This document shows positions 1-64,000 of a DNA stretch of 64,000 bases, one piece after another. The first letter of the stretch is position 1. Each line of letters starts with the position of its first letter. The notes beneath the pieces were generated by a model that saw only the letters and a list, made by a program, of their open reading frames with translations, was not told the DNA's origin and made no database searches. The DNA is from Daucus carota subsp. sativus (taxonomy: Eukaryota > Streptophyta > Magnoliopsida > Apiales > Apiaceae): NCBI RefSeq assembly GCF_001625215.2, contig NC_030383.2, forward strand, positions 58,766,949 to 58,830,948, in the 5' to 3' direction. The translations under genes and the position numbers were made by a program.

Positions 1-413
1 GGAAGTTGGAACAAACATTCCCCTGAAATAGTTCGCAAGAAGCCAGATTATACCTCTCACATTTTTTAGTTCAGCATTGCAATGTGCACAGTTATTTTTT
101 TCCTGAAATTTTTGTAAAAAATTTATATTTTCATGTACTCATGCTTCTACGGATAAATCCTACATACATTTTAGGACCTCACAATCTGATGTGTCTGCAA
201 ACAAGAATATAAAAAGTTACAAGGTGTTAGATGAACAACACCAAAATATATGGTATCGACAATGTTTCAAGCCTTAAAAGTATAACATATTTGTGCGTGG
301 TTAGGTTTTATGTATTAATTACTTGAGTTCAATGTTTAAACTGAAATCCGGATTTATGTTTTCATGGTATGAGTTTGGAAACTGAACATATGCCTTTGCT
401 CTGTAATTAGTAG

Positions 414-637
414 GATATTCAACGGTGCTGCTTCCGCAAAGGGTTGTCCAAGCTCTTAATTTAGACTTAGGAGCCATGGAAACACCTCACCAGCACAATA
501 AAATTGGTTTCTTCCATCAAAAATATGGTAATTGCCCCCCTGCCCATGTATCGACACATGCTGAACTGAGACGGGACATGGGCTGGTCAACAATGACAAA
601 CAAGGAGCTCCAGCTTCCTCAGGAATGGACCTACTGA
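414..637 (+). CDS. Terminal exon of an unidentified gene (5' part outside the window)
   Basis: An open frame runs from a good splice acceptor (TTAGTAG, ending at 413) to a TGA at 635-637. It encodes about 74 residues of normal, coding-like composition, including QALNLDLGAMETPHQ, YGNCPPAHVSTHAELRRDMG and a C-terminal LPQEWTY. There is no good start codon, so it should be the last exon of a + strand gene whose other exons lie left of the window. I do not recognise the family. Bases 1-413 show no certain upstream exon; a short open stretch at 1-70 is too small to judge. It could also be a pseudogene remnant, but the absence of stops and the acceptor argue for a real exon. Confidence 0.45.
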
Positions 638-1395
638 CGGACACATTGGATTTAGCTAGTGAACATCAGGCAGCAAATTATAGTCGGAATCATGATGAAG
701 AGGGATATTTATGGTTACAATCATAGTACGAATTCTATGATAGGAGATAGGTTATGTGCAAAAATTGCAGCAATTTTATTTACATACTTGCTGCTTAGTC
801 GTTCTGGTTTCTGTTTTGTTCCTTGGTGGAAACTTGAAACTAATAAACACTTCAGCATTGTTTAGGTTTTCATGGAAGGAGAAAATGTTATTAAGTGTGC
901 ACATTTCAAAGTCATTTTGAAATTTTGATGGAAATGGTAGAATGATCATTTGGCTAAATTTCTTTGAAGTGCAAGGTTGCTGCTTTTTGTATTTGTTTCC
1001 GGGGTGCAGAATTTGTTCTCATTCCTTTTAACAGAGTAGAAATCAGATGAATCAAACGATCAAATATCTTATCAAAATCTAGGCGCTTGTCTGATACCTC
1101 ATTCCATAAAATTGCAGTTGCTGGATGCCTAGCAAGATTTAATTGAACACAATAACAGAGTTAAGCAAGATGGCTAGTGACTAGCCATGGATAACAGCAT
1201 ATCAGTAAATAGTGAAGCTAAAAAAACTATTGGACACAACTGTTTTTTTAACAAAAAATTTTGGAACGAGGTTAGAAGACATACCTAAACAGTAAACATA
1301 AACAAAAAATACAGCAGATAAAAAGAAAAATTGTTGAATCCAGTGCTCAAGCCTCATTAATCAGAGTGCAGGAAAATGTCACATCTTGACGTTTA
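638..1395. other. Intergenic, nothing recognised
   Basis: AT-rich sequence between the terminal exon on the left and the 3' end of the copper transporter on the right. The right part probably contains the transporter's 3' UTR. I see no ORF, RNA gene or transposon end that I can support. Confidence 0.5.
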
Positions 1396-1845
1396 TTAAA
1401 CTTTAGGATCAGGACCAGCCTGATTAGCAGCTGCAGCTGCTGCAAGAGCTCGGATCTTAACCAACAAGAAGCCAACACCATGGCCTGCAACCGCGACAAT
1501 AAATATTCCAAGGTTGTACGACATAACAGAGAGCATAACCAAGTAAGCAAGAGCCATCCGCACAGCATACACAGTCACCTGGATCAACAAACCAATCATT
1601 GGACTCGAACCTGGCTTAACAGCATGAGGAATTGACAAGACCTCGATAGCTGCAGACAGAAAGAACACAAAAGCTAGAGCAAGTATGTACATGCCAAGAT
1701 TGTCCTTAGGCCATCCTTGAAAAAGAATGAGGACATCTTTTCCCCAGTAGAAGTTCATGTGCATGGTCATATGATGCATGTTCGGCCATCCAGGAGTCAT
1801 GTTCGTCGATCCAGGAGGCGACATAGGCATTGACATTTCCATCAT
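1396..1845 (-). CDS. COPT/Ctr-family copper transporter
   Basis: Single-exon gene for a 149-residue high-affinity Cu(I) importer, which in this family works as a homotrimer in the plasma membrane or an endomembrane. The N-terminus is Met/His-rich (MMEMSMPMSPP, then HHMTMHM), the usual extracellular copper-collecting segment. Three membrane segments follow: one starting near GMYILALAFVFF, a second with the MxxxM motif (MLSVM) and a third with a GxxxG-type helix contact (GHGVG). The C-terminus is short and hydrophilic, without the CxC found in some members. I chose the ATG at 1845, the first of a tandem pair. The frame stays open to 1890, but the extra 15 residues (MFLVFCPNFEKFLEK) do not fit the family. 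Length is typical for COPT1/2/6-type proteins. No intron, as is usual for COPT genes. Confidence 0.93.
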   Translation of the reverse strand: MMEMSMPMSPPGSTNMTPGWPNMHHMTMHMNFYWGKDVLILFQGWPKDNLGMYILALAFVFFLSAAIEVLSIPHAVKPGSSPMIGLLIQVTVYAVRMALAYLVMLSVMSYNLGIFIVAVAGHGVGFLLVKIRALAAAAAANQAGPDPKV

Positions 1846-2614
1846 TTTCTCTAGAAATTTTTCGAAATTGGGACAGAAAACAAGAAACAATTGTTAGGCT
1901 GTGTAAAATTTATTTATCATTTGTAAACTTGTTTGGTGTAAACAGGGGAGGGAAAACCAAGGGCGTGACAACCAGGAGAAAGGCCACAAGATTCTTCATT
2001 TTGTTAGATTACAAACACTGTCTTTGTATAGTTGGCTATTGGCATGACTAAAACCTTGGCAACATTAACAAGAGATGCTTTATTCTCGCCTGGGAGATAA
2101 TATAGATGCAGGGAGCTTTGGTTTAAGTTATAAAAATAGAAGAAATATTTAAGTTATAAAAATTAAAGAGTGTTAAATAACATAACGCTGATACAAAAAA
2201 TGCTGAATATTTGAACTTACAAGACTTATTTAATCAGCAAAAGAAAAATCTTGGAAGAATAATTAAATTTCTTTTAAAATAAAAATATATATCGAAAGTT
2301 TTGTTTATGTTTGTCTCATAAAAGTAATCTTTTTTTGAAAAAATGGAGACATAATGTAGTTAAAAAAATTTTAAAATTAATAAATCATTATATAATATTT
2401 TTTTTGAGTAAAATCATTATATAATATTAAATTGTGTTATATTTTTGGAATTAAAAAATTATTTAGCATGATGATTTGCCCGGCCCTCTCAACACATGCA
2501 TACAACACAAATTTTAGTTTTCATCTGGATCTAATTTAACGAAAATCAGAAAATGCTTGTATCCAAAGTTTGTTTGTAATTTTTTTTTATTACATCTTAC
2601 TTTGTTTCTCACAC

Positions 2615-2781
2615 TAGGAGTGACAATCGTTTCGTTTTGTATACTTTCATTTTGTGTATTTTCGTGTTTCGTGTACTCAAAGGTGAAACCCGTATCTGTC
2701 CGTTATTAATTTCGTTTACTTAATTTGAAACCCGCATCCGATCCGAAATGTTTCGCGTATTTTTCGTATACTTTTCGTGTA

Positions 2782-2826
<45 letters not shown>

Positions 2827-3165
2827 TATAATTTTTAATCAAAAAACAGATTTAATATATTTTTCTATATAATTTTATTAAATGTGAACGATATAATTAT
2901 ACTTGTATACAATTCTCTATAAATTTGTTAATGTATCTACAATATATACTTACATATACATAGAAATATGTACTTCTTACATAATTATATATTAAATATA
3001 TCATAACATATAAATAATAAAAATTATGTACAAATATTTCGTGTACTTTCGTGTACCCAAAACGAAAACTCATATCCGACACCAAATCTATCGTGTAATT
3101 TTGTGTTTCGTGTATCGAAAATCAAAACCCATATCTATTTTTTTCGTGTCGTGTTAGCATTTCAC
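2615..3165. repeat. hAT-like short-repeat element, TTCGTGT family
   Basis: Starts at an AGGAGTGACAAT-like end and is filled with degenerate copies of TTTCGTGTA and its complement (ATACGGGTTT-type), with an (AT)n tract at about 2786-2823. The right end near 3165 is less clear (TGTTAGCATTTCACGTG). The build resembles the other short-repeat elements of this window, but I found no convincing target duplication, so the borders are approximate. Confidence 0.45.
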
Positions 3166-3654
3166 GTGTGAAATTACTGGGTCTGCTTATAATATGTCTG
3201 TATACACATAAATCTTCATGTAAGTAAATTATGTCCGTAGAATGTAATGTTATTTGATAAAAATTTGCAAAGTTTTCATTTTTGCTAAAGTGTATATTCT
3301 ATATATTTGTGTAGAGTGTAATATTATATTTGAAATTTGATGCGTCTCAACTGTCCTCCGTGTTCAACTCGCAGACAGTGGTGGACAAATGGAATAACCG
3401 CAAGAGACTCGATTTTTTAGTTTTTTCCACTCCACTTCTCCATCTCTCTCTTTCTTCTTCATCTCCAATGTGTTTTCATCTTCAACATTTCAACTTCAAA
3501 AGCTCCCCTTCATCTTTTATTCAAACTTTTCGTCACCTTTTGAGATAAATTCAGCAAGAAATTGCTCAAAACTTCTAAAAAGATTTGATCTTTATGGTAT
3601 TTCTTGCATGCATGATGATGGGTTTTTAATGTGACAGGATTAAACAACAATACC

Positions 3655-6600
3655 ATGTCCCTTTACATTAATCGTGAGGATTCTAAGGTATGTGTCATAT
3701 AAAATATGTTTATGTTTGTGATTATGATTTAATTTTTTAATTATTGGGTGTTTAATGTTTATATGGAAGATATGGAGGATAATTTGTGCAGAAACTACTA
3801 CAGAAATCAACCTTCTCTCTGAAAATTGGAAGTATCTTCTTGCTGGTCTTTTTGGCCAGGTTTGCATTTATCCCTTTCTATGTTTTTTTGGATTTTTTGT
3901 GCTTTGATTTGATATACTATAATACTACTCCATGCTGCTCCCTTTTTTTCACAAGTATGTGGTTACATGTTCGCGGTCTTTGTATAAACTTAAGTCGAGC
4001 TACTAATTGCACCAAAAGAGCTTGATGTATCGGAGAAAGTGATGTGCTTGATTGTGAATACTCTAAAAAGTTTAAGAAAGAGTGACTTGTCATTCGAATA
4101 AAAGATTACGAATTTTAGGGGCATGTAGGGGACTTGATTACCAACTAAAAACTAATTGCAAGTTATGTATTGTCAGAAAAAAAACAGGTTTATAAAATAC
4201 ATAAAGGCCATGTTTGTTTTTCGGAGATTATAATCCCAGAACATAACATTAAACTATATTTACTGTTATCCCTATGGTTAATTTTTTAATTGTCCAATCC
4301 TATGGAGTTTGTTTAGAAGGAAGAAGTTTAGAATTGGATTATAATCCTTAAGAAAAAAATTATGTTGTATTTTATTGAGCGATATGTTTGGGATTGAACT
4401 ATTATCCTTTAGTTCTTCAAATCTTAAAATGAAGGGATTATAATATTTAAAAGATGACTTGCTATAGGGGATTAAATAATACATCCTCCACTCGGCCTTT
4501 GGCATGTATACACCAGATATTTACATGTGTTGTTTAGTTAGTCTAAGTGTTCAAAAAATATATGTAGATGACATTATTTGCGAGTTCTCTTTTGGGCTTA
4601 ATATGTCGACCTATATAAGGCGATCTCATCATCATATATATACCTTTAATATTTTAATGTTTGGAAGTTAAAGTAATTTTCATCTAATTATAATAGCGAA
4701 TTTGGTATGTTCTATTCAGTATATACATGGGGTAGCTGCACGAGGAGTTCATTTTATCCATCGGCCAGGACCAGTTCTTCAAGATACTGGCTTTTTTCTT
4801 CTACGGGTTAATATTTAAATCTTTTCTGCATTATTGGTAATTTAGAATCTATTGTTTGCAATATATCACATCTGAACTTATTTTACTATAGGAACTTGGC
4901 GAACAAAGAGCATACATCAGTGAGACTGTGTTCACCTTCATCTTTTTGTCATTTTTATTGGTGAGATTCTTTACTATGCGCTGATCTCCAATACTAATTT
5001 GTCTGCTTCTCAACTATTGATTGAATTGATTTAATATCTCCTCTTCTAGAACATCTAGTGCCGGTTAGTTTTTTATAGCTGAAATAATTACATGGAATCA
5101 TAAAACCAATCAGGTGTTTAATATCAAGAAAGAAAATCACCAAGGATCTAAAACTCAGAATCTGGACTAAAATGGGAGAAGCCTGATAATAATGCAGTCA
5201 AATAAAAGAATTTTCAGACTGCAGTTGTCTTGGGGGACTCCAGGACCTGAATGTTTAGTTTCTAGGAAATGGCCTAATTTCAAGTATGACTTTCAGAAGT
5301 ATGCTACTTTCACTTAGTTAATCTCCTCAGTCCTGATATTATGAGAATATGAATTTCCGTCTAATTCCTTAATAAAGAGGCTATGTTTTGGTGCAGTGGA
5401 CTTTCCATCCATTCATTTGCAAGAGCAAAAAGATCTACACAGTTCTTATATGGTGCAGGGTCCTGGCCTTTTTACTTGTAAGAAGTTATGTTTTAGTTTT
5501 TTTTCTTTTTTATTTGTTTTTTGTGAAATTGCATGTTATGCTTATTACTTTCTGTAAACAAATGTACATCACCATTAATTATGTGTTTTACGAATTTCTT
5601 TGTCAAAGAACATGACTATGAATTAGTGCACTAATTTAGAGGTAGTTTCTGATCTTCAAATGGATGTTTATTGATTTTTATGCTACCAATTGGCGTTGTA
5701 TATCTTTTGTAAGTGTCATGAGTAAAAGTGACTAAATGCTGAAGTGCCATAATTTGTTGATCTTATGAACCCCTTATATTAATTTCTCTGGTCCAAAAAT
5801 CCATAAACCAGTTCAGTGGCATCTTATCTTATTGTTTATCATTTTTTCTGGTATTATAATTATATGCTATTTTAGTGCTGTTCGTTTGAGCACATTTACT
5901 TGTACACAATTCACACAAAATTAGAAGTTATGCACACATTTGAGATGTTTCTTTGTCATTAAACGAATTTAATTTATTTTATTTGTTGTCGTACAATACC
6001 AACTCTTCCATGTGTATTTCAAGGTTCATATTTGTCGATAAATATTTATGTTCACTTTTTTTGGTTGAGTTCAGTTCTATTATGGTTTCCGGAACTCCAA
6101 ATCATTATATACTGAATTTTAATCGCTTTTATCTCTCATTTTGTTTTTCTGTAGGGTTGTCAAATACTTCGAATATTAACATTCTACTCTACTCAGCTTC
6201 CCGGTCCAAACTACCATTGTCGTGAGGTAATATTTATATGTTGTAGTTGCATGCTACAGTAGATCAGTTGTTTATTTTCTGCTACAGAATGTTTGGTAAT
6301 TTATTCTGTTAGTTGGTTATGAACATAATGTTTTAAATTTATATGCATCATACAGGGGTCAAGAGTTGCAACGCTCCCACGACCAGACCATATTATAAAG
6401 TATTTCATAGTTAGTGAGTGTTTATTGTTATTTTTTCTCAAAGATTTCCTTCTTCTTTAGGTCAAAATGTATACCTATTTATTCGCTTACACAGTTTTTG
6501 GAATCTGCAGTCCCTCGTGGTATGCTATACGGTTGTGGTGATTTGATTTTTTCATCTCATATGATCTTTTCTCTGGTCTTCGTGCGAACATATCAGAAAT

Positions 6601-7411
6601 ATGGCACGAAGAGGTAATTCTTGGATGGAATATCACAGACTGGATTTATATAGTCCTTGTGTGGTCATACAATTGATAATTGTTTGACAATTAGTCCTGC
6701 ATTCTTGACATGTTGTAGCCACATTGTTCAAAATTTGCGGGCTGCTCATATTTTAAGCTTAGTTTTTTTCATTCTTTAATGTCTCATTGTAGGTTTATAA
6801 AACAGTGTGCTTGGTTAACTGTTGTAGTCCAGAGCCTGTTAATAATTGCTTCCCGCAAGCATTACACAGTCGACGTGGTTGTGGCATGGTATATAATCTT
6901 CAATATCTTTGCTATTTGTGTATACATCTGGTAAATATGTGGAAATAGTGGCTTAAGTTATTTTGAAATTTACTGTAGGTATACGGTCAATTTGGTAGTA
7001 TTCTACATTGACACTAAGTTACCTGGTAAGCAAACCTACACTGATTAATGTGTCCGCTTAATTTTTGGATTTATAAAGACAACATTGACGCTAATTTTGC
7101 ACCTGTATAGAGCTGCCTGATCGTGGTGCAGCTGCATTGCTGCTTCCGGTGACCAAGGATAGCCGAACAAAAGAAGAGAATCACAAACTATTGAATGGCA
7201 ATGCTGGAGATCCTACTGATAGGGTATTGATGAAAAGCATCTTTAACTACCTTTCATTAATAATTTACCTTGTTGATTCTGGTGTTTTTCCCCTCCCTCA
7301 GTGATTTAACATTATTCTGTTTCGTAGCAGAGGTTGAGATCCCAAGTAAATATAAAGGCTGTGGAAGACGGTAACATATTGCTTGCTGAAACAGTTATGA
7401 ACGGTGTATAG
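3655..7411 (+). CDS. IPCS: Inositolphosphorylceramide synthase (IPCS, ERH1-like)
   Basis: Transfers inositol phosphate from phosphatidylinositol to ceramide in the Golgi, giving the core of plant GIPC sphingolipids. Twelve coding exons with consistent phases: 3655-3687, 3770-3859, 4720-4806, 4892-4960, 5397-5477, 6155-6226, 6356-6413, 6511-6613, 6793-6888, 6979-7025, 7111-7223, 7331-7411, giving 309 aa (Arabidopsis IPCS is about 305). Family landmarks in order: [66 protein letters not shown] (H180) and [11 protein letters not shown] (H221, D225). The two histidines and the aspartate are the catalytic triad of the sphingomyelin-synthase-like fold. Several hydrophobic segments fit a six-helix membrane protein. 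The start sits just after an AG at 3637-3638, so a 5' UTR intron is likely; the CT-rich stretch around 3430-3500 looks like leader. The last exon has a tandem acceptor (TAG then CAG) that could add one Gln. Confidence 0.95.
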
Positions 7412-9855
7412 ATGGTAGAAGCTCCTTAAAGAACAACTATCCCCTTTTATCTCTTTGATTCCGAAGGAGTCCAAGAATGAAGGCATGTGTTGTAGTTCTA
7501 GTCCATGTAGTGTAACATGTAATGATAGTTTCTAATGCATCAATTTTAGATTCCCAGCATTTGTCTGGCATTATTAAGCCTTCCCGTTGACACCCTTACC
7601 ATTCATTCAGTTCACAAACATAAGAAACATGGCCAATCTGTTGACAGTGAAACGTTAATTTTCGATTTGATAGGCTGTCAGAATTTGCAGGGACTGCACA
7701 GTTTCTACAGCTTTGTCATGGATATTTTAATAATCAATGAACATGTGTAAAGCACAAAATGCATATGGAACAGAGATGTGACCTGATCAATGCTTCCAGC
7801 ATGCTAACTTTTCCGTTCCAAGTTGTTCATAGTCCTAGTTGTTTTGCAGTACTAGAAGTGTAAACAAGGCTTTTCAATTGAAAATAAGGAGAGCCAAACA
7901 ACACATGACTTAAATTTGTCTCATCTGTCGAGATTCTAGATAATGAGTAGAGTTTCATAAGGTGAACTCCATAGGGTGGTGATGCATTAAATTTCTTTCT
8001 TTCACAAGGCAAAGTCTACAGGTGACATGTCAGGTGACTAACCCATAACTGATAAGCCTTTATCACTAGACTATCCCGTCACGCTAAAAAATGGAATATA
8101 ACTGGTTAAAGATGACAGAGAGGTATCTTATCCGCTTCCTCACATTGCTAAACCTTCCACAAAGAAGACGAGGACACGAAGAAGATTTCCCGCCCTTAAA
8201 GAAGGTATTACCAGAGAAAGAGTTTTTTTCTCCAGTAAAAATACAGAAATTTATCTTTCTTGCAGGATGGCTAGAAATGTGAAGTTCTGCATTTTATGTG
8301 CCATGTTGTCTACTTGTCTGTCTTACTCTAGACCTACTCAATATATAGCAACAAATTAAAGAAGGCAAGGCATGAACATTTTTGCTTTGGTTGTTGTTGG
8401 TAGGCCTCCATCAAATCTATCTGTCTCTTTAAGCTTTGAGTGGCATTCCTTATATTTTGCAGGTCTATTTAAAGCAGTGCAAATGATTACTACTTCATAT
8501 AAAGAAACAACTATGGCAACTTTGCAAGTTAATGCAAAAGCAAAAGCCAAAGCAAAAGCCAAGTCATAAGATCTTTGAAAGTCAAGGGACCAATATGTAA
8601 AATTAAAGATACAAAGTTCTTATCATCTCTTTAGTAAAAGTTTCAGAAAAATTAAAAAATCAAAGAAAAGAGAAAAAGAAAGAAAAGAAGAAAAACTTTA
8701 CTCATTATGTCTTATATTTTTAATAATAATTTGGCATCTTTCTAGTCAACTATAAGTAATGGGGAGGTTCATCATTACGCTACCTCATGTCTAATTTGTT
8801 TTATTTTAACTGATTAATTTGTTATATTTTTAACTAATTAAACAGCCACAATTTTCACACAATTGGATAAGATAACACAAACAATGATGGCTAATATATC
8901 TAATTTTTGCAAAATAATCACTCTACTTATTAAAAAATAAGTAAAAGTTATGAAAATCTGTCGAAATTCTCCCAGAAACTCATTTTTCATTTATGTGTCA
9001 TATTTCGCTCACATTACATATAACCTTGAAGCTAATAGTGACGATCATTATGTAGCGAGGTATAGCTGTGTCATAGCCGATTCTGTGGCAAAAAAAATAA
9101 AAAATTTTGGAATGAAATTATATTTACGAGATCTGAGCCTTGGCCAGACGACATACTTTGGCCTTTGAGCTACTAGAAAGTCATTTTATTATTTTTCTTT
9201 CCCAATATTTTATTTTTTTTCTTGATTTCTATTTGCCATGCATTCATACTAAAGCTAACTGCAATTCTGTAAACTTCTTCACCTTTGCAAATTCAATATA
9301 TACAAACAAAATGCAATGTTTATAATGTGCAAAGGTAACGAGAGATGTTATAAATAATCAAAAGGAGTGCCCAATAGTGCCCATACGCTCTGCATTTTAG
9401 TGGAATACAGATGTGTCATTAAAGACTTTCCGACTTTCATAAATAATAGACGTATATTCGGTCCAGTTGGTCTCTGATTTTCGAGTACTCGTCCAAATTG
9501 ACCGATTTTTACGTGATCACCGAATATAGATGTCAAAATAAAGTGAGAGTAAAGAGGTGAAAACAAAAGGCTGAGAACATGCAGAAGAGTCCTTTATACA
9601 AAGACCAAGAAAAAGTTGACATGTACAGAGAAAAGAAGCAGGGGGTAAAATGATTATGTACTTAGTTAAATAAACAGAAAAAAGTCTATGTTTTATGTTT
9701 ATGTCGCATTGCATGATGTTTTTATTGCAGAATCGTTAAAATCGTTTTTCACTAGCTCTCTGTACTTCTTTTTCTCTTCTTTTAGTACTAAATTTTGCAC
9801 TCAGGCTTAAAATAAATTATGCAGTAATGCACTTTCCGGCCTAATTGCTCCAAAG
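7412..9855. other. Intergenic region between IPCS and BSK
   Basis: The first part should be the IPCS 3' UTR. Around 8530-8565 there is a short AAAGCC/AAGCAAA array, and 8640-8700 is a purine-rich tract. Near 9040-9090 the + strand reads HYVARYSCVIADSV, which resembles the end of the RNase H domain of the LINE at 34907-35400 (AHYLARYSYSIADRV). It may be a small old LINE remnant. Nothing else is supported. Confidence 0.4.
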
Positions 9856-13358
<3,503 letters not shown>

Positions 13359-13646
13359 CAGTGTATAATTCCTCAATTCCTGTCTCAGGTTTCTAATAGT
13401 CTCTTGTATTTATAAGTCTATCTGTTTGTTTATTCAGAGAGTATGTTTTAAAAGTTTGTTTATTTGAATTATTTTTTCCATGGAAAAGTTTATGTACTTT
13501 GCATCGTTTACAGAAATTCTATAAATTTAGTGACCAATATCATTAGGCTTCACGCGATCTTCTGCTCAAAATTTTGTAAATCCTGCTGGCTCATACAATT
13601 TCTTTCATTAACGTATCAGAATTCTTTAGCATTACAAGAAATCACA

Positions 13647-14454
13647 TCACATGAAAAGGACGACCAGCAATACAATAACAATAACCAAAGCCATAAAAGT
13701 AAGTTGTAAAAAGCTCCGAGTTTCAAGATTTGATGATTCCTGCATCGCGGCTGCTTGTGATGTTAAAGCTGCAGTAATCTGCTGCCATGCTTCAGCATCA
13801 TTTGTTTCTGCAGTAATAACTCCAGTTGGCAACCTTGACTCGATATCATGTGGGATGTCAACATTTTCCGCGACTGAATGGCAAATTTCACAGATGCTGA
13901 GAATGATAAAAAATAAATAAATTAGTTTTCAATTTTAAGATAATCAAGAACTATCTGAATACTGCAATAACAGTAAAATAAGATTTAATAAATTTGAGGG
14001 TAAGTAAAACTCACTTATTTCCTTTGATTTTGAACCATGTATCTGCACAATGCTGATGCACTGCAGCCAAATCATCCTTACAAGAACACCCTAACTCCAA
14101 AGCCAAACCATACTCCTTGTCTTGAAGACTCAAATTACAGATTCTACAGTCTCTGTCCTCTGTCCCCGAAAAAATTGTTAAAATTGTATGTTCAGGAACT
14201 TCCTTATCAATATCAACCACACAATCTGAACCGACCACAGACGAGGCTCTATCAGCATCCAAAACTCGTTCACTTTCAGTTTCGGAATCAGAATCAGAAC
14301 CAGAGCCATGAATTGAACTATTGGCTGTTGAATACGACGAAGAAAAACAGGAATAACCCTCCTTATCTTCCGAAAGACGTATATTATCCTCATCATAATT
14401 TTTCACAGCCGATGAACCAAGTCCACCACCGCATTCTAAATCAACACAGTTCAT
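13647..14454 (-). CDS. RING-CH (RINGv) tail-anchored protein, array copy A
   Basis: Probable membrane-bound E3 ubiquitin ligase. Exon 1 is 14454-14015 and exon 2 is 13896-13647, joined in phase 2, giving 229 aa. The N-terminal 100 residues are acidic and serine-rich. The RING-CH C4HC3 finger begins at Cys103: CRIC, then CSCKDDLAAVHQHC (C-x-C-x7-H-x2-C), then WFKIKGN, then the last ligand pair CEIC in exon 2. The intron therefore cuts the finger between its sixth and seventh ligands. The protein ends in one hydrophobic segment (FMALVIVIVLLVVLFM), so it looks like a tail-anchored protein with the RING in the cytosol. The start is the first ATG of the frame. A leader motif AAGTGGCTT upstream is shared with copies D, F and G. 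The linker here lacks the STN repeats of copies C and E. Confidence 0.85.
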
Positions 14455-15235
14455 CTCAAACCCTCAATGTAAGATACTCAGACCTGAATCACGATAAGCC
14501 ACTTTAGTGTACTAGCAAAGAACTTATAAGTAAAAGCTACACAAGCTCCGAACAGTAACAGAAAACCAGAGCTGCAAGTTATGAACGTAGTAATAATTTA
14601 TTCTATAACATGCATGTGGGAATGGTTATACGGAGATCGTTGCGGAGACCTGGCCGATGAAAAATAAAACAAATATCGCTGTAAGATTTTCCAATATGTT
14701 CTTTACTTGTATCGAAACCTAACACTTGAAGTTATGTTTTTCTATGTCAGATTAGTTTTCTAACTTAAGGAGAAGTATGAAAATTGTCCAGGAGAAATAG
14801 ATGTCGATTAGGATTCGAATTGTAGATTGCGAGTTGTAAGTTGTAATTAAGATCAAAACCAATTTTTTTTCAATTTTTTGATATTTTATGAGTATTTATT
14901 GTTATTTTTTTCGGTTTATATTTATGATTATTGTTCTATCAATATCTTTGATTTCTTTGATATCTTGAGCAAAAATATTATCATATTTTTTTATTAAATT
15001 ACTTATTTGCTTGTATTTTTATCTTAAAGAGCACGCATATTAATCAAATTATAACAGCATTATTTTTAAAATATATTTTTAATTACTTTTTAGTTTAATT
15101 ATTCATATTTAAACTCATGTTTGAAAAGATATACTTTGGTTAATTTTATTCTTGGATATATGTTTTTATAATATTTCTATATAATGTATTCAATTAGGTT
15201 TATACAGATTAATAATAATATATAGATTTTAATGG

Positions 15236-15852
15236 ATTTTGGATTCGGGCATACCCGAAACTCGAATATTTTTGGATTGAATATCCGAAACCTGAACCCG
15301 AAATCTGAAAATATTTATAATTATATATATTCCAAGCACTTGAAATCGCCCACGCTACATGGAGCACTAATAAGAGATAGAATTTTTATATTTCAACTTC
15401 AATCATTATATCACAATATCATTTTGGTTTATATATGTATAATTAATATTTTTTAATCAACCCAACTAATAATATTTATCATTACAAAATATTATATTCA
15501 CCACATTATCCTTTTGAATTATGTTATAGTTTAATTTTGTTAATTATTAGTCAATTTTTAGGTTGAAGATAAATATATGTTCTAAAAATTATACAATAAT
15601 ATATATATATTTATATATAATATGTGATATATAAAGTTATATATAAATTTTATATAATTATATATATATATATATAATATTATATATTCAGGTTTTTTTG
15701 GGGTTTCGGGTTCGGATCGGGTTTCGGATTTCGGATTGGGTTTCAGATCCGTATAACTAATATCCAAATCCAAAAAATCGGGTTCGATAAATCCAAAATC
15801 TTGGATTTCAGATCGGGTATCCGTCGGATTGGATTATGTTGCCATCCTAATT
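15236..15852. repeat. Short-repeat hAT-like element (TTCGGGT / CCGAAA type)
   Basis: Both flanks are built of GGATTTCGGGTTCGG-like words in opposite orientation (CCCGAAAC near 15255, TTTCGGGTTCGG near 15700), with AT repeats between. The right end reads TTGCCATCCTAA, like the TTGCCACTCCT end of the element in the BSK intron. The left border is not sharp. Nearby AT-rich intergenic DNA (14455-15235 and 15853-16190) shows nothing else I can support. Confidence 0.5.
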
Positions 15853-16190
15853 ACTTTCTATAATATATATGAGAATTGCGGAGCCGACGAAGAATGGAAG
15901 AGGAGCGGGATGAGGAATTCCGTGCCATAAATTTTAGGGGCTTATCATTTTATGATTACAAATTGACACGTGCGAACAGTTCCGGATCAATTGAGGTGTG
16001 TAAACACTTGCTAGGACACGGATAAAAAAACAATAATTCTTAGCTTAACATTGATTTATCAATTAGTGCTATCAGAACAATCTCCATACAACAATTCACG
16101 ACAGAAAAAAAAGTTAAATTACGACGTAAGTCATCTTATTTAAAAACTAAAAGGACTTATTTGGTGTAGTTGATCGTACTTTTTGGCATG

Positions 16191-17196
16191 TCATACTGCC
16201 ATGTGGAAGTGAAATATCCATATGAGGAAGACTGCAAACACCATACATGCAAACATAGAATCCAGCAACAGATGACCATATGAGAACGAAGGAGTCACTA
16301 TATTCGATGAAACAGGCGCTGAGGCTGCATTTTCAGACAAAGTTAAGGCTTCACTTGCTTGCTGTGGTGGTTCCATATGATCCGAGGCAACGACATTTTG
16401 TGCAATTGACTTGCAGATTTCGCAGATCCTGAGGATGATCAAACATCACAAGGAAAAACAAATTATTTAATAATACGAGAAAAATCATGTAAAGATAAAT
16501 GCACGGGTGTTGGTCTCAAATGTCACTATTTAGCAGCAAAAGGTCTCTATTGTCATTTTCTGAAAAAATGGCCTCAACTGTCAATTCAAAACACAAATTC
16601 GTGTTGTGTTAACAAAAACGCAGCTTCAAGACGTGTTTTTCACGTAAAAGTCAAAACGTAATTTCAAGTAGTGTTTTGAAATGACAATTGAGCCGTTTTT
16701 ACGGAAAATGACATTAAGACCCACTTAACTTAAAATAATGACTTTTTGGACCTTCTCAGATGAATAGAGGTTAAAAAACAACTAACCTATTTCCCTTGAT
16801 TCTGAACCATGTCTCAGCACAATCTTGATGGGCTGCAGCCAAATCGTTCTTACAAGAACATCCTAATTGAATTGCGGTTCCAGATTCTATGTCACTCCCA
16901 CCCTTCTGAAGACTCAGATGACATATTCTGCAATCTCTTTCCGCTGTCCCCAACAATAAGTTAAAATCAAGAACATCACTTTGTATATCGACAGAGCACT
17001 CTGTTTTAACCAGAGTCAACACTCGTTTAGAATCAAAAACTTCCTCATTTTCACAATTAATGAAGTTATAGCCATCAATTGAACTGTCAGAGTTCTCCGA
17101 AAAGGACAGGCTTGCCTCATAATCATCACTCAAAGAGGAGGAAACGCGGTCATCACCACACTCCAAACTAAGACAAGCAAGCTCAAGACTCTCCAT
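16191..17196 (-). CDS. RING-CH tail-anchored protein, array copy B
   Basis: Same architecture as copy A. Exon 1 17196-16787, exon 2 16428-16191, phase-2 junction, 215 aa. I start at the ATG at 17196 (MESLELACLSLECG), which aligns with the LECG found near the N-terminus of A, D and F; the frame is open to 17373 but the extension is unlike the other copies. The finger starts at Cys89: CRIC, CSCKNDLAAAHQDC, WFRIKGNR, CEIC. The tail segment ends WIFHFHMAV, close to the WLFHFHMP ending of D, F and G, and its hydrophobic core (FACMVFAVFLIWIF) should span a membrane once. The 358-bp intron holds an inverted-repeat element. Roughly 320 bp upstream lies a sequence block also found upstream of F and G. 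Confidence 0.85.
16511..16722. repeat. Inverted-repeat element in the intron of copy B
   Basis: The left side reads TGGTCTCAAATGTCA and further in CTCAACTGTCAATTCAAAAC. The right side, read on the other strand, gives GGGTCTTAATGTCATTTTC and CTCAATTGTCATTTCAAAAC. The two arms mirror each other over about 80 bp with mismatches. It is noncoding and about 210 bp long, most likely an old MITE. I could not define target duplications. Confidence 0.55.
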
Positions 17197-17499
17197 CGAA
17201 GAAGAATAAGACAGTGAAGTGAAAAACTCATAAAAAAAATGATCATCTTGTATTTTTATAAAGGTGCATGGTGGAGAAGCTGATGTTAGAATAAGTGGGG
17301 AGTGGTAATATTTGGAAGAGTCTTTTTGAACTTTTTCTTGGACTAAATTGTTTATCCGACTGACAGTCGTCATCTGATCATGGATTTTCGATACACAAAG
17401 TGTAAATTCGAGTAGGGATTCATCAAAATGAAGTCATACAGATTGACTGGGAACTTTGGTGTACTGAAAGAATACTTGGGCATGAAGAATTCCCAAAAT

Positions 17500-17600
17500 A
17501 TATTGTGGAGATAACTATAGTGCACATACACTTTTAAGTAGAGAAGCACCATTCACCCATTTGATGCATGTCATCGACAGGTAGACTTTCTACCTTTTCA
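17500..17600 (-). promoter_or_regulatory. Upstream block shared by the RING-CH genes (copy B instance)
   Basis: Read on the + strand, TACACTTTTAAGTAGAG followed by CCATTTGATGCATGTCATCG is closely similar to sequence upstream of F (about 28950-29070) and G (about 31995-32095), and to an orphan copy at about 29725-29865. It probably came with the duplicated promoters. No function is shown. Confidence 0.5.
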
Positions 17601-18044
17601 CTCTCAGCATGATTTTTCTTTGTGGTTTTAAACCAGATTTTTTATTTTTGATTTTTGGATATTCAAACTGAGCTTGGACTGAGATTTACAAACATCAAAT
17701 AATCCTGAAAAATAAATAAAAAAAGAAAAAGAAAAATTAATTACAATATTTTATTATATTTAATTTTAAGTTTTTTAAAATAATCAAATAATAAGCTGTA
17801 AAATTTTGTCAAAAATAGGTTAATTTGATCATTAAAAAGTTAACATCATCGCAACTAATCAGGATGATGGAGTACTCCAAATTCGCACATGACGTGACAA
17901 ACTATTTTAATGGGATGGTTTATATTTATACAAGACCATAAATGTGAATGTGAATAAGACCTATCAAATATTATTAACATAATAAAATTTGGAAACAAGT
18001 TTTGGATCTTACATTTTCCATAAAAGTTTTATCAATCAGATTAC

Positions 18045-18208
18045 GCCGATTTGGGGTAAAATTAGAGGTAACTAACAGCTATTTACCAAACATAACCGTT
18101 AATTCAATCCACTAGTCAAAACACCTATTTCAGTCAATTAGTCAAAACATCTGATTCAATCCGCTAACATCTAACCGCTTACCGCTAATTCCTAAACATG
18201 GCCTGCAT
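18045..18208. mobile_element. Harbinger-like element fragment
   Basis: The sequence from the CTAACAGCTATTTACCAAAC region through CCGCTAATTCCTAAACATGGCC is the reverse complement of the left end of the larger element at 48681 (GGCCATGTTTGGAAATTAGC). Only one end is recognisable, so it is a truncated or solo-end copy. The rest of 17600-19265 is AT-rich with a (TA)n tract near 18664-18682 and no supported gene. Confidence 0.5.
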
Positions 18209-19265
18209 GTTTAATATCAGATTATGAAAACCAGAACAAAAGCATCATTAGTATAAGATTATAAATCAGCCCCAAGATCTCCAACCCTGTGCATCTGTTA
18301 GCTATAATATCTAGCTGGCATGCTGTATGCCTAATAGCTTCAAAAATGGGCCACTCCAACGGGCTCACCTCTTAGGTATATTTTTACCTACCGCAAAACA
18401 AGTACGCTACATCTGTTGAATCAAGACCGTCATCTATATTACATCCACGTCAGATTCTTCTCAAACTTATACATATATTCACATATTCAATAATTATATT
18501 AAGTCTATTACTAGTTTAGTTTTATATTTAAATTTTATTTTAATTTTAAATGTATATTTTAATAAATTTAGTTATTAAGTTAATAAAGCAAATATAATTT
18601 TAACTTCTTAAAAGTTGAACTAAACTGTAAAAAGACATACTTTATTATTTATAATAAAAATATTATATATATATATATATATTAATTTTTAGATATAATA
18701 TATGTTTCTCACTTTTAAAATTTACATCAATTTAGAGCTAGATGAAAATATATTTTTTTATATGAAAATAAATTTATATGTTAATCAATCTAAAAAATAG
18801 GAAAGTTTATGTCAAAACAAGAATAAAAGGTGAAAGATATATAAGTTGGTCATATAATCACATGTGAAAATAGTAAAATGACATATTTTTAAATAATAAT
18901 GTTATTTTAAATTATTATAATAACATATATATTTGTATAAAAAATTAGCGTAAAATTTACGTTTATAATTCAGAAAATAATTTATTTTTTATATTTATAT
19001 AAAATATTTATTTAACTGAATTTATAAGAAAGTTATTCAAGAAATTCATTCACAAGAAGTAATTATTATTTGAAAAAATAATTATTAGACTTTGAAAATA
19101 ATAAAATAACAGAATTTTAAAATATAGCTAATCATTATAGCTAACACCACTGGAGCAAAAAGCTTACAGGTTCAGCAAATTTTTAACTAATCATCTATAT
19201 TTACACTTTTAGCTAACAATTATAGCTATCTCTCTTGGAGATGCTCTGATACATGTTCCTGTGTA

Positions 19266-19527
19266 CTCCCTCCGTCCCCTTTTACTTGTCCCTTTTGAAA
19301 AAATAACGCATCTTAAGAAAATGTTAGGTGGATATCTTGTTTTCATACATATCCCTAATAAATGTAATGAATTAGATAGAGTTGTGTATATATATATGCT
19401 AGTCAAACATTGGAAGTTGTTACATTTTGAAAAAATATACAAAAAGTTGCTTTGAAAAGAGAAGTGGACAAGTAATTTGGGACAAAAAAAAATTTCAAAA
19501 AGGACATGTAAAAGGGGACGGAGGGAG
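19266..19527. mobile_element. Stowaway MITE
   Basis: 262 bp bounded by CTCCCTCCGTCCCCTTTTAC on the left and its near-perfect inverse GTAAAAGGGGACGGAGGGAG on the right, flanked by TA on both sides (19264-19265, 19528-19529). The terminal inverted repeats are typical of Stowaway (Tc1/mariner). It lies immediately 3' of copy C and may form part of its 3' UTR or terminator region. Confidence 0.9.
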
Positions 19528-19541
19528 TATCAATTAAAGAG

Positions 19542-21624
19542 TCACCGAAGAAACACCACAAGGAGAACAATAGTCAGCAAGCCGATGAGTATTGCACACA
19601 CAAAACATAAGCAATATTGGCATCGTGAAGTAGATTCTTCAGCTGTCGGAGTTACTGGCTCTAAAATTGCATATGTCGCAAATACGTCGTTTGCAGATAC
19701 CGGGACTATAATTGCATCTGTCGAAAGTACTGCAGGCTGTAAAACTGCATTATTTGTCGAAGATGCTGGCTGTGAAATTTCATTTATTGGAGAAGTAATG
19801 ACTTCATATATGGGTGTTGATACTTCATCCATAGAAGAAGTGTCGTCTTGATCAGAGAACTGCTGCACCCATTCGATATATCTTGGGATGGCCACAGTCT
19901 GTGCGATTGAATGGCAGATTTCGCAGACGCTGAGAACAATGAAGCAAATCAGATAACATACAAACAAAGTGTTAATCAATTTGAGAAAAATCAAGAATTA
20001 TATGCATTCTGCAAAGCACAAACAAGGAACTTTCGATAAATTAAACATAATTGCAATCACGTACGGATCTAGTAAGAGGCACGTGACAGTGTACCCCTAA
20101 ATTGTTTTTTAACATATTTTCATTATTCTAAATTTTACCAAATTATAGAAGTGTTCTTGGAAAAAAATCGAAAATATATAGTTGTTTTTCGAAAATTTGA
20201 TTGATACCCTCCCAAGAAAACAATTCTAGATCCGTCCCTGATTATATGGGGATACAAACGTACGTGATTATAAAACAAACTAAATTTGTTCCTTAAATAT
20301 ACAGTCATTAGAGTATCTCCAACTACAGTTAAACCTCTTTAAAGTAATATCCCTCGGACCGGGAAAAAATATTACTTTACCGAATTTATTATTTTATCGA
20401 TATAATAATATTTTATTACTTTATCGATAAAATAATATTTTATTATTTTACCGAATTTCTATATATTTACAAATTATAATTCATTATTTTTAAAAACAAG
20501 AATCGGTCACATGCAATGTATTTGATTTAAAATTATTTTTATAATATTTAATAATATGTGAAAACTAAATTCATGCATGCATTAGACGATAGCAATATCA
20601 TCCCAAGCGTGTCATCAGAGTAAGCACTTCAAGCAATCAACACTTTAAACAATTACTTGTTACAACACGAGCAAAGCATACCAGGAGTTATTTATACTTT
20701 ACATAAAATCAAGGATGAGGTTAATTTTGGCCTTGGTGAGAAGAAGAAACAAGCTAGTACAGATTCATATTTTAAAAAGAACTGAATTTTGTAATTTATA
20801 TACATTATGTATATATATAATTCATGAATTATTACTTTACATATTACCTGGGCCTTTAATGAATTTTTAAATTTTTATTATCTTATGCTTTTAGCGAAAA
20901 TATTACTTTACAACATTGGCCCAAGTTGGGACCGACAAAATTAATTACTTAAGCGAGATTATTACTTTATCGGATATTACTTAATCGAGGTTTAACTGTA
21001 TGAGAAGCCTTTAGCTAAAAGTCTAGGTGGAAAAAATTTAGCCAATGTCCACAAAAAACATCACTCCAACCATAGCAAACCATTGTCTATAATTATAGTC
21101 ACCCCCTATGATGATTATATTTGTCGAACCGCTACAGATCTGTAATGAATTTCACGTCATCTCTCGCAATTTATTTACCTCCTTCCCGTGGATTACATAT
21201 AAATTATTACCATATCAAGCTGATATATATTATTTATAACAATCTAAATATTACATAATGTCTTACAGATCCAATTTAGCTAACGATTATAGCCAACGCC
21301 ATTGGAAATGCTCTCATATGGACAAAATTTAAGGATGACAAGAACTTACTTATTGCCTTTTTTTATGAACCACTTTTCAGCACACTGCTCATGGACCACC
21401 GCCAAATCATCCTTACAAGAACACCCTAATTTAAAAACACTTCCTGCAGGCTCCGAATCAAGACTCATCATACAGATCCTACAATTTCCTTGCACCTTCT
21501 CCTCGGGAGATCTAAATTTATCAGCAACGTCCTCGATATCAACAATAACATCTGTACTATTGTTATTTCTCAAGGAACTGTGAAAATCACCGCACACATC
21601 ACAAGCCATCTCAACACTCCCCAT
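19542..21624 (-). CDS. RING-CH tail-anchored protein, array copy C
   Basis: Exon 1 21624-21350 and exon 2 19929-19542, phase 2, 220 aa. The start is the MGS ATG, matching MGS starts in D, E, F and G; an upstream in-frame ATG at 21648 is possible. The N-terminus is much shorter than in A/F/G: the finger begins at Cys48 (CRIC, CSCKDDLAVVHEQC, WFIKKGNN, CEIC). The linker after the finger is long and built of loose repeats around SSTN and PV (for example ISQPASSTNNAVLQPAVLST). The C-terminus CLCFVCAILIGLLTIVLLVV is a single membrane segment. The 1.4-kb intron carries two transposons, one shared with copy E and one pogo-like. C and E form a clear sub-group by N-terminus, linker, leader and promoter. 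Confidence 0.85.
20061..20240. repeat. Intronic repeat shared with copy E
   Basis: Bounded by GTACGGATCTAG and CTAGATCCGTCCC, which are inverse to each other. The interior (AAGTGTT...AAATATA...TTTTCGAAAATTTG) is closely similar to 24726-24918 in the intron of copy E. It is probably a small TIR element that entered the common ancestor of C and E. Confidence 0.6.
20324..21000. mobile_element. Pogo/Emigrant-like Tc1-mariner element with transposase remnant
   Basis: Perfect 14-bp terminal inverted repeats TACAGTTAAACCTC (20324-20337) and GAGGTTTAACTGTA (20987-21000), including the TA typical of this superfamily; the CAGT-AAACCTC end is that of plant Emigrant/Lemi elements. At 20582-20785 the + strand encodes the C-terminal end of a pogo-type transposase: LDDSNIIPSVSSE, then after one TAA stop ALQAINTLNNYLLQHEQ, and KKKQASTDSYFKKN before a final TGA. 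The catalytic part is gone, so the copy is not autonomous. It lies in the intron of copy C. Confidence 0.75.
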
Positions 21625-21699
21625 CTTAACAGGTGAATGCTTCTTCAACCACTACACAAAAAGCGGCTAATTTCGATTTGCTACGTAAATTATTATGTT

Positions 21700-21860
21700 G
21701 TTTGTAAATTAGCTGCGTGTGCTTATTTGAAGGGATGTAAATAGGGTAGCAGTATCCGCGTAGTTTATGTGTTCTAATCTTTATCGGATGGAAGTGATGG
21801 CTAGAGTTCCATTCTGTATCTATGTCTTGGAACGTTCTAAGAAATATAAACACCTATATT
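21700..21860 (-). promoter_or_regulatory. Promoter-proximal block conserved between copies C and E
   Basis: About 140 bp here (around GGGTAGCAGTATCCGCGTAG and CTTGGAACGTTCTAAGAAAT) is nearly identical to 25467-25605 upstream of copy E. On the minus strand it precedes the coding start by roughly 100-230 bp. It contains CTATTTACATCC here and the more TATA-like CTATTTATATCC in E. Confidence 0.55.
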
Positions 21861-22430
21861 CATGTAGGTTTCTCGTATATATTATTATCTCATGTAGAGG
21901 CTAGAGCTATTATAAACGGATTTGAAATAAACAAGATTATGAGAGTTATATATGAAGATCGGCATATCTTAATATTTATTATTTTATTGTTTACATTTTA
22001 TTTTTATATTTTTTTTTGGAATTTACTTTTTATTGTAATTTAAGATTTATCGAGATAATATAAAAATAGTATATAATGTTTTAAAATATGGTGGTTATTA
22101 GAATTTATATATTAATATATAATTTTGAAAAATGTATTAGTATCATAATAATATATGCATGACAAATATAATTGGATATATTATATGATCTAATAATATT
22201 CTAAATATATAATTATATTAAGTTAAACTAAAAATAAATATAAAATATTATGACATTACAAATCATAAATATTTAGTACACTAGTTACAAATATTTAGTG
22301 CTAAGATTTATAGCAACTATCATAATCGTAAATATTTAGTGTTAAGAGTTATAATAATAATGGGTTGTAATTGATCGATTACGCTCAGTAAATAGAAGTA
22401 TTATTTGATATAAAGAATGTAGGAATCAAC

Positions 22431-22527
22431 TGATTTTTTTTCCTTTTTAGCAAATGTAACCAATGATTTTTTTTTCCTTTTTAGCAAATGGAATGATTTT
22501 TTTTCCTTTTTAGCAAATGGAACCAAC
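22431..22527. repeat. Short tandem repeat, three copies
   Basis: Three tandem copies of TGATTTTTTTTCCTTTTTAG followed by CAAATG and a variable spacer (about 33, 29 and 34 bp). They lie in AT-rich DNA between copies C and D. The remaining sequence from 21860 to 23113 shows no gene. Confidence 0.8.
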
Positions 22528-23113
22528 TGATCTAATTATATGATCGAAGTTGTGATCGTTATAGCGGTTGTAATTTTAGAAAAATGCAAAACCGTGTGCG
22601 TCTGGAATCACAATTTTCTTTTAATGAAAAAAATCAATTAAAGAAACTTAATAATCTTCCCTCGAATTATAAGAAGATTATGAAAACATTATATTTCATA
22701 ACCTATTATTTTATTATATTTCGGGTTACTTTGTTTGTTCTAGTTAAAATTTCTCAATTCCTGCTTAAAATATGAATACTACGGCTGGTACCTAAGTGTA
22801 TGCGTGCATGAATTCCTTTTACTTTTTTTTCTTAAATTTCATTTTCTAAATTCCTTTACTTTTGTTGTTTTAAATTCAACGTTTAAGAGTGCATATCACA
22901 GAACTGTAGTGAGAATTCTCTTTTCCCTTTTGCTTTTGAAATACATAAACAACTACAAAGAGCTAAAAATAATAATTTGAATCCAAATCCAAATACTATT
23001 AATATTTACAATAGAACCCCTACATATAAGGTTAGCACACAAAAGTACTATATATTCTTACCTACACAAATACCACAAAGCTAATTAACAATTTCTTTCT
23101 CTCCTATACCATT

Positions 23114-23741
23114 TCAAAAAGGCATGTGAAAGTGGAATAGCCATGACAGGAAGAAAACAGAAACTACACATGAAAGCAGAATATTGACCAGTTGGTGTCC
23201 TATAAAGAATGTCAAAGTCTCTGAAGTTGATGGTGAATTTGTTGCTGAAGTTGATGCTGCTGGTACAGGATCTGCATTTGTTGAGTAAGTACTCAACTCA
23301 GCAATCTGCTGCGTCGATACAATGTCACTGGGAACAACAACATTACGTGCAATTGCATTGCAAATTTCGCAGATTCTGAAAATGAACAAGTGTAACAAGA
23401 AAAAACAGATCATGTTTAGGATTTAGAAAAATCAAGAACCATATTAGAATATGATATGATCCTACTAAGCCAGAAGTGGTCACGTAACATGATGTCAATG
23501 GAACAATCTGATCCAACAGATGACGCTCTTCTAGTATCCAAAACTTCATCAATTTCAAATCAGAATTGAGACCATCAATTGAACCACCAGAATTTGAGTA
23601 GAACTGTGTATGACAAGAACCCTCCTCGGCTTCTGAAGTACATGTACTTCTCTCATCATCATCGTCATCAACATCCATGATGAACAAATTGGAGCCAAAA
23701 CCGCACTCTAAATCAATACGCGTAATCTGTAAACTTCCCAT
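23114..23741 (-). pseudogene. RING-CH array copy D, zinc-finger core deleted
   Basis: Very close relative of copy F. Exon 2 is whole (23375-23114, 262 nt like F) and encodes CEICNAIARNVVVPSDIVST through a membrane segment ending WLFHFHMPF. Exon 1 keeps the start (MGSLQITRIDLECG) and acidic region from 23741 to about 23490. There the sequence jumps straight into what is intron in F: roughly 270 bp holding CRIC, CSC..H..C and the splice donor are missing. A 1-bp loss in an A run near 23560 also shifts the frame before the junction. The open frame then reads through former intron. The protein, if made, has no RING, so the copy is probably a pseudogene. Confidence 0.8.
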
Positions 23742-24049
23742 CTAAGATATCCAATGCAAAGTAGTTGGAAGCCACTTTACTTGGTAATTCAGGAAAGCAA
23801 ACTTCCCATCTATTATTTTATGTTATAATTCAGCACAACATTTTCAACAACACCTTAAATGACCAGCTGAGTCTTTAGTATCAGATTATAAAACCACAAC
23901 AAAAATACGAACATTTTTATTTTACCTGATTAGAAAAAGAATTCAAGCAAACAGATACATAGCATTCCATGGAACTGTAAAAGTAGCTAGTTCAATAGTG
24001 ATACCGTCTGCAGCCCCAAGACCCTAGACCAAAGACATGTTCCTATGTA

Positions 24050-25362
24050 TCAATTATAGAGTCGTTGAAGAATCTCCATAACGATAACCAAAGTGATCAG
24101 AAAGCAGACGAGTTTTTCACAAAAAGAATCTACACAATCTATGCAATATTGGGTTCGTGAATTAGAAACTGCCACCCCAGCTGCATTTGTAGAAGATACC
24201 GGCACTGCATCTGTATAATTTGTCGAAGAAACCGGAACTAAAATTGCATTTGGTGGAGAAAGATCAGCTTCATATACAGGCACTGATACTTCATCTGTCG
24301 AAAATGCTGGCTCTAAAATTGTGTATGTCGGAACTAAAATTGCATTCGTCGAAAATAGTACAGGCTGTAAAACTGCATTAAATCTCGAAGATGCTGGCTG
24401 TAAAAATTCATTTGTTGCAGAAGTATCGACTTCAAATACGGGTATTGATACTTCATCTATTGAAGAAGTGTCGTCTTGATCAGAAAAATGCTGCACCCAT
24501 GGGACGGCCACATTTTGTGCGATTGAATGGCAGATTTCGCAGACGCTGAGAACGATTTAGCAAACAAGAGAACATACAAACAATTTATTAGTTGATCTGA
24601 GAAAAATCAAGAATTTTGTGCATTCTGCAAAGCATAAACAAGAAACTTCTGATAAATTAATATAATTACAATCAGCAAGTTAGCATAAACAAGAAACTTC
24701 CAAAAAATTAATATAATTGCAATCAAGGACGGGACAAATCTGGCACCGGCCCGGACATCCGGACATGTATCCCTCTAAAAAAAATTTGACGTTTTTTCAT
24801 CATTTTAAATTTTATAAAATTAAAGAAGTGTTTCTAAAAAATTTAAAAATATACAGTTTCTTTTCAAAAATTTGTTTGGTATCCATCTAAGAAAGAAAAA
24901 CAGTTTTAGACCCGTCCTATATAAAGGATAATGACGTAAGTGATAATGAGACAAACTAAATTTATTCCTGAAATATACTGTCATCTTATGCATTAACAAA
25001 ACGAAGAATTAACACAACATTCAACAAGAACAACACAGTTTTTTTTTTTTAATAGAACACAGTTTTAATTAGTAAATACGGTGAGAAAGACAAAAATTAA
25101 GGATGATAAGAACTTACTTATTGCCTTTTTTTATGAACCACGTTTCAGCACACTGCTCATGGACCGCAGCCAAATCATCCTTACAAGAACACCCTAATTC
25201 AAAAACACTTCCCGCAGACTCCGAATCTAGACTCATCATACAGATCCTACAATCTCTTCCCACCGCCTCCACGGGAATTCTAAATTCGTCAGCAAAGTCC
25301 TCGATATCAACAATAACATCTGTACTATTGTAATTTCTCAAAGAACTATTATGACTCCCCAT
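24050..25362 (-). CDS. RING-CH tail-anchored protein, array copy E
   Basis: Exon 1 25362-25118, exon 2 24545-24050, phase 2, 246 aa. Start is the first ATG (MGSHNSSLRNYNSTD). The finger begins at Cys38: CRIC, CSCKDDLAAVHEQC, WFIKKGN, CEIC. The linker is the longest of the array and consists of degenerate repeats of the form NAILVPVSSTN and STDEVSVPVYE. The C-terminal hydrophobic segment (KLVCFLITLVIVMEIL) is shorter than in the others and ends RLYN. Closest to copy C in every part. The 572-bp intron holds the repeat shared with C. Probably a functional membrane E3 ligase, but the weak tail makes membrane insertion less certain than for F or G. Confidence 0.82.
24726..24918. repeat. Intronic repeat shared with copy C
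   Basis: Similar over most of its length to 20061-20240 in the intron of copy C, at the same place relative to exon 2. Ends GGACGGG and CCCGTCC are inverse. It predates the C/E duplication if the shared position is confirmed. Confidence 0.6.
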
Positions 25363-25683
25363 CTTAAGACGTGAATGCTACTAAAAGCGGCTAATTTCGA
25401 CCGACTACGTAAACTATTACGTTGTTTGTTTTGCAAAACCTCGACGTCAATGACACAATATTTACTGCGTGTGCTTATAAGAAGGGATATAAATAGGGTA
25501 GCAGTATCCGCGTAATTTATGTGTTCTAACCTTTATCGGATAGTGATTGCCAGAGTTCCATTCTGTATCTTGTCCTTGGAACGTTCTAAGAAATATAGAC
25601 ACCTTTGTAAACACGGATAAGATGTAGCTAAATTCATATCCTAATCTATTTAACTTTATCGGGTTTAGATCGAATCGGATTAA

Positions 25684-26290
25684 GGGTCATTTGGCAAATC
25701 TGAACTAAGTACTATATCTGATTGAATAATATATCTGAATCAATAAAATATCTGAATAATGCTGAATAATAAATATCATTTGACATATAAATTTCAGTAA
25801 TATATGAATGATTTTATTTCCAAATTTTCTAATTAATTAATTAGTTCAACTAAGAAAATTATAAAAAATCTTTATTAAATAAACAAAAAAATAATGAAAG
25901 AATCTTTTAAGCTTCATGCAAACAAATAATAACTAATTCATAAATTGTTAGCAAAAAAAAAAAACTAATTCATAAATTGTAAAAACACTTTTTTTGCACA
26001 CTATAAAGCTGTAAAATTAGTAATCATTTATATTTTTATTAAAGCTGTTAATCTATTTATTATCTACATGAATTTGTAAATAAGTCTAAACCATGCTTCT
26101 GTCAATAAAAAAAGTCCAAATCATGCTAATTCTCCGTGGGTGCACACAGCTGAATTGATAAGACAGAAAATTAAGCAGGAATGAGTCAGCATAATATGTT
26201 TCGCTCAGCTATGTGGAAAAAGATTATCAACTGAGATTAATTGGTCAGTTAAGCTCATTAAGCATTATTAAGCAGTAAACAAATGAGGCC
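25684..26290. mobile_element. Harbinger/Tourist-like MITE
   Basis: 607 bp flanked by TAA on both sides (25681-25683, 26291-26293). The ends are GGGTCATTTGGCAAAT and, inverted, GGCCTCATTTGTTTACTGC, in the style of PIF/Harbinger MITEs. No coding capacity. It lies upstream of copy E. Confidence 0.7.
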
Positions 26291-26293
26291 TAA

Positions 26294-27508
26294 GACTCTG
26301 ATATTTTACAAATCAATCCATATCCGAATGATCGTTGAAAATCGGAATGAGATCCGATCCACTAAAATTTATGAAATATATTTTTGCATCATGGACAAAT
26401 TATTAATCTTTCCTAAAGAAAAAAACTGAAATATATTCATGAATTAGTAAAAAAAATTGAAATTCAATCAAAGTTATTTATAGCGACATGGACTAACCAT
26501 GATGAACACATATTTTATGTGGCAACTATAAGAATTAGTAAAAATAACTAAAAAGAATTATTTTTTTGAAGAAATCTATAAGATCTACAATCAGTACAAT
26601 TTATAATTTTGATACAAACTTTCGTATCCACGAGGTTTAACAAGTAATTATGATGATAAAGTAGCTTACTTGACACATTAAAATTATTCAAATTAATATA
26701 ATAAAAAAATAATGAAAATAATGAGACACTAGACAAGCACATCTTCACTTGTTTTCATGTTATTTGTTAAATCAAAACTAACAACTATCATACTATCAAA
26801 TCACAATCCGTCAATTATTCTCAACTAGAATATATATGTGACATATAAAAATTAAAGAATTAAGCAGAATAATTAATATAAATTAACCTTAAATAAATTA
26901 TAAAAATTATCAAAATAACTTATTCTCTGGTACAAGATGATGAAAACCCTGGGATCTTCTGTGTAGCGTGGGTTCATGAATTAAAAAATTATAAATTATT
27001 AAAAAAAAACAATTATATTTATTAAAGAATAGGCAATATGTGGGACATACGTGTATAAAAATATGCAAATAAGGGAAAGATACTTAACAAGTTAGATTGG
27101 TAAATTTAACCATGATTTATTTTTATTTTTTATATAATTTTAATAAAAGAAAAAATGACAAAAATGACAAGTTGACTGGATTTCTTGGTTAATAATCATA
27201 GTAAATTTATAGATTTTTTGGCAAAACAATGACAAGTTGATTGGATTTCTTAATTAATAACTCTTCTCAATTTAAGGTTCAAGAGTGCATATCTGAACAA
27301 AACTGTAGTGAGAATTCATTCTTCTTTTTCGCTTTTGAGATACATAAACAACTACAAAGAGCTGAAGAAAGTAATAATTTGAATCCAAATACTATTAATA
27401 TTTACAATAAAACTTCTACAAATAAGGATTATCACACAAAAGTACTATATATTCTTATAACTGCACAAATACCACAAAGCTGGAAATCTAGTTGCCTAAT
27501 TAGGAATT
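26294..27508. other. AT-rich spacer between copies E and F
   Basis: No gene or element ends recognised. From about 27270 to the end of copy F the sequence is similar to 22880 onward next to copy D (AAGAGTGCATATC, AACTGTAGTGAGAATTC), marking the left edge of the D/F duplication. Confidence 0.55.
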
Positions 27509-28401
27509 TCAAAAAGGCATGTGAAAGTGGAATAGCCATGACAGGAAGAAAACAGAAACAACACATGGAAGCAGAATATTGACTAGCTGGTGTCCTATAA
27601 AGAATGTTAAAGTCTCTGAAGTTGATGGTGCATTTGTTGCTGAAGTTGATGGTGCTGGTCCAGGGTCTGTGTTTCTTGAGTAAGTACTCACCTCAAGAAT
27701 ATGCTGCGTTGATACAATTTCACTGGGAACAACAACATTACGTGCAATTGCATTGCAAATTTCACAGATTCTGAAAATGAACAAGTGTAACCAGGAAAAA
27801 CAGATCATGTTTCGGTTTGGAGAAATCAAGAACAATATTAGTATATAATATGATCCTGGTAAGCCAAAAGTGGTCACTTAACATGGTATCAGAGTTCAGG
27901 CTCACAATAAATACTTCTGAAATTTGGTTAGAGAAGACAAAATTAAGGGTTAAATAAAACTCACCTATTTCCTTTGATTTTGAACCATGTTTCAGCACAA
28001 TGCTGATGAGCAGCAGCTAGATCATTTCTACAAGAACACCCGAGTTCGATTGTGATTCCAGACTCCACATCACTCCCATGAACTTGAAAACTTAAATGAC
28101 ATATTCTGCAACCTCTTTCCAATGTCTCCGAGACATCGTCACACTCATTTCCGATATCAATGGAACAATCTGATCCAACAACAGATGGAACTCTTCTAGT
28201 ATCCAAAACTTCATCAATTTCAAAATCAGAATTACGACTATCAATTGAACCACCAGAATTTGAGTAGAACTGTGTATGACAAGAACCCTCCTCGGCTTCT
28301 GAAGTGCATGTACTTCTCTCATCATCATCAACATCCATGATGAACAAATTGGGGCCAACACCGCACTCTAAATCAATACGCGTTATCTGTAAACTTCCCA
28401 T
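27509..28401 (-). CDS. RING-CH tail-anchored protein, array copy F
   Basis: Exon 1 28401-27965, exon 2 27770-27509, phase 2, 232 aa. Start MGSLQITRIDLECG. An acidic, Ser-rich N-terminus (DVDDDERSTCTSEAEEGS) precedes the finger at Cys98: CRIC, CSCRNDLAAAHQHC, WFKIKGNR, CEIC. A short linker rich in Ser/Thr/Ala (STSATNAPSTSET) leads to one membrane segment, VNILLPCVVSVFFLSWLF, and the ending HFHMPF. All eight zinc ligands are present. It is the intact sister of copy D, and the duplication includes flanks on both sides. The leader has AAGTGGCTTCC some 35 bp before the start, as in A, D and G. Confidence 0.87.
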
Positions 28402-28939
28402 CTAAGGTATCCAAAGCAAAGTAGCGTAGTTGGAAGCCACTTCACTTGGTAGTAGTAAAAACTTTGAAGTAAAAGCTTTGGAAGTTAAGAGTCCATTAGA
28501 AAGTTAAAAAATTAGCATATATAAAACCACTTAATACATTGAATTTAATTCAAAAGTAACAGAAAAAACAGACTTGCGACATACTACAGGTATCATGAAA
28601 CTCCCACTATACAGAAAAAAATTAATATATAGTAAGGGGTTCATATATGATCAATTTTACTTACTTGTAAGTACTAGACAGTGACGAAGAAAGGACAGAG
28701 TGTCAGTCGAGGGATCTGGGGCTCCATAAGTCTGTATATGGAAGCGCGGAGAAAGGGGGGGAGAGAGGAAGAGAGATGGTGGAAGAATTTACAGTTTGAA
28801 AGAGAATGAATATACTGTACTGTATTGCAGATTTTAACTCAAGGAATGGAGTTATTTGGTTGTTTTCAGAATCTTTCAAAAGAATTTACTTGTGCATCAA
28901 GAATTCTTTATGATATCAGTATATTGTACTAAAAAGGCC

Positions 28940-29070
28940 TTTAATCAGAGCACTCTCATAAAGTGTATGCACACTTTTAAGAAAGTAGAGGCATTGTCGA
29001 ACCATTTGAGGTCATCGACATGTAGACATCCTTGCTTTGCACCATCAGGATGATCTAAAATGCCAGCCTT
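28940..29070 (-). promoter_or_regulatory. Upstream block shared by the RING-CH genes (copy F instance)
   Basis: On the + strand, CACTCTCATAAAGTGTATGC, TTTTAAGAAAGTAGAGG, CGAACCATTTGAGGTCATCG and GATGATCTAAAATGCC. The same order occurs upstream of G (31995-32095) and, partly, B (17500-17600). Confidence 0.55.
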
Positions 29071-29724
29071 CCATATCCATATAAAAGTCTTGTTATATTT
29101 AAAACTTTTTTAAGGTATCAATGTTTCTGAGATCATAATGCCATTATTTAAGCGGATTCCTTGATATTTTTGATCGGTCAAGTATAAAATTTATCACCAG
29201 CAGCTTCCTCTTTGTTTCAGGTAGACATCTTTACAATCAGATAACAGACTATTATCAAACGAAGAACTATCCCTAGGTTTTTGTTCACCTGATACCAATG
29301 TTGTTTATAGTCCAACAGGGCAGCGCATACCAGTATACGACTCTACTCTTGGTAACAAGAGATTGGAATCAAAATTCAAGGCAAAAAGCTTGCAGAGTGC
29401 AAATCTTTAAAGAACATACAATTCAAATTTATTGTTGGCCTTCTGCTTTAAAGATTAAGAAGTTCAATAGAAAATTAGAAAGGGTCGAAGGGGAATGATG
29501 CTGTCTTTTTTTTAGTTGCTTATTCAATGATATGAAGTTATAGGATGTGGATATCTTTAGTCTTTACACTCTTTAGTCTACGTAGGAAAAGGGGCATTTC
29601 CACAAGGACAAGGACATGAAATTGAATACACCCGCCTAAGTGATGATACTCGCGCACAAAGACACGACTGGGAATCTTTATCATGCTAAGATATATGAAA
29701 ATATATATTTTATCAGAAGAATCC

Positions 29725-29865
29725 TTTAGTGATGGCACTTTCATGAAGTTGGTCTTTACACTTTTCAGGAAGTTGAGGAATCTTCCAACCTAGTCCATGT
29801 TCATCAGTATATGATCATGCAACAATGCCTCGACCGTCTTACCTATCAACATGATCTAAAAGCCC
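29725..29865 (-). promoter_or_regulatory. Orphan copy of the RING-CH upstream block
   Basis: TGGCACTTTCATGAAGTTGG, TTACACTTTTCAGGAAGTTG and, further on, ATCAACATGATCTAAAAGCC match the blocks upstream of F and G, but no gene follows in the right place. It lies 1.3 kb upstream of F and 3' of G. It could be a remnant of a lost array member or a duplicated promoter. Confidence 0.4.
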
Positions 29866-30149
29866 AAAGCTTTCCATATCTTTTTAGGATACTAATTAAC
29901 TTCACACAAGTTATATGTATGCATTTGATGAAATAGTAATTGACTTCAAATTGTTTTGAAGTTTGAATCAGGATAAAAGAAACACTCTGATTATTGCTAA
30001 ATTTTTTACAAGAAATAAAAATTCTGGCACCTTCAGGCTTCACATGTATCAAAAAACCTCTTCAGCTATGAATATGCTCAAGGTAGTGTCCGAAATATTG
30101 CTGCTCTCTATGATTTCTTTTCTCATCGAAACAAAATTCTTCGGTAGCA

Positions 30150-31693
30150 TCATGAAGGCATGTGAAAGTGAAAAAGCCATGACAGAAAGAATGCAAAAAC
30201 AATACAGGCAAGCAGAATGTTGACGAAGCGGTGACCTATTAAGAATGCCCGACTGTCTGAACGCGACGAAACTGGCACTGAGGCTGCATTTGTTGGAATA
30301 GCACTGACTTCACGAATCTGCTGCACCGATTCAGTCTCAATTGGACCGACAACATTTTGTGCAATAGAATGGCAAATTTCGCAGATCCTGAGAGAGTGAT
30401 GAAATGTAACAAGTAAAAAACAAATTATATGTAGATTTTAGGAGATTCAAAAACTATCTGCATCATGTAATCAAGATGACTCAAGACAAACATAGCTGCG
30501 TGCTTCTCTAGTTCTCTATAATTTTTCGACAATCCTTATTTGTTAGAACTCTGAATCAAATTTTGCCGCGTCATTGCATAAAAGGACCACAGAAAAGGAG
30601 ACAGAGTGGGAAAGAACAGTCTGTGCATATGAGAATATCACTAATCTATCCAATTGCTTTTTATAACTTTTGCTTTTTTATCTCAATTATTTCCTGCGTC
30701 AGCGCAATAAAAATTCTCCTTTCTTAGATATACCGCAATTTTCTAAAAATAACATATCGAGATATACATGTACAGATTAATCAATGCTATTCTGTTAGAA
30801 CTGAATGGCTGTGAGTTGTAGTTTGTTGCTTGCTTTTGTCATGTAGCTCATGGCCCAGGAAGTTTCTTTACTCAATTCTTAGCAGAACAACAAAACATGA
30901 TGCATGACTTTTGTGCTCTTCTTTTAGCTATCAAAACATGACCAAATTACAGAGTACAAAAAAGCAATTATGCCGTGTAAGACTGAGCTATGATACCATG
31001 TTAAGTGACCAGTTCTCCAAAAAACTCAAGGCGTTGGGGGGAGGGCTTAACAGGATCATATTGTATTCTAAAAATATTAAACAACGTTGTTGAGGAAAAT
31101 CATCTATGATTAAGTTAACTCCTCGTAACGAGTAAGGCATGCATGCCGGAGAAATCACAAGACTATCAACATGAACACCGCAATTCAAGTACATACTATG
31201 CAACAAAGTGAAAGAACATAGAAATTAAGGTAAAAAGAACTTACTTATTTCCTTTGATTTTGAACCATGCCTCGGCACAATGTTGATGAGCTACAGCCAA
31301 ATCATTCTTACAGGAACACCCCAATTCGATAGCATCTCCAGATTCTAAATCACTACCATCCCCCTCCCCTCGAATACTCAATTGACAGATTCTGCAATCT
31401 CTCTCCATTCTCTCCAAGAAAATCTTAAATTCATGAACTCCATTTTCCATATCAACAGAACAATCTGAACCAACCACAGATGACACTCTTCTAGAATGCA
31501 AAACCTCATCAATTTCAGAATCATAATTATAGCCATCAATTGAACCATCAGCTGTTGAGTAGAACTGAGAATAACAAGAACCCTCATCAGCTTCCGAAAA
31601 ACATATACTTTCCTCATCATCATCATCCAGGACCGACGAATCCTGACCACCACCGCGCTCCAAATCAACACAATTCATCTCAGAACTACCCAT
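30150..31693 (-). CDS. RING-CH tail-anchored protein, array copy G
   Basis: Exon 1 31693-31245, exon 2 30387-30150, phase 2, 228 aa. Start MGSSEMNCVDLERGGG. The acidic N-terminus (DDDDEESICFSEADEGS) is followed by the finger at Cys100: CRIC, CSCKNDLAVAHQHC, WFKIKGNK, CEIC. Exon 2 is close to those of D and F: a short linker with TNAASVPVSS, then FVNILLACIVFAFFLSWLF and the ending HFHMPS. Exon 2 has no ATG of its own in a long ORF, so it is easily missed. The intron is 857 bp without recognised insertions. All zinc ligands are present. This is the array's right-hand end; no further copy is visible beyond 32100. Confidence 0.87.
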
Positions 31694-31994
31694 TTAAGAC
31701 TTTTACACCAAATAGTTAAAAGCCACTTCACTAGCTATAATGCAGAGGAATGAAGTAGTTAAGCAATAATTGTACTGCGAAATTTGTTTCAAAGAGGAGA
31801 GAAAGTGACGTTATATTTTGGTTGTTTCTCAAATTTTCTGATCACACAAAAATCTTTAAGCTGCATGCATTTTTTTATCTACAAAACAATTAATTTCATA
31901 ATTTATTTAAGTCACCGTCTTTATCTTTACAAGATTCTGTAAATTGGCTTTACTAATCTTGAATCTAATCATCAGTATTGACTAGTGAGTGTGT

Positions 31995-32095
31995 GTGATG
32001 TAATTACACTCATAAAGTGTGTAATTTACACTTTTTTAACAAAGTAGAGTCACCGCCCAACCATTTGATGTTGTCAACATGTTCTAAAAGCCATG
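31995..32095 (-). promoter_or_regulatory. Upstream block shared by the RING-CH genes (copy G instance)
   Basis: ACACTCATAAAGTGTGTAAT, TTAACAAAGTAGAGTCACCG and CCAACCATTTGATGTTGTC in this order, about 300-400 bp before the start of G. Matches the F block almost throughout. Confidence 0.55.
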
Positions 32096-32995
32096 ACTAA
32101 CAATGCATTAAAGTTTACTTAACTTCAAAGAAATCAGTAGCATCTTGGCAGTTCTCTCATGTTAATCTGCAGACACTTTGTCAAGAAAAGTACTCTCAGT
32201 GCCAATAATAACTTGCACTGCTTATCAGTGGGTCTGATAGTGTAAGTTTTGGTCTAAACTTGTTGGAATTTTGTCATTTTGAGCATCAATTTGAGTGAGC
32301 CTCGGCTACGTGTTTGTGGCGGGTTATGCTTGGATTATGTTCTACTCCGAAAGAGCTTTCCAATGCATGTTTATTTACTCAAAACGATTAATGAATGAAT
32401 GAGTTGTGATGATCCAAAATTGCTTCCTTGGTAGTAGAAAATTGGAGAGGAAACCTTGAATCTCACGTTGATTTAATAAACAACCTTTGAAAGTTTTATA
32501 TAGCAAGACATTGGTAATATCTAAATATGTTACTAATGTATTGTTCCACCACCTATCTCCACAGAGCACGCAAAAAATGTCGTGTTTGTGTATTATATTA
32601 GTTAGAACCTAAAAATTCTACAACAGATCACACATAAAAATGTCGTATTTGTATATTATATTTTAAACATAGAAAGATGCAAAAAAACATATGTTTAGAT
32701 TTGAATCTTGAAAATCTATTTAAAATTTAAGATTTTGCATCGAAACATTAATAGTTCTATTTAAAAACCCGTTAGATTTTCAACTCAATCTCTTGCGACA
32801 TTATATGATTATGGATAACATAGAGATAAGAGATTCAATCTTGACACATTATTTAATAGAAAAAAGGTTGAATGAATGCAAATTGTGAACTGACAGAACT
32901 TCACAAATATGAGTTGGGCTTTGCCCCCGCATAAGGCCCGAATATCCTGACTTAAGTTTATCCTCGTACTCCCGAGTTATAAACATGAAAGAATG

Positions 32996-33436
32996 CTCCC
33001 TCAGCTAAACTTGCAATTAATTCATCCAACTCAAAAAGTTTTGAGTCACATTATTGTATTCGTTTTTTATTTATTCAGGTCACACGCTGTTACATTCCAT
33101 TCGTTTTTTATTTATTCAGGTCACACGTTGTTACATTCCATTAACAATTATATTAAGTCAGATTTCCGTCCAATTTTTAACGGAAGGTAACGGCCTATGA
33201 CCTGAATGAAAATTTTTAAAATTGTTTATGTTTACTGTTTGCACGTATTTTGGTGCTCTTATAAAATATAGTCTAATAATATTTTTTTAATTAATTTTTC
33301 TTTTTTGAATAAAAGTTTAAACGTCAAATTTTTATTCACGAAAAAAATTTAAAAAATTATTATGAAATTATAGTTTATAAGAGTCTCAAAATATGTGCCA
33401 AAAATTAACGTAAAGAACCTGGTGAGACTGAGGGAG
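32996..33436. mobile_element. Stowaway-like element (older, composite)
   Basis: Left end CTCCCTCAG, right end CTGAGGGAG followed by TA. The interior has the hairpin-like core TTGAATAAAAGTTTAAACG and AAATTTTTATTCACG seen in other Stowaway copies here. A 41-bp tandem duplication lies in its left half. The left flank lacks a clean TA, so the left border is provisional. Confidence 0.5.
33058..33139. repeat. 41-bp tandem duplication
   Basis: Two direct copies (33058-33098 and 33099-33139) beginning ATTCGTTTTTTATTTATTCA, differing at one base (CACACGCTG versus CACACGTTG). Confidence 0.92.
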
Positions 33437-34860
33437 TATTTTTGTTTTGCTTGATATTCTGACACCCTTATGAATATTTTGATTATACGATAAAGGTTAT
33501 TATTTTAATAATTTTTCTTTTATAAATAAAAATATACGTAATTATAATTTAGCAAATCTTGCACTAAATCATAACAGTACTAAATGTAAAGTTTTGTTTG
33601 TTTTGGGATTTGAGATTGTCCAGGTACACCTACGTCACTTAATAAATTACCTCACTCTGACCCAAATTTAAATTGAGAGAATTTTTTTAGCTAAACTGGT
33701 GTTCTATTTTACGCTAGGTGTGACACTACATCGATTTAATTCGTTAAATTAGTCAGTCATTTTATTAATAATTGTAAAAATATTATTAATGTATTTCTAA
33801 AATTTGATTAATATATTTACAAATATAAATAAATTAAATTTTATTATTTTAATTTTAAATCGTATAACTGATGTTGGCCTTTGGGCAAATATAAATCACT
33901 AAAACAATCCCTTTCAAAGAAGAAAATGATGAGTGCACGACGTTCCAACTAGAACATTCCCTCTCAATATAAAACCCTAAACCGGAGCCTCCGCCGACGA
34001 CTGCCCTTAATGCGGTGGCAACCCTCCATATTTTAGCAACAAATATTAATATAAAATAATCATTAACGAATGAGTAAACGAAATCTGAAGGCGTGTGCAC
34101 GCATTTTCGCCGATATTTTTTTATTGAAGATGATAGAAGTAAAATAAATATTTTATGTAGTATTTTATGTGATGCAACATCAACAAATAGATCGAGAAAC
34201 ACATGGTCAGGCAGTAATCCGCGTGTACTATTATATATCTACAAAATTTGAGAAATTACAATGTTATTATTATTATGGTTATAGAAATTGAAAATCGAAA
34301 CTTAATCGATTTTATTAGAGACATTTTTAATTAATTAAAAAATTTTGGTCAAACCAAAATATAATCAATAAATTGATAAAATATTTTTTTAAAATTAATC
34401 AAGAGTTTATCAGAAAATTTAATAAATATTGGAGATCTTTAAAATACTATTATGTACATGATTAATAATTTAATATTTTTAAACATCAACCGTCCATCTA
34501 TCTGACCACTGGAATGTTAGAAAGCACAGTCTTGTTTTGGTTTAGTGCCAGTGCCCCAAAAAAAGTCGTATGGGATCTAAAAATTCCTGAAATTCGATCT
34601 AATAATTGCGATTCCACTGACTTCCCACCCGCAACGTCTAATAATTATATCACTTCCGATCCGATTCGATTTCATACAAAAACAATTGGCTTTTAGTTAT
34701 TGCCTTGTTGGCTCAACCAGAACGTGCTACTCTGGAGTCTGGACTTAGTTACGAGTGATACTCGGTTGCTTCATCTGATTGAGCTCTGATACTTGAACGA
34801 CTTTGAACTCGAATGGCGTCTAGTTTATCGATTTTACTTGTTATGTTTAATTTTTTATAC
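33437..34860. other. Intergenic, nothing firmly recognised
   Basis: AT-rich. A patch around 33950-34030 (AAAACCCTAAACC, then a GC-richer stretch) looks like a plant leader or promoter with a telo-box-like AAACCCTAA, but no exon follows that I can support. Confidence 0.4.
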
Positions 34861-35400
34861 ACATTTTTAAAGTTTTTTTTTTTTTGCCGCGAATAGAAAG
34901 GTTTCATTAAGCTTTCAAATCATTTAACAGTACATGATGAAAATCAGAGTGGACATCTCCCACCCGCCAAACACGATCAGCAATTGAATAGCTATATCTC
35001 GCTAGATAGTGAGCTACCCTTTTCGCGGACCGTTTAACAAACTTGAATGTTACGTTTTTGTCACTTAAGCCTGCAAGCATGTCTCGACACTCTTGAATCA
35101 CTCTTCCCAGGTAAGAATAACAAGAGAAAGAGCACTGAATGGCCTGGACTACCTGCAAACAATCAGTTTCCAGCACCACGTTCATCAACTCCTTTTTTTT
35201 TACCCAGCTAAGCGCCTCTCTTATCCCAATTGCTTTAGCTAGGTCCGAGCTTGGCTTTCCTCTCAGGCACTTCGATCTTGCTTCTACTAACCTTCCTGCA
35301 TGATCTCGAACAACGAATGCATGGCTATAGCAATCTGTTTCTTCAAAGATAGCTGCATCGGAGTTTATCTTAACTCTGTTCATCATTGGAGTGTGCCAGT

Positions 35401-36626
35401 TACGGGTGTACATGAATTGTCCAAACCGTTTAACTCAACCCAAACCGGCCCTATTTTTGGCCCAACCAAACCGAAAAATCTAAACCGTTATTTAATTGGG
35501 TTGAATTTGCTCCAACCGGGTTCTAATGGGTTGGGCATGGTTTTAGATTTTATTGGGCCAACCCAACCCAACCCGAAGGTATTTTAATAAAAATATATAA
35601 TATATATGTATACCTTACACAAAGCAGGAGACATAAGCTCAAAGTCTCAAACCCATTTATATAATTCAAGTTTACTAGTTAATTCTTAGTTGCAGACTAG
35701 CATGTCCCATTATATATGTATTACTTCAGTGTACAAGTGTAATTGACAGTGGCTTACTTTTCTTTTTCTAGGAGTAGATACTGGAACCAAGTGTTTTCAC
35801 CAGTGTTCTAAAAAGCGCATTAAGCGGCCGTCTAAGCGGGCGCTTAAGCGGAATCGGAGGGTAAAACGCTTCGATTTTATATTAAGCGGGAGATTAAGCG
35901 TTTTTTAACATTAAGCGGCCTGTTAAGCGGATTAAGCGGACATTAAGCGGATTAAGCGGTCAGAATGATTTTGACTTGCTAATTTTTTATATTTAAATAC
36001 AAATATTTTTTTATAAATATTATGAAAATTATAATAAAATATTAAAAATATCTTTTTTATCAAAAACATTTTATGTTTAAATTCTTATTACTTAATTATT
36101 TTATAATTTTAATTATATATATAATATTATTATATATATAATTTTAAATATATATTATTAATCCGCTTAATCACCCGCTTAAAATTCCGCTTAAGCGTCC
36201 GCTTATCCGCTTAAGCGCTAGAAGGTCATCTCACTGCTTAGGACCGATTTGCGCTTTTTACAACACTGGTTTTCACAGTATTATACCATCTTTATATTGA
36301 TGGGTGACGCTTTCTTTATGCATGACTTCCTTGTTATTTCTTTCTTTTTCAGACACGGATAAATACTCGCATCACCTCTTAGCAATTCTTAAAATGTTTG
36401 TTTGAATCTGTGTGTTTCTTTTTTTATATAGGAGCTTTTTTTTAAAAATTTAATAGTAATTTAACCGTACAAACCGGCCCAACCCAACCCAACCCGAAGT
36501 ACGACAAATTGGATTGGGTTGTAAATTAATTTTAATGGGTTGGGTTCAAAAAATGACAAACCGAAATTAATGGGTTGGGTTGATAAAAACCTCAAACCGG
36601 GCCAACCCGGCCCGCGTACACCCCTA
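35401..36626. mobile_element. hAT-like element of AACCC-repeat type, inside the LINE
   Basis: 1226 bp splitting the LINE between zf-RVT and RNase H. Target duplication GTGCCAGT (35393-35400) and GTGTCAGT (36627-36634), 7 of 8 matching. Ends TACGGGTGTAC and, inverted, TAGGGGTGTAC. The sub-terminal zones are arrays of CCAACCCAACCC and CAAACCGG words; there is no transposase. It is itself split by the element at 35801-36268. Confidence 0.85.
35801..36268. mobile_element. hAT-like element of TTAAGCG-repeat type, nested
   Basis: 468 bp with perfect 8-bp target duplications GTTTTCAC (35793-35800, 36269-36276). Terminal inverted repeats CAGTGTTCTAAAAAGCGC and, inverted, CAGTGTTGTAAAAAGCGC, 17 of 18 matching. 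Both flanks are packed with TTAAGCGG words in opposite orientation. Noncoding. The perfect duplications suggest the youngest of the three nested insertions. Confidence 0.9.
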
Positions 36627-37844
36627 GTGTCAGTGTTCATCTCCATCTTCATGAGTCATGTAACTTACAAGACGATCAAAAATTTTATCTTGAACACTCT
36701 TCCACTGGTTAAGAATAGAAGATGTTGATTCCACTACCTCTGTAATCTCCAAAATATGTTGGTTCCATACAACTTCGTTTCGATTTTTCCAAATCATCCA
36801 GCAGAGCATGACAGTGGTGAGAACTTCAGTATTTTGCTGCTGCTCAAAAATTAATCGAAGCCAGTCTAAGAAGGAAATGAAAGGAGCACTGAGCGGTTGA
36901 ACATTTAGCCGAGCTCTACAGGATACAGCAAATGGGCATGAAACTAAGGAATGAAGAACTGTCTCAACTGAAGCATTGCAAACTGGGCATAACTCATTAA
37001 TTTGGACCCTCTTTGAACGTAACAAATCCTTAGTTGGCAAACAATTTGTAGAAACACGCCATAGAAAATGCTTTACTTTGGAAGGAATTTTCAGGTTCCA
37101 AAGTTATCTCCAGAAGCCTGAGTTGTCGTCTATGCTATGATCATCTTTGAGATCTTGAAGCAACAAATAAGCACTCTTAACAGAATAGTCTCCCAACTTA
37201 TCACAGCGCCAATATCAGGAGTCATCTATATCATTATTCAAAGGAATTGATAGAATAACATTGGCTTCCCTTGCTTCAAACACATCTAAGATCAAATCAA
37301 CGTCCCAATTATTATTGCCATCCATAAGAGATGATACCATTTGACGTTGCAACGCCGGGTTGTTTGAGTGAATATAAGCATCTTGTTCCAGAGGAAGCCA
37401 TGGATCCTTCAAAATGCTAATGGACGATCAGTACCGACCCTACAGCCTATTCCTTGTTTCAACACTGCTTAACGGGCTTTAAACACTCTACTTATCAACT
37501 TTTCTGGATATTTCAGCAACCTCCATCCTTGCTTGCTTTTCTGGACATTTTTAAAGTTTTTGATCGCTTTACTAAATAAAAAAAAAAGTTTTTGATCGCA
37601 TAATTAAAATCACTAATTTTAGAATATCCTTTTTGAATAAAAAATTATATAATTAATATTATAATTATAAAAATAAAACTTTTGAAAATAATAATTTCAA
37701 TTTTGCTGTCAAAAACCATGTGTACCAAAAAGTAAGACGACGACCCATTATCATCGTCCTTTTCGTGATCGTGTGCGGGAGATAACGTAGCAGTTGTGGC
37801 TGAGGTGGCCGAGAGTTGGGGTGACGGTTTCGGAAAGGAAGGAG

Positions 37845-38050
37845 TTAATTACGCCTTAATTGAGGGCGTAAATTGTGCCTCATAATTGAGGCCTTGAGGG
37901 CGTAAATTGCGCCTTATTTATGGGTGTTAATTGTGCCTCCTAATTGAGGGCGTAAATTGTGCTTCATTTGTGGGCCTTAATTGTGTCTTAATTAAGGGCT
38001 TTAATATTTTATTAATTGTGCCTTAATTTAGAGTTTAATTGTCTCAATTA
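37845..38050. repeat. Degenerate tandem array, AATTGAGGGCGTAAATTGTG
   Basis: Several imperfect copies of a unit around AATTGAGGGCGTAAATTGTG plus CCT, spaced about 30-40 bp, decaying into AATTGTGCCTTAATT variants on the right. Not bounded by recognisable transposon ends. Confidence 0.65.
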
Positions 38051-38913
38051 TGATAACTCATAATTGTGTGAATATTTTGTTCAGCACATGCATATACACG
38101 TGATTTTATTAATAATTAATTATTGATATTTTTTATATTTGTAATATATATAATATGTTATATGTATCGACTTATGTTTTTCTTGTTTCCTGTGTTTTAT
38201 TTTCAGGATTCTTGGAAGAAGACGCGTTTTTCTTTTCGGACATTAAAGTTTTATTATCTAAATTTCTCCGGTCATCTTGCATGCCCGACGGTTAGATAAT
38301 AAGTTTTCTTGAATGAAAGAATTATCACAGTTAATTGCTGATTCATATCTGTGAGATTTATTCTCAATTTCAAAAAAAAATAAAAAAATACGGTACCTGA
38401 CCCCTTTTCCGGCCTATATTTTGAAACATAAAGAGTATTTTATTAATGTGAATTTGCATCCTCAACTTCATTTTTGTCGGAATAACCTAACAAGTTATAA
38501 CTAATTTTTATAATTTCGAATATTGCATGAAACTTGTTGCAGTAACATAAATACGTAAGCATGCAACTTATAGGCATATTTTTCCGCATCAATTTTTCAT
38601 GGCTTGTTGATTGTGATAAGATAGTGTTTAGAATAGCTTTTTAAGTTGAAAAATTCTTTTTGTTTTTAGCTTTAAAGTTATTTACCAAATAAGTCAAACA
38701 AACTTACATATTAATAAAATATTCTCTCAATTAAAAAAAGGAAGATTTTATATACTTTCGGTCAGTGTTTTAAAGATTTTTGATTTATTAAAAATATTCT
38801 AATAAATCTGGAATTGATCTTTAAAAAATATTTTACGTACCGATTTACTAAATTAATTAGACTTCGATTTGACTAAAAACCCTCCAAATGCATAATATTA
38901 TGCATAATTTATA

Positions 38914-39146
38914 CTTCCTCCGTCCCCTCTTAAAAAAAAATTAGTTGAGCATTTGATTTAATTGTCTACCCTTAATAAATTTACTGAATGAAATTGATTT
39001 ATGTGTATATGGTAGTCAAACATGAAAATTTATGTTCAAAGACTATTTTTTGGAAAAACATTCAAAAAATTGTTTTGAAACTAAAAATGTGACAAGTATT
39101 TTACGATAAATTTTTTTTCTAGACATTTAAAAGGAGTCGGCGAGGG
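38914..39146. mobile_element. Stowaway-like MITE
   Basis: 233 bp with ends CTTCCTCCGTCCCCTCTTA and, inverted, CCCTCGCCGACTCCTTTTAA, flanked by TA (38912-38913, 39147-39148). The ends have diverged, so it is older than the copies at 19266 and 57718. Confidence 0.7.
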
Positions 39147-39149
39147 TAA

Positions 39150-40260
39150 CAAATTTGAGGCTTTAACTATATAATACCTTATATGCACATACGCTATCAG
39201 ATGACATCAAAAATTTACCAACTTAACGTCTACCAAGTAAAAGAACGTCTACATACCAAAGGACTCTATCAACTGTGTGAAATTAATACAGTAGTCAGTA
39301 GTAGAATAAAATTGGATTTAACTTATCAGTCAATTATATCTAATACTACGTTTATGCATACGTAATCAAGCCTAACACGCAATAACCTAATCAATAATCA
39401 TAAAACTATTTATCTAATTAACTAATTTCCACGTTGAGCAATTCAAACTTCCGACTTGATATTGCAACGACAAAGGGGCCTACCGGTTTCACTCGCCCAA
39501 CTAAACTATAGCAACCAAAATATATAGGCAGATTAGCTCATCACTTTGCATATAAAATTTAGAGTTAGGCGGGCCAGTACACATCTCGAATAGATTGATT
39601 TTAGTTAAATTAGAATAGATAGTTAAGACAGTTGCAATTGGCAGCTAAACTATTACCATCACTGCATCGCCACCATTTTAGCTCTTCAATTTTTATTATA
39701 TGCAGACAATCTTTATTCTAAGAAAAATTATAAAAATAAATTATTAAAAGTATATAAAAAAAAGCATGAGAAGATAGATTTTATGATGAAAACTGTAAAA
39801 AACATGATTAAAAATTGTAACGATATTCTTTCTAAATCACGTGGGTAATTCAAATAATTTGGAATGAAATTGTTGAATAAATAAAATTATATAATTTTTT
39901 GTAATCAACTCGATTAAGATTATAAATTTCATTCAATTCTTTCTCGTTCTATTTCATCAAAGTAAAGTCGAGTTTAAATTTTATGAATGACCTAGGAGCT
40001 TATGATGATTTTTTAATCATGATAATATCTTTTTATTAATTTTATTGTCGTCAGATAATAATTTTTTATTAAAAATGTTAATGTATTTCAGTGTCCGGAA
40101 TTAACGTGCGGCACGTGATTTTATTATTCATGAATAAATATTTATACGGGATCATAATGGGTTCATGGAAGAAGACATTGAGACAAATTATGTGTACACA
40201 TCTCTCTATAAGAACTCAACTCATCAGATGGGTGTCAAAAAAACCTTTCTATATCTGCGA
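39150..40260. other. Intergenic, nothing recognised
   Basis: AT-rich DNA without supported genes or element ends. Confidence 0.45.
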
Positions 40261-40272
40261 GTAACAAATAAT

Positions 40273-41197
<925 letters not shown>

Positions 41198-42231
41198 TAT
41201 ATGTTTTTAATAATAATAATCTTAACATTTTCCTTTTATTATGTCATAAATTAAATTTTAATTCGTTTTGTAGATAAAAATTTGTATCACATTTTTTTCC
41301 TAATAAAAATTTGTATCCATTTATATCACATTCATTTGGAGAATAAACCGCTCCGTAATATATAATTTATAAATTATAAAATATAATTTTTTTTAGGAAA
41401 AATAAACTCTTAAAATTTTTAAAAATATTTCTTCCAAACATACTTAATGGTCAATAGAAGCCCAGCAAGCCTGTCAATATTAAATAGAGCATGCACTCAA
41501 CATATCCTGTTGCTAATGTTATATCGGTGGAGACTTGAGGTTCAAGAAATAACAGTCTCTATCAAGGGAGATCTTTTATATATAACATATTTCTATCCAT
41601 TTTAAAAGTCGCAGGGAGAAAGTGTCAAGAAAAGCTCTTCATCTTTCCCATACGTTTATCTTTGCAGTTTGCCAACTCGAATCTCCCCGTGTATCCCTAT
41701 TCCTTTTGACCACTTAAAATATTAATTTAACTACCATCATATTTTTTATACATTGTTCAGAAAATGTGCTTGCAACTAATTAACAAGCACATAGACTGCA
41801 TTCAGAAGCTTAGCAGTTGACTTTCTGGGTATATATCAAAGAAAAGAATGCTGTATCTTCGGGATTGAGCTGCCACATGGATATGTTTGATTATTTGAAC
41901 ACCTTTCCTTGTGTTATCACCCCACGTTAGTAGAAATGTTATGTTGTCTATTGCAATACTTTCTGGAATCCATATCTTAAAACTCAAATGCAGAAATAAT
42001 ATACATGGACTGTTTGGTTGGAATTATAAGCCGAGAAGCATTTTATTTGTACTGGTTGTATAACAAATTTATGAATCAATTCCCGACTTATAAGTCTGAA
42101 TATGAGAAGTAAATTTGATTTTACAAACATGTAACTAGAGAACCACTTTAAAAGATGATCTATAATAATTTATTATCATATTAATAATTTTATACCAAAT
42201 AAGTTGTAAACACCAAAAAATATATCAAAAC

Positions 42232-42793
42232 CAGTGTTCTAAAAATCGCCGAGTCGGCCGAGTACTCATTCCGAGTACTCGTTTTTAACCCCTCGTCCGA
42301 TCCGAGTTCCGAGTAATCGGGTTTAAAACCGATTTATTAAAAAATCGGTCAAACTTCGGTTTGACTCCGAGTACTCGAGGTCATATCCGAGTTTGACTTA
42401 TCAATTTTTTATTGTTTTATTTGAAAATTATTTCAAAAGAGACTAAACGTAAATTTATGTATGTTTTGATCTTTTTTTAGTAAAGTATTGACATTAATTA
42501 GAAAGTATATGTGTTTTATGATTAAAACTTGTGAATGATTATTATGTCAAAAACTATCAAACAATTAACTTATATTTGAACTTCATTATTTCAAGTGTTT
42601 TATTAAAATATTAATATTATTAGATAGTTTTATTATTAATCAGTATATAACTATATATGAGAGAAAAAAATTAATTAAAAAAAATACCCGATTAGTTATC
42701 CGATTACTCATTCCGAGTACTCACCCGAGTTCCGAGTACTCATTTTTCCGGAACCAAACCGAGTTGGACCGAGTTCCGATTTTTACAACCTTG
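42232..42793. mobile_element. hAT-like element of CCGAGTACTC-repeat type
   Basis: 562 bp with perfect 8-bp target duplications ATCAAAAC (42224-42231, 42794-42801). Ends CAGTGTTCTAAAAATCG and, inverted, CAAGGTTGTAAAAATCG. The termini match those of the element at 35801-36268, but the sub-terminal words are CCGAGTACTC and CGAGTTCCGAG instead of TTAAGCGG. Noncoding. Confidence 0.88.
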
Positions 42794-42801
42794 ATCAAAA
42801 C

Positions 42802-43545
42802 ACATAAAATAAAGTTACTTCTTAGTCATAACTAATTTAACATTTTATAAAAAAAATAAGCACTTATTTTAAGTGACGCCAAACAGCCTCTAATTGTATT
42901 CTTCTTACTTATATGCATGTAATTAGATATATGATTAAAGCAGCATTATAACAAAAAAAGAGAATCGAACTTAATCGTTCGTGACACGTAATAAAGATTA
43001 GTCGTCAAATTAGGATTATTAAATTAATAAGAGATTAATCGAATAATTAATTAAATATTAAGAAATTTAATCAATTCGACAAACAGTTGTCCTACAAGTA
43101 ACTGAATTAAAGTATATAGTATAACTTAATGTATTGAGTTTAACAGACAAGATCAAATTAAATTTTGTTGCTAACCCATGTCAAACTTCAAAGGTAACAA
43201 AAACACTCAAAACACCTAATATTTGTTGTCCTATGCATCATTTTTACTTTCCGCCACGAGGAAACGAATTATAGTTACGTTTAAGCTAATTGGTCAAAAA
43301 TCTGAACCTTCTTATTAACTTCGAAGGGAGAATCGCACTTCAATTTATTTTTAAATACCATTAGTGGGCAGCATTTATATTAAATTACCACGCAATTGAG
43401 GGGTAGAGGCTACGCTTCAACAACTCTAAACTATGAAATTAATTAGGTTTGTATAAAAGTCTATACAAGCAAGTTATTAGATATGTATTTGAAAATTAGG
43501 AGGGCTTTTTCTTTTGACCATATCAAAATTAACTAAACATCACAA
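42802..43545. other. Laccase upstream region
   Basis: AT-rich sequence before the laccase TATA box. No element ends or other genes recognised. Confidence 0.4.
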
Positions 43546-43555
43546 TATATAAATA
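43546..43555 (+). promoter_or_regulatory. Laccase TATA box
   Basis: TATATAAATA 56-65 bp before the laccase start codon, a normal plant spacing for a short leader. Confidence 0.65.
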
Positions 43556-43610
43556 GCCTTCTCTCTTGCCTTCATTCCATCATAATCCAAAGTCTCACAC
43601 ACTTTCTCAA

Positions 43611-45927
43611 ATGGCACGTCTTGCTTTCTTGCTAGCAACTATCTGTGTTCTTCTGGCTCTCTCTGTTGCCTCTGCTGATATTGTGGAGCATACATTCCAT
43701 GTAATTTTTTATACTCGGGTTTAAATTTCCGTCGTAAAAAGGCTGTATTATTGTAGTGGTCTAGTGGATAACAATAACAGACTGTCGAAAATAAACTGTC
43801 GAAAATAGTAGTTTTTCTGGTAGTATTTACTGATAATATTATTCATGTGTGCAGGTGAAAAATCTGACAGTCCAGCGGTTGTGCCAGAACCGAGTGATCA
43901 CCGCGGTGAACGGAAGCCTTCCGGGCCCGACGATCCGTGTAAACGAAGGGGACACACTTGTTGTTCATCTCAGGAATGAATCTCCTTACAATATGACGAT
44001 TCACTGGCATGGTATTTTCCAGATGTTAAGTGGCTGGGCTGATGGACCTGAACAAACGACTCAGTGTCCGGTTCGTCCAGGGCATAGCTACACTTACCGG
44101 TTCAACATTACAGGCCAGGAAGGTACCTTGTGGTGGCATTCTCACGTTCAGTGGCACCGTGCCACTGTCTATGGTGCTCTGATGATCCGCCCTCGAGCCG
44201 GGAGAACTTATCCTTTTCCTAAACCTTACAGAGAAGTTCCAATTTTGTTAGGTAACGCGTTTTTTTGGAGTATTTCATTATATTTTTAAATGCTGTTTTT
44301 TAAGCACATGAAAATATTAATAACGTGATTCGAATTGCAGGAGAGTGGTGGAATGCTAATGTCGTTGATGTGGAGAACGAAGGCCTGGCGACAGGCGCTG
44401 CACCTAATATCTCCGATGCTTACACTATTAATGGCCGCCCAGGCGATCTCTATCCATGCTCTTCTGACAGTAAGTCTCATTTGCATGCAAAACGATCGGT
44501 TACAGAAATTTAAATACTCAGTCTATAACTATTGGGCTAAAGTCGGCTTAATGTCTTTTTAACTTTCAATGTTTGGGGTGTGATGCCACCTCAATATTTT
44601 AACTCGGCCGATTCAATCATCCAAATATTTGATATGTTCCGATTAGCCCTCGATACTGGGATAAAGTCAATGCATATAATTATACGATTCCTCACATTAA
44701 CATGAGTATTTCTCTTATGCAGAAACATTCAAACTTGAAGTCATACAAGGAAAAACTTATCTATTAAGAATCATCAACGCTGCACTCAACAACCAACTCT
44801 TCTTCAAAATAGCCAACCACAACATGAAAGTTGTTGCAGTTGATGCAGCCTATACGAACCCCTATGTCACCGACGTAGTCCTCGTCGGGCCGGGCCAAAC
44901 CGTGGATGTTCTCCTCACCGCGGATCAGTCCCCTTCATTGTATTACATGGCAGCACACCCCTACTTCACAGTGCCAAATGTACCATTTGCCAATACAACC
45001 ACCACCGGGATCATTTCCTACAAGGGAGCCACCGCATCAACGCCCATAATGCCCGTCTTGCCCGCCTTCAACGACACCGATACAGCCCACAAGTTCTCCA
45101 CAAATTTAACCGGCCTTGTCAGCGGCCCGTTCTGGCTACCCCCGCCACTCGAAGCCGATTACAAGATGTTTGTTACTTTCGGTTTGGGATTGGTTCTATG
45201 CGAACCAAATGCAACTTGTTTAGGCCCGAATGGGCTTAAATTTGCTGCAAGCATGAACAACGAATCCTTCGTATTCCCTACTAAATTGTCAATGCTAGAG
45301 GCCTTCTTTAGCAATGTTGATGGCATTTACACTACCGATTTCCCCAGCCAACCTCCTCTCGTATTCGATTACGTAAATGCGAGCAATAGTTTCAACCCGA
45401 ACCTCATTATCACGAACAAATCGACGAAGGTGACGAAAGTGAAATTCAACTCGACAGTTGAGATTGTGTTGCAGAACACTGCTTTTATTAGTATCGAAAA
45501 TCATCCGATCCATCTGCACGGATTTAACTTCTATGTGCTTGCACAAGGCTTCGGCAACTATGACTCCGTCAATGACCCGAAAAAATTCAATTTGGTGAAT
45601 CCTCAAGAACGGAACACCATTGGAGTGCCCGTCGGAGGCTGGGCCGTTATCCGATTCCGGGCTAATAATCCAGGTGCGTATAATTAAAAATATTTCGTAT
45701 CCACCAGACTACAGTGCCAGAACTTCCTTATTTCGATAATATGATTAAATTGAGTACTAATCACTTTGTTCTTTCATTCTTATTTCCGAAATCCAGGAGT
45801 ATGGTTGATGCATTGTCACTTGGATGTACACATGCCGTGGGGATTGGCCACAGCTTTCGTCGTCGAAAACGGTCCGACACCGTCAACGACGCTACCTCCG
45901 CCACCAGCTGATCTACCAAAATGCTAG
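43611..45927 (+). CDS. Laccase (secreted multicopper oxidase)
   Basis: Secreted p-diphenol oxidase of the cell wall; family members polymerise monolignols or flavonoids. Five exons: 43611-43700, 43855-44251, 44341-44469, 44723-45673, 45797-45927, phases consistent, 565 aa. Signal peptide [20 protein letters not shown]. Cupredoxin domains carry all four copper-ligand blocks: HWHG, WWHSH, HPIHLHG and HCHLDVH. The protein ends [11 protein letters not shown], the usual plant laccase C-terminus. Many N-x-S/T sites (NLT, NGS, NMT, NIT, NTT, NDT, NAT, NES, NKS) fit a glycosylated secreted enzyme. The intron pattern is that of plant laccases, though introns are few. A TATA box lies upstream. A broken second copy follows in the same orientation at 46448-50935. 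The closest Arabidopsis paralogue cannot be named safely; the N-terminal [20 protein letters not shown] recalls the LAC7/8/9 side of the family. Confidence 0.95.
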
Positions 45928-46620
45928 GGCTGATTCATTGCTTCCACTCCAAGGCACCACCACCATTTGTTTGTCTCGTCAAATTAAAGTTGTTGCGCGG
46001 CGTCCGAAACCAATCTAATTTTTTTGTTCGTTGCAAATTCGTTGTAATTGTGAAGTATATTGAATCAATAACAACTGTACAATAGTACTGTTTTGTGTTC
46101 ATAACATTTTTTTTAAAATTTTGATGGAATTTATGTATAGTATTATATTTGATTCTGCCGGCTACATATACGGGATAGCATGTATATTTTTATCATGTCG
46201 AATCATACATCAAGCAACCAGAAACGTTTTGTTAGAAAAATAGAGAAGAAATTAGAATAATGTTGATAGAAACACAGGAGCGAACTCGATCTAAGTTCAA
46301 CGATATGTTAATTTATACTAAAGAAATTGCTGTACACTATATACAATTGCCCTTATAACGTAAAAGTTAAGACGGAGAATTAACAATACAATTCTTTTAA
46401 ATAAGGAGGTTTGGGCTTATTAACAAAGAATATAGATTTATGTGTTCGTTCAGCCGTTAAGCAACGAAAGCCTTCCGGGTCTCACATGAATGTTAACGAA
46501 GGCGACACCCTTACAACGAATCCTCCTTGCAACTAACATGAATTATGACAGTTCACTGGTAAATAATTAAATCTTAATTCTATTGTATGATTAAGGAATT
46601 ACATATTTTGAAACTCCTAT

Positions 46621-47258
46621 CACTACAACAGTATGGGGGTCTTTTACGACGGATTTCTTGCGACGGATTTTATTTACTCCCCGAAGTTACGACGGAAAGC
46701 TATCCGTCATAAGATATGGTCATTTTTTGGCGCATATAAGTCGAATACAATAAATTTTTGCCGCGTTTAATTCCGTCGGAAGAATTCCGCCGGAAATTAA
46801 ATATTTTAGATAAATAAATGCATTTCAGAACGGAAAATAAATAAAAAATAAAATGTTCTAATTTCCGTCATAAGTATTTCATCGGAAGTTAATTATTTTT
46901 GATAGATATATGCGTTTTAGAACGGAAAATAAAAGAAAAATAAAATGTTTTTGAATTCCGTCTTAAGTATTCCGTCGAAAGTTAAATATTTTGTCGCAAA
47001 TTTCAAAGAAAATAGCCAACTGGGACCTACACTTAAACTACGACCCTTTTTCCGTCGTAACTTTACGATGGACCCCATCCACATTAACTTATGACGCAAA
47101 TATGAATTTGTTCATATTTGCGACGAAATTTATACGGGCGACCAAAATTTGAACTTAAGACGCGTGTAAAGCGACGGAAATATTCCGTCATAATAACTGC
47201 CATTTACGATGGATCTAATGTTAAAAATCCGTCGTAAAAACCTCAGATTGTTGTGGTG
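46621..47258. mobile_element. CACTA-type nonautonomous element
   Basis: 638 bp with ends CACTACAACA and, inverted, CACCACAACAATC, flanked by a 3-bp TAT on both sides (46618-46620, 47259-47261), as expected for CACTA/EnSpm. Sub-terminal copies of TTCCGTCGTAA/TTACGACGGA are spread over the interior. No transposase. Confidence 0.88.
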
Positions 47259-47343
47259 TATGTAACGTTTTTTAATTTATTTCTTCTGAATAAAAGTTTT
47301 AACGTCAAATTTTTATTCAGAAAAAATAATTAGAAAAAAGATA

Positions 47344-47683
47344 CTCCCTCCATCTCATTTTAAGTGTCCACTTTGCAAATTTCACACATCTTAAGAAACA
47401 ATTAATGTAATATTTTTATCATTATTTTCACACACCTATTCACCTTGGTTTTTATAAATATTAAATACATATAGCACCACCCCTATTGTTTATTTGACCT
47501 TTCTTCATAGGGGCGAGCAGGAAAAATCGAAACCGCAAAAAAAACCTAAAAAAACTGAAAAACCACACCGAAAAAAACCAAACCGCAAATAAAACCGAAA
47601 ATAACCGAGATAAAAAACCGAAATTAGTGGTGCGGTTTTATTTTCGGTTTTATGCTAAAACCGCACCGAAATTAACCGAACCG

Positions 47684-47745
<62 letters not shown>

Positions 47746-48540
47746 TAGTAATAAAGCACCTTAGTCATTTTTAAACTGCACATCTAATTTTATATGGAGG
47801 TTCTTCTTCCATATTTGCATACTTGCTGAGTCACTTAAATAACCGGGCACCCAAATATTTGAAGGAGCGCTTGATCGAAAACTAGGGCTATATATTGTGA
47901 TTTTCCACAAAGCAGAAATATTTCTGCTGATCAAATTTTATTATGAAACCTATTCTACTTTTTTTATTTATGCACTTTTTGAAAACTTTTTATTTGAATT
48001 TCATGATTAGTTGATTTTGGGTAATTTTATTGACTTAACATCATCTAATTTCTTGTCAAAATATGTATGTTTTAGTTTTTATTGTATATTAATGTTTTTT
48101 AGATGAAAGTATGTAATGTTTCCTATATCCTCAAATAGAAACAATAGTAAATAGTAACCGAACATATTGTACATGTTCATGAAAATTTTATATATTTTTA
48201 AAAAAATTATTATGCACAAGAGTAGCAAATAATAGTGGAAAAACCGAAAAAAACTGCAACCGACTAATGGTTAACCGCAACCGAAAAACCATTTTAATTG
48301 GTGCGGTTATGGTTAATGATGATTAACCGAACCGAACCGCATTCATCGGTTTGGTAACGGTTAATGTCCGGAACCGCACCAAACCGCACCATGCACACCC
48401 CTATTTCTTCATATTGGAAAGTTGGTTGTATTTAATACTATATTGGAACTAGTAAAAAATTGCATAGGTTAAAGAGTATGACACATATTTTGGGAATTTT
48501 TTTTTTGGCAAAGTGGACACTTAAAATGGGATGGAGGGAG
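47344..48540. mobile_element. Stowaway MITE split by a hAT-like element
   Basis: Left arm CTCCCTCCATCTCATTTTAA and right arm TTAAAATGGGATGGAGGGAG, with inner AGTGTCCACTTTGC and GCAAAGTGGACACT also mirrored; TA on both sides. The arms total about 300 bp; the rest is the guest at 47508-48403. Confidence 0.9.
47508..48403. mobile_element. hAT-like element of AAACCGCA-repeat type, nested in the Stowaway
   Basis: 896 bp with perfect 8-bp target duplications TTTCTTCA (47500-47507, 48404-48411). Ends TAGGGGCGAGC and, inverted, TAGGGGTGTGC. The flanks are dense in AAACCGCAACCG/CGGTTTTAT words; a (TA)n tract lies at about 47687-47740. No transposase. Confidence 0.88.
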
Positions 48541-48680
48541 TATTATGAAACTTTATTTTATAAAAACCTTACCTTTGGTGAGAAAAAGTAACGTAAATAA
48601 CTTGGAAAAGGGGGTACTAAATTATTTTTTGCTTGCATCATGTATACTAATGGAGGCATGGGATTCAATTTCCAGATATT

Positions 48681-50584
48681 GGCCATGTTTGGAAATTAGC
48701 GGTTAGCTGTTAGCGGATTAGATGATTTGACTAGCTGATTGAAATAGATGTTTTGACTAGCGGATTGAATTAGCGGTTTCTTGTAAAATTGTTTGGTAAA
48801 TAGCTGTTTCATTAGTTTTTTATGACACATACCCAAACCTCTAACACAAAAATCTCCTCAAACTAGCTTTTTGAAAATTAGCCTTTTGAGGTCAAACCTC
48901 TATTTCAATCCGCTAACTATCAAACACTATCATTAGCGGATTGAAATGGTCAAACCTTTAAATAACCACAAACCTCTATCTTTTTTTCTTCTTTTTTTTT
49001 TTGTAAGGTCTACATTCGTAGATGAATTGTATCGAAATACAATAAACCGCATCCGGGATTTCTTTCTTTCAAGAAAGTTTATCATCTAACCGAAAGTCAT
49101 GCAAGCATAACTCCGGACGCTTAGACAATAAAGCTTAAATGAATTAGAAAAGAAAAACCCATAAGTCCCGTAACAGCTCGCTTCCAAAGTATCCTGAAAA
49201 AAACAAATCAAACAAAACATAAATCAATATACAAGAAAATCACGCATATATATAAACAAAAGATTTTATATAACAAAAATAGATAGAAAATAAAATAATA
49301 TAAAAATATTAATTAATTTCTAACCAAAGGATAATCCTTTGGTTAGACACATGAAAATTAAAATTTAAGTGAGCAATAAAAACAAAGTTTAAAAAGTAAT
49401 TAAATATATGAAATATAATGATCTACAAAATGGTAAACAAAGCCATAAAAATGGCATCCATAAGTGGAACAAAAAGCCATCAAAGGCACAATAAAGCCAT
49501 AAAGGCACAATAAAGTCATTCTTAATGACTCTCATAAATGGTATTGAATATTCATAAAAAATATCTATCCAATCACAATCACAATTTAAAATGTAACTAT
49601 TCAAATTGATGCTAATAGAGTCCAATAATAAATAGTCAACAAAACGGATCCGTAATTAAAGACACTCCAATTTAAAAAAAGAATTATTGCCTAAAAATCA
49701 AATTCATAATAATTATGGATTCAAAAACGTAACGGATTCAGCCGCCGGAACAACCACCGCTACACCACCAGCACCACCATTGACCAAGATGTTACATAGT
49801 TCTAACATCTAAATGATAAATCAAAAACCTAATTCACACGGACAGTAAAAAACCAATTAAAAAGAAACAAGATTTTAATTTTCTTACAAACAATATAAAC
49901 AACAATATTCTGAATCACTTAAAAAGAAAGGAACATAATGATATGATAAAAGAATAAAGGGTTGATCAACAGAATAGAGACAAGAGATTACATACCAAAT
50001 GAAGCTGGTATATGTCATAAGTGCAAAAATAGGGAAAATTAAAAACGTAATGAACAAATGATACAAGCAAAGTGGTCGAAATCTGTAGGCTCTGATCGAA
50101 GATGTCGTGGTACCAATCGCGCCGGAAAGTCCAAATCGAAGATCCCAAATCAGCTGATGACGGCGAGGATAACACAATCTCGCTTCGAAAAACCCTAGTT
50201 ACCTTGAACCAGTAGCCTATTTAAACAGAGCACAGATTTGACCTTTAGCTTTAGTACAAGTTTAGATGGTTGCGGGGGACAAACTCAATTTGCCGGTTCC
50301 TGCTCGATTTACTTGTAGTCTTGCATTCGAACTATTATAGTGAGTCCAGCCAAGAAAAAAGAATTTTTAAACGAGGGAGGGAGAGAGAGAGTGAGAGAGA
50401 GAGAGAGAGGAGAGGGAGAGACAGAGTGAGAGAGAGAGATAGGAGAGGGAGAGACAGCAAGAACTCACTTTAGTTGCATATCACAAGAGATTTAAACAAA
50501 CACTTGAGTCAAGTACAAACCTCTATCTTTAAATAACCGCAAACCTCTAATTTTTCCCCAAACTGCTAACTTCCAAACACGGCC
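48681..50584. mobile_element. Harbinger-like nonautonomous element
   Basis: 1.9 kb with ends GGCCATGTTTGGAAATTAGC and, inverted, GGCCGTGTTTGGAAGTTAGC, flanked by ATT on both sides. The subterminal AGCGGATTGAAAT/CAATCCGCTA words repeat. The interior is noncoding as far as I can tell; a (GA)n tract is at about 50374-50455. A relative's end lies at 18045-18208. The interior at 49730-50220 is richer in GC and might be captured host sequence, not identified. Confidence 0.72.
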
Positions 50585-51463
50585 ATTAAGTGCATGGGCT
50601 GATGGGCCTTGATGGCAGCGTGTCACTGTTTATGGTGTTCTCTTCATCTATCCTGGAGCCGGAAGCAGCCACCCTTCTCGGGGGCTTAAATGTGTAAGTT
50701 AACGGTTCTCCCAAAATCTTTCACGTATTAAGTTATATAAGCAACTAGCTAGGTCGAAAAACACTTGTAGGTTTTTGGATAGCCGTGACATAAGGAAATC
50801 AACAGATATAGCTAATAGCTAGCTAGTTTGAGAATCACAAAATGCAATAATGATGACGTGGTGGAACGCAAATGTGTTTGATGTGGAATACGAAGGTTTC
50901 GCCAGTGAGTATTGTCTGCGATTTCATGTTTAATTTTTCGGTACAATCTAATATCTAAATGACTAATGTAATCACTGATTCTTATTCATAATTATCCAAA
51001 GCAGACGTCAGAAATAATAATGTGGGCTTCTTTTTGTGCGTGTTTTTACTAGTTAAACACACGGATCATATTTGACAAGGTTCGAACTCTCGATATTTCG
51101 TTGTTCGTTGACCGGCTTTGTTAATGGATCATTCTGTTTAATTTTAATCAGATGTTTCCAACCAAGGTTTAACATCAATAGCGCCTGGCTAGTGAGTACA
51201 TAGCATTCAAAAGTTAGTTTCAAAATAACCAGAGACAATTAGACAAAGCTTTGTCGAACTAATCGACAAACATTACACAGATTAAATAAACTACAATTAA
51301 GTAAGATTCTGAGTACGCGCTCAAGAGCATTTTATTGCTTCCAATGTGTATCCAAATCCTCTGCTTCGTCGCTCATGAAAGAGCAATATGTTACTCAACC
51401 AAAAAGACAAACTCAATTAATCTCTTTTGCTATGTAGGCAGAAATATCATCACTCTTTCAGTT

Positions 51464-52894
51464 TCAGTTGCTTGAAGGAGCTGGAGCAATTTCGACATTT
51501 TCATCAACTTCACTTGAAGGAGCAGGTGACACAAAATATTCTTCAGCTTCGTCATTTGAAGACGGAGCAAAAGCTGGACTGGAATTCATTAGATCCAGCA
51601 TTGCACGATGAGGGTTCGTCTTTTGTTTCTCACACAGATCAGGTAGAAACACTCCTGTGTTCAAAAAAAGAAAATTACTGTACTTGAGTAATTATGTAAT
51701 TTTTACAATTTATTATTTAACAGATCTTGAATGTTGGAGATAATGTAAATATTTTTTTTCTAGAGTAGAGACTAATTAAGAAATCAAATGCAAATGATAC
51801 TTTGATGTAATAAGAAGAAAAGCAAGTACAAGAAAAGAATATATTTTTCTGACATATGAGAATTAGCAGTGACAAGAAGGTATCAGAATATGAGTTTGCT
51901 CTCGTAGGTGGATTATAGTAAAGCGAAACTCTGGAATATCTTATTTTGCACAAAAGAAAGCGTCTATGTTGATGCGGATTTCTCTTTCTGTCATGCCATC
52001 GATTTTTACTGAAGTTATACATATACAAAAAAATTCTGCAGACATGTAAATTGTAGAGTGTCTGCAATGAATAGCTAAACTTTGATCCTGTAAAGCAATA
52101 ATTAGACTATATGCATGAAAACAACCTCATAACCATACCGCTATTGACATGCTACCATTAAATTCTCCCTAGCTTTGCTTTTAAGAAACACGCGTAGATG
52201 CATATACAAGAGGACTGCATCTAGGTGTTGACGTAGTGTGTGTGTGTGTGTGTGTTTCAGAACATTATATGAGCCAATCTAATATGTAGACCTTACATCG
52301 ACTACTAGCAAGATAAATTTCGGCTCAATACTCTATGTATGGTCCAATGCAATCACGAATCATTAATAATCGAGCTACTATTTATTTTTAATAAGGCTGT
52401 ACCTTCTCCTGCAGCCAAATTGAAGTAAAGGTCAATAATGTTGGGGCAGTTGTGGTAACAATCTGGGGAGCAAAGCTTGGTGGTAAGCTGTGGCTCCAGC
52501 AATGAATCTGATGATATCCCTATCGTTCTCCGATCAACTCCACATGCATTAACACATGCCTCTGTCTCTATGTGCTCTGACATTCCCTGCACAACCACAT
52601 CAGATGTACTGCACTGATCTTCCACACCTTTCTTGGTCTCCGAATTCTCCAGCAAGCACCTTTTCCCAGATGATGAAATGGAAAACGCGCATACATCTTT
52701 AGGCAACTCCTCACATATGATTTCACCTGCAAAACCTCATATAGTAGTATATCTACAAGATTACCACAAAAAGGCAAAAAAGCTATGCATATAAACTCTA
52801 TGACACATTGATTATCAAGATTACCTAGACTTGTTTGCGAGATGAATGAATAAGCAAGGAAAAGAATCAACGCCAATCTGTTGGAGGAAGCCAT
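51464..52894 (-). CDS. PAR1-family secreted Cys-rich protein
   Basis: Family named after the tobacco photoassimilate-responsive gene PAR1; biochemical role unknown. Three exons: 52894-52825, 52726-52403, 51654-51464, all phase 1, 194 aa. Signal peptide MASSNRLALILFLAYSFISQ, cleaved near LG. The mature part has the conserved core GEIICEELPKDVCAFSISSS, GKRCLLENSETKKG, ETEACVNACGVDR, SSDSLLEPQ, LCSPDCYHNCPNIIDLYFNL and GVFLPDLCEKQKTNPHRAML, with its cysteine pattern. The C-terminus is an acidic and Pro/Ser tail (APAPSSN). Length is usual. A (GT)n tract of about 20 bp lies in the second intron near 52235-52255. Start chosen at the signal-peptide ATG. Confidence 0.93.
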
Positions 52895-53336
52895 GCCCTG
52901 GAGATTCTGATTTAATGACAGAGGAAACGAGATGATCGTGTGTGTGTGTGCTTGTGGTATTCGAGTGCTAGATATAAGGGAAGGTATCTTAAATAGTAAA
53001 ATTGATGAAGTATGTCTAGAAATTTCTGGTTGTGCGTCTTGTGGTGGTTAACAACTGCTGGTGAAGTTTCATTGTATGCAAGTTCAAACGTGTCTTCTTT
53101 TTGTGCAAAATGAAGACATTTCAAGTTGAAGCTTTTATAAAACTAGCTTTCTTTTTCAAGCATAGTTCTATCAAAAATGAAAACTTGATTGTTACTCAAT
53201 CAAAAGAACAAAATTGATTTTTTTTCAACCTAAATCCTTTCATTCAAACAAAATAGCTAGAGCATTTGAAACCGAATAATTTTATTTCTGTCAAACAGTT
53301 ATTTCATTGAAGTGAGCAAGATGTGAATTAAGTGCT

Positions 53337-56239
53337 CTACAGGTATCTTCTTATCAACTTCTGCTGAGCTCTTTCAATGAAAATCACAAACCGAATAGGC
53401 TTTAGAGTTGTAAGAACAATGTATCCCGTAGATAATCCACATACCAATCCACCTGCATACCCTATTAAGATCGTTTTGGGATCAAACCAATCTTCTTCCT
53501 CATCATCAGTAATGACTGGTGTTGGAACCCCATCATCTCTGCATTTCTTTGTGAGAGGAACTCCACACAAAGCCGAGTTGCCTAGAAATGAATCCTTACC
53601 AAAAGTGTTTAATTGCTTTCCTCGTGGAATTTCTCCAGAAAGATGGTTTTCAGAAAGGTTTAAGGTCGAAAGAAATGTAAGACTGGTCAATTGCCAAGGA
53701 ATTGTACCCGCCAATTGGTTAGAAGATAAATCTAACGATTCGAGAAGACTCATGTTTCCCAACAAGGACGGTATGTGGCCTGTAAGGCTATTATGAGAAA
53801 GGTTGAGCAGGCGAAGTGATTTAAGTTCTCCGATGACTTGTGGAATTGTGCCATTGAACTTGTTGCATGATAAATCTATACTCGTGTATATATTGAGAAT
53901 CTTTTTCACTTCCAGCTCCACTCCTTTGACAATCAAATTAACAGAAGCTTCGTAATATTTACCTTCTACTAATGTTGTATTCACACCGATGAAAGGATCA
54001 GAATCCGCCTTAACTTTGAAATTATCCAAAAAGTTATTTGCCACGTTGCCCTCAAATTGATTGTGGGAGAGATCTATGACGCGCAATTTAGGGAATGGAT
54101 CTTTCATATTGCTAACATTTAACATACCATGAAGTCTATTTGATCGCAAGACAAGGACTTGTAGCTTCGGAAGAGTAACTAGCCAAGGTGGAAATGTGTC
54201 ACTTATTCTGTTGTTTCCAAGATCAAGAATTTGTAACAACTCACAATTAGCCAAAGCCAGGGGAATCGATCCTTCCATATGATTGTTGTTCAGGTTGAAA
54301 GTCGTAAGTTGGCAGCTCTTTGTGAAAGTTGTTGGTATTGTTCCTTGAAGTTGATTCTCATGAAGATCCAGTATAACAAGATTCTTGGCAAGATCTCCTA
54401 TACAGTGTGGAATTGCACCGCTAAAGCTATTACTGGACAAATCAAGGATACGGGTTGCTGCTTTGCAGAGTGTTGTAGAAAGCTCTCCTGTCAAACAAAA
54501 AACAGATTAACACTTCAACAGTTTAATTATATACATTCACACAGATGAACTCTTGAAGTAAAATTCCTACCCCCATCCACATATATTTACTTAAGATCAA
54601 ATCTACATTATGTTTTTAGAACCCGAAAGTACTTTAAATCTGTAATTGGATTTCATGAAACCCCATTAATTCAAGCAGTAAACTAAAGCATTAGAACTAG
54701 ACCGATTATACTAACAAATACTCCATACATACCAATGACAATAGTTGATCAATGCAAGCTGCAACATACTCCTAAGTAAGTCAATGGATGAAATTAAAAT
54801 TTAATGGTTCATCAATTCTTACCTGAAAAGTTGTTCTTTGATAAATCAACATAACTCAGTGAAGCATGATTTTTCCAGAAGTCCTTCGGAATGCTGCCTG
54901 AAAACCTATTGGAATGAAGGAGAAGTATCCTCATATAACTTACATTAGAAAAAGAATGAGGCAATTCTCCTTTCAATTGGTTATTGTTGAGTTGAAGAAT
55001 ACTCAGAAATGTCAAATTCCCAATCTGAGATGGTATAGTTCCACTAAGATTATTGGAGGACAGCGATAATACTCGCAGAAGGGGAATATTCCCAATTGTT
55101 GCTGGAATTGAACCTACTAGATGGTTTTCTGACAGTTGTATAATCCAAAGGCCTGTTATATTTCCAATCCCGTCAGGAATTGGTCCTGTAAGAAAATTAC
55201 CCCCCGCAGAGATACTCATAAGATTTTTCAACATACCAATTTCAGAAGGAATATTACCAGTGAAAGAATTGTTCTGAATATCCAATAGCGACAATTTAGT
55301 CCATTTGCTGATATTCTGAGGCCAAATCTCACCGGAAAAGTGATTATCTGATAACTGTAGCTCAGAAATCTGTGTCAGATTTGACAAGGACAAAGGCAGA
55401 GGCCCGGTAAAAGAATTCACAGCCAGCCTCAAAGTTTCGAGCTTGGTACACAATCCAACTTCAGGAGGAATACTAGAGTTGAAATAATTGTTTTGGAGGT
55501 AAAGTGTTTGAAGCTCCCTAAGTTGACCTATAGACGAAGGAATACTCCCCGAAAACTTGTTCCATGACAAATCAAGATACGTCAAGTTTCTAGAACCAGT
55601 TACGAAAGAGGGGAATGTAACAGCCAGATCATTCTGGTTTAAGTCTAGGTGCGTCAGAAATGGCATTTCTAAGAACATAGACCACTTCGATTCAGCCATG
55701 AAATTTAAACCCAAGTCTAAATACTGTAACTTCTGCAGATGACTAATTTGGTAAGGAATTGCACCATGAAAACTGTTTTTGTTGAAGCTTGAGTACTCAA
55801 GTCGCATTAAATTTCCAATTTCTACTGGTATAGTACCTGAAAATTCATTGCTGCTCATGTCCAAGTGCTCAAGTTGTGTTAGACATCCAATTTCTACTGG
55901 TATAGTACCCGAAAGCTCGTTGCTGGTCATGTCCAAGGAAGTGAGATTCGGAAATGAGGAAAAATTGAAGTGAGCAAGTGTTCCGTTGAGTGATCCAAAT
56001 GATAAGTCTAGCATAGTAACTGATCCTGCATTATTGCAAGTAATGCTAGTCCAGTTACAAAGATTTTTGTGGTTGTTTAAGGCCCAAGAATCGAGTGACG
56101 AAGATGGTAATAAACTGTTCTTCCATTTGACAAGGGCTATTGCTTCACTTCTGGGTGATGATGCTATATTGAGTGAGGGCAGAGAGATAAAAAAAGCATG
56201 AAAGAGTACAAAAACAAGAGGGTTGTGAAATATAGCCAT
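53337..56239 (-). CDS. LRR receptor-like protein with two-family architecture
   Basis: Cell-surface LRR protein without kinase. Exon 1 56239-54823 and exon 2 54487-53337, phase 1, 855 aa. Signal peptide to about residue 26, then the LRR cap SEAIALVKWKNSLLPSSSLD with CNWTSITC, as in MIK2-type LRR receptor kinases. About 17 LRRs follow in exon 1. Exon 2 begins exactly between repeats (FSG|ELS) and has the features of Cf-type receptor-like proteins: ILDLGNNRISDTFPPWL, VLRSNRLHG, an island region with YYEASVNLIVKGVELEV, then SLRLLNLSHNSLTGHIPSLL, LESLDLSSNQLAGTIPWQL, GNSALCGVPLTKKC, an acidic patch DDEEEDW, one membrane helix (TILIGYAGGLVCGLSTGYIV) and a short basic tail. Such proteins usually signal through SOBIR1-type adaptor kinases. 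The gene reads as intact. Confidence 0.9.
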
Positions 56240-56272
56240 TTCTTTGTATGTTTTTAATGCTTATAGTCGTGG

Positions 56273-56280
56273 TTTATATA
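56273..56280 (-). promoter_or_regulatory. TATA box of the LRR receptor-like gene
   Basis: TATATAAA on the minus strand, about 34-41 bp before the start codon, which would imply a very short leader. Confidence 0.4.
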
Positions 56281-56676
56281 GATCAACAATATTGTCGATG
56301 ATTGTTTACAGAAACTTTACGTGTAAACTAAAATGGACATCATATATATATATGATAGAATATTTAAATTTTAAAATTTTAATTTATTAAGTAGGATATA
56401 ATTTAACTTCCTAAAAGTAAGTGTTACTTTCATAACAAGTGTTACATGCACAATGCAAAAATTTGCAACATGATAATTGAGTTAGAGTGTTTTAATTGAT
56501 TGTTTACGTCATTACATAGACTCATTCCAATCAAAATTTATACATGTCATATATTTTGTGAAAAAATTTGTACCCAATTTTATCCAGCATTTTCTTACTT
56601 TTAGGATTTTATCAGTTATTTTGAGATTCATTGATCTGATATATAATAATAAAATATTTTACACAGAAGAATAATA

Positions 56677-56880
56677 CTCCCTCTGTCCCCTCATTTCTTT
56701 ACGTTACTTTTTGACACCTTTTTTCACACTTATTTAAAGTATAGTTTCATAATATATTTTAAAAAAAAATTCCTCTGAATAAATGTTTGAAATTTAAACT
56801 TTTATTGAAAAAAATATTAAAAAAAATTATGAAACTATGAGTCTCAAAATACGTGCAAACTTACAGGAATACTAAAGGAG
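56677..56880. mobile_element. Stowaway-like MITE
   Basis: Left end CTCCCTCTGTCCCCTCATTT after TA, right end ACTAAAGGAG before TA, with the inner core TCTGAATAAATGTTTGAAAT and its inverse. The right terminus has decayed. Confidence 0.6.
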
Positions 56881-56951
56881 TAGAGAGCATACCCTAGTTG
56901 TTACTGCATTAACAGGAGTCCCCACCAATTGAATGGTGAGGAACGAAGATA

Positions 56952-57371
56952 GATCCAGTAGGGTACATGTCACGGCAGTTCTCACTGGCATGCCTATAGG
57001 CATGTATTTTACAAAAAAGCATGCCCAAATGGCATGCCATTTTCCATTATATATAGCAAAAACTGCTGCATCATTACAGGATTGATACTAAAGTGCACTT
57101 ACAAATATAACAAAAGTTAGTAAATATTAAGAACAAAACTTAGTACAGTCTTAGTTTATATTAGTAGTTTATCTAATATTTAACTATGAAGTTGGACTAT
57201 ATTTAAAATTTTCAATATTTATAAGATATAATATTTATATAAATTTTATTATTTATATAAAAAATTAGTAAAAAAGCATGCCAAATGGACAAAAGGCATG
57301 CCTAGGGCATGCCCAGTCTGGCATGCCCAGTCTGGCATGCCCGTGCCGCTGTGACATGAACCCTAAGATCC
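56952..57371. mobile_element. Palindrome-rich TIR element (GGCATGCC type)
   Basis: Ends GATCCAGTAGGGTACATGTC and, inverted, GGATCTTAGGGTTCATGTC, continuing into CACGGC / CACAGC. Inside both ends are several copies of the palindrome GGCATGCC (at least nine in all). The centre is AT-rich and noncoding. Superfamily not determined. Confidence 0.6.
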
Positions 57372-57717
57372 ACACAACTACTATGAAGCAGATGAACAGG
57401 CAGTTGGGCAATGAAAGTTGCAGCAAGTAGACTGACTTTGACTTTGATTAGTTCAGATTTGGAAACGGTCTTCTTGCTCAACTCTACAGTGATATTCCCT
57501 CTGTTTTTTTTATATGACACTTTTGATTTACGTAATTTTAGGTGGATTGATCGGGTAGTAAAAATTATTATTTTTAATTGATTTTTTTTGTGAATTAAAA
57601 TTTTGATTACATATTTTTATTCAGAAAAAGAAAATTTTGAAAAAAATATTTTTAAATATCCGGTCAAAATACTTAAAAATATGTGCCAAAAAGTCAAACA
57701 TCATATACTCCCTCCGT

Positions 57718-57942
57718 CCCATTTTAACTGCTTTTGACTTTTTTACACGTATTTTAAGATGTTGAAAAAATCACATCTAAACATAATAATTTTTCATAAA
57801 ATTTATATCAAATAAAAGTTTAGAATCTCAACTTTTATTTGATATAAGAATTGAATTTTTTTATTAAGTGTAGATGTTATTTTTTTACACCTCAATGTAC
57901 GTGTCAAAAAGTCAAACATCAGTTACAATGGGATAGAGGGAG
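57718..57942. mobile_element. Stowaway MITE
   Basis: 225 bp with ends CTCCCTCCGTCCCATTTTAA and, inverted, CTCCCTCTATCCCATTGTAA, flanked by TA (57716-57717, 57943-57944), and a long internal inverted repeat (GTCAAAAAGTCAAACATC versus TTTTGACTTTTTTACAC). Confidence 0.88.
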
Positions 57943-57944
57943 TA

Positions 57945-59025
57945 TTAAAAAAAACTGAGAGAATATTGAAGATGTGTCCATCCTGACTGATCATTTTCCT
58001 TACCATCCCCCACTAAATTGAAATATATACCAAAGGTGAATTATTACCTCAATCCTCTACCAAATTCCTGTAGAATTGATCAATTTTATAATGATAATTA
58101 TTTATATTTATATTATAGTAATAATCATATAGAAAATTATGATCATAAATAATATTCACTCCATACCCTCACTCTTTACCATTTTTCTCATTTTCTGGCA
58201 CGTATTTCAAATTGTGTATTGACTTAATTTTTATTATCTTTTTCATAAAAATATTTAGATGTTAAATTTTCGTTTAGGAGAGAAAAATAAAATAATTTAT
58301 GAAATTATATTTTAGAGAAGTGCGTGTCAAACTCCCGTCTTCCCGAATAAACAACTTAGGGAGAGTATTCAATTTATTATAAAATTCAATTTCCAAATTT
58401 AAAAATAAACATAAAACGATAAATTTTTTTATTTGAGGCTAAATTTTGGCGATTTTACATGCAAATTTAAAAAAGGCCAAAATGAATGAGACATAATGAA
58501 TATTATTTATTAATTTTATTTGCTTCTGGCAAACAAATAGATCCAGTATTTTCAGACTTTGTATTGTTGAAAAAATTACAACTTCGAGAAGTTCCCTCAA
58601 CTCGGCAGAGAAGGTGCTCTTCTGGACAATTAGTTGTAAACTGTCTACAGTTTCATTCCTATATCCAAAATAGTATTTTGTTAATGGTTTATGAAATGCA
58701 TGAATGACAAATAAAAGTAATATAAAACTAAATAAAAGTATTTTATTATATTGAAAAGTATTATATAAAATAACTATATCATAAGTCTTTATACAGACTC
58801 TGCATTAACAAATCAATCAAGCTAAACTAATCTCACTACTAATCGTCCAAACAAATACAACAGAGGATCAGGCCTTAACATCTGGCAGTTGAGACGGCAC
58901 TGAAGAAGAGCTTGTTTGCTATTCAGACCTTAAGCAGCTGGTTACAAAAGCAAGAGTGAGCTGATATTATCAGTGCAGAGCTTACAAGTTACAACAGTAC
59001 TCCTTTCAACTATTTTTTCGGATTT
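57945..59025. other. Intergenic, nothing firmly recognised
   Basis: AT-rich; includes another single Stowaway-like end near 58320-58370. No supported coding sequence. Confidence 0.4.
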
Positions 59026-59033
59026 ACTGGTAG

Positions 59034-59784
59034 TTAGGGGTGTAAATGAGCCGAGCCGAGCCGAACTCTAGAGTGCTCGTGTATCGTTTGTTAAAATATT
59101 AGCGAACTCGAACTCGAGCTCGAGCTCGAGCTTGGATCGAGCCAAAAATATTGTTTGAGGATCGACTCATTAAGAAATAGCGTTGTTCACGAACGGCTCA
59201 CGAACCGCTCACGAACATGTCTCACGAGTTTTTACTCACGAACCGCTCATTGACTTACGTTCACGAACATGCTCACGAATTTTTGCTCACCAACCGCTCA
59301 TTAATTTTGTTCACGAGCTTGTTCAATAAACTTTGCTAACGAGCTAACTTATACTCATAAATTATTTACGAGCTTGTTCGTGAGCGTAAGTTATGCTCTA
59401 ATTAAAATAAATAAATTAAAATGCTAACAATATTTTAATTTATGCTCTGAGGAATCATAATTCATATTAAATTATTCATGAATGAAACTCCCACATCCAC
59501 GAGCCATGTTTACGAATTATGTTCACGGGCCGAGTCCACGAACCATGTTCATGAACTACGCTCACGAGCCAAGTTCACAAACCATGTTCACGAACTCATA
59601 ATTCGGACTTGTTCACGAACTATCGAGTCGAACTCTACTGTGCTCAAGTTCAGCTCGTTTATAAAACGAACCTTAAAATTGTGCTCAAGTTCGACTCGTT
59701 TATGAATCGAACCGAGATCAAACCGAGCTTTTTTCGAACCGAACACCGAGCGGTTATCGAGCGTATCAACTCATTTACAGACCT
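59034..59784. mobile_element. hAT-like element of CTCACGAAC-repeat type
   Basis: 751 bp with 8-bp target duplications ACTGGTAG (59026-59033, 59785-59792). Ends AGGGGTGTAAATGAG and, inverted, AGGTCTGTAAATGAG. The interior is a long array of GCTCACGAACC / GTTCGTGAGC / GCCGAGCC words. Translated frames look repetitive (HVHELRSRAK) but these come from the DNA repeat and are not a gene. Confidence 0.85.
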
Positions 59785-59792
59785 ACTGGTAG

Positions 59793-60297
59793 TGCAGTTG
59801 GTGGATTTCATTGAACAAGAAGAGCAAGGATGTGAAGTTGAGGCTGATATACATGTGTGTGTGCGCGCTACTGAGATATTTGGTGGAACACAGTGGGCAA
59901 AAGGATCAGATGGCCATTCAAGAGTACATGATACCGTTCACAATGAGGTGATTTAGGCTAAAAAGAACGGTAGCTCAACTCGTGACTTACACTTAAGACA
60001 TATGAGGCTCATATGATAAGTATACCTAAAAGGAATGTCGAAGGAGCTCCCTGGAATTCCAGTGTTAACACAGTTGAGCTCCATAACACTTGTATTGGAC
60101 CTGTGAAGCTTGCCAGACCCCAGCCAGTGAGAAAATTAGGGTACAAGACAACAGTTGGTGGGGTAATAGTTAAATCCGCATCATTTTTAAAAAAAAAAAT
60201 GGTGTCATTGTGGTTACTAGCTAGTAGCCGATTTGACAGTGGAGAAGGAAAAGCAAAGAAGCACTAGGAATTGTTGTGATCATTATGCTCATGTAAT
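59793..60297. other. Unassigned sequence with coding-like stretches
   Basis: Both strands have open stretches of coding-like composition: on the + strand LVDFIEQEEQGCEVEADIHV up to 59956, and on the - strand ITPPTVVLYPNF followed by EFQGAPSTFLLG (about 60190-60040). Neither matches a family I know, and I could not build a consistent exon structure. It may be remains of a gene or its UTR. Confidence 0.25.
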
Positions 60298-60710
60298 CAG
60301 TGGCGGATGTACAATGGAGAATGGTGTGTCATGTGACACACCATTATCTTAAAAAAAAAAATATTTTTTTTAATATATGTCTGTGTTTTTCAGCAGCATT
60401 TGTACAGGTTAGACTCTGTACTCCTGCTTGACTGCTTCTGTTCTTTCACTCTCCAGACTCATCTCAACGAAGATGCATTCATCCTTCAAACTCCACACAT
60501 AAATCTTCTATATTGTCTTGCTATTTTTGATTCTCAAATTTCAAAAAATATACACTTTGACAAATAAAAAGTTGAGTTTACAAGGTGTTTGTGAAAAAAT
60601 CGCAGAGAGTTATTTAATAAAATTTATTGCTTTTCTTATTTGTTGAGTAGTGACAAACTGAAAAGGTCGAATAGTGACACACCATATGTAAAATCCTGTA
60701 TCCGCCACTG
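60298..60710. mobile_element. hAT MITE with CAGTGGCGGA ends
   Basis: 413 bp with perfect 8-bp target duplications CATGTAAT (60290-60297, 60711-60718). Terminal inverted repeats CAGTGGCGGATGTACA and, inverted, CAGTGGCGGATACAGG. Inner TGTGACACACCAT occurs in both arms. Noncoding. Confidence 0.93.
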
Positions 60711-60718
60711 CATGTAAT

Positions 60719-61882
60719 AGTTTATTTTGAGCAGTTTGATCATTTTGGTAATTCACAGTGCTTGCTACATTGAAACTGCTATCTTTTGGTGTAATATTAT
60801 GTTAGCTGTGCTTGTTCATATGAACACGACATTTTATAATCCTAAGTGGTATTTTGAGTATGGATATGCCATCTCTCTGTTTAATAAAGTAGAAGTCATT
60901 TGCTAAATTTGTAAATTCATGACAAAGCCGGCATAGACTTCATTATTGAGAAACTACGCTTCATTTCATGCAAGAATAGGGGAAAGGTGAAAGTAAGAAA
61001 GAATAAAGAGGGTAGGAGCTACGATGGAAAAGAGAGGGAAGAAGAGAAAAAGGAAGGAAGGATATGTAGAACACTTGCGCTAACTCAGAACTCTCTCACT
61101 CTCACTCTCCGGCAAGTTAATATTGTTCTTATTCGACTGGAAAGGTTGTGGTGTTAGGATCCTCAAACATTATAGGTGAGTCTATCAGGTTTTTGACTTA
61201 AGGAGGTTTATGTGTAAAAACCAGCTCAACTTAAGGGCAAATGTCTAGTTAAGACTAGTAAAGAACTCCCATGACATTTTCTCTATGAATAGAGTAATCC
61301 AATACAGGCTCCTTTTCTTTGGTAAATTCATCAGTCTGTTCTCTTTCTAGAAGCCTGGATGAAGTAGACAAATTGGAGAACCGTCTAGCTTCACTGAAAT
61401 TTGGTAAGGCAGGTAGGGAAGAACTGCACTTGTATCAACAAAAGAGATCCTCTGATCAGTTTTCAAGAACTGCAGTCCTAAATGAGTAGTAGTATATAGT
61501 TCAGGAAGGCTTCATAGAACATCTATTAGACAGTTATGAGCTAACAGAACACACGCATCAATATAGATCATCTCACAAACAGTATATCAATCTAATGTTG
61601 GAATTCTCCATTCAATTTAAAAACCAATTCAAGACTTCATAAGCATCAAAAACATTTGCCTCGGAAAAAGTTATATATTCCCCAGTCAGTAAACTATATC
61701 AGTTTAGAGTATTATGCCCACCTGAACCCTTATGCCAAAGCCTAACAAGAGACGTCAGCAACTAGCAGGTGATCAATATGTAATTAATCTAGATAGCAAG
61801 AAAAGAAATTTTTATAAAACGCTGACAACTATATTCTTTTGCTAGTAAGTTCCTGTGCTGGTGCCATGTTAGCCAAAGTCGT
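60719..61882. other. Intergenic / 3' region of the right-hand gene
   Basis: Contains a CT-rich patch near 61085-61110 and, on the minus strand at about 61275-61400, an open stretch reading FSNLSTSSRLLE and TKEKEPVLDYSIHRENV before a stop. The latter might be an alternative 3' exon of the gene at 61883, preceded by an acceptor-like TTTCAG, but there is no proof. Confidence 0.3.
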
Positions 61883-63366
61883 TTAAAGCTGTCGGTTTCT
61901 CATAGAGACATTCTCCTGATCTTTTGAAAGGATTCTTTGTTTTTTCACTGCACACAAAAACAAACAACACATACACATAATATATCAATTAAGACATGTA
62001 TTCGTGTTAAACTGAAGCAAGCGAGAAGTAAGTTTAATCAGGTAAAACAATTACCTGGACTTAATATCTTAACACTTTTTGTTATGGACTTCATAGATGT
62101 CACTGAATCAGGCCCTGTTAATGAAAAGAATATCAATAAATTTGTCTGAATTCAGTAGCAAGCAGCTTTAAGATGCACCCTCTTTTCCTTTTTGTGCAAG
62201 GTATTACCGTATCTTTTATTACGAGATGCTTTCTTCTTACCTTGTACATTCATGTTTTTCTCTGAAAGAACCTCTGTTACAGTAGATGAAAACTCTGAGA
62301 TAACTTGGTTACCACCAGCACTACCATCTTCTGGAGTGTTTGCTGACCTATAAATGAAAAGGATAAGGGAATTACTATCCACTGAGGGCATAGATGTATA
62401 ATAGTAAATATACTTGTTAAGCTGTGCACAATAACTTACCCAGAAAGAGAACCTGAAGAGGAATTCATGACTGGCTGGAATGAACCATTCATATCTTCAC
62501 CATCTAACCCAAGCTCACTCATCAGTTCAGAAAAGTTAAAGTCCGGCCCCAAAGCATCAAGATCAGGAAAATCAAAATCAAGATTATCTACTTCATTTCT
62601 GATTTCAGATGCTGACACCTCCCAAGATATTGGTTTATCTATGCTCGGAGCCGCTTCAGATCCATCAAAATCAAGCCTTCCTTTTACATGATCCCTTGTG
62701 TTGGCCCTTCTGATATCTGTCTTAATTGGTGAAGAAGAGGATATACGACAGTTCCTCTCTACTGAATAGGTGATCTGCTTGGAAGGACTAACTGTGATCG
62801 TCTCTGAAGCAATCAGGGTGGAGTTTGTGGTTGTTATAGGTTGAGGTGCCACATTATTACAAGTAGCATTTGTAATTTCTTGTGGAGAAGCAATAATTTG
62901 TGTTGGAATTGACATTGCCTGAGGAGGTGTATTGGGACTAGATGAATTATATGGATGCTGTTTACTAGGCTGATTGAACAAGCACTTGGCAACACCAGAT
63001 CCCTGAACTGATGATCTACCAGACATATTAACATGAGCTGATGCTTTAAGAGACTGCAGACTGCAGTTAGATACGTTACTTTGTTGTTGTCTATTTGTAT
63101 CTGCAAAGAAAAAGAATATCGGTAAGTTGCAAGTCTTGCAATTTTTTGAGGTAGCTATTGCTGAGAGAGTAACATGCCTTTTGTTTGCAAAATCCTACTG
63201 GGAGGTTGACTACGAGACCTTTTTGCTGTGCCAGAGTTATCTGAAACAATTTTCCGTTTTGATGTTGCAGCATTGGTGCTAGGTGTCGCCAGATTTTTGG
63301 AGGTTGCAGGAGTGTTAAAGGGCCTAGACTCAGGCATCACAGCTTGAGTGTTGTTAACAGGAAAAC
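61883..63366 (-). CDS. Conserved plant protein of unknown function, C-terminal five exons (5' part outside)
   Basis: Exons 63366-63178, 63100-62440, 62347-62241, 62114-62055 and 61947-61883 join in consistent phase and give about 360 C-terminal residues. The region is rich in Ser/Thr/Pro and Asn, with a likely nuclear signal (KRKIVSDNSGTAKRSRSQPP), a conserved-looking core DHVKGRLDFDGSEA, an acidic/hydrophobic stretch LDFDFPDLDALGPDFNFSEL that resembles an activation-type motif, QVISEFSSTVTEVLSEKN, and a basic end (KSVKILSPVKKQRILSKDQ). I have the impression of a widespread plant family, but I cannot name it or its function. The first visible intron starts with GC, not GT (AAAG|GCATGT). The gene continues to the right: the frame is open at the acceptor at 63367, and upstream exons must lie beyond it, probably beyond 64000. 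Confidence 0.75.
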
Positions 63367-63978
63367 CTGATACAAATTAAAAGGGCTGAGAAATAAGCAA
63401 ATAATATATTAAAAAAGAAACATTTTAAAATTAAGAAGCCAATTGCCAAAGAACTGTTTCCAAAATTCTTTTGCAACCTCTATACCCCCGTAGAAAACTA
63501 TGCCTAACTGTGCAAGTAAAGCCTAAACATAAAATGTATACCAATCAACTACAAGTTGCAAAAGAATGTGTGCGTTGATCAAAACTTACCATGTATTAAA
63601 ATAGTTTTGTGAATATTAATCCCATCTCAACTACATCAATGTTCAGTAAAAGCAATGTCATTAGCAAACTAGTATAGCAGCTATCAAGGTTCAAATACAG
63701 ATTGTTTCAGACATTGATCTTTAAAATGTTCCGTCTGAAGTGAACAAAATACCCAGCTAATGTGTCTAAGTAATTAAACTTAGTATGTATCAATAAACTA
63801 ACTTGAAACAAAAGTTACACATGAATCATAGTCCACATTCAAAAGGACTATAAGATTTTTAATGTGCTCAACTTTTTCATGAAGAATTACAAGCTAAGGT
63901 GCAAGACACATCAAACCAGCAATAGTACAACTTGTATTAATGTTCGGAAACAACTTAAAAGCTTATAGTATCTACAAT

Positions 63979-63997
63979 CCCCCCCCCCCCCCCCCCC
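63979..63997. repeat. Poly(C) tract of 19 bases
   Basis: Nineteen C in a row near the window end. Its length may be unreliable in sequencing. No function seen. Confidence 0.95.
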
Positions 63998-64000
63998 AAA

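What the first reader, a model, noticed from the sequence alone, without database searches (positions are those of the whole stretch)
13647..31693. Tandem array of seven tail-anchored RING-CH proteins
Seven same-strand two-exon genes in 18 kb. Each intact copy keeps C4HC3 RING-CH ligands, an intron in the same place inside the finger (phase 2, before the last Cys pair), and one C-terminal hydrophobic segment with no sequence after it. Known animal and viral RING-CH ligases (MARCH, K3/K5) usually have two or more membrane segments, so a clustered, tail-anchored form is a distinct architecture. The acidic N-termini and linkers vary strongly while the finger is stable, as expected if substrate or membrane choice is diversifying.
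Basis: partly seen in the sequence, partly recalled or inferred. Interest (0 to 1): 0.72.

Follow-up and report, generated by a model that had tools for sequence, protein, structure and literature searches.

The report
Tandem plant membrane-anchored RING-CH ligase genes
A plant chromosome carries a row of six apparently intact genes and one broken copy for small membrane-anchored ubiquitin-ligase-like proteins; they look like a local multiplication of an ordinary plant gene family, unusual mainly because the membrane tail, nearly fixed in single-copy relatives, has changed in the row.

Summary
In detail: six intact two-exon RING-CH genes and one pseudogene (c4) on the minus strand at 13647-31693. 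Pfam RINGv is above cut-off in 6 of 6 intact copies. Each has a phase-2 intron before the last CxxC and one C-terminal hydrophobic segment. The 'distinct architecture' claim fails: the same 441-Mb genome holds at least eight relatives outside the array with the same intron and a C-terminal hydrophobic tail. The array is a tandem expansion of an ordinary plant RING-v subfamily, best fitting the 'undescribed' group Fv05 of PMC6118397 (not tested by sequence). A single-copy homologue sits tail-to-tail with a BSK-type gene in a collinear block on another chromosome. The surprise is the tail: omega is 0.04 in five singletons and 0.27 in c2, c6 and c7 (p 5e-6), while c1, c3 and c5 carry other hydrophobic tails. 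The youngest pair shows coding constraint: 9 of 9 coding indels are multiples of 3, against 4 of 21 in the intron. Ligase activity, topology, membrane and substrates are inferred, not shown.

The parts
13647..14454 (-). c1: intact RINGv gene; exon1 14454-14015, exon2 13896-13647, 229 aa; non-family hydrophobic tail
16191..17373 (-). c2: intact RINGv gene; exon1 17373-16787 (family-type Met at 17196), exon2 16428-16191, 274 or 215 aa; family-type tail
19542..21624 (-). c3: intact RINGv gene; exon1 21624-21350, exon2 19929-19542, 220 aa; intron 1420 nt; replaced tail
23114..23741 (-). c4: pseudogene; frameshift in exon 1 and deletion of the exon-1 part of the finger with the splice donor; exon 2 still readable
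24050..25362 (-). c5: intact RINGv gene; exon1 25362-25118, exon2 24545-24050, 246 aa; replaced tail, repeat-bearing linker
27509..28401 (-). c6: intact RINGv gene; exon1 28401-27965, exon2 27770-27509, 232 aa; family-type tail
30150..31693 (-). c7: intact RINGv gene; exon1 31693-31245, exon2 30387-30150, 228 aa; family-type tail
9993..13358 (+). BSK-type gene, tail-to-tail with c1: the 3' ORF (13080-13355) matches the BSK1-like TPR model PF25575; ORFs from 9993 on are collinear with chromosome C8. Not a full gene model; the kinase part was not confirmed (2 upstream ORFs scanned, no Pfam match)

Best explanation
The array is a local tandem expansion of one member of a plant RING-v (RING-CH) subfamily of small proteins with a finger and a C-terminal hydrophobic anchor. 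The parent gene lay tail-to-tail with a BSK-type gene in a block that also exists on another chromosome, where a single intact copy remains. On this chromosome tandem duplication gave seven copies, including one two-gene segmental duplication, and one copy decayed. Proposed mechanism (inferred): each protein is inserted by its C-terminal segment, exposes the finger to the cytosol, binds an E2 and ubiquitinates proteins in or at the same membrane; the conserved tail of the singletons acts as a membrane or partner address. In the array the finger is kept while tail and linker have drifted or been replaced, so some copies may have altered membrane or partner choice. Steps shown by sequence: gene structure, family, collinearity, finger constraint, tail relaxation; single origin has moderate support. 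Steps inferred: ligase activity, topology, retargeting. The confidence given is for family, origin and kept finger; the retargeting step alone is at the odds given in the section on the most novel reading, so it overlaps with the rivals.
For: RINGv above cut-off in 6 of 6. Relatives with the same phase-2 intron and a C-terminal tail: L009 minus, L010, L012, L013, L014, L015 (spliced), L054 and L055 (exons read). Array is one clade: 86/87 in the protein tree, 84% of 200 bootstrap trees, and 81 in the codon tree. C8 block collinear: RINGv gene L010, BSK-type gene tail-to-tail, then a gene with a PAP2_C match. A BSK-type TPR also lies about 13 kb from L013, convergent. Tail omega 0.039 in five singletons vs 0.27 in array copies c2, c6, c7 (LRT 20.9, p 4.9e-6); finger 0.084 vs 0.146 (p 0.13), array finger omega below 1 (p 9e-14). 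c3 vs c5: 9 of 9 coding indels are multiples of 3 vs 4 of 21 in the intron, Fisher p 5e-5.
Against: No transcript, protein or biochemical evidence. c3/c5 dN/dS is about 0.9 and even the finger contrast in that pair is not significant (p 0.11, approximate site counts), so relaxed constraint on the way to loss is possible there. Array monophyly support is moderate and six of 12 inner branches of the protein tree are open. The membrane segment is a hydropathy call only. The omega fit used a topology fixed by me and one optimiser start, and one branch is very long (L013 8.4). L054 and L055 were found after the tree and omega runs and are in neither; L015, c1, c3 and c5 were left out of the omega fit.
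Confidence: 0.8

Rival explanations
1. The array is mostly dying tandem debris: only one or two copies (c7, perhaps c6) do the ancestral job, and the tail changes in c1, c3 and c5 are loss of constraint, not retargeting.
For: c4 is broken; c3/c5 omega is about 0.9; the tail is relaxed in the array; a decayed extra copy lies about 49 kb from the C8 singleton (L056) and two copies with exon 1 but no exon 2 found exist elsewhere, so decay after duplication occurs in this family.
Against: Six of seven copies keep complete C4HC3, splice sites and open frames. All nine c3/c5 coding indels are multiples of three. The replaced tails of c1, c3 and c5 are still strongly hydrophobic (19-residue maximum 3.05, 3.26, 2.22). 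Array finger omega is 0.15 and array tail omega is below 1 (p 1e-6) for c2, c6, c7.
Confidence: 0.3
2. Diversifying (positive) selection on linker and tail, as in an arms race with pathogen or transposon proteins.
For: c3/c5 omega is 1.0-1.2 in N-terminus, linker and tail while the finger is 0.28; c5 differs from c3 by in-frame insertions in the repeat-bearing linker.
Against: Values are not clearly above 1 and rest on 26 synonymous changes; no site test or population data; older array pairs have linker omega 0.3-0.8 (five pairs).
Confidence: 0.12
3. A distinct clustered tail-anchored RING-CH architecture, as first proposed.
For: Animal MARCH and viral K3/K5 proteins usually have two or more membrane segments (general knowledge, not tested).
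Against: The same architecture occurs in the eight unclustered relatives found in the genome.
Confidence: 0.03

Closest known systems
Plant RING-v group Fv05 of PMC6118397 (4 A. thaliana proteins, 'undescribed')
   Same: RING-v finger; exactly one CDS intron in A. thaliana and rice; Stone groups 1 and 24 (no-domain and transmembrane classes) (passages read)
   Different: AT5G01070, next to BSK10 AT5G01060, is my recalled candidate orthologue, not tested
Animal MARCH and viral K3/K5 RING-CH ligases
   Same: RINGv finger; weak sequence matches of c7 to K3 (1vyx, E 0.0074) and to chain 2d8s (E 0.24)
   Different: Those have two or more membrane segments (general knowledge); here one C-terminal segment by hydropathy
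Plant RMA (RING membrane-anchor) ligases
   Same: Small E3s with a finger and a C-terminal membrane anchor (general knowledge; the family is listed as FHC06 in PMC6118397)
   Different: RMA is listed as RING-HC with no CDS intron; no relation outside the RING fold was tested
Doa10/MARCH6 and plant CER9 (group Fv03)
   Same: RING-v finger, membrane ubiquitin ligase (general knowledge; Doa10 abstract start seen in the listing)
   Different: Large polytopic proteins; 8 CDS introns for Fv03

Membership tests
RING-v / RING-CH (PF12906) | C4HC3 ligand order with seven residues between ligands 4 and 5 | tested here: met
   6 of 6 intact copies over the Pfam cut-off; ligand pattern with C-x7-H in 6 of 6. 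c4 fails: the exon-1 part of its finger is deleted
Plant subfamily defined here by intron and tail | single phase-2 CDS intron between ligands 6 and 7 | tested here: met
   6 of 6 array copies and six spliced singletons; L054 and L055 agree on reading their exon ends (the L055 acceptor was seen only through its reading frame)
Plant subfamily defined here by intron and tail | conserved C-terminal tail ending W-L-F-H-F or close to it | tested here: inconclusive
   present in c6, c7, c2 (W-I-F-H-F) and six of the eight singletons, altered in L015 and L055; absent in c1, c3, c5, which keep a hydrophobic tail
Group Fv05 (PMC6118397) | one CDS intron, RING-v, members in the transmembrane or no-domain class | tested here: inconclusive
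   features agree; sequence motif (LOGO 8) and member sequences could not be compared
MARCH / K3 family | two or more membrane segments beside the RING-CH finger | tested here: not met
   one strong hydrophobic segment per protein, 6 of 6 (hydropathy only)
Tail-anchored proteins | single C-terminal TM with few residues after it, inserted after translation, N-terminus cytosolic | tested here: inconclusive
   sequence part met, 1-7 residues after the segment in 6 of 6; insertion and topology not testable here
E3 ubiquitin ligases | ubiquitin transfer with an E2 | not testable with these tools
   inferred from an intact finger only

The most novel reading that the evidence does not exclude
The array is a set of retargeted ligases: after duplication the finger stayed fixed while the normally near-invariant membrane tail was swapped (in the c1/c3/c5 lineage) or loosened (c2, c6, c7), so tandem copies now act at different membranes or on different partners from the ancestral protein.
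Probability: 0.3. Interest if true: 0.5.

Novelty: new member of a known kind. Interest (0 to 1): 0.32.

Why it matters
The best-fitting published group is listed as 'undescribed' (PMC6118397), so the subfamily may lack a known function. A tail as strongly conserved as, or more than, the finger in the singletons suggests the tail is a specific address or docking site rather than a mere anchor, and the array offers natural tail variants on the same finger to test that.

Tried and rejected
Array-specific architecture: rejected, since relatives elsewhere share it. Viral or microbial relatives: none confirmed. In viral contigs 41 stretches matched a pattern and none was confirmed; in genome contigs 56 and none; these are viral and prokaryote collections, so this says nothing about plants. 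Paper searches for a tandem plant RING-CH cluster or a tail-anchored plant RING-CH protein: I saw none in the rows listed (20 of 70 papers listed; 14: 1 of 1; 15: 1 of 1; 23: 11 of 11; 24: 4 of 4; 32: 25 of 26,502; 61: 15 of 23). These are listings of open-licence papers judged by title and start of abstract, so they do not show absence from print. Papers of which I saw passages: PMC6118397, PMC10094387, PMC12916425, PMC6713694 and PMC6165103; the last four name AT2G45530, AT5G01070 or AT2G37950, and the passages seen give no protein sequence, so they do not tie these genes to the array. All other papers: listing only. An own-genome search with c5 did not complete, so c5-like copies elsewhere were sought only through PF12906 and c7, both of which give lower bounds.
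Full report
Observation. Seven minus-strand copies lie between 13647 and 31693. Six can be spliced into intact proteins: c1 229 aa, c2 274 aa (215 aa from the Met that aligns with the family), c3 220, c5 246, c6 232, c7 228. All six introns are GT-AG, phase 2, and fall just before the last CxxC. All six carry C4HC3 with C-x7-H spacing and exceed the RINGv cut-off (34.0-44.9 bits against 21.6). Each has a single strong hydrophobic C-terminal segment with 1-7 residues behind it (weaker linker windows in c3 and c5 stay below 1.6). The fourth copy, c4, is a pseudogene: against c6 (92.7% identical over 686 aligned bases) it has a 1-nt frameshift and a large deletion that removes the exon-1 half of the finger and the donor site.

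History inside the array. Self-comparison suggests that c3+c4 and c5+c6 are copies of one two-gene segment: 21321-21855 matches 25089-25604 at 79%, 22873-23497 matches 27269-27891 at 86%, and 23491-23786 matches 28153-28451 at 90%. NG86 dS is 0.22 for c3/c5 and 0.7-1.6 for the five other array pairs tabulated, so the array mixes one more recent duplication with several older ones.

The rest of the genome. The window lies in a 441-Mb genome of 11 contigs. A RINGv scan gave 36 matches at E 1e-3 or better, six of them the array; a search with c7 gave 36 exon-level matches at E 0.01 or better, array included; both are lower bounds. Reading these loci gives eight intact-looking relatives outside the array with the same intron: L009 (minus strand), L010, L012, L013, L014 and L015 were spliced, have C4HC3 and one strong C-terminal hydrophobic segment; L054 and L055 were read exon by exon and their hydrophobic tails judged by eye. 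There are also broken or partial ones: L009 plus strand and L011 (exon 1 found; no exon 2 found within about 14 kb) and L056, a decayed copy about 49 kb from L010. Hence finger, intron and C-terminal anchor belong to the wider subfamily, not to the array alone.

Origin. L010 on C8 lies tail-to-tail with a BSK-type gene, as c1 does in the window (BSK-type stop 13358, c1 end 13647). The TPR end of that gene matches PF25575 (BSK1-like TPR); two ORFs further upstream gave no Pfam match, so the kinase part was not confirmed. The gene beyond it (window about 3.7-7.3 kb, with a PAP2_C match) is also present in the same order on C8. L013 on C5 also has a BSK-type TPR about 13 kb away in convergent orientation. 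The simplest reading, inferred, is that the pair was copied by block (whole-genome type) duplication, and that one descendant was then multiplied in tandem. In the protein tree of 15 rows (12 family members, three other RINGv proteins) the array is one clade (86/87; 84% of 200 bootstrap trees); in the codon tree of the 12 the same split has 81. Support is moderate, six of 12 inner branches of the protein tree are open, and L015 and one outgroup are long branches.

What selection shows. In the singleton pairs L010/L012 and L009r/L014 the last part of the protein (about 33 residues) has dN 0.03, against 0.07-0.12 in the finger, 0.27-0.28 in the linker and 0.38-0.50 in the N-terminus. A codon model written here, with a topology fixed by me, shared branch lengths, one optimiser start, eight proteins (L010, L012, L014, L009r, L013, c2, c6, c7), 53 finger and 28 tail codons, gave tail omega 0.039 in singletons and 0.27 in the array (LRT 20.9, p 4.9e-6), while finger omega was 0.084 and 0.146 (p 0.13); array finger omega is far below 1 (p 9e-14) and array tail omega is also below 1 (p 1e-6). 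I did not test whether tail and finger differ within the singletons. Some branch lengths are long (L013 8.4), so absolute values are rough. c1, c3 and c5 (tails do not align) and L015 were left out; L054 and L055 were found later. In c1, c3 and c5 the family tail is gone, but the ends are still hydrophobic; the trees group these three (96/94 in the protein tree, 90 in the codon tree), which fits one replacement in their ancestor.

Are the fast copies real genes? c3 and c5 differ by nine internal coding indels, all multiples of three, against 4 of 21 in their intron (Fisher p 5e-5; the alignment was not codon-aware, and part of exon 2 is repetitive, so its gap placement is unsure). That speaks for maintained coding function after their split, despite dN/dS near 0.9 (finger 0.28, other parts 1.0-1.2). 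The finger contrast in this pair alone is not significant (p 0.11). Positive selection is not shown.

What it is likely to do. By family, RINGv fingers act as E3 ubiquitin ligases (general knowledge of the MARCH, K3/K5 and Doa10 families); here this rests on the intact finger only. A cytosolic finger with a C-terminal anchor would ubiquitinate proteins at its own membrane. Because the tail is so conserved in singletons, I infer that it is read by something specific: a partner in the membrane or a targeting system. The array keeps the finger and varies the tail and linker, so altered address or partner is a live possibility (0.3), with simple decay as the main rival.

Known relatives. That fits the gene structure here, but sequence membership was not tested. 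From memory only, AT5G01070 lies next to BSK10 (AT5G01060), which would extend the BSK link to Arabidopsis. No plant genome other than the window's own was available, so copy number in other species and transcripts remain open.

Noticed in passing
L056 (C8:1480500-1489500), about 4362-4700: A decayed RINGv copy (best match c7, 67% over 27 residues), about 49 kb from the single C8 gene, suggests the C8 locus also once had an extra copy.
   Followed up: partly
L009 (C3:54518500-54528400): Head-to-head inverted pair: one intact RINGv gene and an exon-1 copy 91% identical at protein level, without a detectable exon 2 within about 14 kb.
   Followed up: partly
L011/L020 (C9:40910500-40928400): Exon-1 copy 90% identical at protein level to the L012 gene on C7, with no exon 2 found within about 14 kb: perhaps a partial duplicate.
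   Followed up: partly
window 34907-37103: Retrotransposon remains (RVT_3 and zf-RVT matches) just upstream of c7, at the edge of the array.
   Followed up: no
window 53337-56260: Two long minus-strand leucine-rich-repeat frames (receptor-like); only the upstream one was scanned with Pfam and completeness was not checked.
   Followed up: no
c5 exon 2, about 24182-24464: Internal repeat (70% over 124 bases) in the linker, longer than in c3 by in-frame insertions.
   Followed up: partly
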